Origin: Asanoa ishikariensis
Lineage (GTDB): Bacteria > Actinomycetota > Actinomycetes > Mycobacteriales > Micromonosporaceae
Assembly (NCBI RefSeq): GCF_900107455.1
Contig: NZ_FNQB01000001.1
Location: forward strand, 620,001 to 684,000
Direction of reading: 5' to 3'
DNA: 64,000 nucleotides
Position numbers and translations under genes: made by a program. Shown here piece by piece: positions 1 to 64,000 of this stretch. The notes below the pieces were generated by a model. The model was not told the origin of the DNA and ran no database searches. It saw only the letters and a program-made list of their open reading frames with translations. The stretch's first letter is position 1. Every line of letters begins with the position of its first letter.

Positions 1-315
1 AGCACCGTACGGTGGCGCGACGCCATCATCGCTTGATCGATACCAGGGGGTGTGGCGTCGCGCTGACCAGCGCTGACGCGTCATAACCGGCATACGACCG
101 GCAGCACCACCGGCGGCTTCCCGCCTATCGAGACGTCAGCTTCGCGCCGCGAGCCGGCGGCGTTCCGATTGGACCACCTCGTTGAGCCGTTCCAGGTCGC
201 CTTGCGCTGCGGCCGATCACTGGTCAGAAGAACGCCGACAAATCGCGGAACGCAATCGCCCCTACCTGGCAGCGGCTCCAAGGTGGGCCGCGAAGGCCGG
301 TCCGCGTGTAGACCG
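1..315. other. Non-coding left edge
   Basis: I see no gene here; open frames on both strands have atypical composition and no ribosome binding site. The stretch lies downstream of the minus-strand OmpA-like gene. It holds an inverted repeat with 10-bp arms, GCGCGACGCC at 15-24 and GGCGTCGCGC at 54-63, around a 29-nt loop. This could be a hairpin or part of the terminator of a gene outside the window. Confidence 0.5.
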
Positions 316-942
316 CTATTTGTCGAAGCGGATCTCGACTCGGCGGTTCTTCGCCCGGCCGGCGGGGTTGTCCTTGCCATTCGCGGTGGTTTCCACCGCG
401 ATCGGTTCGCTCTCGCCGTGTCCGGTGGCCTTGAAGGTCACCGAGGTGCCGGCCAACAGCGCCTTGAGCGCGATCCGGACGGTCTCGGCGCGCCGGCGTG
501 ACAGCTCCAGGTTGTCGGTCGGGTTGCCGATCGCGTCCGTGTGACCATCGATCAGGATCACACCCTTGGCCTGGCCCCGGATCCGATCGGCAATCCGCGC
601 CAGCTTCTGATGCGCGGCCGCCGTCAGATTCGCCTTCCCGAACTTGAACAACACGTCGGCGCCGAGGGTGAGTTCGACCCGATCGGTGCTCTCGGCCTCG
701 GTGCTGTCACCTTCGATGCTCCCGGTGACGACGAAAACATCCACCGCGGCGGTCACCACGTCGATTACCGGGGCGGTAACCCCCTCGTCGTTGGCGTCCA
801 GGCGTGGCCCACCAACCGCGATCGTCTCGAGGTCCGGCGTGGCGGCGGGTATCGCCCACGCCGCAGTGGGAAAGAGCATCGCCATGGTGCCCGCGATCGT
901 GGCCGCGAGTCGCCCCAGCGGGCCGCTAGCCGAGCGGAACAT
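316..942 (-). CDS. OmpA-family peptidoglycan-binding protein
   Basis: A 208-aa exported protein. Residues 1-30 form a signal peptide ending in AWA. The C-terminal half (about 90-206) is an OmpA-like domain with the motif TDxxGxxxxNxxLSxxRAxxV: GHTDAIG has Asp136 and LSRRRAETV has Arg151, the two residues that bind diaminopimelate in this family. It probably tethers to peptidoglycan outside the membrane. Its start overlaps the end of the upstream lipoprotein gene by 17 bp, so the two are cotranscribed and probably act together. The domain call is firm; the role is inferred. Confidence 0.85.
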   Translation of the reverse strand: MFRSASGPLGRLAATIAGTMAMLFPTAAWAIPAATPDLETIAVGGPRLDANDEGVTAPVIDVVTAAVDVFVVTGSIEGDSTEAESTDRVELTLGADVLFKFGKANLTAAAHQKLARIADRIRGQAKGVILIDGHTDAIGNPTDNLELSRRRAETVRIALKALLAGTSVTFKATGHGESEPIAVETTANGKDNPAGRAKNRRVEIRFDK

Positions 943-1534
943 TCTCGAACACCGGGATCTGCGGGATGATCAGGTCGATGGCCGTGACGTCGGCGGGCGG
1001 AGCCCCGAAGGTGGCGAAGAGCTCGGCCGTCTGCTGCGGCTTCACGAACACCGCGTTGAGGTTGGTCGAGGCGAGAAACTCCTCGTTGGCGTTACGCGCC
1101 ACCAGATACTGCTTGTGGTTCTTGCGATCGAGCAGGTAGACGCCGGAGAAGCTTTGCTTGTTGTCGACGCTTCTGGTCGCACCGGCGAAGGTGTCATTGA
1201 TCTGCCAACCCAACGAGGAACCCTGCCCGTCCGGCGTCAGGTTCGTCACCTGGACGTTGATGGTCACGAACCCTTGATCCCGACGCGGCCCGTACAGGTC
1301 AATCTTGATCGGCACAGCCTCGCCCGCGTAGCTGACTTGCGCCTCCACTGTCGCCACAATCGCCCCCCGCTGCTGCGGCCCGCCCTGCGCCTGGCCGCCG
1401 GCGGGAGCCTGCTGGCCCGCCGGGATGCCGGCGGTCTGCTCCCGGCCCGACTTCGAGCCGGGCATGCAGCCGCTGGTCAGCAGCGTTGCGGCCAATGCCA
1501 ACGTGACCGCGGTCCTCGCCCTGGGCAATCGCAC
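926..1534 (-). CDS. Putative lipoprotein, partner of OmpA-like protein
   Basis: A 202-aa protein with an N-terminal hydrophobic segment and a lipobox LTSGC with Cys23, so it is probably lipid-anchored outside the membrane. A Gly/Gln/Ala-rich linker (about 25-58) leads to a globular beta-rich part with no family I recognise. The GTG start is chosen for AAAGG about 8 nt upstream. It is first in a two-gene unit with the OmpA-family gene and overlaps it by 17 bp. Function is unknown; a cell-envelope role is inferred from the lipobox and the partner. Confidence 0.75.
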   Translation of the reverse strand: MRLPRARTAVTLALAATLLTSGCMPGSKSGREQTAGIPAGQQAPAGGQAQGGPQQRGAIVATVEAQVSYAGEAVPIKIDLYGPRRDQGFVTINVQVTNLTPDGQGSSLGWQINDTFAGATRSVDNKQSFSGVYLLDRKNHKQYLVARNANEEFLASTNLNAVFVKPQQTAELFATFGAPPADVTAIDLIIPQIPVFENVPLG

Positions 1535-1755
1535 GATGTTGCCTTTCGTTCGTGATCCGTTCGCGAGTGACGTTACTGATGATCAGACCGGCCTTTATCC
1601 CTGATCCATGCCACGCTGACCAGCCGCCAGCCCCCGCACGGTCAACGCGGACCGGCTCACCGTCGCGCGTCGGGAACCCAACTGCCGTGGACGCCGAGCG
1701 GCCGTCGATATCCGCGACGCCGCCCTTGTCGAGCTCGCGAACTCATCGAAGTCAC

Positions 1756-2115
1756 CTAGGCCCTGGCCGAAGGTGCGACGTGACGGCTGTTTGAGATGCC
1801 TTTGGCGGTCTGCCTGAGGATCCCCGCCCTCAGCGGTCTTCGGCCGGCCGACCACTGTGGATGGTTGTGAGCCTCTAGGTGCGGTCCTGTTTGCGGTGCC
1901 GGCATCGCCAGACGGCCGCCGTGTCGTGGATCGGGGAGGTCGATGCCGGCCACGATCAGGAGTTCCGCTGCCTCCACCCGGAAGGCGCACGGAAATCGGC
2001 CGAGACACCCAGCGATAGCGCACCGGGTGGGGTCGTTCGGGTTGCGGCCGTGTTCCAGATAGCTGCGGTTCCATGCTTCGACCCGGGCTGGGTCGGGTGG
2101 CTTGCCGTAGAACAT
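1756..2115 (-). CDS. Small conserved hypothetical protein
   Basis: A 119-aa protein. The ATG at 2115 is preceded by a strong GGAGG eight nt upstream, and the first 70 residues look like real protein, including WNRSYLEHGRNPNDPTRCAI with cysteines at a spacing that could bind metal. I recall similar small proteins in actinomycetes beside stand-alone GntR regulators. The last 40 residues are less protein-like. It is divergent from the GntR gene across a 399-bp region. The reading frame continues upstream of 2115, but that extension lacks a start signal and looks non-coding. Function unknown. Confidence 0.6.
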   Translation of the reverse strand: MFYGKPPDPARVEAWNRSYLEHGRNPNDPTRCAIAGCLGRFPCAFRVEAAELLIVAGIDLPDPRHGGRLAMPAPQTGPHLEAHNHPQWSAGRRPLRAGILRQTAKGISNSRHVAPSARA

Positions 2116-2363
2116 CGCCAACACCTCCTGCGGGTGCCGCGGCAGACAGCGGCCCGGAGCTCTCGTCACGGACCGCTGCCGCCGCAGGCCGGTGCCCGGA
2201 TCCCGGTGCGGGCGAGGCGGGCCCGCGACGACGCTGGGGCGTACCCGGGAAATGGGCATGGCCATCTGGGAGCGCCGGGGCGGGTCGGTGACGGGGCTCC
2301 GAACCCGCCCCGGCTCGGAACGGGCGGGTGCCCGAACCGGGGGTGAAGGAGCCCGTTCGCAAG

Positions 2364-2507
2364 GGCCAACTCGGAAGCGAACACCTTCAGTGATACATGC
2401 TGCCAGGGCAACTCTGGCACGTCTACCTTGCCTCGCAACTTTGGTTAGTCGTCTTGTGGTTGCAAGATTGCAACAGGGGTGATCTACTGGACAGGCCAAC
2501 TCGGAAG
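2364..2507. repeat. 14-bp direct repeat flanking the GntR promoter
   Basis: GGCCAACTCGGAAG occurs at 2364-2377 and again at 2494-2507, with copy starts 130 bp apart. The downstream copy supplies the GGAAG that serves as ribosome binding site of the GntR gene. The two copies bracket the probable promoter and operator between the divergent genes. They may be regulator sites or the scar of a small duplication. Confidence 0.5.
2459..2474. promoter_or_regulatory. Candidate GntR operator (perfect palindrome)
   Basis: GTTGCAA-GA-TTGCAAC is a perfect inverted repeat with 7-bp arms, 41 bp before the GntR start codon and in an AT-richer part of the divergent intergenic region. GntR-family regulators bind short palindromes as dimers and usually autoregulate, so this is the natural operator candidate. 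Binding is inferred. Confidence 0.5.
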
Positions 2508-2514
2508 TGAGCCG

Positions 2515-2748
2515 ATGTCCCCTTACAAGCCGGACTACCGACGCGTCGCTGACGACCTCCGCGAGCAGATCAAGGACGGTCGGCTGGCGCCAGGTGCCAA
2601 GCTGCCGACCAAGCGCGAGATGTGCGCGCAATACGGGGTGAGCAGCCAGACCATCGAGTCCGCCATGCTGGTCCTCAAGACCGAGGGCCTGCTCGACGGC
2701 CGCCAGGGCAAGGGCGTCTACGTCGCCCGTCCGGAGAGCGAAGGGTGA
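2515..2748 (+). CDS. GntR-family regulator, DNA-binding domain only
   Basis: A 77-aa protein that is almost entirely a GntR winged helix-turn-helix: YRRVADDLREQIKDGRLAPG, then KLPTKREMCAQYGVSSQTI and the wing GLLDGRQGKGVYVA. There is no C-terminal effector domain. The ATG at 2515 follows GGAAG and gives the usual N-terminus of the family; an upstream GTG at 2479 in the same frame is less likely. The stop overlaps the start of the dehydratase gene by 4 bp (GTGA), so the two are translationally coupled. A 16-bp palindrome just upstream is the likely autoregulatory site. Confidence 0.85.
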   Translation: MSPYKPDYRRVADDLREQIKDGRLAPGAKLPTKREMCAQYGVSSQTIESAMLVLKTEGLLDGRQGKGVYVARPESEG

Positions 2749-3695
2749 CCGTCGACCTCATCTCGGTCGACGACGTCGAAGCGGCGGCCCGGGCGATCGC
2801 CGGCTCGGTGGTGCGCACCACCGTGTTGCCGGCGGCCTGGGCCCCCGGCCTGCACCTCAAGCCCGAAAGCCTCCAGCCTGTCGGTTCGTTCAAGCTCCGC
2901 GGCGCCACCAACGCGATCTCGCGGCTGACACCCGAGCAGCGCGCCCGCGGCGTCGTCACGCACTCGTCGGGCAATCACGGCCAGGCATTGGCGTACGCCG
3001 CCCGGGTCTTCGCCGCCCCTTGTGTCGTCGTCATTCCTGAGACGGCACCGGACATCAAGATTGCGGCGGTACGCGACATCGGCGCGGAAGTCGTCATGGT
3101 CCCGCCGAGTCAGCGGGTGGTGGTGGCGCAGAAGTTGGCCGACGAGCGCGGCCTCACGCTGATCCCGCCGTACGACCATCGCGACATCATCGCCGGTCAG
3201 GGCACCGTCGGCCTGGAGATTCTCGAGGACTGCCCGGACGTCGACGTGGTGCTCGTTCCCGTCGGTGGCGGCGGGCTCGCATCCGGTGTGGCGACGGCGA
3301 TCAAGGCCCGCCGGCCCTCGGCGAAGGTGTTCGGCGTCGAGCCGGACCTGGCCGGTGACGCGCACGAGTCATTGCTTCGCGGCACCATGGTCACCTGGGA
3401 CGTCGCGGACCTGATCAGGACCAGCGCCGACGGCCTACGGGTGCCGCTGAGCGAGCTCACCTTCGAGCATCTGCACGCCCGGCTGGACGGCATCGTCACC
3501 GTCACCGAAGCGCAGATCACGGCGGCCACGAGTCTGTTGGTGCGGCGGTCGCGCCTGGTGGTCGAGCCGAGTGGGGCCGTGTCGACGGCGGCGTTCCTGT
3601 TCCGGCGCGACCAGTTGCCGCCGGGCAAGACGGTCGCGGTCATCTCTGGCGGCAATGTGGACCCCGCGGTTCTCGCCGCAGCGGCGGCCGCCTGA
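2745..3695 (+). CDS. PLP-dependent threonine/serine dehydratase
   Basis: A 316-aa fold-type II PLP enzyme. The Schiff-base lysine lies in GSFKLRGA near residue 50, the substrate loop is SSGNHGQ, and the phosphate-binding glycine loop is VGGGGLASG. It should deaminate threonine or serine to the 2-oxoacid and ammonia; a serine racemase cannot be excluded. There is no C-terminal ACT domain, so it resembles short catabolic enzymes more than feedback-controlled biosynthetic IlvA. The GTG start lies within the stop of the GntR gene, which suggests control by that regulator. Confidence 0.88.
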   Translation: MTVDLISVDDVEAAARAIAGSVVRTTVLPAAWAPGLHLKPESLQPVGSFKLRGATNAISRLTPEQRARGVVTHSSGNHGQALAYAARVFAAPCVVVIPETAPDIKIAAVRDIGAEVVMVPPSQRVVVAQKLADERGLTLIPPYDHRDIIAGQGTVGLEILEDCPDVDVVLVPVGGGGLASGVATAIKARRPSAKVFGVEPDLAGDAHESLLRGTMVTWDVADLIRTSADGLRVPLSELTFEHLHARLDGIVTVTEAQITAATSLLVRRSRLVVEPSGAVSTAAFLFRRDQLPPGKTVAVISGGNVDPAVLAAAAAA

Positions 3696-3754
3696 ATATC
3701 TTCGGGCCCGGTTGGGTACTGACGCTCCATCCACAAACCTGGAGGAGTGCCGGC

Positions 3755-3997
3755 ATGTCCTACCCGACCAGTCCCGCGCGGCCGCGTAGCTCGGCCGCCC
3801 GCATCTGCACCATCATCGCGTTCGTCTTCGCCGTGCTCGCGGTGCTCATCTCGCCGCTGATCTTCGGCCTGCTCGGCCTGATCCTGGGCGTCGTCGGTGC
3901 GGTGCTCGGCGACAAGCCGCTCGGCTGGTACGCGGCCGGGGCCAGCGTCGCCGGCGCGGTGCTCGGCATCATCATCAGCTCCGCGCTGATGAACTGA
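3755..3997 (+). CDS. Small membrane protein (DUF4190-like)
   Basis: An 80-aa protein with a short polar N-terminus and two hydrophobic helices, about 18-45 and 53-77, separated by GDKPLGW. It looks like the small two-helix actinobacterial family annotated DUF4190 or similar. The ATG follows GGAGGAG. It stands alone after the dehydratase and is followed by a strong bidirectional terminator. Function unknown. Confidence 0.75.
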   Translation: MSYPTSPARPRSSAARICTIIAFVFAVLAVLISPLIFGLLGLILGVVGAVLGDKPLGWYAAGASVAGAVLGIIISSALMN

Positions 3998-4003
3998 CGA
4001 AGG

Positions 4004-4045
4004 AAGGGTCCCTTGTTATCGCTTTCCGCATAACAAGGGACCCTT
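4004..4045. terminator. Strong bidirectional terminator hairpin
   Basis: A perfect inverted repeat with 15-bp arms, AAGGGTCCCTTGTTA at 4004-4018 and its complement at 4031-4045, around a 12-nt loop. It sits between two convergent genes (ends at 3997 and 4063). I recall similar AAGGGNCCCTT hairpins as a recurrent intergenic element in Micromonosporaceae genomes. The other convergent junctions in the window lack such a structure. Confidence 0.85.
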
Positions 4046-4062
4046 ATTAACGCCCCGCGAAG

Positions 4063-6165
4063 TCAGTCGGCCAGGCCGACACGGTCGAGGACCCATGCCG
4101 CGATGAACGCCTCGTCCTTCCAAGCGTCGTAGCGGCCGCTCGGCCCGCCATGGCCCGCGCCCATCTCGGTCTTGAGCAGATAGTGCCCGCGCGGTGCGGT
4201 GGCCCGCAGCCTGGCCACCCACTTCGTCGGCTCGTGGTAGAGCACGCGGGTGTCGTTCAGGCTGCTGGCCGCCAGGATCGCGGGATAGTCCACATCAGAC
4301 ACGTTCTCGTAGGGCGAGTACGACTTCATGTACGAGTAGACCTCGGGGTCGGCGAGCGGGTTGCCCCACTCTTCCCACTCCATCACGGTCAGCGGCAGCG
4401 ACGGGTCCAGGATGGACGTCAACGGGTCCACAAAGGGCACCTCGGCGACGATCGCGGTGAACGCCTGCGGTGCGAGGTTGGCGATCGCACCCATCAGCAG
4501 GCCGCCGGCCGAGCCGCCACGGGCGACCAGTCGGTCCGCCGAGGTCCAGCCGGCCTTCGTGAGGTGCTGGGCGCAAGCGACGAAATCGCTGAACGTGTTC
4601 TTCTTGGCCAGCAGCTTGCCGTTCTCGTACCAGTGACGCCCCATCTCGCCGCCGCCGCGCACGTGTGCGACCGCGAAGACCATGCCCCGGTCGAGCAGGG
4701 ACAGCCGCGGCACGGAGAACCACGGGTCCATCGAGGCCTCGTACGAGCCGTAGCCGTAGAGCACGCACGGCGCCGAGCCGTCGCGCGGCGTGCCCTTGCG
4801 GCGGATCAACGAGATCGGCACGCGCGTGCCGTCGTCGGCCAGCGCCCACTCGCGGTGCTGCTCGTAGTCTTCCGGGTCGAACTCGCGCCCGTCCGGGCCT
4901 GGCTGGACCGGCTTGCGCTTGCGCAGCACCAGCTCGCCGGTGGCCAGTTCGTAGTCGTACACCGACTCCGGCGTGGTCAGTGACGTGTAGCGCAGCCGTA
5001 CGCTGCCGGTCTGGTATTCCGGGTTGGCGTCGAGGTTGACGCTGTAGATCGGCTCAGGGAACCGCATGTCGTAGCCCTCGGTCTCGCCGAGCGGCAGGAT
5101 GCGCAGGCCACTGAGGCCGTCGCGGCGCAGCGAGACGACCAGGTGCTCGGCGAACGCGTCGACCGACTCCAGCCGCGTGCCGGGCTGGTGGGGAACCATC
5201 GTCACCCAACTGGACGGGTCGTCGATCGACGTGTACGCGAGCTCGAAGTCCTCGGCGCCGTCGTTGTGCAGGATCAGGAACCGGTGTCCGTGGTGCTCGA
5301 CCGAGTATTCGATGCCCTGCCGGCGGGGGGCGATCAGCGCGGGCTCGGAGGCCGGGTCGGCGGAGGAGATCACCCGCACCTCGCTGGTGATCTTGCTGCC
5401 GGCCTCGATCAGGATGTAGCGCTGCGAACGGGTCAGGTCGACTCCGACCCAGAAACGTTCGTCGGGCTCCTCGTACACGATCACGTCGTCGCTGGTCGGC
5501 GTCCCGACCGAGTGCCGCCAGACGCGGTAGGGGCGCCACGCGTCGTCGACGGTCAGATAGAAGAGCGTGCCACCGTCGTACGACCAGGCGGTGCCGTAGA
5601 AGGTGTCGGGCACCTCGTCGGGCAGTACCTCGCCGGTGCGCAGGTCCTTGATCTTCAGCGTGAAGCGCTCGTCGCCGATGAAGTCGGTCGAGTAGGCGAG
5701 CTGGTTGCCGTCGGGGCTGACGTCGAACGCGCCCAGCGAGAAGAACTCGTGCCCGTCGGCGAGGGCGTTGCCGTCGAGCAGGATCTCCTCGCCCGGCAGC
5801 GGTGCGCCGTCGCCGGTGGTCGGCGGTGTGGTCTGCGCGGGGTCGCCCGCCGGCACGCGAGCGTGGATCGGGTACTGCTGCCCCTCGACCGTGCGGGTGT
5901 AGTACCAGAAGTCGCCCATCCGGGTCGGCACCGAGAGGTCGGTCTCCTGCGTGCGCATCCGGATCTCGCCGAACAGCTTCTCCCGCAGCGGGGCCAGATG
6001 CGCGGTCACCGCTTCGGTGTACGCGTTCTCCGCCTGGAGGTGCGTGAGCGTGTCGGGATCGTCCTTTTCCGCGAGCCACGCGTAGTCGTCGATGATCGTG
6101 TCGCCGTGGTGAGTGCGTTCCTGCTGGACCCGCTTGGCGACAGGGGCTTTCGGCTCGTCGGTCAC
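4063..6165 (-). CDS. ptrB: Oligopeptidase B, S9 serine peptidase
   Basis: A 700-aa prolyl-oligopeptidase-family enzyme, normal length for oligopeptidase B, which cleaves short peptides after Arg/Lys in the cytoplasm. An N-terminal beta-propeller (about 80-400) gates a C-terminal alpha/beta-hydrolase domain. The catalytic triad is visible: Ser552 in GGSAGG, Asp638 in SLNDTRV and His672 in GAGHGG. There is no signal peptide. The GTG start at 6165 has TAGCGT six nt upstream (complement of 6172-6177), so the mRNA is probably leaderless. It is divergent from the FAD oxidoreductase with only 68 bp between start codons. Confidence 0.93.
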   Translation of the reverse strand: MTDEPKAPVAKRVQQERTHHGDTIIDDYAWLAEKDDPDTLTHLQAENAYTEAVTAHLAPLREKLFGEIRMRTQETDLSVPTRMGDFWYYTRTVEGQQYPIHARVPAGDPAQTTPPTTGDGAPLPGEEILLDGNALADGHEFFSLGAFDVSPDGNQLAYSTDFIGDERFTLKIKDLRTGEVLPDEVPDTFYGTAWSYDGGTLFYLTVDDAWRPYRVWRHSVGTPTSDDVIVYEEPDERFWVGVDLTRSQRYILIEAGSKITSEVRVISSADPASEPALIAPRRQGIEYSVEHHGHRFLILHNDGAEDFELAYTSIDDPSSWVTMVPHQPGTRLESVDAFAEHLVVSLRRDGLSGLRILPLGETEGYDMRFPEPIYSVNLDANPEYQTGSVRLRYTSLTTPESVYDYELATGELVLRKRKPVQPGPDGREFDPEDYEQHREWALADDGTRVPISLIRRKGTPRDGSAPCVLYGYGSYEASMDPWFSVPRLSLLDRGMVFAVAHVRGGGEMGRHWYENGKLLAKKNTFSDFVACAQHLTKAGWTSADRLVARGGSAGGLLMGAIANLAPQAFTAIVAEVPFVDPLTSILDPSLPLTVMEWEEWGNPLADPEVYSYMKSYSPYENVSDVDYPAILAASSLNDTRVLYHEPTKWVARLRATAPRGHYLLKTEMGAGHGGPSGRYDAWKDEAFIAAWVLDRVGLAD

Positions 6166-6199
6166 GCAGTCACGCTACCCGGCCCGGCGTTCGATGGCG

Positions 6200-6233
6200 T
6201 TGCGGGTCGTTCGAACATGTGTACGATTGCGCC
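6200..6233 (+). promoter_or_regulatory. Leaderless promoter of the FAD oxidoreductase gene
   Basis: TTGCGG at 6200-6205 and TACGAT at 6222-6227 are separated by 16 bp, and the ATG at 6234 is six nt past the -10. Transcription would therefore begin at or next to the start codon. A LexA-like palindrome overlaps the spacer and the -10. Confidence 0.65.
6211..6226. promoter_or_regulatory. Candidate LexA (SOS) box
   Basis: TCGAAC-ATGT-GTACGA matches the mycobacterial/actinobacterial SOS box TCGAAC-N4-GTTCGA at 11 of 12 specified positions. It overlaps the -10 region of the oxidoreductase gene, where a repressor would block transcription. This is a sequence match only; LexA binding is inferred. 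Confidence 0.5.
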
Positions 6234-7523
6234 ATGACTTTGCCGGGGGGCTCCGACGTGGGGAGGCGGCTGGCTTCGATCTGTGGTGAGGGGTTCGCGC
6301 GCGAGGCCGGCCCCGCCGATGACGTGGTCGGCGTCCCCGCACGGTGGGTGGCCGCACCCGGCACGGTGGAGGCGGCCTCGGCGGTCCTGGCACTGGCCGC
6401 CGCCAACGATCTCGCGGTCGTCCCGCGCGGTGCGGCGACCAAGCTCGACTGGGGGGCACCGCCCGCCCGGCTCGACTTGCTGGTCGACACCGGTCGGCTG
6501 GCCGGCATCTGGCACCGCGACGCCGGCGAGCTCAGCGTCGAGGTCGGCGCCGGCACACCCGTGCGTGCCGTGCAGGCCGCGCTGGGCCAGCGTGGCCACC
6601 GGTTGGCCTGCGACCCCCGCTCGATCGGCGCGACACTCGGCGGCATCCTGGCGGCCGACGAGAGTGGCCCACTGCGGCACCGCTACGGCACGCCGTGCGA
6701 GCAGGTGGTCGGCGTGAGCTATGTCGACGCCGAGGGCCGGCTGCATCACTCCGCGGGCTGGTCGATGCGCGGTGCCGACGGCCCCGGGCTCAACCAGGTG
6801 CTGTGCGGCTCGCAGGGCGCGCTGGCCCTGCTGGTCTCGGCGACCCTGCGCACCCAGGCGGCGCCGGCCGCCCGGGTCTGGGTGACCCGCTCGGTGTGGA
6901 CCCCGCTCGAAGTGCACGACCTGGTCCGCCAGGCGCTGGCCGCGTCGGTGGCCCCGTCGGCGATCGAGGTCGACCTGCCGGCACACCGGGCGATCCTGAT
7001 CCCGCGCCAGCGCAGCCGCCAGGGTCCGGGCACCGTGGCCCTCCTGTTGGAGGGCTCGCGTGCCGACGTCATCGAGCGGGCCGAGCAGGTGGTCGGGGTG
7101 CTCGGCGGCGATGCCCGGGCGGTGGAGACGCCGCCGCGCTGGTGGCATCGCTATCCGTTCGAGCCGGGTGAGGTCGCGCTGCGCCTGTCGGTTCCGATCA
7201 GCGACCTGCACGCGGCCATCTACGCGTTGCGCGACGCGGTGGGCGGCCCGGTGCCGGTGCGCGGCGCGGCGGGCATCGGCGTCGTCCACGCGGCGCTACC
7301 GGCGAGCCTGGGCGGCGAGCGGGTGTCCGCGATCCTCACCGCCGTCCGTGGCGTGCTGCTGTTCCGCGGCGGCACCTGCGTGGTGACCTCGGCGCCGCCG
7401 GCGATCCGCCAGGCGATCGACATGTGGGGCCCGGTGGCCGCCCTGCCGACGCTGCGGGAGGTGAAAGAACGCTTCGACCCGCAGCGGCGCATGGCGCCGG
7501 GCCGCTACATCGGTGGCCTATGA
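6234..7523 (+). CDS. FAD-binding oxidoreductase, GlcE-like
   Basis: A 429-aa protein. Residues about 25-200 form a PCMH-type FAD-binding domain (VVPRGAATKLDWG, SVEVGAGTPV, DPRSIGATLGGILAADESG). The C-terminus has the typical ending RFDPQRRMAPGRYIGGL of glycolate-oxidase subunit E and relatives. It probably oxidises a 2-hydroxyacid or similar with FAD, but no GlcD/GlcF partners are near and the substrate is unknown. The ATG at 6234 is preferred over GTG 6219 because TACGAT lies six nt before it. The gene ends inside the stop region of the convergent ClpP-like gene (6-bp overlap). Confidence 0.82.
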   Translation: MTLPGGSDVGRRLASICGEGFAREAGPADDVVGVPARWVAAPGTVEAASAVLALAAANDLAVVPRGAATKLDWGAPPARLDLLVDTGRLAGIWHRDAGELSVEVGAGTPVRAVQAALGQRGHRLACDPRSIGATLGGILAADESGPLRHRYGTPCEQVVGVSYVDAEGRLHHSAGWSMRGADGPGLNQVLCGSQGALALLVSATLRTQAAPAARVWVTRSVWTPLEVHDLVRQALAASVAPSAIEVDLPAHRAILIPRQRSRQGPGTVALLLEGSRADVIERAEQVVGVLGGDARAVETPPRWWHRYPFEPGEVALRLSVPISDLHAAIYALRDAVGGPVPVRGAAGIGVVHAALPASLGGERVSAILTAVRGVLLFRGGTCVVTSAPPAIRQAIDMWGPVAALPTLREVKERFDPQRRMAPGRYIGGL

Positions 7524-8150
7524 GGCCTTCTTGCCGGGCGCGACGATCTCGTGCACCAGGCCATACTCGCGGGCTTCCTCGGCGGTGAGCTGGCGGCCGC
7601 GCGACAGGTCGTCCTCGATGCGGCTGCGGGGCTGGCCGGTGGCTTGGGCGATCCGCACGATCAGGTCGTCCAGGACACGCAGGTGATGGCCCGCGGCGTG
7701 GGCGACGTCCTCTGCGGTGCCGGAAACGCCCGCGGCCCGTGGCTCCCGGAGGCGGAACCGGGTGTGCGGGAAGGCCCGCCGGTGCGATGCGATCGCGTAC
7801 AGGCCGACTGCCGCGCCGCCGATCTCGGCGGAGGCGAGGGCGTGCACGGGCGCGTGCATCACGTCGACGGCGTCGATGACGGCGAAGACCGCGTCCAGGT
7901 CGCCGTCGGGGCTGCGCAGGTGCAGCTCGACCGGGTCCTGGCCCTGCGCGTCGAGGGTGAGCAGCGTCGCGGCGGTCCGGGTGGCGGCCGCGCCGGTCAC
8001 GATGCCCTGGAGCAGGACGATGCGCCGGTCGAAGAGCTTCTCCTCGAGCCACGGCGCCAACGGCGGCGCGCTGTCGGCCGGTTGCTGCTCGGACCACTGC
8101 GGTGTCCCGGGCGGCAGGTTCCACCGGCGTGGGTGCTCGTCGAGGGGCAT
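7518..8150 (-). CDS. ClpP-like protein lacking the catalytic triad
   Basis: A 210-aa protein with the ClpP/crotonase fold across about 35-205: LHLRSPDGDLDAVFAVID, the GGAAVG segment, PHTRFRLREP and LTAEEAREYGLVHEI. At the three catalytic positions it has Val115 for Ser (GGAAV versus the usual GxAAS), Arg135 for His (RLREP versus IHQP) and Gly185 for Asp. It should not be a peptidase; a structural or regulatory ring subunit, as with plant ClpR, is possible. ATG 8150 follows GGAAGG, so the longer upstream frame is not used. No ClpX or second ClpP is nearby. Confidence 0.8.
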   Translation of the reverse strand: MPLDEHPRRWNLPPGTPQWSEQQPADSAPPLAPWLEEKLFDRRIVLLQGIVTGAAATRTAATLLTLDAQGQDPVELHLRSPDGDLDAVFAVIDAVDVMHAPVHALASAEIGGAAVGLYAIASHRRAFPHTRFRLREPRAAGVSGTAEDVAHAAGHHLRVLDDLIVRIAQATGQPRSRIEDDLSRGRQLTAEEAREYGLVHEIVAPGKKAS

Positions 8151-8396
8151 CGTCAGTCCCTTCCGTCGTGGGCGCGACCGAGTCACCGGGTGCTCCGATG
8201 TCGACGGTCGTCGCCGCGGGTAGCTGAGACGGACCGGGCGGTCGACTGGGTGTCGAATCGCCGCGCGGCTGCGTCGAGCCCTCCGCCGACCGTATACCGG
8301 GCAGGCGGCACAGGCCGTGATCGTTCGCGCGCGGCGAACACCCTGGGCGGTCGGGTCTTGTGGCAGTTGCCTGCCGGGGCCGATTGGGTGGGCGGG

Positions 8397-10019
8397 TCAG
8401 GCGGGGGCGACCGGGGGATCGAGGGGTCCGCCGGCGTTGTCGTCGTCGCGGCGCGCGGCGCGGGTCGGGGTCTCGACCGGCTCGGTGGCCTCGTATTCGA
8501 CCTTGCCGCCCGGGTGGAAGAGGGCGAAGCAGAGGGCCACGAACAGCGCGACGGCCATGCCGTAGAAGACCACGCGGCTGGCTTCCGCGTAGTCGCGTTG
8601 GATGGCGGCGAACGCGGCATCCCGGATCGAGGGCGGGAGCGCGGACGCCGCGTTGCTGGCACCGGTCGAAGTCATCAGGGAGTTGGCGGCGGTGGCCGCG
8701 TCGGCGCTGGGTACGCCCAGGCCGGACAGCGACGTCGTGATCTTGTCCCGGCCGACCTGGAGGAGCACCGTGCCCAGGATGGCCAGGCTCAGGCTCGACC
8801 CGTAGTTGCGCAGCGTCTGGGTGATGCCGGTGACCTCACCGTACGAGGCGTTGATCGCGCGGTTGACCGCGTCCGTGCTGGCCGGACCCAGGAAGAAGCC
8901 GATGCCGGCGCCGGAGAGGATGATCCAGTACCACTGGCTGCCTTCGGACAGGGTGGTCAGGCTGCGGGCCCAGAACGCGAAACCGATCGTGCCGAGCACG
9001 CAGCCCACGATCATCGGGCGGCGGGCGCCGCCCTGGTCGAGCATGCGGCCGCCGATCTGGGCCGCGACCACGAAGCCGCCGAAGAAGATGAGCAGGTAGA
9101 GCCCGGCGCCGCTGGCGGACTGGCCCAGTGAGATCTGCGAGTAGACGCTGGCGAAGAAGAACAGCGGCACGAAGGCCATCAGGCCGAAGAACAGGACCGC
9201 GTTGTCGATGGTGAACGCGCGGTCCCGGAAGATCCGCACCTTGATCAGCGGGGTCTCGGTGCGAAGCTCGACCAGCACGAAGATCACGAGGATCGCGAAG
9301 CCGGCGACGATGCACAGCCAGGTGCGCCAGCTATCCCAGCCCCACGAGCTCGCCTGCTGGAGGCCGAGCACGCTCAATGCCATGCCGGCGACGATCAACC
9401 CCGCGCCGCGCCAGTCGAGCTTTTCGCGGCGGTGGGCCGGGTTCACCCGGGCGTACCAGGTCAGCACGATCGCGATGATCGCCACCGGTACGTTCACCCA
9501 GAAGATCGCCCGCCAGGTGTACTGGGTGAGCCAGCCGCCCAGGATCGGCCCGATCGCGGTCAGGCCGCCGCTGATGCCGAAGAAGATCGCCAAGGCCCTG
9601 CCTCGCTGCCGCAGCGGAAAGGCGGCGACCACGATGGCCAGCGCGGCCGGGAACAGCAGCGCGGCGCCGAAGCCCTGGATGACCCGGAAGATGATCAACC
9701 ACGCCTCGGCCCCGTCGCCCTCCGGGGTCGCGCCGCACAGGGCCGACGCGACGGCGAAGATGGTCACGCCGATCAGGACCATCCGCCGGTGGCCGAGGAT
9801 GTCGGCGAGCCGGCCGCCGAAGGCGAAGAAGGCCGACAACGACAGCAGATAACCGTTGATCACCCACTGGATCGCGGACGCCGAGATGCCGAGCTCTCCG
9901 GAGATGTCGGGCACGGCGATCGACACGATCGTCTGGTCGATGAACGTCATCGCGACGGCGAACACCATCGCCGCGAGCGCGGTGTACTTGTTCGACCCGG
10001 GCTCAGCGGTGGGTGTCAT
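8397..10019 (-). CDS. MFS drug exporter, DHA2 (EmrB/QacA) family
   Basis: A 540-aa protein with about 14 hydrophobic helices, the DHA2 pattern. The N-terminal half has the DHA2 signatures FIDQTIVSIAVPDI in TM1 and GRLADILGHRRM after TM2, and RVIQGFGAALLFPAALAIV is the motif C-like helix. It should export cationic or amphipathic toxic compounds using the proton gradient. The start at ATG 10019 is chosen because TAGCGT (complement of 10026-10031) lies six nt upstream, a leaderless arrangement. The C-terminal tail is charged and cytoplasmic. There is no adjacent TetR regulator, so the substrate is unknown. Confidence 0.88.
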   Translation of the reverse strand: MTPTAEPGSNKYTALAAMVFAVAMTFIDQTIVSIAVPDISGELGISASAIQWVINGYLLSLSAFFAFGGRLADILGHRRMVLIGVTIFAVASALCGATPEGDGAEAWLIIFRVIQGFGAALLFPAALAIVVAAFPLRQRGRALAIFFGISGGLTAIGPILGGWLTQYTWRAIFWVNVPVAIIAIVLTWYARVNPAHRREKLDWRGAGLIVAGMALSVLGLQQASSWGWDSWRTWLCIVAGFAILVIFVLVELRTETPLIKVRIFRDRAFTIDNAVLFFGLMAFVPLFFFASVYSQISLGQSASGAGLYLLIFFGGFVVAAQIGGRMLDQGGARRPMIVGCVLGTIGFAFWARSLTTLSEGSQWYWIILSGAGIGFFLGPASTDAVNRAINASYGEVTGITQTLRNYGSSLSLAILGTVLLQVGRDKITTSLSGLGVPSADAATAANSLMTSTGASNAASALPPSIRDAAFAAIQRDYAEASRVVFYGMAVALFVALCFALFHPGGKVEYEATEPVETPTRAARRDDDNAGGPLDPPVAPA

Positions 10020-10045
10020 CAATACACGCTAAACGGGCATAGCCC

Positions 10046-10558
10046 TCAGCGGGTTGTATTCGGTGGCGTGGCGGCCACGCACTGCAAGCCGTCGGCCGAG
10101 GTCACAGCGGTGTCGAACCCGGCAGCCACGAAACGCGCCGCCGCCCGCGCCGCGATCTCGTCGGACCGCCCTGGCGTGGGTCCACGGCCCCAACAGGCGT
10201 ACATCGTGCCGCCCGGCACCAACAGCCGCCGCAGCAAGGCAAGCTCCTCACGCGCGGGCGTGGTCCAGAACAGATTCACGTTGATCGAGAAGATCTTGTC
10301 GAAGCGGCCCAGCTCACCGACCCCGTCGAGAGTGAACGGTGCCTGGACCACAGCCAGCCGCCCGGCCTCGACGCAGTCGGCGTTTCGGGCCAGCGTCTTC
10401 TTGACCGCCGTAAGCGATCGATCGATCGCTGTCATCGACCCGCTACGCAGGCGTCCACAGACCAACGCGGCCGCCGTCCCGCCACCGCAGCCGATCTCCA
10501 TGATCCGCTCGGCCGGACCAGGATCGACCCGGTCGACCGACCACCGGATCCGATCCAC
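10046..10558 (-). CDS. Class I SAM-dependent methyltransferase
   Basis: A 170-aa protein with motif I IMEIGCGGGTAA (residues about 19-30) for S-adenosylmethionine, an acidic residue at the end of strand 2 (MTAIDRS), and FDKIFSINVNLFW as post-motif. It is short for the fold and has no substrate-specific domain. GTG 10558 follows GGGAGG at good distance. It lies 26 bp upstream of the exporter start in the same direction, so both could belong to one unit, although the exporter has its own -10. The substrate cannot be read from the sequence. Confidence 0.8.
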   Translation of the reverse strand: MDRIRWSVDRVDPGPAERIMEIGCGGGTAAALVCGRLRSGSMTAIDRSLTAVKKTLARNADCVEAGRLAVVQAPFTLDGVGELGRFDKIFSINVNLFWTTPAREELALLRRLLVPGGTMYACWGRGPTPGRSDEIAARAAARFVAAGFDTAVTSADGLQCVAATPPNTTR

Positions 10559-10754
10559 GAGCTACCTCCCAGGTCCGTCTCCTACCGATCATCGCAGCCC
10601 TCGCTGAACCGGACCGCCGCCAACGAAGCTCCAGATCCCTTGATCACTTTCCAGCGGACGCGATCAAGCGCATGTCGCCCAGGTTGCTGTCGCTGGATGG
10701 GTGGCGTGGGCCGGTGGCGGGCGGCCATGCAGGGGTGGCTGGGCTGCTGCGGTC

Positions 10755-10775
10755 GGGTGGGTGCGGGGGCAGGGG
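10755..10775 (+). other. G-quadruplex motif
   Basis: Four G-runs, GGG (10755-10757), GGG (10759-10761), GGGGG (10765-10769) and GGGG (10772-10775), are joined by loops of 1, 3 and 2 nt. This is a canonical short-loop quadruplex on the plus strand. A looser one follows within the minisatellite (runs at about 10847, 10851, 10860 and 10873). Folding is predicted, not shown. Confidence 0.6.
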
Positions 10776-10821
10776 CGAGCGGCCCGGGTGGTGGTGCGGG
10801 GCAGGTGGCGAGTGATTGTGG

Positions 10822-10903
10822 GTGCGTGGCCAGGGCTGTTGGCGCTGGGTGGGTGGCCAGGGCTGGTGATGCTGGGTGGGTGGCGCGGGCCGTTGACGAG
10901 TGG
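10822..10903 (+). repeat. Degenerate 27-bp tandem repeat
   Basis: Three consecutive units start at 10822, 10849 and 10876. Each begins GTGSGTGGC and the first two share the core GTGGCCAGGGCTG. Units one and two differ at only a few positions; the third is more diverged and one base longer. This looks like a small minisatellite in non-coding DNA. Confidence 0.6.
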
Positions 10904-11047
10904 TCGTGCGTGGTTGGTTGGGCTGGTGGCCGCCGGTGGCTGGCTCGGGCTGTGCCCCGCCGATCGTCGCGGCCAGGCATGGCCGCGCTTATGGTCGACG
11001 ACCCGCTGGCGTGTCGGCCGCCCGCGAGTGGCATCGCCTGGGAGCAC

Positions 11048-11083
11048 ACGTGTTCTTGCATGTACGTACGTGCAAGAACACGT
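11048..11083. repeat. 36-bp near-perfect palindrome
   Basis: Arms ACGTGTTCTTGCA (11048-11060) and TGCAAGAACACGT (11071-11083) are exact complements. The 10-nt centre TGTACGTACG is itself palindromic except for its outer T/G pair. There is no T-run after it, so a simple terminator is unlikely. Its high symmetry suggests a regulator operator or an element remnant. Confidence 0.65.
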
Positions 11084-11280
11084 CGGGGTTGGAGAACATC
11101 ACCCGTCCCCGCGCGACACGCTCGCAGGAACGCAACACGCCGTCGCGACAACCTGGATGGGACGTCTCGGCTGACGAGGATCGGCCGGGCGCTGGGGCGG
11201 CCAACGGGCTGAATCGCCGAGATCGATGAGACATACGGCAGATGCCCTAGGCCGGAGGCAACCGCTCCGGGAGGGGGCGG

Positions 11281-13380
11281 CTAGTTGGGCAAGGCGTCGT
11301 TGCGGAGGACGAGGATCGCGATGTCGTCTCGGGGGGTGTCTGCGGAGAAGCCGAGCACAGTGGTTTTGAGTCGTGCCGCGACTACGTCCGCCGAGTACCC
11401 CGCCAACGGAGCCGCCGCGTCGCGTAGGCGTTCCGGGCCGAACAGGTCGCGTCCCCGGCGTCGCTCGGTGACTCCGTCCGTGTAGAAGACCAGGGCGTCG
11501 CCTGGGCGCAGGGTCAGCTCGGCCACCGGGGTCGCTACTTCGTCTAGCAGGCCGAGCGCAGTGCCACCCGTACCCACGAACGTCGCTCGGCCGTCGGCGC
11601 GGACCGCGACCGGGCGGTCGTGGCCGGCCAGGTGCAGTGAGACCGCGAGGTCGCCCTCGCCCGACGGGGCGGGGCCGACCGCGGCCAGCGCTAGCGTGCA
11701 GTAGCGCCCGCCGCCGCGTTCGACCAGCGTCTCGTTGAGTCGGGCCAAGGCCTCGGGGAGCGGCCGGCCGTCGTGGACCAGCACGCGGATCACGTCGCGG
11801 ACCAGGCCGGTGACCGCCGCTGCCGGCACGCCCTTGCCGGAGACGTCGCCGACCACCACCAGCCAGCGGTCGTCGGTGAGTGGGACCACGTCGTAGAAGT
11901 CGCCGCCGACCTCGGCCGCGTCGCCTGTCGGCACGTACTCCGCCGCGAAGCCGATGCCCTTGACCACCGGTAGGACCGGCGGGAGCAGCGACTGTTGGAG
12001 GGTGTGTGCGACCTTGCGGCGCTCCTCGTGGATCCGGGCGTTCTCGATCGCCAGGCCGGCCCGTCGGGCCACGTCCTCGATCACCGCGATCTCGTCCGGG
12101 TCGTGGCGGTGACGTTGGTGCCGGCCTACCGCCAGCGTGCCGAGCCGCTGCCCGCGGGCCACCAGCGGCACCGCGAAGCCTTCCATGGGCGGACCGAGCG
12201 GCACCTGCGCCTCGGTCCGGGACGCCTCGCGCAGCCGGGACAGCATCGACTCCGGGCCGGACTCCGCGAGCACCGCGTGCAGGCGGGGGAGCATCGACTC
12301 GTCGGCGTGGCTCGCCGCGGCGAGGTGCAGCCGGCCCCACTCGTCGGTGGTGTGCACCGCGCACCACTGGCCCAGCCGGGGCACTACGAGCTGCGGGATC
12401 AGGGCCATTGTCAGCTGTACGTCGAGCGACTGGGCCAGCAGTTCGCTCGCCTCGGCCAGGAACGTGAGCCAGCTCTGGCGCCGCATGTCGGCACGGCGCA
12501 GCCGGTCGTTCTCCACATAGAGCGAGAGCCGTTCGGCCACCAGCGCGGCGAGCGGCTGGGCGTAGCTGGACGGCGCGGCGTCGAGCTCGAGCTCGCCGCT
12601 GTACGGCCGGTTGACCGCCAGCGGGGTCCGCAGCAGCTCGTCGTCCGGCCGGGGTGGGCGGCCGTAGCGCGCGAGTACCCGGGAGCCGGCACCGTCGCCG
12701 CGGTCGAGGCGGACCACGCCGCCGGCCGCGCCGACCATCTCCGCGACGCGGGAGAGCAGGTCGTTGGCGAAGTCGGGCAGTGGATCATCGGCGTACGGGT
12801 CCGGGGCGGTCTGGCTGAGCTGGGCCATCTCGGTCGCCGTGGGGGTCGGGCCGGGAGTGGGCGGGGCCGCGACGGGCACGCTGCCGAGCACCGCGCCGGT
12901 CGCCAACTGCCGGGGTACGACCGCGTGTGGCGAAACTGACCCGTCAGATCTGTCGAGCCGGAACCAGACGCCCTTGCGTGCCCCTTCGTGGATCGTGCCC
13001 CAGCGGGAGGCGAAATGGTCGACAAGCAACAATCCACGCCCCCTTTCCGAAATTTCGGAAATGTCCGAAGCGTCGGCTCGGGGTCTCGCCAGCACCGTCT
13101 CGATCGGCCCGCCCGCGAAGTCAGTGACCGTCACCGTCAGGCCGACGCCGTCGGCTGACACCTCGATATCGAGGTCAGTCCCCGCGTGGACGACCCCGTT
13201 GGTCGTCAACTCCGTGGTCAGCAGCAACGCCTCGTTGCTCAGGTCGTCGAGCCCGGCTTCGGCCAGAACGGCACGCACCAGGGCCCTCGCGGCAGCCGGC
13301 GTGCGCCGGTCGGCGGGCAGGCGTACATGACGGACGTGCTCGACCTGGCCCGCGACGCCCTCCCCTGACACGCTTAGCAT
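11281..13380 (-). CDS. osaC: OsaC-like RsbW-kinase/GAF/SpoIIE phosphatase
   Basis: A 699-aa cytoplasmic protein. Residues about 15-150 are an RsbW-like HATPase with N-box ELTTNGVVHA and G-box GRGLLLVDHF. A GAF-type sensor region follows at about 320-480, and a PP2C/SpoIIE domain runs from about 485 to the end with GGDFYDV, GDVSGKG, LVFYTDGVTE and RDDIAILVLR for metal binding. It should phosphorylate and dephosphorylate anti-sigma antagonists in a SigB-type partner switch. Streptomyces OsaC has a similar layout and lies next to osaAB; here it is divergent from the osaA homologue. ATG 13380 is chosen by domain start; frame upstream of it is non-coding. Confidence 0.85.
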   Translation of the reverse strand: MLSVSGEGVAGQVEHVRHVRLPADRRTPAAARALVRAVLAEAGLDDLSNEALLLTTELTTNGVVHAGTDLDIEVSADGVGLTVTVTDFAGGPIETVLARPRADASDISEISERGRGLLLVDHFASRWGTIHEGARKGVWFRLDRSDGSVSPHAVVPRQLATGAVLGSVPVAAPPTPGPTPTATEMAQLSQTAPDPYADDPLPDFANDLLSRVAEMVGAAGGVVRLDRGDGAGSRVLARYGRPPRPDDELLRTPLAVNRPYSGELELDAAPSSYAQPLAALVAERLSLYVENDRLRRADMRRQSWLTFLAEASELLAQSLDVQLTMALIPQLVVPRLGQWCAVHTTDEWGRLHLAAASHADESMLPRLHAVLAESGPESMLSRLREASRTEAQVPLGPPMEGFAVPLVARGQRLGTLAVGRHQRHRHDPDEIAVIEDVARRAGLAIENARIHEERRKVAHTLQQSLLPPVLPVVKGIGFAAEYVPTGDAAEVGGDFYDVVPLTDDRWLVVVGDVSGKGVPAAAVTGLVRDVIRVLVHDGRPLPEALARLNETLVERGGGRYCTLALAAVGPAPSGEGDLAVSLHLAGHDRPVAVRADGRATFVGTGGTALGLLDEVATPVAELTLRPGDALVFYTDGVTERRRGRDLFGPERLRDAAAPLAGYSADVVAARLKTTVLGFSADTPRDDIAILVLRNDALPN
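13044..13061. other. AT-rich 18-bp palindrome inside osaC
   Basis: TTTCCGAAATTTCGGAAA is a perfect palindrome inside the HATPase domain of the osaC-like gene. It uses ATT and GAA codons that this GC-rich genome normally avoids, spelling part of ISEISE. It may be an embedded regulator site about 320 bp into the gene. Confidence 0.4.
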
Positions 13381-13512
13381 CCTGCCCCGAAGCGGCGGAA
13401 TGTTCCAAGCCGCCCGGTCTGGCAGCGGTAATCCGGAGGCGTGGCCTCGCGCCCGGCATGCGGCAAAGGCCATGATGGGAAGGCTGCCGGCGGCATCCCC
13501 CCGTCGACATCT

Positions 13513-13552
13513 CCCACGCAGACCGAGCGACCTCCCCACGCAGACCGAGCGA
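13513..13552 (+). repeat. 18-bp direct repeat in the osaA leader
   Basis: The 18-mer CCCACGCAGACCGAGCGA occurs at 13513-13530 and 13535-13552, with 4 bp between the copies. The second copy runs into the GAGGAA ribosome binding site of osaA (ATG 13559). It lies in the 178-bp region shared by the divergent osaC and osaA genes and could be a paired activator site or a translational control element. Confidence 0.6.
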
Positions 13553-13558
13553 GGAACC

Positions 13559-16500
13559 ATGACCACGGCGAAATCGATCACCGCCGCGGACCAGTCCGCC
13601 GCCGAAGACCCAAAGCAGCAGGCCGAGGCCCACGAGGCCCGCGAGGCCCGTGAGGCCTACGACGCCGACTCCAGGCAGCAGCGGCAGGAGCTGGCTGACG
13701 CACGGCGACAGCTCGACGAGCTGTCCGAGGGCCTGCGGCGAGTTGCCCGGGGCGACCTCAAGGTGCGCCTGCCGCGCCGGGCCGGCCTGGCCGGCGAGGT
13801 GGCCGACGCGTTCAACGACGTGGTCGCCACCCAGGAGCGGCAGCACCTCGACGTGCGCCGGATCGCCCGGATCGTCGGTCGCGACGGCCGGCTGACCGAG
13901 CGGCTCGACGAAGAGGGCTATGACGGCTCGTGGGCGGAGAGTCAGCGCGCGATCAACTCGTTGATCGACGACTTGGGCCGGCCGACCACCGAGATCGCCC
14001 GGGTCATCGTGGCGGTGGCCGACGGCGACCTGTCGCAGCACATGGCCCTCCAGATGGACGGCCGCCCGCTGCGCGGTGAGTTCCTGCGCATCGGTCGCAC
14101 GGTCAACACGATGGTGGACCAGCTCAGCAGCTTCTCGAACGAGGTGACCCGCGTCGCCCGCGAGGTGGGCACCGAGGGTGAGCTCGGTGGCCAGGCCGAC
14201 GTACGCGGCGTCGCCGGTACCTGGAAAGACCTGACCGACTCGGTCAACACGATGGCGTCCAACCTGACGCACCAGGTGCGGTCGATCTCGGCCGTGGCCA
14301 CCGCCGTGGCTCGGGGCGACCTGAGTCAGAAGATCACCGTGAGCGCGCGAGGCGAGGTCGCGGCCCTGGCCGACACGATGAACTCGCTCACCGACACGCT
14401 GCGGCTGTTCGCCGAGCAGGTCACCCGGGTGGCCCGCGAGGTGGGCACCGAAGGCAAGCTCGGCGGCCAGGCGGCGGTGCCCAACGTCGCCGGCACCTGG
14501 AAGGACCTCACCGACTCGGTGAACTCGATGGCGAGCAACCTGACCGCCCAGGTCCGCAACATCGCCCAGGTGTCGACCGCGGTCGCGAACGGCGACCTCA
14601 GCCAGAAGATCACCGTGGCCGCGCAGGGCGAGATCCTCGAGCTCAAGGACACCGTCAACACGATGGTGGACCAGCTCAGTTCGTTCGCCGACGAGGTGAC
14701 CCGGGTGGCCCGCGAGGTGGGCACCGAGGGCAAGCTCGGCGGCCAGGCCCAGGTGCGCGGGGTCTCCGGCACCTGGCGCGACCTCACCGAGAACGTGAAC
14801 CAGCTCGCCGGCAACCTGACCAGCCAGGTCCGCAACATCTCCCAGGTCAGCACCGCGGTCGCGAAGGGCGACCTGAGCCAGAAGATCACGGTCGACGCCC
14901 GGGGCGAGATCCTCGAGCTGAAGAACACCGTGAACACGATGGTCGACCAGCTCAGCAGCTTCGCCGATGAGGTGACCCGGGTGGCCCGCGAGGTGGGCAC
15001 CGAGGGCAAGCTGGGCGGCCAGGCCCAGGTCAAGGGCGTGAGTGGCACCTGGCGCGACCTGACCGACAACGTCAACTCGATGGCGTCCAACCTGACCAGC
15101 CAGGTCCGTAACATCGCGTCCGTCACCACCGCCGTCGCCAAGGGTGACCTCGGCCAGAAGATCACGGTCGACGCCCGGGGCGAGATCCTGGAGCTGAAGT
15201 CGACCGTCAACACGATGGTGGACCAGCTCAGTTCGTTCGCCGACGAGGTGACCCGGGTGGCCCGCGAGGTGGGCACGGAGGGCAAGCTCGGCGGTCAGGC
15301 CCAGGTCCGGGGCGTCGCGGGTACGTGGCGTGACCTCACCGACAACGTCAACTTCATGGCGTCCAACCTGACCAGCCAGGTCCGCAACATCGCCCAGGTC
15401 TCGACCGCAGTGGCCCGGGGCGACCTGAGCCAGAAGATCACGGTCGACGCGCAGGGCGAGATCCTGGAGCTGAAGAACACGGTCAACACGATGGTGGACC
15501 AGCTCTCGAGTTTTGCCGACGAGGTGACCCGGGTGGCCCGCGAGGTCGGCATCGAAGGTCAGCTCGGCGGTCAGGCCCAGGTCAAGGGGGTCAGCGGCAC
15601 CTGGCGCGACCTGACCGACAACGTGAACTCGATGGCGTCCAACCTGACCGGCCAGGTCCGCAACATCGCCAGCGTCACGACCGCGGTGGCCCGGGGTGAC
15701 CTCGGCCAGAAGATCACGGTCGACGCGCAGGGCGAGATCCTGGAGCTGAAGAACACGGTCAACACCATGGTCGACCAACTGTCGAGTTTCGCCGACGAGG
15801 TCACCCGGGTCGGCCGGGAGGTCGGCATCGAGGGCAAGCTCGGCGGCCAGGCCCAGGTGAAGGGCGTGAGTGGCACCTGGCGCGACCTGACCGACAACGT
15901 CAACCAACTCGCCTCGACGCTTACCACCCAGCTCCGCGCGATCGCGGAAGTCTCGACAAGTGTTACGCGCGGCGACCTGACCCAGCGGATCACCGTCGAG
16001 GCCCAGGGCGAGGTCGCTGACCTCAAGGACAACCTCAACCAGATGATCGTCACCCTGCGCGAGACGACGAAGAAGAACGCCGAGCAGGGCTGGCTCGACT
16101 CGAACGTGGCCCGGATCGGTGGTCTGTTGCAGGGCCAGCGGGACCTCGGCGAGGTGTGCCGCATGATCATGACCGAGGTGACCCCGCTGGTCGACGCCCA
16201 GCTCGGCGCGTTCTTCCTGGCCGACACCGACGAGGGTGTGGTCCGGCTGCGGCTGACGGCCTCCTACGGCTACGTCGCGCGCGACCACCACGTGATCTTC
16301 GGACCCGGCGAGGGCCTGGTCGGCCAGGCGGCCCTGTCCCGCCGGCCGATCCGGGTCGGCGCCGAGCCCACCGGCACGCTGACCCTGCGCTCAGGGATGC
16401 TCGACGCCCGGCCGCGTGACCTGGTCGTGCTGCCGGTGCTGTTCGAGGGCGAGGTGCTCGGCGTCATCGAGTTCGCCTGCATCGACGCGTTCTCCGACCT

Positions 16501-18037
16501 GCACCTCACGTTCCTGGAGCGGTTGGTCGCCACGATCGGCATCGCGCTCAACACCATCCAGGCCAACCGGCGCACGGAGGAACTGCTGGCCCAGTCCCAG
16601 CGGCTGGCGCACGAACTCCAGGAGCAGTCGGCCGAGCTGCAGCGCACCAACAACGAGCTGGAGGAGAAGGCGAAGCAGCTCTCCGACCAGAACATCAACA
16701 TCGAGACGAAGAACCACGAGATCGAGCTGGCTCGGATCGGCCTGGAGGAGAAGGCGCGGCAGCTTTCCGCCGCGAGCGCGTACAAGACCGAGTTCCTGGC
16801 CAACATGAGCCACGAGCTGCGTACGCCGCTCAACTCCCTCCTACTACTAGCCCGGCTCTTGGCCGACAACACCGAGGAGAACCTGTCCGCGAAGCAGATC
16901 GAGTTCGCCCGCACCATCCACAGTGCCGGGTCCGACCTGCTCTCGCTGATCGACGACATCCTCGACCTCTCGAAGATCGAGGTCGGCCGGATGGACGTGG
17001 AACCGACGGAACTGAGATTTGACGAGATCCGGGGGTACGTCGAGCAGGCGTTCTCGCCGCAGGCGGAGGACAAGGGGCTGCGCTTCGAGGTGATGGTGGC
17101 GCCGGAGTTGCCGGACATGCTGATCACCGATGCCCAGCGGCTCCAGCAGATCCTGCGCAACCTGCTCTCGAACGCGGTCAAGTTCACCGACAGCGGCGAG
17201 GTGACGCTGCGCATCCAGGCCGCCGAGCCGAGCCAGGACCTCGACGCGCCGACGTTGCAGGCGGCCCACACCGTGTTCGCGTTCTCCGTGACGGACACCG
17301 GCATCGGGGTTCCCGACGACAAGCTCAGCCTGATCTTCGAGGCGTTCCAGCAGGCCGACGGCACGACCAGCCGGCGGTACGGGGGCACCGGGCTTGGCCT
17401 CTCGATCAGCCGCGACCTGGCCCGGCTCATCGGCGGCACGATCACAGTCGTCTCCGAGCCCGAGGTCGGTTCGACGTTCACGCTGCTCGTACCCGATGTG
17501 CTGGCTCCGGACGCGGTCGTCGCCCCGATGCCCGCACCAGCTCCACCGCGCACCACGGTGCCGCCGCTGCTGCGGCCGACCACCGAGCCGGTGCGCCAGC
17601 CCAGCGCGGCCAGCCGCGCGCTCGACGGCGCCACCGTGCTGATCATCGACGACGACGTCCGCAACGTGTTCGCCCTGACCAGCGCACTGGAGCTGCACGG
17701 CATGTCGGTGCTCTACGCCGACAACGGCGGCGACGGCGTGCGCTCCCTGGCCGAGCACCCGGAGGTCGACATCGTGCTGATGGACGCGATGATGCCGGAC
17801 CAGGACGGCTACGAGACGACTCGGGTGATCCGCCGCAACCAGCACAACGCGGGCCTGCCGGTGGTCTTCCTGACCGCGAAGGCGATGCCCGGTGACCGGG
17901 AGTCGGCGATCGCGGCCGGCGCGAGCGACTACATCACGAAGCCGGTTGACCTCGACGAGCTGATCGACCTGATGGCGAGCTGGGTCCATGGCACCGCCGA
18001 CCGCTTAACCCAAGAGGGAGGAGCCCTCGACGGCTAG
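13559..18037 (+). CDS. osaA: OsaA-like poly-HAMP hybrid histidine kinase
   Basis: A 1492-aa protein without transmembrane segments. After a coiled-coil start (about 15-55) it has nine canonical HAMP units, seen as GDL motifs near residues 64, 155, 252, 344, 436, 528, 620, 712 and 804, alternating with divergent HAMP units (GxLGGQA...GTWxDLT). A GAF domain follows (about 845-1010), then a coiled coil, HisKA with His1085 in [11 protein letters not shown], HATPase ([26 protein letters not shown]) and a receiver domain (about 1357-1475) with phospho-acceptor Asp1409 in LMDAMMPD. It matches the hybrid kinase OsaA of Streptomyces osmoadaptation, and OsaB- and OsaC-like genes flank it. Confidence 0.9.
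14165..16040 (+). repeat. 276-bp tandem coding repeats (HAMP array)
   Basis: The conserved block encoding VG(T/I)EGxLGGQA recurs at 14165, 14441, 14717, 14993, 15269, 15545 and 15821, exactly 276 bp (92 codons) apart. Units 4-8 are nearly identical over long stretches of protein, with synonymous changes in the DNA. The fixed period points to growth by unit duplication. Confidence 0.9.
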
Positions 18038-18046
18038 GGTGGGGCG

Positions 18047-18592
18047 GTGAGTGGGACCGCGAAAGCACTTCTGGTCGATGACCGTAAGGAAAACCTCCTC
18101 GCGTTGGAGGCGATCCTCCAAGGTCTGCCGGTCAAGTCCGTGGCGGTCGAAGGCGGTGAGGCCGCGCTGAAACAGCTTCTCGTCGACGACTTCGCGGTCA
18201 TCCTGCTGGACGCGCAGATGCCCGATATGGACGGCTTCGAGACGGCAAGCCACATCAAGCGGCGCGAGCGGACCCGGCACGTCCCGATCATCTTCCTCAC
18301 CGCCGCGGACCGGGACGCGCAGCTCGCGTTGCGTGGTTACGCGGCGGGAGCGGTCGACTACCTGACGAAGCCGTTCGATCCGTGGGTGTTGCGCGCCAAG
18401 GTCTCGGTCTTCGTCGACCTGTGGACCAAGAGTCGTCAGCTCGCCGCGCACAGTGAGGACGTCCGCGAGCGGGACGCGCGTTGGAAGGGCCTGACCGAGG
18501 CCGTCGACGCGGCCACCGCCCTGCTGCGCTCCGACGAGGAAGGCTCGCGCGACCGCGCGATCGCGATGCTCGAACAGGCCCGCTGGGGCTAA
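18047..18592 (+). CDS. osaB: OsaB-like response regulator
   Basis: A 181-aa protein whose first 125 residues are a CheY-like receiver: KALLVDDRKENL with the acidic pair, VILLDAQMPDMDG with the phospho-acceptor Asp, FLTAAD, and YLTKPFDP with the conserved Lys. The rest is a helical tail with no DNA-binding domain, as in OsaB-type regulators. It begins 9 bp after the hybrid kinase and is the obvious phosphotransfer partner. GTG 18047 has TAGGGT (18035-18040) six nt upstream, overlapping the kinase stop codon, so it may also be made from its own leaderless transcript. Its stop overlaps that of the convergent STAS gene by 4 bp. Confidence 0.87.
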   Translation: MSGTAKALLVDDRKENLLALEAILQGLPVKSVAVEGGEAALKQLLVDDFAVILLDAQMPDMDGFETASHIKRRERTRHVPIIFLTAADRDAQLALRGYAAGAVDYLTKPFDPWVLRAKVSVFVDLWTKSRQLAAHSEDVRERDARWKGLTEAVDAATALLRSDEEGSRDRAIAMLEQARWG

Positions 18593-18924
18593 GCCGCGGG
18601 GTCGCCGTTCTTGACCATCAGCGCTGAGCGGAGGCCGGTGATGTCGAGCACCCGCATGAGGAAGTCACCCACGTTGGTCAGCACGAGCACGCTCTGTGCG
18701 TCCCGGGCCTTGCGGCTGAGGACGACGAGCGTGCCGAGGCCCGTGGAGTCGCAGAACGTGACGCCGCCGAGATCGAGCGTGATCCGTGGGGTCGGCTCGG
18801 TCAGCACTTCGGTGATCGCGTTGACCAGACGGTTGCCGGTGAGCATGTCAATCTCGCCGACGAGACTCAGCACAGCCTCTTCGGGCGTGCGCCGCACGGT
18901 GATCGACAACTCCGGACGTTCCAC
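18589..18924 (-). CDS. STAS-domain anti-sigma factor antagonist
   Basis: A 111-aa single STAS domain of the SpoIIAA/RsbV type. The phosphorylation site is in [11 protein letters not shown], the usual DST/S motif near residue 60. Such proteins, when unphosphorylated, bind an RsbW-type anti-sigma kinase and free a SigB-like sigma factor. Next to the OsaABC-like genes it is a plausible substrate of the kinase/phosphatase at 11281-13380; this link is inferred. The GTG start has TAGGCT (complement of 18931-18936) six nt upstream, a leaderless promoter. Confidence 0.9.
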
Positions 18925-19023
18925 GCCAGCAGCCTATCGCGATCTACCGTGCCCGGCCTGTCGAGAGGGTGTGGCAGGGGCGCCTGCCTGCCATCTCCTA
19001 CACGCTGTCAGAATGGCAGCACC

Positions 19024-20343
19024 GTGACCGAAACATATTCGGCCGGCACCGCGCCGGCATCCGAGGCCCTGTTCCGCCGCGCCCGTGAGCTCACTCCGGG
19101 CGGGGTCAACTCACCTGTGCGTGCGTTCCGTGCGGTCGGCGGCACCCCACGCTTCATGGTCCGCGGCGAAGGCCCCTGGCTGTTCGACGCCGACGACCGC
19201 CGCTACCTCGACCTGGTCTGCTCCTGGGGCCCGCTGATCCACGGCCACGCGCATCCCGCCGTGGTCGACGCGGTCCAGAGCGCGGCCGCCCGCGGCACCA
19301 GCTTCGGCACGCCCACCCCGGGTGAGGTCGAGCTTGCCGCCGAGATGATCGCCCGGACCCCGATCGACCAGGTCCGCCTGGTCAACTCCGGCACCGAGGC
19401 GACGATGTCGGCGATCCGGCTGGCCCGCGGCTTCACCGGCCGGTCGAAGATCGTCAAGTTCGCCGGCTGCTACCACGGGCATGTGGACGCGCTGCTCGCG
19501 TCGGCCGGCTCCGGTGTCGCGACCTTCGCGCTGCCCGACTCGCCCGGCGTCACCGGCGCGTCGGCGGCCGACACGATCGTGTTGCCCTACAACGACCTCG
19601 CCGCGGTCGAGGCGGTCTTCGCCGCCGACGGTGCCGAGATCGCGGCCGTGATCACCGAGGCCGCGCCCGGGAACATGGGCGTGGTCGCGCCCCGAGAGGG
19701 CTTCAATGCCGGCGTCGCCCAGATCGCCCATGCCCATGGCGCGCTGTTCATCGTCGACGAGGTGATGACCGGCTTCCGGGTGACGCGGTCCGGCTGGGCC
19801 GGCATCGAAGAGACCGGCGCTGACCTCTTCACCTACGGCAAGGTGATGGGCGGCGGCCTGCCGGCCGCGGCGTTCGGCGGTCGCGCCGACATCATGGCCA
19901 GGCTCGCCCCGGCCGGCCCGGTCTACCAAGCCGGCACGCTCTCCGGTAACCCGCTGGCCTGTGCTGCCGGCCTGGCCTCGCTGCGGCTCGCCGACGATGC
20001 CGTCTACCGCCGCCTGGACGAGACCGCGGCCACCGTCGGCAAGCTCGCCGCCGAGGCGCTCGCCGCCGCGGGTGTGCCGCACCGGCTCTCGTACGCCGGC
20101 AACATGTTCTCGATCTTCTTCACCGACGCCGACGTGACCGATTTCGACGGCGCCAAGGCGCAGAACGTCGAAGCCTTCAAGGCGTTCTTCCACGCGATGC
20201 TCGACGCCGGCGTCTACCTCCCGCCGAGTGCGTTCGAGTCCTGGTTCGTGTCGACGGCGATCGACGACGCGGCCCTCGAAGTGTTGGCCGCGGCCCTCCC
20301 GGGCGCGGCGCGGGCGGCGGCGGACGCGGGGGGCGCGAGTTGA
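19024..20343 (+). CDS. hemL: Glutamate-1-semialdehyde 2,1-aminomutase
   Basis: A 439-aa class III PLP aminotransferase of normal HemL length. It converts glutamate-1-semialdehyde to 5-aminolevulinate in C5 tetrapyrrole synthesis. Signatures include [10 protein letters not shown] near the N-terminus, [25 protein letters not shown] and the PLP lysine Lys273 in [17 protein letters not shown]. The GTG start is the one matching the family N-terminus. It leads an operon whose other members build c-type cytochromes, so haem supply and haem attachment are linked. Its stop overlaps the next gene by 4 bp (TTGA). Confidence 0.95.
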
Positions 20344-20987
20344 CGACAACGGTGGTGCACGTGCTGCGGCACGGTGAGGTGCACAACCCAGACAAGATCC
20401 TGTACGGGCGGCTGCCCGGCTTCAAGCTCAGCGAGCTAGGCGGGCAGATGGCCAAGGCCGCCGCGCAGTCGCTCGCCGAGCGTGACGTCACGCACGTCGT
20501 GGCCAGCCCGCTCGAGCGGGCGCAGGAGACCGCCGAACCGATCGCGGCCCAGTTCGGCCTGCCGGTCGCGGTCGACGAGCGCCTGATCGAGAGCGCCAAC
20601 TGGTTCGAGGGCAAGCGGGTCTCGCCCGGCGACGGTTCGTTCAGCGACCCGCGCAACTGGTGGGTGCTGCGCGACCCGCTGACCCCGTCCTGGGGTGAGG
20701 CCTACCGGGCGATCGCCGAGCGGATGTTCGCCGCCCTGCACGCCGCGCGGGTGGCCGCCGAGGGCCACGAGGCCGTCTGCATCTCGCACCAGCTCCCGAT
20801 CTGGACGCTGCGCCGCTACGTCGAGCGCAAGCGGCTCTGGCACGACCCGCGCAAGCGTCAGTGCGGCCTGTGCAGCCTGACCTCGTTCCACTTCGATGGC
20901 ACCAAGATCGTCGGCATCGGCTATTCCGAGCCGGCCGCGCACCTGGTCGCGCTGTCACCCAACGCCCGCAACGCCAAGGGCGCTTAG
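20340..20987 (+). CDS. Histidine phosphatase family protein
   Basis: A 215-aa member of the phosphoglycerate-mutase-like superfamily. The phosphohistidine motif LRHGEVHN is at the N-terminus, with [12 protein letters not shown] and the second catalytic His in CISHQLPIW. The TTG start overlaps the hemL stop. It is conserved between hemL and the cytochrome c genes in other actinomycetes as I recall, but its substrate is not known. Confidence 0.85.
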
Positions 20988-20988
20988 C

Positions 20989-21561
20989 GTGCGCCGTCGT
21001 GGGCTCCTCGTCGGGATAGCGGTCGCCGCGGTCGCGGTGGCCGCGATCGTGTACGTGGTCACCGGTCGCGGCGGCGATAGCTGGAAGGACCTGTGCGGCA
21101 CCTCCAGCGAGGGTTTCATCGAGTGCACCGTCGGTAAGCGCCCGGCCGCGCCGGAGGTCAAGGGCGAACTGCTCGAGGGCGGCAGCTACGACTCGGCCGC
21201 GAGCGCCGGCAAGGTCGTCGTCGTCAACTTCTGGGGATCGTGGTGCGCGCCCTGCCGGGCCGAGATCGACGACCTCGAGGGCGTCTACGAGGCAACCAAG
21301 GGCAGCGGCGTCGACTTCCTCGGCATCAACATCCGCGACGGCCGGGACGCCGCGCTCGCCTTCCACAGCCAGCGGGTGGCGTACCCGAGCGTGTTCGACC
21401 CGTCGAGCAAGCTGGCGCTGGGCTTCCAGATCCCGCCCAACTCGATCCCGGCCACGATCATCCTCGACCGGGACGGCGACATCGCGTACGTGATCCGCCG
21501 AGCGGTCACCAAGGACCAGCTCCAGCCGATCGTCGAGCGGGTCGCGGCCGAGGCGTCCTGA
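20989..21561 (+). CDS. Thiol-disulfide oxidoreductase (ResA/TlpA)
   Basis: A 190-aa membrane-anchored thioredoxin-fold protein. One N-terminal helix (about 5-25) is followed by an extracytoplasmic TlpA/ResA domain with active site WCAPC at 85-89 and the cis-proline loop NSIPATIILD. It should reduce the CXXCH cysteines of apocytochrome c before haem attachment, receiving electrons from CcdA, the next gene. An extra pair of cysteines (36 and 46) sits between the anchor and the domain. GTG 20989 begins 1 bp after the previous stop, and its own stop overlaps the ccdA ATG by 1 bp. Confidence 0.92.
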   Translation: MRRRGLLVGIAVAAVAVAAIVYVVTGRGGDSWKDLCGTSSEGFIECTVGKRPAAPEVKGELLEGGSYDSAASAGKVVVVNFWGSWCAPCRAEIDDLEGVYEATKGSGVDFLGINIRDGRDAALAFHSQRVAYPSVFDPSSKLALGFQIPPNSIPATIILDRDGDIAYVIRRAVTKDQLQPIVERVAAEAS

Positions 21562-22313
21562 TGGGCGACACCTTCGGCAACCTGGCCACCAGCGGCCCGC
21601 TGTTCTTCGCGATCGGCGGGGCGGCGCTGGCCGGGCTGGTCAGCTTCCTGTCGCCGTGCGTGCTCCCGCTGGTGCCCGGCTACCTCTCCTACGTGACGGG
21701 CCTGGCCGGCACCGAGCTCGAGCGCAAGGTCCGCGAACGCAGCCGGGTGCTGGCCGGCACGATGCTCTTCATCGTCGGCTTCACCACGGTCTTCGTGCTG
21801 GTCGCGGTGCTGGTCAGCCGGGTCGGCTGGGCGATGGTCGAGCACCGCCGGGTCCTGGAGATCGTCGTCGGCTCGGTGATCATCGTGCTGGCGCTGGCCT
21901 TCCTCGGCGTCATTCCGGGTTTCCAGCGCGAGCTGCGGATCCAGGCACTGCCCAAGGCGGGCCTGCTCGCCGCCCCGGTCTTCGGTGCCGTGTTCGCGCT
22001 GTCCTGGGTGCCCTGCGTCGGTCCGACGATGGGCTCGGTCATGCTGCTGGCCGGCACGTCGGGCCAGGTCGACCGGGCCGTCGTGCTCGCCGTCGCGTAC
22101 TGCCTCGGGCTGGGCATCCCGTTCGTGCTCTTCGGTTTGTTCTTCACGCGGCTGCTCGGGCTGTTCAAGCTGATCCGACGCAACAGCAAGTGGGTCACCC
22201 GGGTCGGCGGCGCGCTGCTGATCCTGATCGGTCTGGCGCTGATCACCGGCGGCTGGAACAGCTTCCTGATCTGGCTGCAGAGCAGCGTCGGCCCGGGGAG
22301 CATCGGCATCTGA
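21561..22313 (+). CDS. ccdA: Cytochrome c biogenesis protein CcdA
   Basis: A 250-aa polytopic protein with six predicted helices. The conserved cysteines are in LSPCVLPLVPGYLSYV (helix 1) and SWVPCVGPTMG (helix 4). It carries reducing equivalents from cytoplasmic thioredoxin across the membrane to the ResA-type protein encoded just upstream. Start and stop codons overlap both neighbours by one base, so the operon is translationally coupled. Confidence 0.94.
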   Translation: MGDTFGNLATSGPLFFAIGGAALAGLVSFLSPCVLPLVPGYLSYVTGLAGTELERKVRERSRVLAGTMLFIVGFTTVFVLVAVLVSRVGWAMVEHRRVLEIVVGSVIIVLALAFLGVIPGFQRELRIQALPKAGLLAAPVFGAVFALSWVPCVGPTMGSVMLLAGTSGQVDRAVVLAVAYCLGLGIPFVLFGLFFTRLLGLFKLIRRNSKWVTRVGGALLILIGLALITGGWNSFLIWLQSSVGPGSIGI

Positions 22314-23887
22314 TGACCACCACGGAAACTCGGCCCGCACCGGCCACCGAACCGCCGCCGCGGCCGGGCTGGGGTAACTGGCTGGTCGGCCTGGCCCGCC
22401 GCCTCTGGCGGCAACTGACCAGCATGCGTACCGCGCTGGTGTTGCTGTTCCTGCTCGCCGTCGCGTCGATTCCCGGCTCGGTGCTGCCGCAGAGCAACGT
22501 CGCCGTCGAGCAGGTACAGAACTTCTACCGCGAGCACCCGACGCTGGCGCCCTGGCTCGCGAAGGTCGACGGGTTCAACGTCTTCGGTTCGCCGTGGTTC
22601 GCCGCGATCTACCTGCTGCTGTTCACCTCGCTGATCGGCTGCGTGGTGCCGCGCCTGCGCGACCACTACCGGGCGATCAGGTCGCGGCCACCGAAGGCGC
22701 CGGCCCGGCTGGACCGGTTGCCGCACCACGCCGAGGTTCCCGACTTTGACGGCGACCTGTCGGATGTCGCGGCGGCGCTGCGCAAGCGGCGCTGGCGGGT
22801 CGTCGTCAGCGACGACAGCGTGTCGGCCGAGAAGGGCTACCTCAAGGAGACCGGCAACCTGGTCTTCCACTGCTCGCTGCTGGCCGTGCTGGTCGCGGTC
22901 GCGCTCGGCTCCTGGTACGGCTGGCACGGCAACCGGATCCTGGTCACCGGCAAGGACTCCGGCTTCTGCAACAGCCTCCAGCAGTACGACGAGTCGAAGC
23001 TCGGCCCGCGCGTCGACGAGGGCAAGCTGCCACCGTTCTGCGTGACGCTCGACGACTTCGAGGCGTCGTTCCAGAGCAGCGGGCAACCCAAGCACTTCCG
23101 TGCGTCGGTGACCGTCGAGGGCGACGGGCCGACCCACAGCTCGACCTTCTCCGTCAACGACCCGCTGCGGCTCGACGGCGCCTCCCTCTACCTGTTGGGC
23201 CACGGCTACGCGCCGATCCTGCGCTACACCGACCGGTTCGGGAAGACGCAGACCAAGGAGGGTCCGTTCCTGTCCATCGACGGGATGCAGACCAGCACCG
23301 GCGCGATCTCGTTCCCGGACGCCAACGTCGACCCGTCGACCGGCAAGCGCGACGCGAACCTGCAGATGGGTTTCGACGGCATCTACATGCCGACGGCGCC
23401 TGCCCAAGCGCCGTTTCTGCGCTCGGATTTCCCGGCGGAGAACAACCCGGGGCTGCTGCTCACGGCCTATCGCGGCAACCTGGGCCTGGACGCCGGCATC
23501 CCTAGCTCGGTCTACCGGCTCGACCAGGCCCAGATCAACACGGGCCGACTCAAGCCGGTCGGCGAGGGCAAGCTGCTCAAGCCCGGCGAGAGCTGGACGC
23601 TGGACGACGGCTCGACGGTGCAGTTCGTGGGCACCAAGAAATACATCGTGCTGTCGGTGCGGCACGACCCGGGCCAGGGCATCGCGCTCGTCGCCGCGGT
23701 GCTCGCGCTCGGCGGCCTGATGGGCTCCCTGTTCGGGAAACGTCGCCGGGTCTTCTTCCGCCTGACTTCCCCGTCTCCGACATCGAGTAGTAGATTGCTC
23801 GAGGCCGGTGGCCTGCCGCGCACCGACTACCCCGGCTTCGCCGAGGAGTTCGCTTCGACCGTCGCCGCCGTGAGAGAGAAGACCTGA
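22313..23887 (+). CDS. resB: Cytochrome c biogenesis protein ResB
   Basis: A 524-aa protein of the ResB/Ccs1 family. Three helices near the N-terminus (about 37-58, 93-112 and 180-200), a large extracytoplasmic domain (about 220-450) and a final helix before the C-terminal tail match the family. With ResC it forms the system II synthetase that exports haem and attaches it to cytochrome c. ATG 22313 shares its A with the ccdA stop. Confidence 0.93.
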   Translation: MTTTETRPAPATEPPPRPGWGNWLVGLARRLWRQLTSMRTALVLLFLLAVASIPGSVLPQSNVAVEQVQNFYREHPTLAPWLAKVDGFNVFGSPWFAAIYLLLFTSLIGCVVPRLRDHYRAIRSRPPKAPARLDRLPHHAEVPDFDGDLSDVAAALRKRRWRVVVSDDSVSAEKGYLKETGNLVFHCSLLAVLVAVALGSWYGWHGNRILVTGKDSGFCNSLQQYDESKLGPRVDEGKLPPFCVTLDDFEASFQSSGQPKHFRASVTVEGDGPTHSSTFSVNDPLRLDGASLYLLGHGYAPILRYTDRFGKTQTKEGPFLSIDGMQTSTGAISFPDANVDPSTGKRDANLQMGFDGIYMPTAPAQAPFLRSDFPAENNPGLLLTAYRGNLGLDAGIPSSVYRLDQAQINTGRLKPVGEGKLLKPGESWTLDDGSTVQFVGTKKYIVLSVRHDPGQGIALVAAVLALGGLMGSLFGKRRRVFFRLTSPSPTSSSRLLEAGGLPRTDYPGFAEEFASTVAAVREKT

Positions 23888-24837
23888 TGGCCGCCTTGTC
23901 GGACACGCTGCTCGTAGTGGCCATGCTCAGCTACCTCGTGGCGATGATCTGCTACGCCGCCGTGTACGCGTTCGGCGACCGCGGCGCGGTGGCCAAGGTC
24001 GCGACGCGCGAGCTCGTCGGCGCCGGTGGCCCGCCGGTGGTCGAAGTCGTCTCAGAAGAGCGGAAGCCTTCACCCGGCCGGCCGTCCTGGGCCAGCCGCT
24101 TGGCCGGGGCCGTGCTGGTGCTCGCGGCGACCGCTCAGATCGGATCGCTGATCTTCCGCGGCGTCGCCGGCCACCGGCTGCCGTGGGGCAACATGTACGA
24201 GTACGTCCTCGCGGCCACCTCGGTCGCCGCGGTGGCCTGGATCATCGTGATGTTCCAGCGCCCGGCCCTGCGCCACCTGGGCCTGTACGTCGCGCTGACC
24301 CAGGTGGTCCTGCTCGGTGTCGCCGGCCTGCTCCTCTACGTGCCGGTCGGCCCGCTGGTGCCGGCCCTCGACTCGTACTGGCTGGCCATCCACGTCACAG
24401 CCGTGGCCATCTCGTCGGGCGTGTTCCTGATCGGCTTCGTGCCGGCGGGCCTGTTCCTCATCCGCTCCGGCTACGACAAGGGCCGGCACAGCTTCCCGTT
24501 CAGCCTCGGCGAGCGCCTTCCGGCCGCCGGCGTGCTGGAGCGGCTCTCGTTCCGGCTGCACGCGTTCGCGTTCCCGATCTGGACCTTCGGCGCACTGATC
24601 GCGGGCCCGATCTGGGCGGAGTCGGCCTGGGGCCGGTACTGGGGTTGGGACCCCAAGGAGGTGTGGGCGTTCATCTCCTGGGTCGTCTACGCCGGCTACC
24701 TGCACGCCCGGGCCACGCCGAGCGTCAAGCAGACGACGGCGACCTGGATCGCGGTGCTCGGCTTCCTGACGATGCTGATGAACCTGTTCGGCGTCAACAT
24801 CTTCTTCACAGGCCTCCACTCGTACGGCGGCCTCTGA
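23887..24837 (+). CDS. resC: Cytochrome c biogenesis protein ResC (CcsB)
   Basis: A 316-aa polytopic membrane protein with about eight helices. It has the tryptophan-rich haem-binding motif WGRYWGWDPKEVWAFISW and conserved external histidines (for example WLAIHVTAV and TGLHSYG). It is the haem-handling half of the ResBC complex. It is the last gene of the operon and shares one base with resB. A weak hairpin follows at 24848-24872. Confidence 0.94.
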   Translation: MAALSDTLLVVAMLSYLVAMICYAAVYAFGDRGAVAKVATRELVGAGGPPVVEVVSEERKPSPGRPSWASRLAGAVLVLAATAQIGSLIFRGVAGHRLPWGNMYEYVLAATSVAAVAWIIVMFQRPALRHLGLYVALTQVVLLGVAGLLLYVPVGPLVPALDSYWLAIHVTAVAISSGVFLIGFVPAGLFLIRSGYDKGRHSFPFSLGERLPAAGVLERLSFRLHAFAFPIWTFGALIAGPIWAESAWGRYWGWDPKEVWAFISWVVYAGYLHARATPSVKQTTATWIAVLGFLTMLMNLFGVNIFFTGLHSYGGL

Positions 24838-24847
24838 CATTCAACCG

Positions 24848-24872
24848 ATCGGCTGTTGGGTTGGGCCGATCC
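24848..24872 (+). terminator. Possible weak terminator after resC
   Basis: GATCGGC (24848-24854) and GCCGATC (24866-24872) form a 7-bp stem with an 11-nt loop, 11 nt past the resC stop and ahead of the secreted-protein genes. There is no T-run, so termination would be partial at best. Confidence 0.4.
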
Positions 24873-24914
24873 GCTCGCTAACCTCCTGATGATCATTTCT
24901 GACGGGGGAGTGAG

Positions 24915-27485
24915 ATGCGCGTTCTTCGCGGCCTGGCGCTGTTGTGCGTCGGTGCGTTGGCGACGGCCGGATTCACGGCGATCGCCGGGAACGCCTCTGC
25001 GGCGGCCTCGACCATCTTCGTCTCGAAGGTGTGCGGCAGCGCGCCGGACGGGTCCGAGGCCAACCCCTACTGCACGATCTCGAAGGCCGCGGAGGTCGCG
25101 GTAGCCGGGCAGACGATCGCGGTGGACAAGGGCGACTACACCGAGTCGGTGGTCGTGCGGTCCGGGCAGCCGGGCAAGCCCATCAGGTACGTCGGATACC
25201 GCGGCGCCGGCGGCCAGGTGCGGGTCGTAAGCGCTGCCACCGGGAACGCCTTCGTCGTCTCCGGAGTACACGACGTCGTCATCGACGGGTTCTATCTGGT
25301 CGGCTCCGGCCTTACCCCGGCGGTGGTCGAGAGCTCGAGCGACATCACGATCTCGAACGGCTGGATTCTTTCGCCGACGGTGATCGGCATCGACATCAAG
25401 GGCGACTCGCATCGGGTGACGGTCAGCGGCATGTCGGCGTTGGGCATGCGCGCACCGCTCGTCGCGGTCGGCGCGGGCGCCACCGACACCGTGCTGGCGC
25501 AGAACAGTGTGCGATCGACGCGGGCACCGGGATACCCGCCGCACCCGGCCGTCGCCGTCACGGATGCCCCGAACACGACCGTCACCAACAACACGATCGT
25601 GACCGACTGCCTTGCCGGCATCGAGGTCACGGGCGCTTCCGGCGGGTTCGCCCTCTACAACTCGATCGTGCGTACCACCGCGGTCGGCACCCCCGGCCGG
25701 TGCGGGGCCTCGTCCGGACCTGATCCGGCGAGCGTGACACCCGTGACGGTCACGGCGTCGGCGACCACCGACGCGCACGTCGACTACAACGTGATCGACC
25801 CCGGCCATGGCGGGTCGCTGTACTCGTGGGCCGGCACGACCTACCCGAACCCTGGAGCGTTGGCCGCCGCGACCGGGCAGGGCGCGCATGACATCGGCGC
25901 CGACCCGAAGCTCGCCAACGTCTCGGACCCGCAGGCGGCGGGCTGGACGCTGACCGCCGAGTCACCGGCCATCGACTCGGCTCTGGCCGACGCGCCGGGG
26001 ACGCAAGCCACGGACCTGCGGGGCAACGCGCACGCCGACAAGCCCGATACGGCGAACGCCGGAGCGGGCTTTGTCGACCGCGGGGCCGTCGAGTTCGTGC
26101 CAGCGCCCTCCCTGCGCTCGACGATGGTCCGGGCGCCGGGCGGCAGCGCGTTCGAGACGGTTGCCACCGCGACCGCGACCTCTCCCTGGACGACCGACGG
26201 ACCCGTCGGCACGTTCACGCTTCACAAGAGCAACGAAAAGCGGATCGTCAACCGCACCGGCATCGCGCGGTTCTCGTTCGAAGAAGCCGGCCACGCGTGC
26301 GCCGTCGTCCAGTTCAGCCTCGACGGGTTCCGCGGCTCAGCGGAACCGCAGTACGACTCCGCCTGCATGATGCTCGGCGCCGCCTACACGGCCGTCACCC
26401 CGCGCCGCGTGCTCGACACCCGATCGGCGATCGGCGTTCCGAGCACGACGCCGGTGTATCGCAACGGCGAGGTCCAGGTTCCGCTGCCGGCTCCGGCCGC
26501 CACCGCCAGCGCGGTCGTCCTCAACGTCACGGCGACCAAGCCGACGACCGCCGGGGCGTTGAAGGTCTATCGGGAGCCCGGGTACGAGCCGAACGGCTAC
26601 AGCGTCCAGTTCGCCGCCAACCAGACGATCGCGAACCTCGTGACCGTACAGGTCCGCGACGGCAAGGCCTCGATCTCCAACGAGAGCATGGGCACGGTTC
26701 ACGTCGTCGCGGACCTGGTCGGCTACTACGCCGACGGCGACTCGGGGCTGCGGACCGCGACGCCCGCCCGGGTGCTCGACACCCGCTCGGCGATCGGCGT
26801 GCCCGGCACCGCCCCGATGGGCGCCCAGGGGCGCGTCACCGTCGACCTGTCGTCACGGGTGCCGGCGGGCACGACCGCGGTGGTGCTCAACCTGACGGTC
26901 ACGAAGCCGACGCAGAGCGGCCACGTGACGCTGTTCCCGCCAGGGGCTGCGGTGCCCACGGCGTCGAACGTCAACTTCGTGGCCGGTCAGACCGTCAACA
27001 ACATGGTGATCGCGCCGGTGGTCGGCGGCAGGATCGCGTTCGCGCACGGTGGTTCGGGCACGGTGCACGTGATCGCCGACCTCTCCGGCTGGTACGCGCC
27101 GGGTGTTGGCGACATGCTCCTGCCGACCTACCCAATCCATCTCGCGCGGCCTGGCCACATCGACGGTGTGACCGTCGGACCGGGTCAGACGCTGCGGGTT
27201 TTCGTCAACGCCAACGAATGCGGGTCGACGCCGTGCGAGCCGCGCACAGCCGTGGTCGCGAACGTGACCGCCATCCTGCCGCAGTCCGGCGGCTACCTGT
27301 CCGTCTACCCGTACGGCCAGGCGAGGCCGGTCATGTCGGCGGTCAACTTCACCGCGCACCAGATCGTCGCGAGCCAGGTCACCGTGGGCCTGCACGAGGA
27401 CTCGTTCATGGTCTACAACAGCAGCTCCGGCAACGTCGAGGTCTCCATCGACCAGACCGGCCTCTACCTCGGATCGGTGAGCTAG
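24915..27485 (+). CDS. Secreted beta-helix/VLDTR-repeat protein, copy 1
   Basis: An 856-aa exported protein. A signal peptide (about 1-29) is followed by a predicted right-handed beta-helix (about 32-400) with PGKPI, TNNTIVTDCLAGIEVTG and LRGNAHADKPD landmarks. A beta-rich linker domain runs to about 490. Three repeats of about 120 aa begin near 497, 617 and 735; the first two carry RVLDTRSAIG and TVHVxADLxGxY, but in the third the VLDTR motif has become IHLARPG. Cysteine pairs suggest disulfides. No LPxTG, transmembrane anchor or known catalytic residues are visible. GGGGGAG precedes the ATG. It is the first of three adjacent paralogues; adhesin or carbohydrate binding is a guess. Confidence 0.85.
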   Translation: MRVLRGLALLCVGALATAGFTAIAGNASAAASTIFVSKVCGSAPDGSEANPYCTISKAAEVAVAGQTIAVDKGDYTESVVVRSGQPGKPIRYVGYRGAGGQVRVVSAATGNAFVVSGVHDVVIDGFYLVGSGLTPAVVESSSDITISNGWILSPTVIGIDIKGDSHRVTVSGMSALGMRAPLVAVGAGATDTVLAQNSVRSTRAPGYPPHPAVAVTDAPNTTVTNNTIVTDCLAGIEVTGASGGFALYNSIVRTTAVGTPGRCGASSGPDPASVTPVTVTASATTDAHVDYNVIDPGHGGSLYSWAGTTYPNPGALAAATGQGAHDIGADPKLANVSDPQAAGWTLTAESPAIDSALADAPGTQATDLRGNAHADKPDTANAGAGFVDRGAVEFVPAPSLRSTMVRAPGGSAFETVATATATSPWTTDGPVGTFTLHKSNEKRIVNRTGIARFSFEEAGHACAVVQFSLDGFRGSAEPQYDSACMMLGAAYTAVTPRRVLDTRSAIGVPSTTPVYRNGEVQVPLPAPAATASAVVLNVTATKPTTAGALKVYREPGYEPNGYSVQFAANQTIANLVTVQVRDGKASISNESMGTVHVVADLVGYYADGDSGLRTATPARVLDTRSAIGVPGTAPMGAQGRVTVDLSSRVPAGTTAVVLNLTVTKPTQSGHVTLFPPGAAVPTASNVNFVAGQTVNNMVIAPVVGGRIAFAHGGSGTVHVIADLSGWYAPGVGDMLLPTYPIHLARPGHIDGVTVGPGQTLRVFVNANECGSTPCEPRTAVVANVTAILPQSGGYLSVYPYGQARPVMSAVNFTAHQIVASQVTVGLHEDSFMVYNSSSGNVEVSIDQTGLYLGSVS

Positions 27486-27489
27486 CAAC

Positions 27490-30051
27490 ATGAAGCGCAG
27501 CTTCCTGGCATTCGTAACCGCCGGCGTCCTGGTGACGGCCGGCCTGGCCGTCACCGGCGGGACCGCCGCCGCGGCGGCGGACCCGCCGTCCACCATCCAC
27601 GTGGCCACGATGTCCTGCGGCGGTGCGCAGGACGGCAGTGAGGCCAAGCCGTACTGCACGATCGCGCAAGCGATCGCGTTCGCCGTGCCCGGCCAGACCA
27701 TCGCCGTCCGCGAAGGCACCTATTTCGGTACCGAGGTGCCGCGCTCCGGCGAGCCCGGCAAGCCGATCACGTTGGCCGCACGGCCGAGCAGCATGGGCAC
27801 CGCCGTCACGATCATCGGTGAGCCGGCCTTCCACTTCGCGGGTGTGCACGATGTCGTGGTCGACGGTTTCCTGACCAACACCGGCGGACCTGGCGTCGTG
27901 GTCGAGAACTCCAGCGACGTCATGTTCACCAACGGCCGGATCACCGCCTCGTCGGGGCCGGGTGTCGAGATCAAGGGCGACTCGCGCCGGGTCACCGTCA
28001 GCTCCACACTCACGAACGTCAGCCGCGGGCCGGCCTTCGCGGTCGGCGGGGGCGCCACCGACACTCTGTTGGCTGCCAACAGCGTCAGGGGTATCCGGTA
28101 CACCGGGGTCGCGCCCTACCCGGCCGTCGCCGTCGCCGACGCGCCGCGGACCACGGTCATCAACAACACGATCGTGACGGACTGCCTCGCCGGCGTTGAC
28201 GTCAGTGGTGAATCGGCGGGGTTCGCCCTGGTCAACTCCATCGTGCGGACCACGACGGTCAGCACGCCGGGCCGGTGCTCGGGCTCACCCGCGCCCGATC
28301 CCGCGAACGTGGTGCCGGTGACGGTCGCCGGCGCGGCGACCTCCGACGGAACCATCGACTACAACGTCATCGATCCCGGACACGGCGGGGCGCTCTACTC
28401 CTGGGCCGGCGCGACGTTCGCCGACCCCAGCGCGCTCCACGCCGCCGCCGGGCAGGCGGCGCACGACCTCAAGACGGACCCGAAGCTGGCCGGCGTCGCC
28501 GACACCTCGTTCGGCCTGCGCCCCGGCTCGCCGGCCATCGACTCCGCTCTGGCCACCGCCCCGCGGCTCCCGGCGACCGACCTGCGCGGCAACGCGCACG
28601 CCGACAACCCCGACGCGGCCAACGGCGGCGGTGGCTACGTCGACCGTGGCGCGACGGAGGTCGTTCCGACTCCCACCGTCTCCTCGAAAATCGTCCACGC
28701 GGCCGGCGGCGGCGCGCTCGATGCGGTCGTCACGACCACGCGGACCTACCCCTGGCCGACCGATGGCCCGATCGGAACGTTCAGTTTTCGTGGCGACGGC
28801 CCGGCCACGGTGATCAACCGGACCGGGAGTGCGCGGCTGACCTTCGGCAACGCGGGCGCGGCCTGTGCCATGGTCATCCTCAGCCTCTACGGGTTCCCCA
28901 CCGCCGCCTCGGCGTACTACGACTCGCCCTGCGTGATGCTCGGCGGCGGCTATGCCGCTGTCACCCCGCAGCGGGTGCTCGACACGCGGTCGGCGATCGG
29001 CCGTCCCGGCACCACACCGCTGTCGGGCGGCCAACAGGTCGACTTCGCCATCCCTGGTGCGGCGGCGACCGCCAGCGCGGTCGTTCTCAACGTCACCGTG
29101 ACCAACCCGCAGAGCCCAGGCTCTTTGCGGGTCATGCGGTCCGACCTGTTTGAACCCGTCGGTGCCAACCTGCACTTCGTCGCGAACGAGACGATCGCCA
29201 ACCTGGTGACGGTCCCGGTCCGCAACGGCAAGGTGTCGATCTACAACGACAGTGCTGGCACCTCGCACGTGCTCGCTGACCTGGTCGGCTACTACGCCAA
29301 CACGCCGAACGGCCTGACCGCCGCCACGCCGGCGCGCGTGCTCGACACCCGGTCCGCGGTCGGCGTGCCGGGTACGAGCCCGGTGGGCCCGCAGGGCCGG
29401 GTCGTTGTCGACGTGTCGTCCCGCGTGCCGGCGGGCACCACCGCGGTGGTGCTGAACCTGACCGTCACCAAGCCGACCCAGAGCGGGCACATCACCCTGT
29501 TCCCGAACGGTTCCGCGGTGCCGACGGCGTCGAACCTCAACTTCGTCGCGGGTCAGACGGTGAACAACATGGCGATCGCTCCGGTGGTCGGTGGGAAGAT
29601 CGCTCTCGCACACGGTGGTTCGGGCACGGTGCACGTGATCGCCGACCTGGCGGGTTGGTTCGCGCCCGGCGCCGGCGGGACGTTCCTGCCTACGTACCGG
29701 AGGCATCTCTTCGAGCCCGGCCAGAACGCGGGTGGGCTGATCGGGCCGGGACAGTCGGCGCGGGTCTTCGTCAACAAGAGCGACTGCGGATCCACTTCTT
29801 GCGAGCCGCGTACGGCCGTCGTCGCGAACCTGACCGTCGACAACGCCGGGGCGGCGGGCTACCTGTCGATCTACCCGTACGGCCAGCCCAAGCCGGTCGT
29901 GTCCGTTCTCAACTTCAACAAGGGCCAGACGGTCTCCACCCAGGCCACTGTCGGCGTCGCTGAGGACTCCTTCATGATCTTCAACAGCAGCTCGACCACG
30001 GTCGAGGTGTTCGTCGACCAGTTCGGCTTCTACTTCGGATCGGTGGCCTAG
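27490..30051 (+). CDS. Secreted beta-helix/VLDTR-repeat protein, copy 2
   Basis: An 853-aa paralogue collinear with copy 1: signal peptide (about 1-32), beta-helix with INNTIVTDCLAGVDVSG and LRGNAHADNPD, a linker domain, then three repeats. The middle repeat (VLDTRSAVG...TKPTQSGHITLFP) is the most similar segment between copies. The last repeat again lacks VLDTR (RRHLFEPG) but keeps the CGSTSCEPRTAVVANLTV cysteine pair found in copy 1. It starts 4 nt after the stop of copy 1, at a TAG-CAAC-ATG junction with no good ribosome binding site, so translation probably reinitiates from copy 1. Confidence 0.85.
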   Translation: MKRSFLAFVTAGVLVTAGLAVTGGTAAAAADPPSTIHVATMSCGGAQDGSEAKPYCTIAQAIAFAVPGQTIAVREGTYFGTEVPRSGEPGKPITLAARPSSMGTAVTIIGEPAFHFAGVHDVVVDGFLTNTGGPGVVVENSSDVMFTNGRITASSGPGVEIKGDSRRVTVSSTLTNVSRGPAFAVGGGATDTLLAANSVRGIRYTGVAPYPAVAVADAPRTTVINNTIVTDCLAGVDVSGESAGFALVNSIVRTTTVSTPGRCSGSPAPDPANVVPVTVAGAATSDGTIDYNVIDPGHGGALYSWAGATFADPSALHAAAGQAAHDLKTDPKLAGVADTSFGLRPGSPAIDSALATAPRLPATDLRGNAHADNPDAANGGGGYVDRGATEVVPTPTVSSKIVHAAGGGALDAVVTTTRTYPWPTDGPIGTFSFRGDGPATVINRTGSARLTFGNAGAACAMVILSLYGFPTAASAYYDSPCVMLGGGYAAVTPQRVLDTRSAIGRPGTTPLSGGQQVDFAIPGAAATASAVVLNVTVTNPQSPGSLRVMRSDLFEPVGANLHFVANETIANLVTVPVRNGKVSIYNDSAGTSHVLADLVGYYANTPNGLTAATPARVLDTRSAVGVPGTSPVGPQGRVVVDVSSRVPAGTTAVVLNLTVTKPTQSGHITLFPNGSAVPTASNLNFVAGQTVNNMAIAPVVGGKIALAHGGSGTVHVIADLAGWFAPGAGGTFLPTYRRHLFEPGQNAGGLIGPGQSARVFVNKSDCGSTSCEPRTAVVANLTVDNAGAAGYLSIYPYGQPKPVVSVLNFNKGQTVSTQATVGVAEDSFMIFNSSSTTVEVFVDQFGFYFGSVA

Positions 30052-30055
30052 CACC

Positions 30056-32614
30056 ATGTCCCGTCTGCGCCGCGGGCTGGCGCCGCTGATCGCCGCCGTG
30101 CTCCTGACGACGGTCGCGCTCCCGTTGGCCGGTGCCGACGCCGCCGAACCTGCGGACACCATCCACGTCACGCAGCGCTGCGACACCGTCATGGACGGAA
30201 GCCCGGAGCGTCCCTTCTGCTCGATCACCGAAGCCGTCAGGACGGCCCAGCCGGGTCAGACCGTCGAGGTGACGGCGGGCGAGTGGGGCGATGTCGTGGT
30301 CGCCACGTCCGGTTTACTGGGCCAGCCGATCACGATCAAGGGATTCCGGGGCTACGGCCAGCGCACAAGAGTCCGAAGTGTCCACCTCTCGGCCGTTCAA
30401 CACGTGGTTGTCGACGGGTTCGACATCGTCGTTGACGGGTCCAAGTCGGCCGTGCTGATCGAGGACTCCAGCGACGTCACCGTCACCAACGGGTGGGCCA
30501 ACACCGGGTCGGCTCCCACCGTCGACATCCGGGGTGACTCGCACCGGGTCACCGTGAGCCGCATGGTGGCCAGGGGATATCGGGCGCAGGTCTTCGCGGT
30601 GGGTGCCGGCGTCACCGACACCCTTCTGAGCCGCAACAGCGTCATGCTGGACCGCCTGTTCACCGGCGCACCGGCGGCGATCACCATCGCCGACGCGCCG
30701 CGGACGACCATCACCAACAACACGATCGTGACCGACTGTCTGGTCGGAGTGGCGGTCACCGGCGACTCGGCCGGGTTCGGCCTCTACAACTCGATCGTTA
30801 GGACCAACCTGCCGGACCGCCCGGGAGCCTGCACCCCGCCCGAGGCGCCGCTGCCGGCGAGCGCGATTCCGCTCACGGTCGAGGGCGTGGCCGCCACAGA
30901 CAGCCAGCTCGACTACAACCTGCTCGACCCGGTGCACGGCGGGCCGCTCTACTCCTGGGCCGGCACGACCTATCCGAATCCGGCCGCCTTCGCCGCCGCC
31001 ACCGGGCAGGGCACGCACGACATCGCCGCCGACCCGAAGCTCGTCACCGTCCAATCGACGAACGTGGGCTGGGGCCTGGGCTCCGACTCTCCGGCGATCG
31101 ACTCCGCGCTCGCGACCGCGCCAGGTCTGTACGGCCCCGACCTGCGTGGTAACCCCGCGGCCGACAAGCCGGACGTTCCCAACAGCGGCGGAGCGTTCCT
31201 CGACCGCGGCTCAGTGGAACTGCTGCCCGAGCCGAAGGTCGCGCCAACAATCCGTTGGGTACTCGACTACGGGAACCCTGGAAGCCTGGAAGCTATCGTC
31301 TATGTGAACGCCGAGTACCCGTGGCTGACCAGCGCCGTTCGGGGCGGCGGGACGGCTTCCATCCAGATGATCAACACGCCCTCGGCGGAAACCGTCCTCA
31401 CTGACAGCGGTTACGCCGCCTTCACCTACCCTCGGGCCGGCGTCGCGTGCGCCTCCGTCGTGTTCAGCACGGATGGGTTCCGCTCCCGCCCGCCGCTGCA
31501 CCAGTCCTCGCCGTGCACCGTGCTCGGTTCCTCGTTCACCCCTTCGACCCCGCAGCGGGTGCTCGACACGCGGTCCGGCGGCGGCGCCCCGATGAGACCC
31601 AACAGCGACCTGGTGCTGCCGCTGCCGGCGCCGTTCTCGACAGCGGACGCGGTCGTCCTCAACGTCACCGTCACCCAGCCCACCGCCAACGGCTACCTGA
31701 CTGTTTCGGCGCCCGGAAACAGGCCCGAGTCGTCGAACATCAACTTCGTTGCCAAGCAGACGATCGCCAACCTGGTGACCGTGCCGGTGAGCGAGGGCAA
31801 GGTGCGCTTCTCCAGCAGCGGTTCGGGCACCGTGCACGTGCTCGCGGACGTCGCCGGTTACTACGGCAACGCCGGGAAGCGCATGAAGGCGATGGCCCCG
31901 GCCCGGCTGCTCGACACCCGCAACGCGATCGGAGTGCCGGGCACGACCCCGATCGGCCCACAGGGCCGGGTCACCATAGACGCGGGGCTTTGGCTGCCCG
32001 CCGGCACGACCGCGGTCGCCCTGAACCTGACGGTGACGAAGCCGACCCAGAGCGGGCACATCACCGTGTTCCCGCCGGGCGGTGCGGTGCCGACGGCGTC
32101 GAACCTCAACTTCGTCGCCGGTGCGACCGTGAACAACATGGTGATCGCCCCGGTGGTCGACGGGAAGATCGCGTTGGCGAACGGTGGTTCGGGCACCGTA
32201 CACGTGGTGGCTGACATGACCGCCGCGTTCGCGTCCGCTGGCACGAACACCTATCTGCCGACCTTCCCGACGCGGATCCTCGACACGCGCGCGAGCGGCA
32301 AACCGGTCGGCCCCGGCCAGGCGGTGCGAGTTTCGGTGGACAAGCGGGCGTGCTCCGGCCACCCGTGCGGTGCCGGCGCCATCGTGGCGAATGTGACCGT
32401 GACCGGCACGAAGTCCGCTGGCTACTTGACCGTCTACCCGTTCGAGCAGAACCGCCCGACGGCGTCGGCGATCAACTTCACCGCTGGCCAGACCGTGGCC
32501 AACCTGGTCACCGTCGGCCTGGGCGACAACTCGTTCCTCGTCTTCAACAGCAGCGCGGCCACCGTCGATGTGGTCGTGGACCAGGCGGGCTTCTACCTGT
32601 CACCGCCAATCTGA
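30056..32614 (+). CDS. Secreted beta-helix/VLDTR-repeat protein, copy 3
   Basis: An 852-aa paralogue and the most diverged of the three. Signal peptide about 1-30, beta-helix with ITNNTIVTDCLVGVAVTG and LRGNPAADKPD, linker, then three repeats that all keep the motif (RVLDTRSGGG, RLLDTRNAIG, RILDTRASG). It therefore probably shows the ancestral form of the third repeat. It follows copy 2 by 4 nt at a TAG-CACC-ATG junction like the one before it. No anchor, sortase signal or enzyme motif is visible. The VLDTR repeat is, from memory, common in secreted actinobacterial proteins and has no settled function. Confidence 0.85.
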   Translation: MSRLRRGLAPLIAAVLLTTVALPLAGADAAEPADTIHVTQRCDTVMDGSPERPFCSITEAVRTAQPGQTVEVTAGEWGDVVVATSGLLGQPITIKGFRGYGQRTRVRSVHLSAVQHVVVDGFDIVVDGSKSAVLIEDSSDVTVTNGWANTGSAPTVDIRGDSHRVTVSRMVARGYRAQVFAVGAGVTDTLLSRNSVMLDRLFTGAPAAITIADAPRTTITNNTIVTDCLVGVAVTGDSAGFGLYNSIVRTNLPDRPGACTPPEAPLPASAIPLTVEGVAATDSQLDYNLLDPVHGGPLYSWAGTTYPNPAAFAAATGQGTHDIAADPKLVTVQSTNVGWGLGSDSPAIDSALATAPGLYGPDLRGNPAADKPDVPNSGGAFLDRGSVELLPEPKVAPTIRWVLDYGNPGSLEAIVYVNAEYPWLTSAVRGGGTASIQMINTPSAETVLTDSGYAAFTYPRAGVACASVVFSTDGFRSRPPLHQSSPCTVLGSSFTPSTPQRVLDTRSGGGAPMRPNSDLVLPLPAPFSTADAVVLNVTVTQPTANGYLTVSAPGNRPESSNINFVAKQTIANLVTVPVSEGKVRFSSSGSGTVHVLADVAGYYGNAGKRMKAMAPARLLDTRNAIGVPGTTPIGPQGRVTIDAGLWLPAGTTAVALNLTVTKPTQSGHITVFPPGGAVPTASNLNFVAGATVNNMVIAPVVDGKIALANGGSGTVHVVADMTAAFASAGTNTYLPTFPTRILDTRASGKPVGPGQAVRVSVDKRACSGHPCGAGAIVANVTVTGTKSAGYLTVYPFEQNRPTASAINFTAGQTVANLVTVGLGDNSFLVFNSSAATVDVVVDQAGFYLSPPI

Positions 32615-32636
32615 GGTCCATCACTATCCTGTCCCG

Positions 32637-33062
32637 ATGCGACACACGTGGCGGGTATCGCCGGCCGGCCGGGTGATCGGCATCGTGTTCATGGCCTTCG
32701 GGCTGTGGGTCATGGTCCGCGCGGCGCTGGCCGGCGCGCGGGACGGTTATGACCTGGGCATCTGGTACGGGTTCGGCTTCGGCCTGGCCGCCGTGCTCGT
32801 GCCGCTGCTGTTCGCGCTGCGGCCGGCCGTGATCCTGACCGGCACCGACGTCGAGGTGCGCAACCCGCTGCGCACCCGACGCGTGCCGCTCGCCGAGATC
32901 ACCGACGCCAAGACCGGCTACGGCGGCCTGCGCATCGAGACCCGCGACGGCCGCGCGATCACCGCCTGGGCGGTGCAGAAGTCCAACGTGGCCAGTTGGT
33001 CCGGTAGGCACACCCGGGCCGACGAGGTCGCCGACGCCATCCGCGCACAGGCAGTTTCCTGA
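32637..33062 (+). CDS. PH-domain membrane protein
   Basis: A 141-aa protein with two N-terminal helices (about 10-32 and 43-62) and a C-terminal bacterial PH-like domain (about 65-140: VILTGTDVEVRNPLRTRRVPLAEI, ITAWAVQKSN). This is the layout of the actinobacterial PF10756-type family. ATG 32637 has TATCCT (32625-32630) six nt upstream, so it has its own leaderless promoter despite lying only 22 bp after the secreted-protein genes. Function unknown. Confidence 0.8.
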   Translation: MRHTWRVSPAGRVIGIVFMAFGLWVMVRAALAGARDGYDLGIWYGFGFGLAAVLVPLLFALRPAVILTGTDVEVRNPLRTRRVPLAEITDAKTGYGGLRIETRDGRAITAWAVQKSNVASWSGRHTRADEVADAIRAQAVS

Positions 33063-33074
33063 CCCAAGCAGCAG

Positions 33075-33091
33075 CCGCCGCCCCGGCGGCG
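33075..33091. terminator. Short GC hairpin before the sigma factor gene
   Basis: A 7-bp stem (CGCCGCC/GGCGGCG, 33076-33082 with 33085-33091) 14 nt after the PH-domain stop. It is GC-rich with a 2-nt loop and no T-run. It may reduce read-through into the sigma factor gene; this is tentative. Confidence 0.3.
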
Positions 33092-33121
33092 TTGTCAGGG
33101 GTATGAGAGACGGGCAGGCGC

Positions 33122-33649
33122 ATGGACGCTGATCTCGAGGCGGAGTTCAGCGAGTTCGTCGGCGCCCGGTCGCACGCGCTGTTCCGCACCGCGCTGGCGC
33201 TGACCGGACATCGCCAGCAGGCCGAGGACCTACTCCAGACGGTGCTCATCAAGGGCGCTCGGCACTGGCCGCGGATCCGCTCCGGTGCGCCGGAGGCATA
33301 CCTGCGCACCGCGCTCTATCGCCAGCAGACCAGTTGGTGGCGGGGGCTACGCCGGCACCGCGAGGTCAGCACCGATGAAGTGCCGGAGACGGCCGTCGGC
33401 GTCGACCCGACCGCGACGGTCGACCTGCACCTAGCCCTGCGACAGGCGCTGCGCCGGCTCGCGCCCAAGCACCGGGCGGTGCTGGCACTGCGCTACTTCG
33501 AAGACCGCCCCGACGTGGAGATCGCGGAGATCCTCGGGTGCACCGAGTCGACCGTGCGCAGCCAGGCCGCTCGCGCCCTCGCCCGGCTGCGCGAGCTCGC
33601 GCCTGAGCTCGCCATGGCCGACGCCACGAAGCAGGAGGTGCGGCGATGA
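33122..33649 (+). CDS. ECF sigma factor, SigE-like family
   Basis: A 175-aa group IV sigma factor. Region 2 is at about 8-75 (FRTALALTGHRQQAEDLLQT, AYLRTALYRQQTSWWR). Region 4 is at about 105-165 (LRYFEDRPDVEIAEILGCTESTVRSQ, the promoter-binding helix-turn-helix). It fits the actinobacterial group annotated as SigE family. Its stop overlaps the next gene, which encodes a membrane protein with a cytoplasmic N-terminus, by 4 bp (ATGA). That arrangement is typical of a sigma factor with its anti-sigma or sensor partner. Confidence 0.9.
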   Translation: MDADLEAEFSEFVGARSHALFRTALALTGHRQQAEDLLQTVLIKGARHWPRIRSGAPEAYLRTALYRQQTSWWRGLRRHREVSTDEVPETAVGVDPTATVDLHLALRQALRRLAPKHRAVLALRYFEDRPDVEIAEILGCTESTVRSQAARALARLRELAPELAMADATKQEVRR

Positions 33650-34776
33650 ACGACCGACTCACGGGTGCGTTGCGGGAGACGTTCGAGCGGCTCGCCGACG
33701 ACGGCCCTCCGCCGCAAGGGCTGGCGCGGTCGGCGCTGGCCGGGGCCCGGCGCCGCAGGCATGTCCGGTTCGGTGCCGCGGCCGGGCTGGCGCTGTGCGT
33801 CGCGCTGGTCGGCGGCATGGCTGTCGTCGGTGACCGCGGCGCCCAGCCCGCCGGAGGTCCCGGCGGCTCGGTCGTCGTCGCCTACAGCGGCATCCGGGAC
33901 TGGGCCGTCGAGGATGGCAGTCGGGCCTACAACTACTCGTTGTTGCTCGACGCGGCCACCGGCACCTACCGCCGCCTTCCGTTCCCGTCCGTGGTCCCGT
34001 CGCCCGACGGGGAGCGGGTGCTGATCAGCACTGGCGACAACAGCGGAGACCACCCGAGCCGGCTCGGCATCATGGATCGCGCCACCAACGTGGTCCGCTG
34101 GATCGAGGCCGGGCAGGTGCCTCGGTTCCCCGGCGCCCAGGGCGACGGCGTGTGGTCGCCGGACGGCGGGCGGATTCTGTTTCGGTTCTCGCCTCAGGCC
34201 GCCCCGGCGGGCGTGGTGGCGGTCGACGCGGAGACCCTGCGCGCCGAGTTCGTGGCGGTCCCCGGTGTCTCCACCGGTGACGTAGGGCTGGGGTGGACGC
34301 CGGACGGCACCGGGTTCGCGTTGACGCCGTCGAGCGCGAACGAGGCGGGCACCAACGATGTCGCGGCGGAGGTGCTGTTCATGGGCCTCGACGGCCACGA
34401 GCGAGGCACTCTCAAGGTGCCGGATGATGCGCTGTGGGGCACACCGGCGTTCTCGCCCGACGGGCGGCGGCTGGCGCTGTGGGGGCCGGCCTTCAGAGAC
34501 TCGCCCCTCTCGGTCGCGATCGTCGGTCCGAACACCGGCGCCGTCGAGGCCCGGTTCGCCGTTCCCGATGCCGGCAGCTTCCAGGGTTGGTCCGACGACG
34601 ATCACCTGGTCTTCCGCGCCTCGGACGCCCGCACCGAGGCCGAGCAGGTCCTGATCGTCGACCTGTCGGGCGCGGTGACCAAGCGGCTGACCCCGCCCGA
34701 CGGCGTCGCCGCGGACCGCGTCTACGTCGGCTCCGCGGGCGGCCTGCCGGACTCCGCAGCCGACCTGACCTTCTGA
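33646..34776 (+). CDS. Membrane-anchored propeller-like protein, possible anti-sigma partner
   Basis: A 376-aa protein with a cytoplasmic N-terminus (about 1-40, RETFERLADDGPPP), one transmembrane helix (about 41-61) and a large outer domain. The outer domain has repeated SPDGxRxL/WTPDGTGF motifs of TolB/WD40-type beta-propellers. The short N-terminus could bind the sigma factor encoded 4 bp upstream, but it lacks a zinc-binding HxxxCxxC motif, so anti-sigma function is inferred only from coupling and topology. Confidence 0.7.
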   Translation: MNDRLTGALRETFERLADDGPPPQGLARSALAGARRRRHVRFGAAAGLALCVALVGGMAVVGDRGAQPAGGPGGSVVVAYSGIRDWAVEDGSRAYNYSLLLDAATGTYRRLPFPSVVPSPDGERVLISTGDNSGDHPSRLGIMDRATNVVRWIEAGQVPRFPGAQGDGVWSPDGGRILFRFSPQAAPAGVVAVDAETLRAEFVAVPGVSTGDVGLGWTPDGTGFALTPSSANEAGTNDVAAEVLFMGLDGHERGTLKVPDDALWGTPAFSPDGRRLALWGPAFRDSPLSVAIVGPNTGAVEARFAVPDAGSFQGWSDDDHLVFRASDARTEAEQVLIVDLSGAVTKRLTPPDGVAADRVYVGSAGGLPDSAADLTF

Positions 34777-34825
34777 GCAGGGGGCCGAGACGGTGCGGCG
34801 CGGGTCATAGGCGAGACTGCTACCT

Positions 34826-36283
34826 ATGGCCCGCGCCTTTCCGTATCCGGACCTCAAGGACTTCATCGCCGCCCTCGAGAGCGCCGGTGAGCTGCGGCGC
34901 GTCGGTGTGCCGGTCGACCCGACGCTGGAGATCAGCGAGGTGGTGACCCGCACCGTCCGGGCCGGCGGGCCGGCCCTGCTGTTCGAACGGCCGACCCGGG
35001 GCGAGATGCCGGTCGCGATCAACCTGTTCGGCACCGAGCGCCGCACCGCTATGGCGCTGGGCGTCGAGTCGCTCGACGAGGTCGGCGACCGGATCGGCGC
35101 GCTGGTCAAGCCCGAGCTCCCGGTGGGCTGGTCGGGGATCCGCGACGGGCTCGGCAAGGTCCTTCAGCTCAAGTCCGTGCCCCCGAAGAAGGTCAAGACG
35201 GCGCCCTGCCAGCAGGTCGTCTACCGGGGCAAGGACGTCGACCTCAACCGGCTGCCGGGGCTCCAGGTCTGGCCGGGCGACGGCGGGATCTTCCACAACT
35301 TCGGGCTGACCCACACCAAGCACCCGGAGACCGGCAAGCGCAACCTGGGCCTCTACCGCCTCCAGCAGCACTCGCACAACACGCTCGGCATGCACTGGCA
35401 GATCCACAAGGACTCGACCGCGCACCACGCGGTCGCCGAGCGGCGCGGCGAGCGGCTGCCGGTGGCCATCGCGATCGGCGCGGACCCGGTGGTCAGCTAC
35501 TCCGCCAGCGCTCCGCTGCCGGGCGACATCGACGAGTACCTCTTCGCGGGCTTCCTGCGCGGCGAGCGGGTCGAGATGGTCGACTGCCTGACCGTGCCGC
35601 TGCAGGTGCCGGCGCAGGCGCAGATCATCATCGAGGGCTACATCGAGCCCGGCGAGCGGCTTCCCGAGGGTCCGTTCGGCGACCACACCGGCTTCTACAC
35701 GCCGGTCGAGCCGTTCCCGGTGCTGCACGTCGAGTGCATCACCACGCAGCGCGACCCGGTCTACCAGTCGATCATCACGTCCAAGCCGCCGCAGGAGGAC
35801 CACGGGCTCGGCAAGGCCACCGAGCGGATCTTCCTGCCGCTGCTCAAGCTGCTGATCCCGGACATCGTGGACTACGACCTGCCGTCCGCCGGGGTGTTCC
35901 ACAACTGCGTGATCGTCTCGATCAACAAGCGCTACCCGAAGCACGCGCAGAAGGTGATGAGCGCGGTCTGGGGCGCCCACCTGCTCTCGCTGGCCAAGCT
36001 GATCGTGGTCGTCGACGACGACTGCGACGTGCACGACTACGCCGAGGTGGCGTTCCGCGCGTTCGGCAACGTCGACTACGCGCACGACCTGGTGCTCACC
36101 CAGGGGCCGGTCGACCACCTCGACCACGCGTCGTACCAGCAGTTCTGGGGTGGCAAGGCGGGCGTCGACGCGACCCGCAAGCTGCCGACCGAGGGTTACA
36201 CCCGCGGTTGGCCGGACGAGATGACCATGTTGCCGGAGATCACGGCGCTGGTCGACAAGCGGTGGAAGGAGTACGGCATCTGA
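34826..36283 (+). CDS. UbiD-family decarboxylase of the menaquinone pathway
   Basis: A 485-aa UbiD-family enzyme that uses prenylated FMN to decarboxylate an aromatic acid. Family segments include LPGLQVWPGDGGIFHNFG, NLGLYRLQ, and PEGPFGDHTGFYTP near the active site. It is followed with a 1-bp overlap by a UbiA-type prenyltransferase, and UbiX, which makes prenylated FMN, lies 2 kb further on. From memory this set matches the late futalosine-pathway genes of Streptomyces (the SCO4490-4494 region), so the substrate is probably a 1,4-dihydroxy-6-naphthoate derivative. Confidence 0.9.
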   Translation: MARAFPYPDLKDFIAALESAGELRRVGVPVDPTLEISEVVTRTVRAGGPALLFERPTRGEMPVAINLFGTERRTAMALGVESLDEVGDRIGALVKPELPVGWSGIRDGLGKVLQLKSVPPKKVKTAPCQQVVYRGKDVDLNRLPGLQVWPGDGGIFHNFGLTHTKHPETGKRNLGLYRLQQHSHNTLGMHWQIHKDSTAHHAVAERRGERLPVAIAIGADPVVSYSASAPLPGDIDEYLFAGFLRGERVEMVDCLTVPLQVPAQAQIIIEGYIEPGERLPEGPFGDHTGFYTPVEPFPVLHVECITTQRDPVYQSIITSKPPQEDHGLGKATERIFLPLLKLLIPDIVDYDLPSAGVFHNCVIVSINKRYPKHAQKVMSAVWGAHLLSLAKLIVVVDDDCDVHDYAEVAFRAFGNVDYAHDLVLTQGPVDHLDHASYQQFWGGKAGVDATRKLPTEGYTRGWPDEMTMLPEITALVDKRWKEYGI

Positions 36284-37182
36284 TGGTCGCCGTGGCGGCA
36301 CCGGCCCCGAACAGGGTCCGGGCCTTCATGCGGCTGGTGATGATCGAGCACTCGATCTTCGCTCTGCCGTTCGCCTACGTCGCCGCCCTGGCCGCCATGC
36401 GGCTCGACGGCGGCCGCGTGCAATGGGACACCCTGGTCCTGATCACCATCGCGATGGTCGGGGCCCGGACGGTCGCGATGGCCGCGAACCGGATCATCGA
36501 CCGGCGGATCGACGCGCAGAACCCGCGCACCGCCAAGCGCGAGCTGATCACCGGCGAGGTGTCGCTGCGTACCGCCTGGATCGGCCTGTTGCTGTCCCTG
36601 GTCGTCTTCGAGGGCGCGGCGGCCGCACTCAACCCGCTCTGCCTGGTCCTCTCGCCGATCGCGCTGTTCCTGCTGGTCATCTACTCGTATGCGAAACGCT
36701 TCACCAACTACCCGCAGTTCTTCCTGGCCGCGGCGCAGGCGGTGGCCCCGGTCGGCGCCTGGATCGGCGTGACCGGGCAGTGGTCGTGGCCGGCGTTCGT
36801 GCTGGGCGTCGCGGTCGGCACCTGGATCGGCGGCTTCGACTGCATCTACGCGGTGCAAGACCTGGAGGCCGACCGTCGCATCGGCATCGGCTCGGTCCCG
36901 GTGAAGCACGGCGTACGCGGCGCCCTGATCATCTCGGCGGTGACCCACGTGGTCACGGTCGCGTTCTACATCTGGTTCGGCCTGCTGGCGGACCTGGGCT
37001 GGCTCTGGGGCGCCGGGGTCGCGATCACCACGATCGTCCTGGTCTACGAGCACGCCATCGTGAAGCCCACGGACCTGTCCCGAGTCAACAGGGCTTTCTT
37101 CACCGCGAACGGCGTGATCGGCATCGTCCTGTTCGCCTTCGCCCTCCTGGACCTGGTCGCCCTCCAGGGCCTCGGCGCTTAG
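36283..37182 (+). CDS. mqnP: UbiA-family prenyltransferase of menaquinone synthesis
   Basis: A 299-aa integral membrane prenyltransferase with about eight helices. The two aspartate-rich motifs are NRIIDRRID (near residue 68) and DLEADR (near residue 195); these bind Mg2+ and the polyprenyl diphosphate. Coupled to the UbiD-family gene, it probably attaches the isoprenoid tail to the naphthoate ring in futalosine-type menaquinone synthesis. Its stop overlaps the convergent terpene synthase stop by 4 bp (TTAG). Confidence 0.88.
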   Translation: MVAVAAPAPNRVRAFMRLVMIEHSIFALPFAYVAALAAMRLDGGRVQWDTLVLITIAMVGARTVAMAANRIIDRRIDAQNPRTAKRELITGEVSLRTAWIGLLLSLVVFEGAAAALNPLCLVLSPIALFLLVIYSYAKRFTNYPQFFLAAAQAVAPVGAWIGVTGQWSWPAFVLGVAVGTWIGGFDCIYAVQDLEADRRIGIGSVPVKHGVRGALIISAVTHVVTVAFYIWFGLLADLGWLWGAGVAITTIVLVYEHAIVKPTDLSRVNRAFFTANGVIGIVLFAFALLDLVALQGLGA

Positions 37183-38153
37183 GCCCGACTGCCCACCCAC
37201 TCCTCGACCACGGTGGGCATCGGGTAGCGGGGGGACTCCAGCGACCAGTCGATCGTGCCGCGGACCGAGTCGGCTACGCCCTCGACGTAGCGGCGGACCG
37301 CGGCGTCGATGCGGGTGCCGAAGGCCGGCACTGCCGCGCGTAGCTCGACGAACCGGGTCATCCGCTCCTGCCAGCGGCCGATCACCTCACGGGTGGCGGC
37401 GTCCCGGGCCAGGCCCCGCTCCCGGGCCGTGGCCAGCACCAGGTTGTGTCCCGCCGAAACGTCCTCGTCGCGTTCCAGCGACAGCAGATCGTTGAACCAG
37501 GAGAGCAGGTCGTTGCCGGCCGCGCTGATCTCGCGTAGGACCGGGTGGTGGTAGACCGCCTCCGGGATCCGCATCCGTCCCGCGCCGGCGAACTCGATCA
37601 GGGCGTACGACACGTAGGCCGCCGAGGTGGCCCGGCGGAGCTGGATGTATTCCACGATGCCGGGGCGGCGGCCGACCCACTTGTTGCTGGCCTCGACCAG
37701 GATGCCGTCGAGGTGGTGGCGCAGCGCGTCGTTGATGCGGTCGACCGACATCTCGGAGAGGTCGCCGGTGATCGCCCGCCACGAGTCGAGCAGCATCGCC
37801 CGCATCGGTTCGCTCAGCCCGGGTGCCGGCTGCCGGCCGTCGCTGTCGATGGTGGCGAAGACCCCGTCGACGGTGGCGCGGACCTGGTGCAGCGGCGGTG
37901 CGGCGTCGCCGTCGACGGTGTCGTCGAGTAGGAAGAACCAGGTGAACAGCGCCGTCACCAGGCGCAGGTCGGTCTCGTCGGCGTCCGGGTAAAGGCGGCC
38001 GGCGTAGCGGGCGAAGCCGCTGCGGCGCAGCCGCTCGGCGGTCTCGGCCGCGATGCCCCGTTCGGTCATCCAACCGGTCAACCAGTTCTGCGCGGCGTCG
38101 GCGTGCGGAGAGATCCGCGGCGGGATGGGGCAGAACAGACCGGGCGTCACCAT
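37179..38153 (-). CDS. Class I terpene synthase
   Basis: A 324-aa alpha-domain terpene cyclase. The metal-binding motifs are DDTVD at about 77-81 (FFLLDDTVDGD) and NDLLSLERDE (NSE triad with Asp at the last position), and the C-terminal WSLESPRYPMP is the RY-type ending. It should ionise a prenyl diphosphate, probably C15, and cyclise it; the product cannot be predicted. ATG 38153 follows GGGAGG; a longer frame to 38201 is less likely. It lies on the opposite strand between the prenyltransferase and ubiX genes, and no P450 or other tailoring gene adjoins it. Confidence 0.9.
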   Translation of the reverse strand: MVTPGLFCPIPPRISPHADAAQNWLTGWMTERGIAAETAERLRRSGFARYAGRLYPDADETDLRLVTALFTWFFLLDDTVDGDAAPPLHQVRATVDGVFATIDSDGRQPAPGLSEPMRAMLLDSWRAITGDLSEMSVDRINDALRHHLDGILVEASNKWVGRRPGIVEYIQLRRATSAAYVSYALIEFAGAGRMRIPEAVYHHPVLREISAAGNDLLSWFNDLLSLERDEDVSAGHNLVLATARERGLARDAATREVIGRWQERMTRFVELRAAVPAFGTRIDAAVRRYVEGVADSVRGTIDWSLESPRYPMPTVVEEWVGSRA

Positions 38154-38213
38154 GGGCAGCGGCCTCCCGAGGGCGGGCCGGGTGGGGCACGCCCGGCTCA
38201 TAGGCTTGACCGT

Positions 38214-38873
38214 ATGCGAACGCCGTGGGTGGTAGGGGTCTCGGGAGCATCTGGTACGCCATATGCGGCTTCGGTGCTGCGCGGGTTGATCGATGCCGGG
38301 GAGCCGGTCGATCTCGTCGTGTCCCGGGCCGCTCGGCTGACGATCCTCGACGAGACGGGGTCACCGCTGCGCGACGGGCACTGGAAGGACGACCTGGCCC
38401 GCTGGCTCGGCCGCGACCTGGGCGGAGCCGACCTATTGTTCTGGCCTGCCGGCGACCTCGCGGCCGGGCCGAGCAGCGGCTCGTACCCGGTGCGCGGCAT
38501 GGTGGTGGTTCCGGCCAGCACGGCGGCCTGCGCCGGCATCGCCCTGGGCCTGTCCAAGGACCTGCTTCAGCGGGCGGCGGAGGTCAACCTCAAGGAGCGG
38601 CGCCCGACGGTGCTGGTGCCCCGGGAGACCCCCGTGACCCGCAGTCACCTGCTGCACCTGCTGGAACTCGACGCCGCCGGCGCGGTCGTGCTGCCGGCGA
38701 GCCCGGGTTTCTACGGTGCGGGTGCGACGGCGACGGCGGCCCAGTTGGTCGACTTCGTGGCTGGCAAGATCCTCGACGCTATCGGCGTCGCACATGATCT
38801 TTCGCCACGCTGGACCGGCGTCATCGGCGGTACGTCCGGGAACCCGCCCAGCGGGCCCCAGACGGACGCTTGA
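38214..38873 (+). CDS. ubiX: Flavin prenyltransferase UbiX
   Basis: A 219-aa flavoprotein that joins dimethylallyl phosphate to FMN, giving the cofactor of UbiD enzymes. The N-terminal GVSGASGTPYA binds FMN phosphate, and GLSKDLLQRAAEVNLKERR and VPRETP carry the usual active-site residues. ATG 38214 has TAGGCT (38201-38206) seven nt upstream, a leaderless promoter, and is divergent from the terpene synthase (60 bp between starts). It serves the UbiD-family enzyme at 34826. The stop is 4 bp from that of the convergent bldC-like gene. Confidence 0.93.
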   Translation: MRTPWVVGVSGASGTPYAASVLRGLIDAGEPVDLVVSRAARLTILDETGSPLRDGHWKDDLARWLGRDLGGADLLFWPAGDLAAGPSSGSYPVRGMVVVPASTAACAGIALGLSKDLLQRAAEVNLKERRPTVLVPRETPVTRSHLLHLLELDAAGAVVLPASPGFYGAGATATAAQLVDFVAGKILDAIGVAHDLSPRWTGVIGGTSGNPPSGPQTDA

Positions 38874-38877
38874 GCCG

Positions 38878-39147
38878 TCAGTGCAGGCCGGCGTTCGTCG
38901 GCCCGTGGTTGCCGCTCTGTGGCGGCCCTGAGTTCGGCGAACGGTTCGCGCCGTCATCGAGGTCGTCGAGTACGCCTTCGCCCTCGAGCAAGGCACGTAC
39001 CTCGGACTCCCGGAAGCGTCGGTGTCCACCTGGTGTCCGGATGCTCCCAATTCGGCCCGCCGCAGCCCATCGCGTCACGGTCTTGGGGTCGACCCGGAAG
39101 AGCGCAGCCACCTCGCCCGGCGTCAGCAGACGGTCTCCAGTGTCCAC
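38878..39147 (-). CDS. bldC: BldC-family developmental regulator
   Basis: An 89-aa MerR-like DNA-binding protein. Residues about 6-60 (LLTPGEVAALFRVDPKTVTRWAAAGRIGSIRTPGGHRRFRE) match the winged helix-turn-helix of Streptomyces BldC closely. BldC binds direct repeats cooperatively and delays entry into development. The C-terminal 30 residues (Asp/Gly/Pro/Asn-rich) are longer than in BldC and look disordered. GTG 39147 follows GAGGAGGGG. A 12-bp inverted repeat lies in its upstream region. Confidence 0.9.
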   Translation of the reverse strand: MDTGDRLLTPGEVAALFRVDPKTVTRWAAAGRIGSIRTPGGHRRFRESEVRALLEGEGVLDDLDDGANRSPNSGPPQSGNHGPTNAGLH

Positions 39148-39167
39148 GGTCCCCTCCTCGCGTCAGC

Positions 39168-39223
39168 GAAAGCCTCTCGAACTGGTCTCAGATGTGCGCC
39201 CCGGCAGTGCGCGAGAGGCTTTC
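39168..39223. promoter_or_regulatory. 12-bp inverted repeat upstream of bldC
   Basis: GAAAGCCTCTCG (39168-39179) and CGAGAGGCTTTC (39212-39223) are perfect complements with a 32-nt loop, 21-76 nt upstream of the bldC start. In the bldC transcript they could form a leader hairpin; as DNA they could be a split operator. The lrp gene begins 172 bp further on in the other direction. Confidence 0.55.
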
Positions 39224-39394
39224 ATAGGGACGTACGGCCATTAGAGCACCGTGAGAGTGCACTGTCCTGGAATCGGGGAAAACGCACTATGTGGGAAGAT
39301 CCTCGGTAAAATTGCGAGCCGTACTCTCCTTTGACCATGTTTCACGCGGACCGGCGAATCGTCCACTCCCGGCCCCGGTTAGGGTCTACAGGAC

Positions 39395-39853
39395 GTGGAT
39401 GCCATCGACCTGCGACTCGTGGAGTTGTTGCGTACCAACGCCCGGCTGTCCTTCGCCGAACTGGCCAGACAGGTCGGCCTCTCGGCACCGGCGGTGCACG
39501 AGCGGGTCGGAAAGCTCGAATCGTCCGGTGTGGTGCGTGGCTACCGGGCCGACATCGACCCCGAGGCGATCGGGCTCGGCGTGACCGCGCTGATCAGCGT
39601 CGTCGAGGAGTCGACCACCGACGCCGACGACCTCCAGGAGCTCCTTCGCGAGTTGCCCGAGATCGAGACCTGCTACTTCATGGCCGGCGTCGAGTCGTTC
39701 CTGCTGACGGTGCGGGTGGGCACGATCGCCGAGCTCGAGCGCCTGATCGTGCGGCTGAACCGGACACCCGGGGTGGCTTCGACGCGTACCGCGATCGCCC
39801 TGTCGGCCAAGTGGGAGAACCGCCCGCGTCCGTTGTCGCCACACTCGGATTAG
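39395..39853 (+). CDS. Lrp/AsnC-family regulator
   Basis: A 152-aa protein with an N-terminal helix-turn-helix (about 1-60: LRTNARLSFAELARQVGLSAPAVHERVGKLE) and a C-terminal RAM effector domain (about 65-140). It ends 9 bp before a Cds1-like cysteine desulfhydrase gene, so it may sense cysteine or another amino acid and control that gene. From memory an AsnC-family gene also lies between ubiX and mqnE in Streptomyces. GTG 39395 has TAGGGT (39380-39385) nine nt upstream, so the leader is very short. Confidence 0.88.
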   Translation: MDAIDLRLVELLRTNARLSFAELARQVGLSAPAVHERVGKLESSGVVRGYRADIDPEAIGLGVTALISVVEESTTDADDLQELLRELPEIETCYFMAGVESFLLTVRVGTIAELERLIVRLNRTPGVASTRTAIALSAKWENRPRPLSPHSD

Positions 39854-39862
39854 CCTGCACCC

Positions 39863-40954
39863 ATGGAACAGCTCGACCGATGTGACGCCGCTGATCGGGC
39901 GTGGGTGACCGAAGCGGTCGGCGCGGTCGAAGCCGACGCGAACCGTTCCGCCGACACCCACCTGCTGCCTTTCCCGCTGCCGCGGGAGTGGGGGGTCGAC
40001 CTCTACCTCAAGGACGAGTCGGTGCACCCGACCGGCTCGCTCAAGCACCGCCTGGCCCGCTCGCTGTTCCTCTACGGGCTCTGCAACGGCTGGATCGGCC
40101 CGCGCACCACCGTCGTCGAGGCGTCGTCCGGGTCGACGGCGGTCTCCGAGGCCTACTTCGCCCGGATGCTCGACCTGCCGTTCATCGCGGTGATGCCGGC
40201 GTCGACCTCGGCCGAGAAGATCGCGTTGATCGAGTTCCAGGGCGGCAAGTGCCATCTGGTCGACGACCCGTCCACGGCGGTCGACACCGCCCGTCGGCTC
40301 GCCGCCGACCTCCGCGGCCACTTCATGGACCAGTTCACGTACGCCGAGCGGGCCACCGACTGGCGTGGCAACAACAACATCGCCGAGTCGATCTTCAACC
40401 AGATGTCCCGTGAGCGGCACCCGCTGCCGGCCTGGGTGGTGGTCGGCGCGGGCACCGGCGGCACCAGCGCGACGATCGGCCGGTACGTCCGGTATCAGCG
40501 GTATCCCACCAAGATCTGCGTGGTCGACCCCGAGAACTCGGCCTTCTATCCCGCGTACGCCGCCGGCGACTGGTCGGTCAGCACCGGCCGCGGGTCGCGG
40601 ATCGAGGGCATCGGCCGCCCGGTCGTCGAGGCCTCGTTCCAGCCACACGTCGTCGACCGGATGTTCGAGGTGCCGGACGCGGCGTCGCTGGCCGCGATGC
40701 GGGCGGCCTCCGCGGTGCTCGGCCGCCGCGTCGGAGGCTCCACGGGTACGAACCTGTGGGGCGCTTTCGCCCTGATCGCGGAGATGCGCGCGGCCGGTGT
40801 ACCCGGCTCGGTGGTGACGCTGCTCTGTGACGGCGGCGAACGCTACGCCGACACCTACTACGCCGACGAATGGGTGGCCGCGGCCGGCCTCGACCTGGCA
40901 CCGCACCTGCGGGTGCTGGAGAGCTTCCTGGCCTCCGGGCAGTGGCGGGGTTAA
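39863..40954 (+). CDS. Cds1-like PLP-dependent cysteine desulfhydrase
   Basis: A 363-aa fold-type II PLP enzyme related to cysteine synthase. The Schiff-base Lys is in [10 protein letters not shown], with [12 protein letters not shown] as substrate loop and [14 protein letters not shown] as phosphate loop. It resembles Mycobacterium tuberculosis Cds1 (Rv3684), which degrades cysteine to pyruvate, sulfide and ammonia, more than CysK; a lyase of another beta-substituted amino acid is possible. ATG 39863 has TAGCCT (39851-39856) six nt upstream, overlapping the lrp stop. The 3' end overlaps the next convergent gene by 4 bp. Confidence 0.82.
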
Positions 40955-41571
40955 CCCCGCTTGGCCAGCCCCGGGTAGTCGACCACGAAGCCGGCGTCGT
41001 CGACCGTGAGGTCAGCGCGGAAGCTGTCGCTCTCGTAGCGGATCCGTTTGCCACCCAGCGGCGTGTACGTGTGCTCGCCCGCGACGATCTCCAGGCTGGG
41101 CAGCAGGACCCACGCGGTCACCACGGTGTGGGGCCGGTCGGGCGCGGCGTTGAGCAGACCCAGCCGGCGGATCACCAAGGTGTTGGTCAGCGGTGAGCCA
41201 CCCAGGTCGACGTCGAGCGCGCGCTCCAGCCGGGAGGCGTCATCGATGCCGGGGATGCCGACCCGCCGTTGACCGGCGGCGACCAGCGCCGCGTCCAGAT
41301 CACCCTGCTCGCCGGTGGTGGCCCGCCAGCGGCCGGTGGCCCGCTGCAACCGGACCGTCCGCATCCAGCCGGCACCCTCGACGCTGACGTCCAGCCGGGC
41401 TGTCTGCCAGTTCTCGTCGACGATCAGCTCGTAGCGGGCCAGGAAAGGGATGGGGTCGACCGCCTGCTGGGTGCCGCGCGCGACCAGCCCGCGCCGATCG
41501 TCGAAGACGACGGTTTCGGCGCCGGGCAGGTCGGTGCGAGTCCACAGCAGAACCTTCGGCAACGTGGCCAT
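40951..41571 (-). CDS. Putative glycolipid-binding protein
   Basis: A 206-aa soluble protein matching the actinobacterial/proteobacterial family called putative glycolipid-binding (PF06475 type). Landmarks are [20 protein letters not shown], the central GIPGIDD and the ending [27 protein letters not shown]. No signal peptide. ATG 41571 has TAACGT (complement of 41578-41583) six nt upstream, a leaderless promoter. The biological role is poorly known. Confidence 0.75.
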
Positions 41572-41599
41572 GCGATCACGTTACCGAAGGTCCGGCGAT

Positions 41600-42976
41600 C
41601 TAGTGGGTACGGCGCGGGCCGCTGCGCGGACCGCTGCGGGGTCCGCGGAAGCCGTGGCGGTCGCTGCCGCCACCGTGCCGCTCGCCGTTCGGGCGCTGCG
41701 GCCGACGCGGCTCGAGGTCCGGCTTCACCGGGACGCCACTGGGCTCCCGTGCGCCGGTCAGCTCGGCCAGCGCGGCGTCACCGGAGCGGACCCGGGTCTC
41801 GGCGGGCTCGACGCCCGCCTTGCCGAGCATGGCCAGGGTGCTGCGGCGCTGCTTGGGCAGCACCAGCGTGGCCACCGAGCCGGACTCGCCGGCCCGGGCG
41901 GTGCGCCCGGCACGGTGCAGGTAGTCCTTGGCGTCGCGCGGCGGGTCGATGTGCACGACCAGCGTGACCCCGTCGACGTGGATGCCGCGAGCGGCGACGT
42001 CGGTGGCCACCAGCACGGTGGTCCGACCCTCTTTGAACTCGGCGAGGGTGCGGGTGCGGGCCCGCTGGGTCTTGCCGCCGTGCAGGCCGCCGGCCCGGAC
42101 ACCGACCGCCGCGAGCTGCTCGACCAGCCGGTCGACGCCCATCTGGGTGCGGGCGAACATCATCGTGCGGCCGTCCCGAGCGGCGATCGACGCCGCGACC
42201 TGGAACTTGTCGTGCGGCGGGATCAGCAGCAGGTGGTGATCCATCGTCGTGACGGAGGCGGAGGCCGGCTCGGTCGAGTGCGTGACCGGGTCGGTCATGA
42301 ACCGCTTGACCAGCGAGTCGACGTCGTTGTCCAGGGTCGCCGAGAAGAGCAGCCGCTGGGAGCCGGCCGGCGTCTTGGCGAGGAGCTCGGTGACCTCGGG
42401 CAGGAAGCCCAGGTCGGCCATCTGGTCGGCCTCGTCGAGGACCGTGACCTCGATGTCGTCGAGCGAGCAGATGCCGCGGTTGATCAGGTCGCCGAGGCGG
42501 CCCGGGGTCGCGACGATGACCTCGACGCCGCGCTGCAACGCGTCGATCTGACGGTCGTACGGCACGCCGCCGACCGCGGTCTTGAGGAAGACGCCGAGCG
42601 CCTTGCCCAGCGGCAGGAGTGCGTCGTTGACCTGCATGGCCAGCTCGCGGGTGGGCACCAGGACCAGTGCGCGCGGGTGCTTGGGCCGAGCCCGCTCGCC
42701 GCGGGCGACCCGGGCCAGCACCGGCAGGCCGAAGGCGAGCGTCTTGCCGGAGCCGGTCTGGCCGCGGCCGAGCACGTCCTTGCCGGCCAGCGCGTCCGGG
42801 ACGGTGGCCTTCTGGATCTCGAACGGGGTGACAATGCCTTCCCGGGCCAGGGCCCGGACCAACTTCTGCGGCAGGCCGAGCGCCGCGAAGCCTTCTTCGG
42901 CTGTTTCAGTGCCCTCGGGCGCGGCAGACGGGTCAAAGATGGACGGAAACGTGCTGGCGTCAGCAAACGCGGTCAA
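41600..42976 (-). CDS. DEAD-box RNA helicase
   Basis: A 458-aa ATP-dependent RNA helicase. It has the Q motif (FEIQKATVPDAL), Walker A GQTGSGKT, PTRELA, TPGR, DEAD (VLDEADQM), SAT (LFSATL), and in domain 2 VATDVAARGIHVDGV and HRAGRTAR. The C-terminal 70 residues are Arg/Gly/Pro-rich (GPRSGPRSGPRR), typical of RNA-binding tails. It probably acts in ribosome assembly, cold adaptation or RNA decay. The TTG start at 42976 is preceded by GAGAGG. Confidence 0.92.
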   Translation of the reverse strand: MTAFADASTFPSIFDPSAAPEGTETAEEGFAALGLPQKLVRALAREGIVTPFEIQKATVPDALAGKDVLGRGQTGSGKTLAFGLPVLARVARGERARPKHPRALVLVPTRELAMQVNDALLPLGKALGVFLKTAVGGVPYDRQIDALQRGVEVIVATPGRLGDLINRGICSLDDIEVTVLDEADQMADLGFLPEVTELLAKTPAGSQRLLFSATLDNDVDSLVKRFMTDPVTHSTEPASASVTTMDHHLLLIPPHDKFQVAASIAARDGRTMMFARTQMGVDRLVEQLAAVGVRAGGLHGGKTQRARTRTLAEFKEGRTTVLVATDVAARGIHVDGVTLVVHIDPPRDAKDYLHRAGRTARAGESGSVATLVLPKQRRSTLAMLGKAGVEPAETRVRSGDAALAELTGAREPSGVPVKPDLEPRRPQRPNGERHGGGSDRHGFRGPRSGPRSGPRRTH

Positions 42977-43157
42977 GTGGGGCCTCTCGTGGGCGGGCCA
43001 TCTCGCGCGTCAACATCAAAAGTTCAGGGTGCACGCTTCGCAAGATCGCCCATGGGGCGCGGAAACGCGCCGGTCTATGAACTTGACGAGTGTACGGTGC
43101 GTGGCCGCCTGACGTCATATCGAGGCGGCTACCCGTGTGCGGCATCACGCCCGCGAG

Positions 43158-44936
43158 TTACCCGAGGAACCCCGTGATCGAGTTGCTGACGAACAGGACG
43201 ACGAGCACCCCGATGCCGATCAGCACGCCGAGGCCCACCGCGAGGAACAGGCCGACCTTGGCGTAGCTGCGCTTGGCCGGGGCCGGCTCGGACCGCCCCT
43301 GGGCCAGGATGTGGCCGGTCAGCGAGCCGGAGTTGTCCAGCGTCGCGGCGGGATAGGCCGTCGTCATCTGCGCCGGCGGCTCGTCCGACTGGCCGTAGAG
43401 CCGGCCGGGCCGCTGACCCTGCGCCCACCGGTGGTAGTCGGCCGCCGCCGGTGAGGTGCCCGGCGCGGTCGGGTTGATCGACTCAGGCCAACTCGGCAGC
43501 GCCGGGGCAGGTGTCGTCGACGCGGCCGCAGCGGTCACCGGTGGCGGTGGGAACGGCGGGGCGGGTGACGGGCCCGGTGGCGGACCGGGTGGCGGCACCG
43601 GCGGGCCCGGGGGAGTCGGCGGCTGCGGCTCGGGCACAGGTGGGACCGGCGAGGGCGGCGGCTGCGGCACCGGAGACGGCGGCACCGGCGGTGGGCCGGG
43701 CGGTGTCGGGCCTGGGCCGGGCGCCGGGCTCGGTGTCGGGCCGGGCGCCGGGCTCGGTGTCGGGCCGGGCGCCGGGAACGGCGACGGCGCCGGCTCGGGG
43801 CCGGGGAACGGCGGCTGCGGGCGCAGCGGCGGCTCAGGCGTCGGCTCCGGAGGCGGGGTGGGCCGCCGACCGGGCACGGGGCGATCGGGACCCGGTCCAG
43901 GCTCCGGCTCGGCGGGTTTCGGCTCGTCCGGCGCCGGTTCTGGCTGGTCAGGCCGCGGCTCGTCCGGTCGAGGGCGGTCCGGCTCAGGTTCCGGGTCGGG
44001 TTCGGCCGGGCCGGAACCGGATTTCGGAGCACCACCCCCCAGGTCGGCCTCGCCGGCCCGGTAGACCCGGGCACTGCCGCTGCTGACGGACGGCACTCCG
44101 TAAGGAAGGTCCGCGGCGGACGGCCTCCGGGCGCCCGGCACGGTGACGCGCGCCTTGACGACCCCGGCCGGCTTGGCCGCTTCGACCGGTTGGCCGACCG
44201 CTTCGCCGGCCGCCAGCGGCGCGGCCGCGGGCGGCGTGCTGGCCGACCAGCCGGAGCGCTGTGCGGGAATCGCGGACGCGGCCGGGTCGCCCTCGGTCGC
44301 GACCGGCTCGACCCCGGGCAGCGAGTAGCCCGGTGCGGCCGGGGTGGCGCTGGGGCCGGCGGCCGGCTCGGGCCGGACGTAGCCGGGCGACTCCTGCTCC
44401 GCCTTGTTGAACGGCACCGCGAAGCCGGACCACGGCGACTCGTCGGCGACCGGGACCTTGGGCACCCGCCGGTCCAGCGGCGGCACCGGCCCCTTGGCCG
44501 CCACCGGTGTGATCGGGGCGGCCCTGGTCGGGAGCGGTGCCTCGGCGGGCGCGGCGCTCTCGCCGGCCCGGTAGGTGCCGGGCACCGAAGGCGCGGCGAC
44601 GTGCTCCGCGTCCGGCGCCGTGCTGGTGCGCACCGACGCCCGCCCGACGGCGGAGGTCGTCGTGGCACCGGCCGGCGCCGTCGGGATGTGCGAGATCTCC
44701 GAAACGGGCGTCGGCCGCGTCCAACCGGGCGCGGGGTCGGGCCAGAGCGCACCGCCGTCGGCCGGCGGCGGTGGCGGCTCGTACGCCTCCGGTAGCTCTT
44801 CTTCCCCAGCCGACTTGGGCAGCACCGTGCCCACCGGTGGTGGCGCGGGCAGCGGCGGCAGATCGGCGGCCAGGCCGCTAGGCGGCGCTGACTCGTCGAT
44901 CTGTGCGTCGTTGGACTGCTGCGGCTTCTCGTCCAT
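43158..44936 (-). CDS. Proline-rich single-pass membrane protein
   Basis: A 592-aa protein with a long disordered N-terminal region and a single transmembrane helix near the C-terminus (about 565-586). Pro exceeds 20% overall and dominates about 300-470, where PSPAPGPT units repeat. Only a few residues follow the helix, so most of the protein faces one side, probably the cytoplasm. The ATG follows GGGAGG. It sits between the helicase and the NlpC/P60 hydrolase on the same strand; a link to cell-wall growth is a guess. No recognised domain. Confidence 0.7.
   Translation of the reverse strand: MDEKPQQSNDAQIDESAPPSGLAADLPPLPAPPPVGTVLPKSAGEEELPEAYEPPPPPADGGALWPDPAPGWTRPTPVSEISHIPTAPAGATTTSAVGRASVRTSTAPDAEHVAAPSVPGTYRAGESAAPAEAPLPTRAAPITPVAAKGPVPPLDRRVPKVPVADESPWSGFAVPFNKAEQESPGYVRPEPAAGPSATPAAPGYSLPGVEPVATEGDPAASAIPAQRSGWSASTPPAAAPLAAGEAVGQPVEAAKPAGVVKARVTVPGARRPSAADLPYGVPSVSSGSARVYRAGEADLGGGAPKSGSGPAEPDPEPEPDRPRPDEPRPDQPEPAPDEPKPAEPEPGPGPDRPVPGRRPTPPPEPTPEPPLRPQPPFPGPEPAPSPFPAPGPTPSPAPGPTPSPAPGPGPTPPGPPPVPPSPVPQPPPSPVPPVPEPQPPTPPGPPVPPPGPPPGPSPAPPFPPPPVTAAAASTTPAPALPSWPESINPTAPGTSPAAADYHRWAQGQRPGRLYGQSDEPPAQMTTAYPAATLDNSGSLTGHILAQGRSEPAPAKRSYAKVGLFLAVGLGVLIGIGVLVVLFVSNSITGFLG
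43717..43776 (-). repeat. 24-bp perfect tandem repeat (2.5 copies)
   Basis: Two identical 24-bp units at 43717-43740 and 43741-43764 and half a third one encode the PSPAPGPT repeat of the proline-rich protein. Identity at third codon positions points to recent slippage or duplication. Confidence 0.8.
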
Positions 44937-45041
44937 CGCTGCCTCCCTGCCCGCCGCCGGACGCGCGCGTGTACGCCCGGCGCGGCGTGCCAATGTCACA
45001 TCGTGGCACAACCGCACACCCCGGCATGCCGGGAAGTGGCC

Positions 45042-46547
45042 TCAGCTCCCTGACGTGCCGGTCGGCGTGGCGGCCGAGTCGGTCGGTGGCACGTCCTCCT
45101 GTGTCGCCGGAGGCGTGGTCGGCTCCTTCTCGTCCGTGGTGGGCGGAGCTGTGGTCTCCTCCGGCGGATCGGTCGGCGCCTCCGTCGTCGGCGGCGGCTC
45201 GGTGGTCGGCGGCGGCTCCGTCGGTGGCTTGGTCGGCACATCCACCGGAGGCTTCGTCACCGGCGGCTTGGTCGGCGGCTTCGTCGGAGGCTTGGTCGGA
45301 GGCTTCGTCGGCGGCGTGGTGGGCGGTGGGGTGGCGGCCTGCTGCGCCGGGAAGATCCGGGTGGCGCCGTAGAACCGTGACCACCAGACCGTCGACACCT
45401 TCACCACGTCGCCGGTGGTCGGCGCGTGCACCATCTTGCCGCCACCGATGTACATGCCGACGTGGTGCACGCTCTGCCAGCTCGACCCGGAGGCGAAGAA
45501 GATGAGGTCGCCGGGCAGCAGCGCGGACCGCGACACGCTGCGGTTTCGGCTGTAGTAGTACTGGTCGCGGGCCACGCGGGGCAGGTCGCGGAAACCGGCC
45601 GCCCGGTAGGACGCCCACATCAGGCCGGAGCAGTCGAACGAGTTGGGACCCTCGGCCGCCCAGACGTACGGGTCGCCGAGCTGAGCCAGCGCGTACCGGA
45701 CGGCGACCATCGCCTTGTCGTTGGCCTTCATCCCGGCGACGCTCTCGCCCGAGATGTACTGGGCGCCGAGCCGCTGCTCGGAGCGCTCCTGCTGACGCTC
45801 GTACGCCTCGACGGCGTCGATGTTGTCGGCCCGCAGCGTGCGCAGGGCGTCTTCCTTGGTCTTGCGGCTCTTCTCGAGCGACCCGACGTCGGTGAGGAGC
45901 TGCTGGTGCTTCGTCTGCATCGCGGCGTAGTAGGCGGTCGCGTTCTGCTCGGCGAGCCGCGCCCGCTCGACCTCGTCGCCGGCGATCTCCGGGTGCGGCC
46001 CGGTCGACTGACCGGTCAACATCCGTTGCAACGTGTCGAGATCCTGCATGTCGCGGTCGTAGATGCCCGGGGGCAGTGCGGCCGCGGCCTTGAGCGCGTC
46101 GGCGGCGGCGCTGTCGGCATTGCGCTGGGCGGAGGCCAACTGGTCGCGCATCGTTCGCAGGTTGGCGTCGGCCAGCGACAGGTCGGACGCTGCCTGGTCA
46201 CGCTGCTGCTGGAGCTCCAGCACCCGCTCGCCGAGCAAGGCGACCTCGGTCGCGCTGGCGTTGATCCGGGCGGCCAACGGGCCGCTGGCGACCGGGGACG
46301 GCAACTGCGGAATGTTCGTCGCCGGCGGCTGGCCGGGCAACTGGATCGTGCCGAGCGGCTCCGGGCGGGAACCGGCGTCCGGCACGGTGTTGGGCAGGGG
46401 CGGATCCGCCGCCCGGGGAACGGCCAATGCGGGCGTGCCGAAACCGGCGGCCGCAGCGGCGGTCGCCGTGAGCAACGCGGCCCACGCCACTGGTCTGATG
46501 ACCCGCATGTCCGGGCCGTCGTGGCGGTTGGGCTGCCGGCGCGTCAT
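45042..46547 (-). CDS. NlpC/P60 peptidoglycan endopeptidase with Pro/Thr tail
   Basis: A 501-aa secreted hydrolase. A signal peptide (about 15-42, ending ALA) is followed by a long coiled coil (about 75-260) and an NlpC/P60 domain (about 275-390). The catalytic Cys is in FDCSGLMW, with the His in HVGMYIGGGKMVHAP. The C-terminal 100 residues are PPTKPPTKPPT- and PTTEP-rich and probably span the wall. It should cleave stem peptides of peptidoglycan, as RipA-type enzymes do. ATG 46547 follows GGGGAGG. Confidence 0.9.
   Translation of the reverse strand: MTRRQPNRHDGPDMRVIRPVAWAALLTATAAAAAGFGTPALAVPRAADPPLPNTVPDAGSRPEPLGTIQLPGQPPATNIPQLPSPVASGPLAARINASATEVALLGERVLELQQQRDQAASDLSLADANLRTMRDQLASAQRNADSAAADALKAAAALPPGIYDRDMQDLDTLQRMLTGQSTGPHPEIAGDEVERARLAEQNATAYYAAMQTKHQQLLTDVGSLEKSRKTKEDALRTLRADNIDAVEAYERQQERSEQRLGAQYISGESVAGMKANDKAMVAVRYALAQLGDPYVWAAEGPNSFDCSGLMWASYRAAGFRDLPRVARDQYYYSRNRSVSRSALLPGDLIFFASGSSWQSVHHVGMYIGGGKMVHAPTTGDVVKVSTVWWSRFYGATRIFPAQQAATPPPTTPPTKPPTKPPTKPPTKPPVTKPPVDVPTKPPTEPPPTTEPPPTTEAPTDPPEETTAPPTTDEKEPTTPPATQEDVPPTDSAATPTGTSGS
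45262..45321 (-). repeat. 12-bp tandem coding repeats (KPPT tail)
   Basis: Five consecutive 12-bp units, alternately GG(C/A)GGCTTGGTC and GG(C/A)GGCTTCGTC on the plus strand and ending in a diverged unit, encode the KPPT repeats of the NlpC/P60 tail. Confidence 0.75.
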
Positions 46548-46765
46548 GATCCTCCCCGGTTGTCGCGTTGTGACGGGCGAACGCCGGACGGCACATTACG
46601 TCCCGGTTAGGACGTGAGGAGCCCTCTGGTGTATCCCGTCACACTCGTTACTACCGCAAAACTGTGGTCACTGTCGATGGCAGCAGCGGTAACGAGACGC
46701 TGAGAACCGGTGAACGGTGGTAGCCAATCAGTGATCATCGGCCGGCGGCACGTACGCTCGCCTGC

Positions 46766-47935
46766 ATGGACGAGGCACGTAAGCACGAGCTCGAGGAAAA
46801 GGTCTACGCGGGTATCCGACTTTCCCGTCAAGACGGTGTGGACCTCTACGAGTGCGATGACCTGGCCTGGCTCGGCCGGCTGGCCCACCACAAGCGCACA
46901 GAGCTCAACGGCGACCGGGTGATGTTCAACATCAACCGGCACCTCAACCTGACCAACGTCTGTTCGGCCAGTTGCGCATACTGCTCGTTCCAGCGCAAGC
47001 CGGGCGAGAAGGACGCGTACACGATGCGCATCGACGAGGCCGTCCGCAAGGCCAAGGAGATGGAGAGTGAGCAGCTCACCGAGCTGCACATCGTCAACGG
47101 CCTGCACCCGACGCTGCCGTGGCGCTACTACCCCAAGGTGCTGCGCGAGCTGAAGTCGGCGCTGCCGAACGTCAACCTCAAGTGCTTCACCGCGACCGAG
47201 GTGCAGTGGTTCGAGAAGATCAGCGGGCTGTCCGCCGACGCGATCCTCGACGAGCTGATGGACGCGGGCCTCGAGTCGCTGACCGGCGGTGGTGCGGAGA
47301 TCTTCGACTGGGAGGTCCGCCAGCACATCGTCGACCACGAGTGCCACTGGGAAGACTGGTCGCGGATCCACAAGCTGGCGCACAGCAAGGGCATGAAGAC
47401 CCCGGCCACGATGCTGTACGGGCACATCGAGGAGCCCCGGCACCGCGTCGACCACGTCATGCGGCTGCGTGAGCTGCAGGACGAGACCGGTGGCTTCGCG
47501 GTCTTCATCCCGCTGCGCTACCAGCACGACTTCGTCGACTCGCAGGACGGCAAGGTCCGCAACAAGCTCCAGGCGCGCACCACGATGGCGTCCCCGGCCG
47601 AGTCGCTCAAGACCTTCGCCGTGTCCCGCCTGATGTTCGACAACGTGCCGCACGTCAAGTGCTTCTGGGTGATGCACGGCCTGTCGGTCGCCCAGCTCTC
47701 GCTGAACTTCGGCGTCGACGACCTGGACGGCTCGGTGGTCGAATACAAGATCACGCACGACGCCGACTCGTACGGCACGCCCAACACGATGCACCGCGAA
47801 GACCTGCTCAACATGATCGGGGACGCCGGCTTCCGGCCCGTCGAGCGGGACACCCGCTACAACGTCGTCCGCGAGTACGACGCTCCTCCGTCGCTGGCCG
47901 AGCGCCGCGCCGAACCGCAGGACGTGATGTCGTGA
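46766..47935 (+). CDS. mqnE: Aminofutalosine synthase MqnE
   Basis: A 389-aa radical SAM enzyme. The 4Fe-4S motif CxxxCxxC is CSASCAYC near residues 69-76, after NINRHLNLTNV. Other family segments are ELHIVNGLHP, GGGAEIF and ATMLYGHIE. MqnE joins 3-(1-carboxyvinyloxy)benzoate to SAM to give aminofutalosine, the second step of futalosine-type menaquinone synthesis. ATG 46766 has TACGCT (46753-46758) seven nt upstream, a leaderless promoter. Its stop overlaps the next gene by 4 bp (GTGA). Confidence 0.95.
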   Translation: MDEARKHELEEKVYAGIRLSRQDGVDLYECDDLAWLGRLAHHKRTELNGDRVMFNINRHLNLTNVCSASCAYCSFQRKPGEKDAYTMRIDEAVRKAKEMESEQLTELHIVNGLHPTLPWRYYPKVLRELKSALPNVNLKCFTATEVQWFEKISGLSADAILDELMDAGLESLTGGGAEIFDWEVRQHIVDHECHWEDWSRIHKLAHSKGMKTPATMLYGHIEEPRHRVDHVMRLRELQDETGGFAVFIPLRYQHDFVDSQDGKVRNKLQARTTMASPAESLKTFAVSRLMFDNVPHVKCFWVMHGLSVAQLSLNFGVDDLDGSVVEYKITHDADSYGTPNTMHREDLLNMIGDAGFRPVERDTRYNVVREYDAPPSLAERRAEPQDVMS

Positions 47936-48198
47936 GCCCCACCGTCAAGTACACGCTGGCCCGGCTCGGGCTCTTCGTGGTCATCTTCGCCGTGCTGCTG
48001 CCGGTGCCGATGGGCCTGTTCCTCAAGCTGATCCTGGCGGTGGCCTTCTCGGCGACGGTCTCGTGGTTCTTCCTGCGCACGTGGCGCGACCAGATGGCGC
48101 AGCAGCTCGCCGACACGGTCGACAAGCGCCGCGCCGACAAGGCCAAGCTCCGCTCCGCGCTGGCCGGCGACGAAGAGCCGCCGGCCAGCGTTTCCTAG
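47932..48198 (+). CDS. Small membrane protein (DUF4229-like)
   Basis: An 88-aa protein with two hydrophobic helices (about 9-27 and 29-47) and a charged C-terminal tail rich in Lys, Arg and Asp. It matches the actinobacterial DUF4229 family usually found after mqnE. GTG 47932 overlaps the mqnE stop, so it is translationally coupled and may help a membrane step linked to menaquinone. Function unknown. Its stop codon directly abuts that of the convergent C39 gene. Confidence 0.78.
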   Translation: MSPTVKYTLARLGLFVVIFAVLLPVPMGLFLKLILAVAFSATVSWFFLRTWRDQMAQQLADTVDKRRADKAKLRSALAGDEEPPASVS

Positions 48199-49548
48199 CT
48201 ACCAGTTGGTCGAGCCGGCCACCTTCGGCCAGGGCTTCCACCACGGCTTGATCAGGTAGGCGATGCCGCCGGTGCCGCCCGAGGTGCCGCCGCTCGCGTT
48301 GATCCGCTTCGTGCGCAGCCAGATCTGCTCGAACTGGCTGCGCTTGTAGACGTTGCGGACCACGTCGTTCGACGAGCTGGCCGGGTCGTTGATGATGACG
48401 TCGCCGTCCATGGTGAAGCCGACGATCACGAACAGGTGCCCGGACGTGCCGTAGTTCGCCCCGTCCAGCTCGCTGGCCAGGAAGGACTGCGAGGTGACGA
48501 TCGGGATGCCGGCCGCGATGAAGCGCTCCGCCTCGTCGAGCGAGTGCAGCCGGGTGACCTTGCCTTCCAACCCGGGATACGACGCCGCGTACGCGGTGTT
48601 GAACGGCCAGTTCCCCGCACCGTCGTACGTGTAGTCGTAGGTCATCCGGGCCGCGTGGTTGACCGACGGGTCCGGGTAGGTCGGGTCGACCCACGCGGTG
48701 TCCGCGGCCGAGGGCTTGCGGCCCCAGTACTCGACGACCATCTCGGTCGAGGTGGGCGAGCACCAGGCCTCGCCGCCGCCGTCGTACTCGGGATAGTGCC
48801 CCTCGTGGATGTTCTGTGAGTAGGTCGGCACCGCCAGTTCCTTGCCCCAGGCGATGTGCCCGGCGCTCGGCGGCACGGTGAACCGGTCGGGCACATAGGA
48901 CGACATCGCGCCCAGCGCCCAGACCCGTGGCGCGGCGAACTGGCCCGGCGCCTTGTAGAGAGTCAGCCGCAACTGGTACGAGCGCAGCATCACGCCGGTG
49001 GCGACGTCGTCGATCGAGAACGTGTCGGTCCAGATCGTCGAGTACGGGTCGCCCTGCCGGTTCACCGACGTGCGCCGGATGTCCTCGTCGCCGGACGCCC
49101 AGCGCCCCATCACGTACCACGGAGTCTGGTTACCGGTGTTGTAGGTGCCCTGCATCTCGACCTGGATCCAGGTGCCGCGCGGCGTCTCGGCGTTCCACGA
49201 GGCGATGAGCTCGCTCGCGTCGAACCCGACGTCGCGCTTCGGCGAGGTCCAGGTGGCGTAGTTCCAGCTTCGGGTCACGCCGGTGTGCGGATCGGTGTAT
49301 TCGGTCGTCCCCTGTGGACGCAGGATGGTCACGCCACCCTGCAGGCCGGGAACGCCCGGAATGCCCGGCAGAGCCAGGGTGCCCTGGTGCGTGCCGGTAC
49401 GCCAGTCGCGATAGGTCGACCAGCCCTGGTACGTGATCTGTTCGTCATGGACGGGCGTCGAGGTGGCGGCGCCAGCCGGTGCCGCGAACCCGGCAATCAA
49501 GGCAACCGCGCCGAAAACCGCGACGGCCGCCCGCGCTGATGCGTTCAT
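48199..49548 (-). CDS. Secreted C39-like peptidase
   Basis: A 449-aa exported protein with a signal peptide of about 28 residues ending in AGA. The N-terminal 220 residues are a beta-rich domain. The C-terminal part has a papain-like C39 fold with Cys in EAWCSPTSTEM, His in SGHLFVIVGF and Asp in INDPAS. It probably cleaves peptides or hydrolyses amide bonds outside the cell. ATG 49548 is chosen over GTG 49557 because GATAGT lies about seven nt before it. Confidence 0.83.
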   Translation of the reverse strand: MNASARAAVAVFGAVALIAGFAAPAGAATSTPVHDEQITYQGWSTYRDWRTGTHQGTLALPGIPGVPGLQGGVTILRPQGTTEYTDPHTGVTRSWNYATWTSPKRDVGFDASELIASWNAETPRGTWIQVEMQGTYNTGNQTPWYVMGRWASGDEDIRRTSVNRQGDPYSTIWTDTFSIDDVATGVMLRSYQLRLTLYKAPGQFAAPRVWALGAMSSYVPDRFTVPPSAGHIAWGKELAVPTYSQNIHEGHYPEYDGGGEAWCSPTSTEMVVEYWGRKPSAADTAWVDPTYPDPSVNHAARMTYDYTYDGAGNWPFNTAYAASYPGLEGKVTRLHSLDEAERFIAAGIPIVTSQSFLASELDGANYGTSGHLFVIVGFTMDGDVIINDPASSSNDVVRNVYKRSQFEQIWLRTKRINASGGTSGGTGGIAYLIKPWWKPWPKVAGSTNW

Positions 49549-49724
49549 GGCTGTCACTATCGCTGGCGAAAGGAAGTTTCACCAGACCGCATTTCGCTGA
49601 AGTTCATTGCCGGCAGGATGATCGACCTGGCATGCCCCCGCACAAAGACCCATATTGATATGACCATGAAACGGGTGGTGAGGTTCGACCAACGTTCCTC
49701 CACCTACCCCCATGGAGGTCATGC

Positions 49725-51596
49725 ATGGCCATCCGTCTGGGCCGGCGCCGCGCGCTGACCGCACTGGTCAGCACCGCGATCGTCGGCCTGCTAGTCGCCT
49801 CGGCCAACCCGGTCTCGGCGAAACCGGCGCCCGGCGGGCCGCGCGCCGTGGTCGCGCCGTCGGCCGAGTACCGCGTTCTCGGCCCGAAGACCCTGGCCGA
49901 ACGCAACGCCGTCGCTCGCACCGGTGCCGCGATCGACTACGTCGAGCACGGCGTTCTCAACGTCACCGCCACCGCGGTCGAGGCCGCCGCCATCGGGCGG
50001 CTCGGCTTCAAACTGGAGCGCGTCACGGCCCCAGCGGCCAGTGGTGGCCCGACGGCGCTGGCGTTCCCGCCCGCGGACTCCAACTACCACGACTACGCCG
50101 AGCTGACCGCCGTGGTCAACCAGGTCGTCGCGGACCACCCGTCGATCGCCCGCAAGCTGTCGATCGGCAGCTCGTACGAGGGCCGCGACCTGATGCTGAT
50201 CAAGATCTCCGACAACGTCAACACCGACGAGGCCGAGCCGGAGATCCTGTTCAACGCGCAGCAGCACGCGCGTGAGCACCTGACCGTCGAGATGGCCATC
50301 TACCTGCTCAACCTGTTCACCGACAACTACGGCTCGGACTCCCGGATCACGAACATCGTCAACAGCCGGGAAATCTGGATCGTGCCGAGCGTCAACCCGG
50401 ACGGCAGCGAGTACGACATCGCCACGGGGTCCTACCGGAGCTGGCGCAAGAACCGGCAGCCCAACTCCGGCTCGTCCAATGTGGGCACCGACCTCAACCG
50501 CAACTGGAGCTACCAGTGGGGTTGCTGCGGCGGATCGTCCGGCACGACCAGCTCGGAGACCTACCGTGGCCCGTCGGCGTTCAGCGCCCCGGAGACCCAG
50601 CGCCTGCGCGACTTCGTCAACAGCCGGGTCGTCGGCGGCCAGCAGCAGATCAAGGCCAACATCGACTTCCACACGTACTCGCAGCTCGTGCTCTGGCCCT
50701 TCGGCTACACCACCGCCAATACGGCGACCGGGATGACCGCGGACCAGTACAACACGTTCGCCACCCTCGGGCAGCAGATGGCCGCGACCAACAGCTACAC
50801 GCCCGAGCAGTCGTCCGACCTCTACATCGCCGACGGCACGAGCATCGACTGGATGTGGGCAGCCCACAACATCTGGGCGTACACCTTCGAGATGTATCCG
50901 GGTTCCGCCAGCGGTGGCGGCTTCTACCCGCCCGACGAGGTGATCCCGGCGCAGACCAGCCGCAACCGCGAAGCCGTGCTGATGCTTTCCGAGGCCGCGG
51001 ACTGCCCGTACCGCGTCATCGGCAAGGAGGCGCAGTACTGCGGTGGCGGTGGCGGCACGACCGTCTACTCCGACACCTTCGAGACGGCCACCGGCTGGAC
51101 CACCAACCCGTCCAGCACCGACACCGCTACCAGCGGGCAGTGGGTACGCGGTGACCCGGCAGCGACCACGTCGAGCGGTGCCAAGCAGCTCGGCACCACC
51201 GTCAGCGGCACCAACGACCTGGTCACCGGCGCGTCGGCCGGCACCGCCGCGGGCGACTTCGACATCGACGGCGGCCTGACCAGCGTCCGCTCGCCGGCGA
51301 TCACCCTGCCCGCCAGCGGCACCCTGACGCTGAGCCTGTCCTGGTATCTCGCCCATGGCACGAACTCGTCGTCGGCGGACTTCTTCCGGGTCAGCGTGGT
51401 GCACAACGGCGGCACGACGGCCGTCTTCAGTCAGGCCGGCGCGGCCACCAACCGCAACGGTGCGTGGGCGGTCGCGAACGCCAACCTGTCCGCGTACGCC
51501 GGGCAGTCGGTCCGGATCCTGATCGAGGCGACTGATGCCTCGACCGCTTCGCTCGTGGAGGCCGGCGTCGACGACGTCCGGATCACCCAGAGCTGA
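49725..51596 (+). CDS. Secreted M14 zinc carboxypeptidase
   Basis: A 623-aa exported metallocarboxypeptidase. A signal peptide (about 1-32) and a propeptide-like segment precede the M14 domain (about 115-430). Zinc ligands are in [11 protein letters not shown] (HxxE) and the later His in NIDFHTYSQ; the catalytic Glu is in YTFEMYP. A C-terminal jelly-roll-like domain (about 445-623, [11 protein letters not shown] to VDDVRITQS) may bind carbohydrate or aid secretion. GGAGG precedes ATG 49725. A terminator hairpin follows. Confidence 0.92.
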
Positions 51597-51605
51597 GTAT
51601 CGACG

Positions 51606-51643
51606 TCACCGGCGTCCCGTGGGCAACCGCGGGGCGCCGGTGA
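51606..51643 (+). terminator. Terminator hairpin after the carboxypeptidase gene
   Basis: TCACCGGCG (51606-51614) pairs with CGCCGGTGA (51635-51643), and inner CCCG/CGGGG bases extend the stem. It lies 9 nt past the stop codon and separates this gene from the riboswitch leader. Confidence 0.7.
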
Positions 51644-51674
51644 TGCGCCTAACGGCCGCGTAACAGCCCTGCCG

Positions 51675-51888
51675 GTCATGGTGACCTCTGGGTTACCGTG
51701 CTCCCGACCCGAAGCAGCGAAGCCGGTGTGAACCCGGCGCTGTCCCGCAACTGTGATGCCCCTGTTCCAAGGGGACAAGCCAGGTCGCCTGCCGGGGTCG
51801 CGAACCAGCGCTCTCGAGGAAGGGCGCCTCGCAGGCCGGGCGAACCCCTGTCGGCGAAGCACCAGACCTCGACCGACAGGAGGCACTG
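51675..51888 (+). ncRNA. Cobalamin riboswitch
   Basis: The leader of the B12 transporter genes has the conserved cobalamin aptamer: GCCGGTGTGAACCCGGC (near 51722), then CTGTCCCGCAACTGTGA, a variable hairpin CCCCTGTTCCAAGGGG, and the B12 box AGCCAGGTCGCCTGCC at 51778-51793. Binding of adenosylcobalamin should shut off the genes. The expression platform downstream holds a hairpin that pairs up to the ribosome binding site. Confidence 0.93.
51847..51880 (+). promoter_or_regulatory. Riboswitch expression-platform hairpin
   Basis: CCTGTCGG (51847-51854) is exactly complementary to CCGACAGG (51873-51880). The right arm runs into the Shine-Dalgarno sequence AGGAGG (51878-51883), six nt before the start codon at 51889. 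Formation of this stem would hide part of the ribosome binding site, implying translational control. Confidence 0.7.
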
Positions 51889-52830
51889 ATGCGATATCCG
51901 GCCCGTTTCGTCGCCGTCGCTCTCGGCGCGGCCCTCGCGCTCACCGGCTGCGGCTCCGGTGGCAACACGGAGAACGGCGGCACTCCGCCGAACACCGACG
52001 TCAGCGCCACCGCCGACTTCCCGGCGACCGTCGGCGACGTCACCGTCGCGGCCAAGCCGACCAAGATCGTCTCTCTGTCGCCGACCGCGACCGAGATGCT
52101 CTTCGCGGTCGGTGCCGGCCCGCAGGTGTTGGCGGTCGACGACCAGTCCAACTTCCCGGCCGAGGCGCCGAAGAGCGACCTGTCCGGTTACCAGCCCAAC
52201 GCCGAGGCGATCGCCGGCAAGTCGCCCGACCTCGTCGTGGTCTCCAACGACACGAACAACGTGGTCGCCCAGCTCACGCAGTTGAAGATCCCGGTCTACC
52301 TCGCGGCGGCCGGCAAGACGATCGACGACACGTACCGGCAGATCACCGACCTGGGCGCGCTGACCGGCAACCGGCCGGCGGCGGAGGACCTGGCCAAGCG
52401 GATGAAGGTCGAGGTCGACAAGCTGGTCGCCGACGTCCCGAAGCGGACGACCAAGCTGACCTACTACTACGAGTTGGGCCCGGAGCTCTACTCGCTGACC
52501 TCCAAGACCTTCGTCGGCGCGCTGCTGGGCCAGCTCGGCCTGGAGAACATCGCGGACCCCGCCGACGCGGACGGCAAGAGCGCTGGCTATCCGCAGCTCG
52601 CCGCCGAGTCGCTGGTCAAGGCCGACCCCGACCTGATCTTCCTGTCCGACACGGTGTGCTGCCAGCAGAGCGCCGAGACGGTCAAGGCCCGCCCCGGCTG
52701 GGCCGGCATCACGGCGGTGAAGACCGGGCAGATCGTGCCGCTCAACGACGACATCGGCTCGCGGTGGGGCCCGCGCACCGTCGACCTGCTCCGTCAGGTC
52801 GCGGACGCGGTGTCCAAGGTGCCAGCCTGA
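51889..52830 (+). CDS. btuF: Cobalamin-binding lipoprotein BtuF
   Basis: A 313-aa substrate-binding protein with a lipobox LTGC (Cys21) and a class III periplasmic-binding fold. The start of the domain, PTKIVSLSPTATEMLFAVGAG, is typical of BtuF. It captures cobalamin or its precursors and delivers them to the permease encoded next. The cobalamin riboswitch immediately upstream supports the substrate over an iron siderophore. Confidence 0.93.
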   Translation: MRYPARFVAVALGAALALTGCGSGGNTENGGTPPNTDVSATADFPATVGDVTVAAKPTKIVSLSPTATEMLFAVGAGPQVLAVDDQSNFPAEAPKSDLSGYQPNAEAIAGKSPDLVVVSNDTNNVVAQLTQLKIPVYLAAAGKTIDDTYRQITDLGALTGNRPAAEDLAKRMKVEVDKLVADVPKRTTKLTYYYELGPELYSLTSKTFVGALLGQLGLENIADPADADGKSAGYPQLAAESLVKADPDLIFLSDTVCCQQSAETVKARPGWAGITAVKTGQIVPLNDDIGSRWGPRTVDLLRQVADAVSKVPA

Positions 52831-52835
52831 AACCT

Positions 52836-53870
52836 TTGAGAATCCCCGGCGTACGGTGGCCGTGGCTGCTCGGCGGTGTGCTCGCCGTGGCGGTCGCGGC
52901 CATCGCCGGGCTCGCCTTCGGTCCGGTCTCACTGCCGCCCGGCGGGGTCGCCGCCGAGCTGCTGGACCTGATCCCGGGCGTCGACATCCATAGTGGACTA
53001 ACGGAGCGCGACGCCGCGATCCTCCTGCAGCTAAGGCTGCCCCGGGTGGTGCTGGCGCTGCTCGCCGGCGCGATGCTGTCGCTGGCCGGCGCCTGCTACC
53101 AGGGCGCGTTCCGCAACCCGCTGGCCGACCCGTATCTGCTGGGCGCGGCGGCCGGCGCCGGGCTCGCGGTGACCGCGGTTGTCGCCCTGCGCGGAGCGGA
53201 CCTGGGTTCCCTGCCACCGAGCGTGCCGCTGGCGGCCTTCGCCGGCGCGCTGATCGCGGTCGCGCTGACCTACCTGCTCGGCGTCGGTGGCCGGGACCGC
53301 AGTCCGGCCTCACTGATCCTCGCCGGCGTCGCGGTGTCCGCGTTCCTCGCCGCCGGGCAGACGTACCTCATGCAGCGCAACGCCGACGACATCCGGGCCA
53401 TCTACTCGTGGTTGCTCGGGCGGCTGGCCACCAACGGCTGGCACGAGGTGCGGCTGCTGCTGCCGTACGCGGTCGTCACCACGGTCGTCGTGCTCGCCCT
53501 GCGCCGCGAGCTCGACGTGCTCTCGGTCGGTGACGACGAGGCGAGCAGCCTCGGCCTGCACCCGCAGCGGTCCCGCTTCATCCTGATCGCGGCGGCCTCA
53601 CTCGGCACCGCCGCGGCGGTGTCGGTCTCTGGGCTGATCGGGTTCGTCGGCATCGTCGTGCCCCACATCGTGCGGATGCTCGCCGGCGGCAGCTACCGCG
53701 CGATCCTGCCGCTGTCGATGCTGTTCGGCGCGGCGTTCCTGGCGCTGGCCGACCTGGCGGGGCGGACGTTCGCCGCGCCCGCCGAGATCCCGATCGGTGT
53801 GGTCACGGCGTTCGTCGGCGGACCGTTCTTCGTGCTCGTCCTGCGCTCCGCGAAGCGGGTGCTCACATGA
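52836..53870 (+). CDS. btuC: Cobalamin ABC transporter permease BtuC
   Basis: A FecCD/BtuC-family permease of about 344 aa with roughly ten helices. Family segments are LRLPRVVLALLAGAMLSLAGACYQGAFRNPLADPYLLG and GLIGFVGIVVPHIVRMLAG, the latter contacting the ATPase. The start is uncertain: TTG 52836, six nt after the btuF stop, is the first plausible codon and no ATG or GTG lies nearby in frame. Translation is probably coupled to btuF. Confidence 0.88.
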   Translation: MRIPGVRWPWLLGGVLAVAVAAIAGLAFGPVSLPPGGVAAELLDLIPGVDIHSGLTERDAAILLQLRLPRVVLALLAGAMLSLAGACYQGAFRNPLADPYLLGAAAGAGLAVTAVVALRGADLGSLPPSVPLAAFAGALIAVALTYLLGVGGRDRSPASLILAGVAVSAFLAAGQTYLMQRNADDIRAIYSWLLGRLATNGWHEVRLLLPYAVVTTVVVLALRRELDVLSVGDDEASSLGLHPQRSRFILIAAASLGTAAAVSVSGLIGFVGIVVPHIVRMLAGGSYRAILPLSMLFGAAFLALADLAGRTFAAPAEIPIGVVTAFVGGPFFVLVLRSAKRVLT

Positions 53871-54646
53871 CCGCCATCTCCGTTCGCGACCTGCACGTCA
53901 CGCTCGGGAAGTCGCCGATCCTGCGCGGCGTCGATCTGTCGGTCGCGTCCGGCGAATGGGTCGCGGTGATCGGGCCCAACGGCGCCGGCAAGTCGACGCT
54001 GCTGCGGGCGATCGGCGGCCTGCTGCCCACGTCGGGCGCGGTCTCCCTGCTGGGTACGCCGGTTGAGCGCCTGCGCCGCCGCGCCCGCGCCCGCACGGTG
54101 GCCACCGTCGCGCAGTCGCCGGTCGTACCCCCGGGGATGTCGGTCTTCGACTACGTGCTGCTCGGCCGCACGCCGTTCGTCTCGCTGCTCGGCCGCGAGT
54201 CGGCTGGTGACCTGGCCGCGGTGCGCGCCCTGCTGGACCGCCTCGACCTGAGCGGGTTCGGCGACCGCGAGCTCGAGACCCTCTCCGGTGGCGAGCGGCA
54301 GCGGGCGTTCCTGGCACGGGCGCTGGCCCAGGAGCCGTCGCTGCTGCTGCTGGACGAGCCGACCAGCGCGCTCGACATCGGCCACCAGCAGGAGGTGCTC
54401 GAACTCGTCGACACGCTGCGCCGCGACCAGGGTCTGACGGTGCTCGCGACGATGCACGACCTCTCGATCGCGGGCGGCTACGCGGACCGGTTGGTGCTGC
54501 TGGCCGAGGGTGCGGTGGTCGCGGCCGGCACCCCGCGCGAAGTGTTGACCGAGGAGCTCCTGTCCCGCTTCTACCGGGCCAGGGTCCGAGTCGTGGACGG
54601 CGTCGACGGGCCGCTCGTGGTTCCTGTCCGTTCTGACCCGAAGTGA
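53867..54646 (+). CDS. btuD: Cobalamin ABC transporter ATPase BtuD
   Basis: A 259-aa ABC ATPase with Walker A GPNGAGKST, Q-loop QSPVVPPGM, signature LSGGERQR, Walker B LLLLDEP and H-loop His in TMHDLS. It powers the BtuC permease. The ATG overlaps the btuC stop by 4 bp (ATGA), so the three genes form one riboswitch-controlled operon. Confidence 0.93.
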   Translation: MTAISVRDLHVTLGKSPILRGVDLSVASGEWVAVIGPNGAGKSTLLRAIGGLLPTSGAVSLLGTPVERLRRRARARTVATVAQSPVVPPGMSVFDYVLLGRTPFVSLLGRESAGDLAAVRALLDRLDLSGFGDRELETLSGGERQRAFLARALAQEPSLLLLDEPTSALDIGHQQEVLELVDTLRRDQGLTVLATMHDLSIAGGYADRLVLLAEGAVVAAGTPREVLTEELLSRFYRARVRVVDGVDGPLVVPVRSDPK

Positions 54647-54728
54647 TCCGTCCGGTCAGCCGAGACTGTCCGAGCGGTTCCTAGGTATTCGTGATAATCG
54701 ACGGATTTTGTGGTTACCGTCGGAGTTT

Positions 54729-55307
54729 GTGAGCGTTCTTACGCACCGCACCGCATGGGTGCCCAGCGACGACCACACCCCTCATGACGACGCCGCCGAA
54801 CTGGCGGCCGCGTGGGTGCTCGAACAGGCCCGAGCCCACGCCCTCCAGCCCCTCCTGCGCGACCCCGGCAAGGGTGGCAATCCTGGACGGGGTCATGCCG
54901 TGCTCGCCTACCTGCCCGACTACGACGACGTGCACAACTCGCTCCAGGCCGCCCGCTACGGCGCGTTCGCCGCCGTGGAGTCCGGTGCCCACCCGCTGAT
55001 CGGATGGGCGATGGTGACCCGCGCCGTCAACCTGACGACCGGACAGATCACCGTGGACAGCCGCAGCGAGACCCTGAAGGAGGCCATCGAACGCATCCAC
55101 TTCTTCGACAACAACGGCTGGACGCGCGGCTTCGGTGCCGAGAGCGCCAAGCGCATCCTCGGCGACCTGCCGCCGCCGGACCGCGACAAGGACCTGCTGT
55201 TAGGCAGCCTTTGCGCCCTCGGGTCGCGGGGCCGGGCACTCGAGCGACTCGGCGATCTGGCTCAGCGGGTGTGGAAGAAGATATCCACGGGCGCTGATCC
55301 AGAGTAA
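54729..55307 (+). CDS. Conserved hypothetical protein
   Basis: A 192-aa soluble protein that I do not recognise. It is acidic, with HHD-type residues near the N-terminus (DDHTPHDDAAELAAAW) and a mixed alpha/beta core (GHAVLAYLPDYDDVHNSLQAARYGAF, DSRSETLKEAIERIHFF). There is no signal peptide or membrane helix. GTG 54729 has TACCGT (54715-54720) eight nt upstream; an in-frame GTG at 54708 is less likely. It is followed after 11 bp by a YCF48-like gene. Confidence 0.65.
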   Translation: MSVLTHRTAWVPSDDHTPHDDAAELAAAWVLEQARAHALQPLLRDPGKGGNPGRGHAVLAYLPDYDDVHNSLQAARYGAFAAVESGAHPLIGWAMVTRAVNLTTGQITVDSRSETLKEAIERIHFFDNNGWTRGFGAESAKRILGDLPPPDRDKDLLLGSLCALGSRGRALERLGDLAQRVWKKISTGADPE

Positions 55308-55318
55308 GTTCGGTCGGC

Positions 55319-56359
55319 ATGTGGATGCGGAAAGCGTCGATGGCCGCCGTCTCACTGGGCGTGCTGGCCGTCTCGACGGGGTTCACCCATACCCCGTCAC
55401 CGTCCTGGGAGCTCTCTCCGACCGACAGCACCGCGCGGCTGCGCGGCCTCTCCGTGGTCAGCGCGGCCACGGTCTGGGCCAGCGGCAGTCAGGGCACGGT
55501 CCTGCGTACGGTCAACGGGGGTCGCACCTGGTCCTCGGTCGGCCCTCCGGAGGCCGCGGCGCTGGAGCTTCGTGACATCGAGGCCTTCGACGCCCGGCGG
55601 GCGGTCGCGCTGTCCATCGGCACCGGCGAGGACTCCCGCGTCTATCGCACGGCGGACGGCGGCCGCACGTGGACGGAGACGTACCGCAACACCGACCCGG
55701 CAGCTTTCTACGACTGCCTGACCTTCCTCGACGAGCGACACGGGTTGGCCCTGTCGGACCCGGTCGACGGCAAGTTCCGCATCCTGTCCACGAGCGACGC
55801 GGGTCGTTCGTGGTCGGTGCTGCCGTCGGCCGGGATGCCAGCGGCCCTGCCGGGCGAGTTCGCGTTCGCGGCCAGCGGCACCTGCCTGGTCTCGTCCGGC
55901 GGCCGCGCCTACTTCGCCACCGGCGGCGGGGCCAGCGCCCGGGTCTTCCGCAGCGACGACCGGGGCTTGTCCTGGAAGGTGTCCGGCACCCCGGTGCCCA
56001 GCGGCCCGTCGGCCGGCATCTACTCGCTGGCCTTCCGCGACCGCGACCACGGTGTGGCGGTCGGCGGCGACTACGCGACCCCGACCGCGGCCCCCGACGG
56101 CGCGGCCATCACCCGCGACGGCGGCCGCACGTGGACACCGGCGGCGGACGAGCCGGGCGAGTACCGCTCGGGCGCGGCCTGGATGACCCGCCTGGGTCCG
56201 GTGCTGGCGGTGGGTCCGACCGGCAGCGACATCTCCTACGACGGCGGCCGGAAGTGGTCGCTGTTCGACTCGGGCAGCTTCGACGCGGTCGAGTGCGCCG
56301 GGCTCTCGGTCTGCTACGCCTCCGGCGAGCAGGGCCGGATAGCTAGATTGCGCTGGTGA
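55319..56359 (+). CDS. Secreted YCF48/BNR-like beta-propeller protein
   Basis: A 346-aa protein with a signal peptide (about 1-24) and at least four repeats of the type TxDGGRTWT/TVNGGRTWS/SDDRGLSWK (Asp-box-like), as in YCF48-type and sialidase-like propellers. It is probably exported and may bind glycans or help assemble another protein; no catalytic residues of sialidases are evident. TAAGTT (55305-55310) lies eight nt before the ATG. Its stop overlaps the next gene by 4 bp. Confidence 0.77.
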   Translation: MWMRKASMAAVSLGVLAVSTGFTHTPSPSWELSPTDSTARLRGLSVVSAATVWASGSQGTVLRTVNGGRTWSSVGPPEAAALELRDIEAFDARRAVALSIGTGEDSRVYRTADGGRTWTETYRNTDPAAFYDCLTFLDERHGLALSDPVDGKFRILSTSDAGRSWSVLPSAGMPAALPGEFAFAASGTCLVSSGGRAYFATGGGASARVFRSDDRGLSWKVSGTPVPSGPSAGIYSLAFRDRDHGVAVGGDYATPTAAPDGAAITRDGGRTWTPAADEPGEYRSGAAWMTRLGPVLAVGPTGSDISYDGGRKWSLFDSGSFDAVECAGLSVCYASGEQGRIARLRW

Positions 56360-56988
56360 CCAGCCACATCCTCGAACAGCTCGACAATGCGGCCGACGAG
56401 GCTTTGTTTCCCTACCTCGACAACGGCTACTACTACCCGGTCGACGTGCGCCTGCACGCCTTCCGTGACGACCACCGCTGGGCGCTGGTGATCGAGACAG
56501 TCGGCTATTCACCGCGCGCCGCGAACCTGCACGACGTGCTGCATGTCTTCGGCAACTGCCTCACCCAGGGCGAGCCGGGGTTCGAGAACGAGGACTTCCT
56601 CGACCGCGTCGACAACTGGGACGAGGTCGAAGACGCCGATGAGTCGGAGGTCTACGCGGGCGGCCCGCTGGTGGTCCGCGGCCAACAGATCGAGGTCGGC
56701 GCCGATCGTGGCGCCGACCTGGTCGACGTGCTGCGGCTGCTGACGCCGGCACACCGGGAGGCGCTGCTCGCCGACGAGGCTGAGCTGCGCCGCCGGATCC
56801 CGGCCGACCTACCCGAGATCCTGCGGCTGGACGAGTGGCGCCAGCCGGTCGACGACGAGCTGCCGAGCGAGTGCGCGACGTTCCGGCAACTCGCCGAGGT
56901 GCTCTCGACCGGCGACCGCACGCGTTACCAGCCGTCGCCGGTGCCCAACACCCACTGGACCCATTGGCCGGACGCCGGCACCCTCTAG
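56356..56988 (+). CDS. Hypothetical protein
   Basis: A 210-aa acidic soluble protein found, as I recall, as an uncharacterised family in actinomycetes. Landmarks are YLDNGYYYPVDVRLHAFRDD, RWALVIETVGYSPRA and LHVFGNCL, and it may be related to immunity or SMI1/KNR4-like folds. GTG 56356 has TAGATT (56344-56349) six nt upstream, inside the previous gene, giving an internal leaderless promoter. It ends in a 4-bp overlap with the convergent helicase gene. Confidence 0.7.
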   Translation: MTSHILEQLDNAADEALFPYLDNGYYYPVDVRLHAFRDDHRWALVIETVGYSPRAANLHDVLHVFGNCLTQGEPGFENEDFLDRVDNWDEVEDADESEVYAGGPLVVRGQQIEVGADRGADLVDVLRLLTPAHREALLADEAELRRRIPADLPEILRLDEWRQPVDDELPSECATFRQLAEVLSTGDRTRYQPSPVPNTHWTHWPDAGTL

Positions 56989-59042
56989 TCCCTCAGCACG
57001 GCCGGGAGCGGCGCCGTGTGCAGGACGGCCAGGCGGCTGACCGCTCGGGTGAGCACCACGTAGAGGCGGTGCAGGCCGCGGGGCTCGGCTTCGACGATGG
57101 CGGCCGGTTCGACGACCACCACGTGGTCGTACTCGAGACCCTTGACGACCGACGCCGGGACGACCGTCACCCGCGCCTCGCTCTCGACGTCGTCGGCGGT
57201 CGCGTTCTCGATGCCCGCCTTCGTCAGCGCGGCGCGGAGGCCGTCCACCGCGGTGTCGGCCGCGATCACGCCGACCGATCCGTCGTAGCTGAGGGCCGCG
57301 CGGACCTCGTCGACCATCGCGGCTTCGAGGTCGGTGACCGCTTCGATGGTCAGCCCGCCGTCGTTACGCAGCGAGCGGGCGGCGGGCACGTCGACCGCCA
57401 GGACGGGCAGCAGGCGGTTGGCGAACGCGACGACCGCCGCCGGCACGCGGAAGCCGATGGTCAGCGGGACCACTTCGGCGTCCGGCTTGCCGAGGTGGCG
57501 CAGGGTCTCGCGCCAGTCGGCGGCGGCCCACGGCGCGGTGCCCTGGGCGAGGTCGCCGAGCAGGGTGATCGAGCCGTGCTCGCTGCGCCGGGCGATCGCG
57601 CGGGCCTGCATCGCCGAGAGGTCCTGCGCCTCGTCGACCACGACGTGGCCGAAGCTCGGTCGGCGCTCGATCAGGCCGGCGGCCTCGTCGACCAGGACCA
57701 GGTCGGCGGTGGTCCACTTGGCCGACTTGAGCGAGCGGGGAGCGGCCGGCCAGCGGATCAGCTCGCGCTCGTCGTCGGTCAGCACCCCGGCCGGCGGGTC
57801 GATGAGGATCTCCGCGACCAGGGCCTCCGGCGTGACCGCCGGCCAGACCTGGTCGAGGAAGTCGGTGACCTGCTTGGCCTTGCCCATCCGCCGGAGCCAG
57901 GCGTCGTTGGGCGAGTCACCCCGGCGCGCCTCGGACTGGCGTTGCAGCAGGCTGACCACCCGGGCCCGGATCCGTTCGCGGGCCGTGCCGTAGGGCAGGT
58001 TCTCGGCCCGCACGTCGTCGACCAGCCGGCGGAGGACCTCGGCACCGATCCGCCAGCGGTACGACCCGTCGGGCACCGTCATCGGCTCGACGTCCCCGCC
58101 GATGTGGGCGTCGAGGGCGGTGGCGAGGACGGCGGCCATCCGGGCGTCGTGCTTGACCGTCGCGGCGGCCGTGGAGTCCTCGGCGCGTACCCGGACGGCC
58201 GCGATCAGGTCGTCCACCGTCGCCTGCTCGACCTCGACCTCGCCGAGTGCCGGCAGCACCGCGGAGATGTAGGACAGGAACGCCCGGTTCGGCCCGACCA
58301 CCAGCACGCCCGACCGGCGCAGGCGCTCGCGGTGTAGGTAAAGAAGGTAGGCGGCGCGGTGCAGGCCCACCGCCGTCTTTCCGGTGCCGGGCGCGCCCTG
58401 CACGCAGATCGAGACGTCCAGGTCGGCCCGGACCAACTCGTCCTGCTCCGGCTGGATGGTGGCGACGATGTCGCGCATCGGGCCGACGCGGGGCCGCTCG
58501 ATCTCGGCGGTCAGGATCCGGCTGGCGGTGCCGAGCTCCTCGCCCCGGTCGAGATGCTCGTCCTCGAAGCTGGTCAGCAGCCCGGCGGCGAACCCGAACC
58601 GGCGGCGCACCGCGATGCCCTGCGGTTCGCGGGCGCTGGCCCGGTAGAACGCGCGTGACACGGGCGCACGCCAGTCGAGCACCATCGGCTCGCCGTCGTC
58701 ATCGGTGACGTGCCGGCGCCCGACGTGGTAGCGGTGCCCCGCGTGGTCCTCGGCGGCCGGGCTGCTGCCGAAGTCGAGCCGCCCGAAGAACAGCGGGGTG
58801 TCCGGGTCGTCGGCCAACTCGGCGACGCGGCGGGCGAGCGTACGCCCGAGCGTCTCGGCGGTGTAGGCGTCACCGGCGACGTTGCCGCCGGTGCTGAACA
58901 GGGCTTCGGCGCGGTCGCGCATCCGGCGCAGGGCGGCCCGGGACGCGGTCAGGTGCGCCCGTTCGCCGTCGAGGTCGGTCTCGAGATCGGAAGCGGGCTC
59001 GGTGGCATCGGTGTTCACAAGGTGATCAGCGGGCAGGGTCAT
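56985..59042 (-). CDS. HelD-like UvrD/Rep-family ATPase
   Basis: A 685-aa superfamily 1 helicase-like protein. An N-terminal helical arm (about 20-110) precedes Walker A GAPGTGKTAVG (near residue 222) and the Walker B DEAQD (VVVDEAQDLSAMQ), with motif VI-like VLTRAVSRL near the end. The layout matches HelD/HelR proteins, which bind RNA polymerase, release it from stalled complexes and in some actinomycetes protect it from rifamycins. No rifampicin-associated element is visible upstream. GGAAGG precedes the ATG. Confidence 0.85.
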   Translation of the reverse strand: MTLPADHLVNTDATEPASDLETDLDGERAHLTASRAALRRMRDRAEALFSTGGNVAGDAYTAETLGRTLARRVAELADDPDTPLFFGRLDFGSSPAAEDHAGHRYHVGRRHVTDDDGEPMVLDWRAPVSRAFYRASAREPQGIAVRRRFGFAAGLLTSFEDEHLDRGEELGTASRILTAEIERPRVGPMRDIVATIQPEQDELVRADLDVSICVQGAPGTGKTAVGLHRAAYLLYLHRERLRRSGVLVVGPNRAFLSYISAVLPALGEVEVEQATVDDLIAAVRVRAEDSTAAATVKHDARMAAVLATALDAHIGGDVEPMTVPDGSYRWRIGAEVLRRLVDDVRAENLPYGTARERIRARVVSLLQRQSEARRGDSPNDAWLRRMGKAKQVTDFLDQVWPAVTPEALVAEILIDPPAGVLTDDERELIRWPAAPRSLKSAKWTTADLVLVDEAAGLIERRPSFGHVVVDEAQDLSAMQARAIARRSEHGSITLLGDLAQGTAPWAAADWRETLRHLGKPDAEVVPLTIGFRVPAAVVAFANRLLPVLAVDVPAARSLRNDGGLTIEAVTDLEAAMVDEVRAALSYDGSVGVIAADTAVDGLRAALTKAGIENATADDVESEARVTVVPASVVKGLEYDHVVVVEPAAIVEAEPRGLHRLYVVLTRAVSRLAVLHTAPLPAVLRD

Positions 59043-59224
59043 CCGAGGAAACCTTCCGGCGGTGGTCAGTGGGACTCGGGAAGACCTGGGCCGCCCGGAA
59101 CTCCGCGCGGAGCAAGCTCAATGCTCCAGCCGGTGCCGGCAGTGCCCGGTAACCACGCTTCCAGCGCGGCGGCGCTCCACGTTACGCCCGCCCAACCGAC
59201 CATTCCACCGAATATCGACGCGAG

Positions 59225-59242
59225 GTATAGCGATCGCTATAC
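59225..59242. promoter_or_regulatory. Palindromic operator over the toxin-antitoxin promoter
   Basis: GTATAGCGATCGCTATAC is a perfect 18-bp palindrome. It overlaps the -10 hexamer TATACT (59238-59243) of the toxin-antitoxin unit, with TCGACG at 59215-59220 as a possible -35, 17 bp away. Autorepression by the Xre-type antitoxin is the likely function. Confidence 0.7.
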
Positions 59243-59249
59243 TCGCCTG

Positions 59250-59435
59250 GTGGTCGCGGGCGAGTGGGACGTCTTCGTGGTCAACGAGGTATTGGAGTGG
59301 ATCAATGAGCTAGACGCCGCAGCCCATGCGCGGGTGGTCCAGGCAATCGATCTACTGGCCGAGGTCGGCCCTGGTCTTGGCCGGCCGCTCGTAGACACCG
59401 TCGCTGGATCGGAGCAGGAGGACGCCGGTGAATAG
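59250..59435 (+). pseudogene. Truncated HigB/RelE-like toxin
   Basis: A 61-aa frame from a GTG six nt after TATACT. It begins like HigB/RelE-family toxins of actinomycetes (EWDVFVVNEVLEWINELD, RVVQAIDLLAEVGPGLGRPLVDTV) but stops after AGSEQEDAGE. Full-length relatives are about 110-120 aa and carry the catalytic Arg/Lys residues in the missing half. The loss appears to begin just after LVDTVAGS, and the stop lies 8 bp into the antitoxin gene. The toxin is probably inactive, unless the remnant has a regulatory role. Confidence 0.75.
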
Positions 59436-59745
59436 CTACGTGCGCTGGCAGGACGTTCGTCGTGAGCAGGTGCGGCGGGCCGGGGGCGAGGCCGCCGTCG
59501 CTGCCGGCAAGGACGAGTTGCTGGCCGAGGTGGTGGGGCGGCGGCTGGCCGAGATCCGCCGTGCCCGGGGGTTCACCCAGCAGCAGGTCGCGGAACGGAT
59601 GGGTGTCACCAAGGGGCGCGTATCCCAGATCGAGCAAGGGCAGATCTCCGGCCAGGAGGTGGTGGCCCGGTTCGCCGCCGCGCTCGGTGGCCGACTACAG
59701 CAGGCCATCTACTTCGACGACGGTGACATCGCCGCCATCGCGTGA
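59428..59745 (+). CDS. Xre-family antitoxin
   Basis: A 105-aa DNA-binding protein with a helix-turn-helix at about 39-93 (RLAEIRRARGFTQQQVAERMGVTKGRVSQIEQ). It fits HigA-type antitoxins encoded after their toxin. GTG 59428 has GGAGG six nt upstream. The gene is intact although the toxin is truncated, so it may now serve only as a repressor binding the palindrome at 59225-59242. Confidence 0.85.
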   Translation: MNSYVRWQDVRREQVRRAGGEAAVAAGKDELLAEVVGRRLAEIRRARGFTQQQVAERMGVTKGRVSQIEQGQISGQEVVARFAAALGGRLQQAIYFDDGDIAAIA

Positions 59746-59796
59746 CCCGGCACCGCCGGCCCGGGAGGTGGCCGGCGGCGGTGGGACGATGTGGGT

Positions 59797-60375
59797 ATGG
59801 CGGAGGTCGGGCAGGAACGGCGTCAGATCACGGATCCGAAGATGATGCGGGCCTTGGCGCATCCGGCGCGGTTGGCGATCTTGGAGCACCTCAACTCCAC
59901 CGGGCAGGCGACGACCGCCACCGAGTTCGCGGAGATCGTCGGGTTGTCGCCCAGCGCTACCAGCTATCACCTTCGTGAGCTGGCCAAGGTCAACATGATC
60001 GAGGAGGCGCCGAGTCGGGGGGACGGGCGTGAGCGGGTCTGGCAGAGCCCCGTGCATTCCTTTCAGATCGACCTCGAGCGGGGCGACGATCCCGAGCGGC
60101 GGGCCGCCGAAGAGGCGCTGATGGCGGTCTACCTCGACCGGGACCAGGCCCGGCTGCGGGCGTACCTGTCTCGTTCCCGGGACGAGTCGCAGGAATGGCA
60201 CGACGCCGCGGGGCTGACGACCTCGACGATCTTCGTCACCGCGGAGGAGCTCAAGGGCTTCTTCGAGCAGGTGCACCAGTTGATCGAGCCGTTGAAGAGG
60301 CGGAATCGCGGGGACGCGCCACCGGACGGCGCGCGTACCGTTCGCGTGCATTTTGCCGTGTTCCCTGACGACTGA
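59797..60375 (+). CDS. ArsR-like helix-turn-helix regulator
   Basis: A 192-aa protein whose first 80 residues are a winged helix of the ArsR/HTH_20 type (MRALAHPARLAILEHLN, VGLSPSATSYHLRELAKVNMIEE). The C-terminal 110 residues are an uncharacterised helical region that may sense a ligand. No cysteine metal site is visible. It lies 50 bp upstream of an MFS transporter gene, which it probably controls. The start could also be GTG 59791. Confidence 0.83.
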   Translation: MAEVGQERRQITDPKMMRALAHPARLAILEHLNSTGQATTATEFAEIVGLSPSATSYHLRELAKVNMIEEAPSRGDGRERVWQSPVHSFQIDLERGDDPERRAAEEALMAVYLDRDQARLRAYLSRSRDESQEWHDAAGLTTSTIFVTAEELKGFFEQVHQLIEPLKRRNRGDAPPDGARTVRVHFAVFPDD

Positions 60376-60389
60376 GTCGAAGTCAGGGG

Positions 60390-60425
60390 TTGCGCCCGGC
60401 GGATGTGAAGGATTATTTTCGAAAC
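60390..60425 (+). promoter_or_regulatory. Leaderless promoter of the MFS gene
   Basis: TTGCGC at 60390-60395 and TATTTT at 60414-60419 are 18 bp apart, with the ATG six nt after the -10. This makes the transporter transcript leaderless and supports the start at 60426 over an upstream TTG. It lies just after the regulator gene. Confidence 0.6.
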
Positions 60426-61655
60426 ATGTCCTTCGCATCTGCCGGTTCGTCGCGCTGGAGTGACGTCTACATCACCGCGGGCTCGCGGGCGCTGTCCATG
60501 GCCGGCGACGCGCTCGCCGCGACCACGCTCGCGCTCGCCCTGCAGGACCGCGGTGCCGGCGGGCTCGCGGTCTCCGGGCTCTGGCTCGCGGCGTCCCTGC
60601 CCCTCGTCGCGCTCGCTCCGCTGACGGGCCGGTTGGCCGACCGGTTCGACAGCCGCACGCTGCTGGTCGCGACCGGGCTCGTCCAGGCCCTGGTCTGCGC
60701 CGCCCTGGCCTTCGTCACCGCGCCCATCGCGTTGATCGCCCTGGTCGGCGTGCTGGCAGCGGGGCTAGCGATCACCAACCCGGTGTTCTCGGCGCTGGTG
60801 CCGTCGATGGTCACCCGCGACGACCTGCCCAAGGCGAGCGCGATCGGGCAGACCGCGTCGATGATCGGCACGCTGCTCGGGCCGGCCGCGGCCGGCTTCC
60901 TGGTCGGCGCCTTCGGCACCCGGCCGCCCCTGCTGATCGACGCCGCCACCTACCTGGCCGTCGCCTGCGCGGGGCTGCTGCTGCGTACCCGGCGCGGTGG
61001 CGCGACCGACGCGGCGCCGGCGGCCGCCGGCGCGGTGAACACGGTCTGGACGTTGCGCGGCGACGGCCTGCTGCTCGCCACCTTCCTCGCGTTCGGCGCG
61101 GTGGTCGCCGGCGTCGGCGGCGTCAACGTCATCGAGGTCTTCTTCATCCGCGACTCCCTCGGCGCCTCCGCGTCGGCGTTCGGGCTGGTCGCCGCCTCGT
61201 GGACCGCTGGCATGGCGGCCGGCGCCTGGGTGTTCGCCAAGCTCGTCCGCCGCTACGACGACGACGCCGGGTTGGCCCGGGCCGTGCTGATCCTGTTGGG
61301 CTCCACCTGCGTGCCGGTCGCGATCAGCGCCGCCGCGCCCGGCGTCTGGCTGGTCGTGCTGCTCTGGCTGGCCGGCGGCCTGCTCAACGGCGGTCTCGGG
61401 GTGTTCAGCACGATCCTGGTCTCCCGCCGGGTGCCGGAACGGGCGCGCGGTCGGGCGTTCGCCGGGCTCAACGCCGCGGCCAACGGCGGTGCCATGTTCG
61501 GGTACGTGCTGGCCGGCGCCCTGCTGGGGCCCTTCTCCCCGCGTGCGCTGGTGCTGGGGTTCGGCCTGGCCGGGGTGCTGGCGGTGGTCGCCGTCGCGGT
61601 GCCGGTCGCCCGGGCGATCCAGCGGGAGCGCGTCACATCCGCGGCGGTCGCCTGA
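60426..61655 (+). CDS. MFS transporter
   Basis: A 409-aa protein with about 12 hydrophobic helices, resembling the MFS group that includes macrolide and multidrug exporters (MefA/EntS-like). The loop after TM2 is LTGRLADRFDSRTL. The preceding ArsR-like regulator is the probable controller. Substrate unknown. Confidence 0.85.
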   Translation: MSFASAGSSRWSDVYITAGSRALSMAGDALAATTLALALQDRGAGGLAVSGLWLAASLPLVALAPLTGRLADRFDSRTLLVATGLVQALVCAALAFVTAPIALIALVGVLAAGLAITNPVFSALVPSMVTRDDLPKASAIGQTASMIGTLLGPAAAGFLVGAFGTRPPLLIDAATYLAVACAGLLLRTRRGGATDAAPAAAGAVNTVWTLRGDGLLLATFLAFGAVVAGVGGVNVIEVFFIRDSLGASASAFGLVAASWTAGMAAGAWVFAKLVRRYDDDAGLARAVLILLGSTCVPVAISAAAPGVWLVVLLWLAGGLLNGGLGVFSTILVSRRVPERARGRAFAGLNAAANGGAMFGYVLAGALLGPFSPRALVLGFGLAGVLAVVAVAVPVARAIQRERVTSAAVA

Positions 61656-63460
<1,805 letters not shown>

Positions 63461-63568
63461 CGTCAGCCCCGGATGCGCCGGACGAAGGGTGGCAGACCTT
63501 CGTTCTGTCCAAGATTCCCTGGGTCAGGTTAGCGAGCCGGCGCGGCCCGCACCCGGAAACTTGGAGAT

Positions 63569-64000
63569 CTAGCCAGCGGCGGCGCGGAGCTGCTCGCCGA
63601 CCTGCTCACAGATGTCGGCGCCGTACGTGTAGCCCTTGTTGATCTCGTACTTGGTCATCACGCCGACTACCCAGCCGTCGCCGATCGCCATGCAGCTCAC
63701 GTGGTACTCCTGCTCGCGCTGCCGGTCGACCCAGCCGTTCTTGATGGCGATCTTCTTCTGGTCGGCCGCCGGGAAGGCCTTGCGGATCCCGAAGTTGCCG
63801 GTGCCGCGCACCGCCCGCATCTCGTCGAGCAGGTACTTCGTCCATTTCGGACCCGCGGCGGTGCCGTTCGCGATGCAGGCGCCGAGGCGGGTGATGTCGG
63901 CGGGGGAGAGCAGCGTGCGGCTCCAACCGCCGTCGGCCGCGACCTTGCTGTCCTTGAGCTTGCACATGGTGATCAGCCGTTTGATCGACGGCGACCCGCC
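63569..64000 (-). CDS. Second beta-lactamase-fold hydrolase, 5' end outside window
   Basis: The last 143 codons of a paralogue of the preceding gene; the frame is open to the right edge of the window. It shares SPADITRLGACIA, GIRKAFP, KNGWVDR and EYHVSCMAIG with the neighbour. The KNG box is present, while the SxxK and SDN motifs lie beyond the window. The two copies are 108 bp apart in tandem, indicating a local duplication. The stretch between them has no gene. Confidence 0.85.
   Translation of the reverse strand, partial: GGSPSIKRLITMCKLKDSKVAADGGWSRTLLSPADITRLGACIANGTAAGPKWTKYLLDEMRAVRGTGNFGIRKAFPAADQKKIAIKNGWVDRQREQEYHVSCMAIGDGWVVGVMTKYEINKGYTYGADICEQVGEQLRAAAG

Follow-up and report, generated by a model that had tools for sequence, protein, structure and literature searches.

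Three tandem genes in the window, the 64,000-nucleotide stretch of Asanoa ishikariensis DNA analysed here, encode paralogous proteins that each consist of a signal peptide, a right-handed beta-helix, an Ig-like domain and three beta-sandwich VLDTR units. The window appears to hold one array from an expandable family of Sec-secreted paralogues. The reading that we prefer, tentatively and at somewhat under an even chance, is that the locus is an array of secreted, surface-retained, glycan-binding adhesin-like heads mounted on a triplet attachment module and diversified by birth and death of genes. It builds on homology, domain architecture, a copy-variable slot, old members kept in order (in Micromonospora, and for two of the window genes), a promoter-like region and the usual triplet of units; from the fold and the domain partners we infer glycan binding and surface retention. 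The VLDTR triplet would pack as one threefold unit that keeps the protein on the cell envelope or some other glycan surface, and polysaccharides would be bound, or weakly processed, by the diverging beta-helix heads. The array could then equip the cell with a range of adhesin-like, glycan-binding extracellular heads that are expressed jointly from a single promoter and have diversified as genes were duplicated, diverged and were lost. A surface or adhesin role of the window proteins is plausible.

Architecture of the three proteins and their promoter-like region

The initial annotation had described three collinear open reading frames joined by 4-nt junctions, and these were confirmed. The intergenic gaps (caac and cacc) lie within longer near-identical junctions, and the flanking genes are ordinary: thioredoxin-like, ResB and CcsB genes upstream, and PH, ECF sigma, PD40 and UbiD genes downstream. 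The features are as follows.

23887..24837, + strand: CcsB cytochrome c assembly protein, upstream flank, found in 5/6 genus genomes
24849..24858, + strand: box TCGGCCANTG, a weak match (7/10 by eye), 20 nt from the -10-like hexamer
24879..24884, + strand: -10-like hexamer TAACCT (TAnnnT type), by consensus match only
24903..24911, + strand: ribosome-binding-site-like run acgggggag, preceding protein 1
24915..27485, + strand: protein 1, 856 aa; signal peptide, beta-helix at residues 31-395, Ig-like domain at residues 399-487
Residues 489-606, 610-729 and 733-852 of protein 1: VLDTR-type units, the third lacking the motif
27490..30051, + strand: protein 2, 853 aa; architecture of protein 1 by alignment, 62% identity to protein 1
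30056..32614, + strand: protein 3, 852 aa; architecture of protein 1 by alignment, 52% identity to protein 1
32637..33062, + strand: bacterial PH-domain protein (PF10756), likely start 22 nt past protein 3
33122..33649, + strand: ECF-type sigma factor, conserved downstream flank of the slot in 6/6 genomes
33646..34776, + strand: PD40-containing protein, conserved downstream flank in 6/6 genomes, anti-sigma-like by position only
34826..36283, + strand: UbiD decarboxylase, conserved flank in 6/6 genomes at 95-99% identity

Pairwise identity among the three proteins is 50-62%, and each begins with a Sec-type signal peptide, as judged by eye. A beta-helix had been proposed for every protein. This holds for proteins 1 and 2, which score 30.8 and 30.0 bits with PF13229 (right-handed beta-helix; cutoff 25.9), but protein 3 falls under that cutoff at 14.9 bits and just passes for DUF1565 (PF07602, cutoff 20.3), where proteins 1 and 3 score 20.9 and 20.8 and protein 2 lies below at 19.2. 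Three VLDTR repeats had likewise been assigned to each chain; a unit profile does find three consecutive units of approximately 120 aa in all three, but three recognisable motifs (VLDTR, LLDTR and ILDTR) occur in protein 3 only, proteins 1 and 2 having two VLDTR motifs each and a third unit that has lost the motif. The predicted structure of protein 1, the protein whose fold was examined, is beta-rich with a mean pLDDT of 92.3.

The absence of a wall anchor was borne out, as none of the three sequences has an LPXTG-type C-terminus; read by eye, they lack sortase-anchor features and stop just past the third beta-sandwich unit. Neither is there a variable C-terminal toxin domain of the kind seen in polymorphic toxins: the C-terminal unit aligns throughout the family alignments, and the 4-nt gaps leave no room for an immunity gene between array genes.

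A promoter-like region precedes gene 1, and genes 2 and 3 are preceded by no more than 4 nt, a layout that fits transcription of the window array as one operon. The PH-domain gene, which was matched in 3/5 other Asanoa genomes, is possibly co-transcribed with it. The array-leading genes of both Asanoa slots described below show the same succession of box TCGGCCANTG, a spacing of 20-21 nt, a TAnnnT hexamer, an ACGGGG-like run and the start codon, and ACGGGG-like runs precede many family copies. Automatic picking located a box scoring at least 8/10 in 10 of the 14 genes supplied; in the other four, including that of the window, it took a wrong 7/10 site, and a 6-7/10 box was found by eye at the expected place. 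Scanning 15 loci for a 9/10 box plus hexamer returned seven sites, each of them preceding a family gene. A stricter gapped box pattern gave 0 matches in the window's own genome, which says little because the pattern demanded GCTA, lacking in the boxes of that genome. That the window's own box is a weak match nevertheless counts against the preferred reading.

Copy number, order and divergence of the family

The family was found in all six Asanoa genomes compared (relatives including A. siamensis, A. iriomotensis and A. hainanensis), with totals of 8, 1, 5, 1, 11 and 3 full-length or nearly full-length copies, of which, in the same genome order, 3, 1, 2, 1, 10 and 1 lie at the slot beside ECF sigma, PD40 and UbiD. 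These three genes adjoin the array in 6/6 genomes, and CcsB lies on the other side in five; it was not found in the 4.4 kb upstream of the 10-copy A. siamensis array, which looks like mostly that species' own expansion. The eight copies of the window's own genome comprise the three described here, an array of four on the same contig at a distance of approximately 112 kb, and a single copy on another contig.

The initial annotation had suggested that the three proteins work as a set, perhaps as a surface layer, adhesin or hetero-oligomer. In the strict form of a defined three-component layer or fixed hetero-trimer this was not supported, because slot copy number ranges from 1 to 10 and just one copy is present in the whole of 2/6 Asanoa genomes; single copies in relatives had been named in advance as a finding that would speak against the proposal. 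Only in its own genome is the set a set of three. A hetero-oligomer specific to the window operon would suit the operon-like layout, the 4-nt junctions and the pairing in order of window genes 2 and 3 with genes 1 and 2 of the A. hainanensis array, but with 1, 2, 1, 10 and 1 slot copies in the five other genomes, and three repeated units already contained in each chain, we consider it very improbable. Nor does near-equal length mark a set, as had been proposed: the 26 of 29 genus copies with a placeable start measure 834-862 aa whether single or arrayed, so equal length is accounted for by common descent.

Beyond the genus, 11/200 genomes of the wider taxonomic family (4/44 genera) match at E ≤ 1e-60, the six Asanoa genomes included. 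Among the best 80 of 527 matches, the same architecture occurs in Micromonospora, Actinoplanes subtropicus, Kitasatospora and Streptacidiphilus, several in tandem. In loci reaching far enough, the Micromonospora arrays are flanked by an MFS gene on one side and a metallophosphoesterase on the other. Their members form subfamilies with 70-89% identity within and 47-56% between, arranged as A-B-C-D, A-C-D, X-B-C-D, A-B-C-E-F, A-B-E-?-F and ?-?-D, and elsewhere X-B (? denoting an ungrouped member). These arrays look like a maintained repertoire with gain and loss, unlike recent duplicates. Since the subfamilies are long diverged and their order is conserved through gain and loss, the proposal that the proteins work as a set does hold in the looser sense of a repertoire, together with the promoter-like region, the 4-nt junctions and the ordered pairs, although not in that of a fixed complex. 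A slot common to both genera was considered and rejected, the MFS genes beside the Micromonospora arrays and Asanoa slot 2 being 22% identical over 225 residues. Phage origin was likewise set aside, protein 1 having no match in the phage collection at E 1e-3.

This distribution also bears on a structural coat at the cell surface, resembling an S-layer or spore sheath and assembled from interchangeable paralogues. Signal peptides, a beta-rich model, conserved cysteines, multiple copies and one promoter-like region would all suit such a coat. However, two genomes have a single copy, only the 11/200 genomes above match, and the window proteins have no Pfam match to an S-layer homology domain up to E 1 (among the 13 triplet proteins scanned, one other has a PF05124 match), leaving a coat improbable.

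Overall dN/dS was 0.30-0.64 across 14 pairs of array-family genes and never above 1, so diversifying selection was rejected. The values lie above those of CcsB, the sigma factor and UbiD (0.04-0.28) and overlap those of ResB, CcmG and the PH gene (0.23-0.61); this overlap, and the lack of a sign of diversifying selection, are points against the preferred reading. Alternatively, the family may duplicate locally and neutrally, the array as such having no function; this would be in keeping with the 1-10 range of slot copies and the dN/dS excess over CcsB, the sigma factor and UbiD. Yet none of the 29 genus copies has an internal stop (one lacks its N-terminus), purifying selection persists, and Micromonospora subfamilies are kept in order across species. 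We regard this alternative as quite unlikely. Bacteria are known to carry tandem, copy-variable surface-protein families, with a fixed slot, a variable number of paralogues and diverging heads; the window array shares these three traits, without an overall dN/dS above 1.

Between the window's own genome and A. hainanensis, dS is 0.10-0.30 for CcmG, ResB, CcsB, PH and UbiD, 0.46 for the sigma factor, 0.57 for PD40 and 0.63-0.65 for those array genes that are closest. Greater age, or more exchange, therefore sets the array and the genes just downstream of it apart from the outer flanks. Across all 15 genome pairs the PD40 protein shares 51-65% identity, diverging as fast as the array proteins between a sigma factor at 82-87% and UbiD at 95-99% identity across the genus, and fast divergence is thus not unique to the array, another point against the preferred reading. 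The listed ORF 36423-37340 (+ strand; no Pfam match) gave dN/dS of 2.6-5.2 against five relatives and was dropped as a flank gene, as it is probably a wrong reading frame; the true gene there probably lies in another frame or strand.

Gene conversion of the second VLDTR unit was rejected for proteins 1 and 2, where its dS of 0.61 falls inside the 0.44-0.75 of other parts and its dN is the lowest. When protein 3 is compared with each of the other two, no part of the gene has a lower dS than this unit (0.46 and 0.49 versus 0.59-1.11), and some conversion may have occurred. Recombination was assessed with a home-made homoplasy test of 200 shuffles, on all sites and then on third positions, whose signal rate heterogeneity can mimic. 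The numbers of shuffles as low as or lower than the data were, for all sites and third positions respectively, 0 and 58 for slot 1, 0 and 0 for slot 2, 2 and 109 for the A. siamensis array, and 0 and 56 for a mixed set of eight. We take the signal as clear for slot 2 only.

Several individual copies and loci merit mention. The third slot-2 copy of A. hainanensis (L025:13980-16205) is a 741-aa open frame lacking the first ~108-131 family residues, possibly a truncated gene. The single own-genome copy on another contig (L022:8250-10814) has as its closest relative the only slot copy of another Asanoa genome (G001; dS 0.34), the two upstream regions are similar, and it looks like a relocated slot gene. 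In three genomes, the slot-2 array (L021, L025 and L031) has a LacI-type regulator ahead of it; its opposite flank is an MFS transporter in L021 and L025 and, in L031, a glycosidase-like gene that carries F5/8 type C domains.

The beta-helix heads

The fold neighbours listed for the protein 1 beta-helix, compared over residues 29-396, are polysaccharide lyases, hydrolases and phage tailspikes, most of them polysaccharide-active enzymes. Identity is 14-15% to the PL9 enzyme Pel9A (1ru4), an alginate lyase (6kfn) and the glycoside hydrolase BT_1002 (5mqp), and residues 37-105 give a profile match to a xylosidase (3vst, E 9.1e-7). Residues D290, Y303, W305, H325 and D326 are conserved in the head, as are R167, R220 and R369 in the 18 Asanoa sequences of the head alignment. 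The five could form an active site or may be structural: they are placed late in the helix, toward its C-terminus, close to a choice-of-anchor Q match (NF041518) at residues 341-394 of proteins 1 and 2 that stays under the 25-bit cutoff (20.9 and 22.4 bits; protein 3 unlisted).

The main rival to the preferred reading follows from these neighbours, namely that the proteins act outside the cell as polysaccharide lyases or hydrolases, the array being a multi-substrate enzyme set and the triplet a substrate-binding appendage. To the fold neighbours, the 3vst match and the conserved residues it adds the frequent fusion of the triplet to hydrolases and the surroundings of the slot-2 arrays, which have a LacI regulator and either an MFS transporter or a glycosidase-like gene next to them. 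Against it, no lyase or hydrolase family in Pfam or NCBIfam rises above cutoff in the window proteins, no position within residues 60-380 has the same basic residue, Lys or Arg, in ≥80% of 64 relatives, and the place of the conserved residues beside the sub-cutoff match may denote a structural role. We judge an enzyme set unlikely. Judged from protein 1, the window proteins resemble the beta-helix enzymes 1ru4, 6kfn and 5mqp, and lyases of families PL9, PL6 and PL31, in fold but differ from the three enzymes in adding an Ig-like domain and the VLDTR triplet, and a catalytic site cannot be assigned. They are also like the Choice-of-anchor Q/DUF1565 beta-helix proteins (NF041518, PF07602), sharing DUF1565 (proteins 1 and 3) and the sub-cutoff match, but their C-terminus is the VLDTR triplet and not a known anchor.

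The VLDTR module

Tandem families of secreted or surface paralogues are known, and the VLDTR module carried by this one deserves description. Searching solved structures by sequence with the triplet gave no match (best E 0.3). Pfam and NCBIfam scans of 13 triplet members, including the window's three, returned no consistent family; among unthresholded matches, NCBIfam TcfB was found in 6/13 (best E 7.6e-10) and CgeC in 4/13 (best 0.0025), and single members matched S_layer_C (PF05124, 1/13, 1.4e-6) and others, the TcfB, CgeC and S_layer_C matches being taken as probably compositional. In the published literature, as covered by titles and abstract openings, none of the titles concerns a beta-helix/VLDTR family. 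The VLDTR unit is thus an actinobacterial module for which no name was found in profile, structure or literature searches.

The module occurs also on proteases, an amidase and glycosidase-like proteins. In 16 triplet proteins scanned, fusion partners were pro-kumamolisin (5), Rv2525c-like (2), Amidase_2 with FG-GAP (1) and Laminin_G_3 (1), with sub-cutoff hits only in two and none in five. The window proteins share the three-unit module, often terminal, with the actinobacterial triplet hydrolases (pro-kumamolisin proteases, Rv2525c-like and Amidase_2 proteins), which differ in carrying enzymatic N-terminal domains. Such partners fit substrate binding as well as wall retention, a further point against the preferred reading. 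Of 72,556 plasmid records, 14 match protein 1, and 9 of the 10 matches listed span approximately residues 483-489 to 846-851, which is the triplet. At phylum level, 14 of 296 genomes have a triplet match at E ≤ 1e-30, in 12/199 genera.

Loci retrieved with a three-unit query held exactly three units in 63/66 ORFs and six in one, a count biased by that query. Those 14 genomes were therefore also searched with a single-unit model, taking 55 stretches from the best-listed places of 13 of them (one place at a contig end left out, two added from the phylum triplet scan). Among 65 complete ORFs, 53 had three consecutive units, seven had one, four had two and one had four, a count in which the choice of genomes by triplet match leaves residual bias and from which three edge ORFs, of three units each, were dropped. 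The 12/65 ORFs without three units count against the preferred reading. A tally of multiples of three in unit totals was uninformative and was replaced by this per-ORF count. The module ends within 10 aa of the C-terminus in 40/65 ORFs and more than 60 aa from it in 18/65, 11 of the 18 starting within 90 aa of the frame start.

Across 129 distinct three-unit proteins, the median unit identity within a protein was 0.51, versus means of 0.39-0.43 between proteins after removal of pairs at ≥65% identity. Strict position-specific descent of the three units was rejected, as mean identities showed no position effect. The best distant match nonetheless fell at the same unit position for 187/387 units versus 129 by chance, and some triplets therefore descend as wholes. 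Sequence comparison suggests that other triplets have renewed their units and that three remains the usual number; together, these features hint at a closed threefold structure. A bolder proposal, to which we assign a low likelihood, is that the triplet is a single-chain pseudo-trimer, its three beta-sandwich copies forming a threefold domain for Actinobacteria-wide attachment to a shared envelope ligand, with the Asanoa and Micromonospora arrays displaying strain-specific, expandable sets of heads (up to 10 per array) for partner, surface or kin discrimination.

At this locus, a widespread actinobacterial module that usually comes as three units is combined with arrays that keep a fixed slot and carry diverging secreted heads. 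Should the triplet prove to be an attachment domain, it would account for the surface retention of many actinomycete secreted proteins that lack sorting signals and would make a useful display tag. The arrays would offer a simple setting in which to test how bacteria maintain and adjust glycan-binding repertoires.

Other triplet proteins of the window's own genome include a 1617-aa ORF with Laminin_G_3 (L038:485-5338) and a 441-aa ORF with no Pfam family (L039:4453-5778). At another locus, overlapping frames with one and two VLDTR units (L134:2921-5500 and 4602-5327), counted above as two non-triplet ORFs, appear as if one triplet gene had been split by a frame change. Two 4.8-Mb genomes of the same phylum (G401 and G479, family f43) hold at least 119 and at least 150 VLDTR units among 150 candidates scored each, which suggests dozens of proteins with the module.
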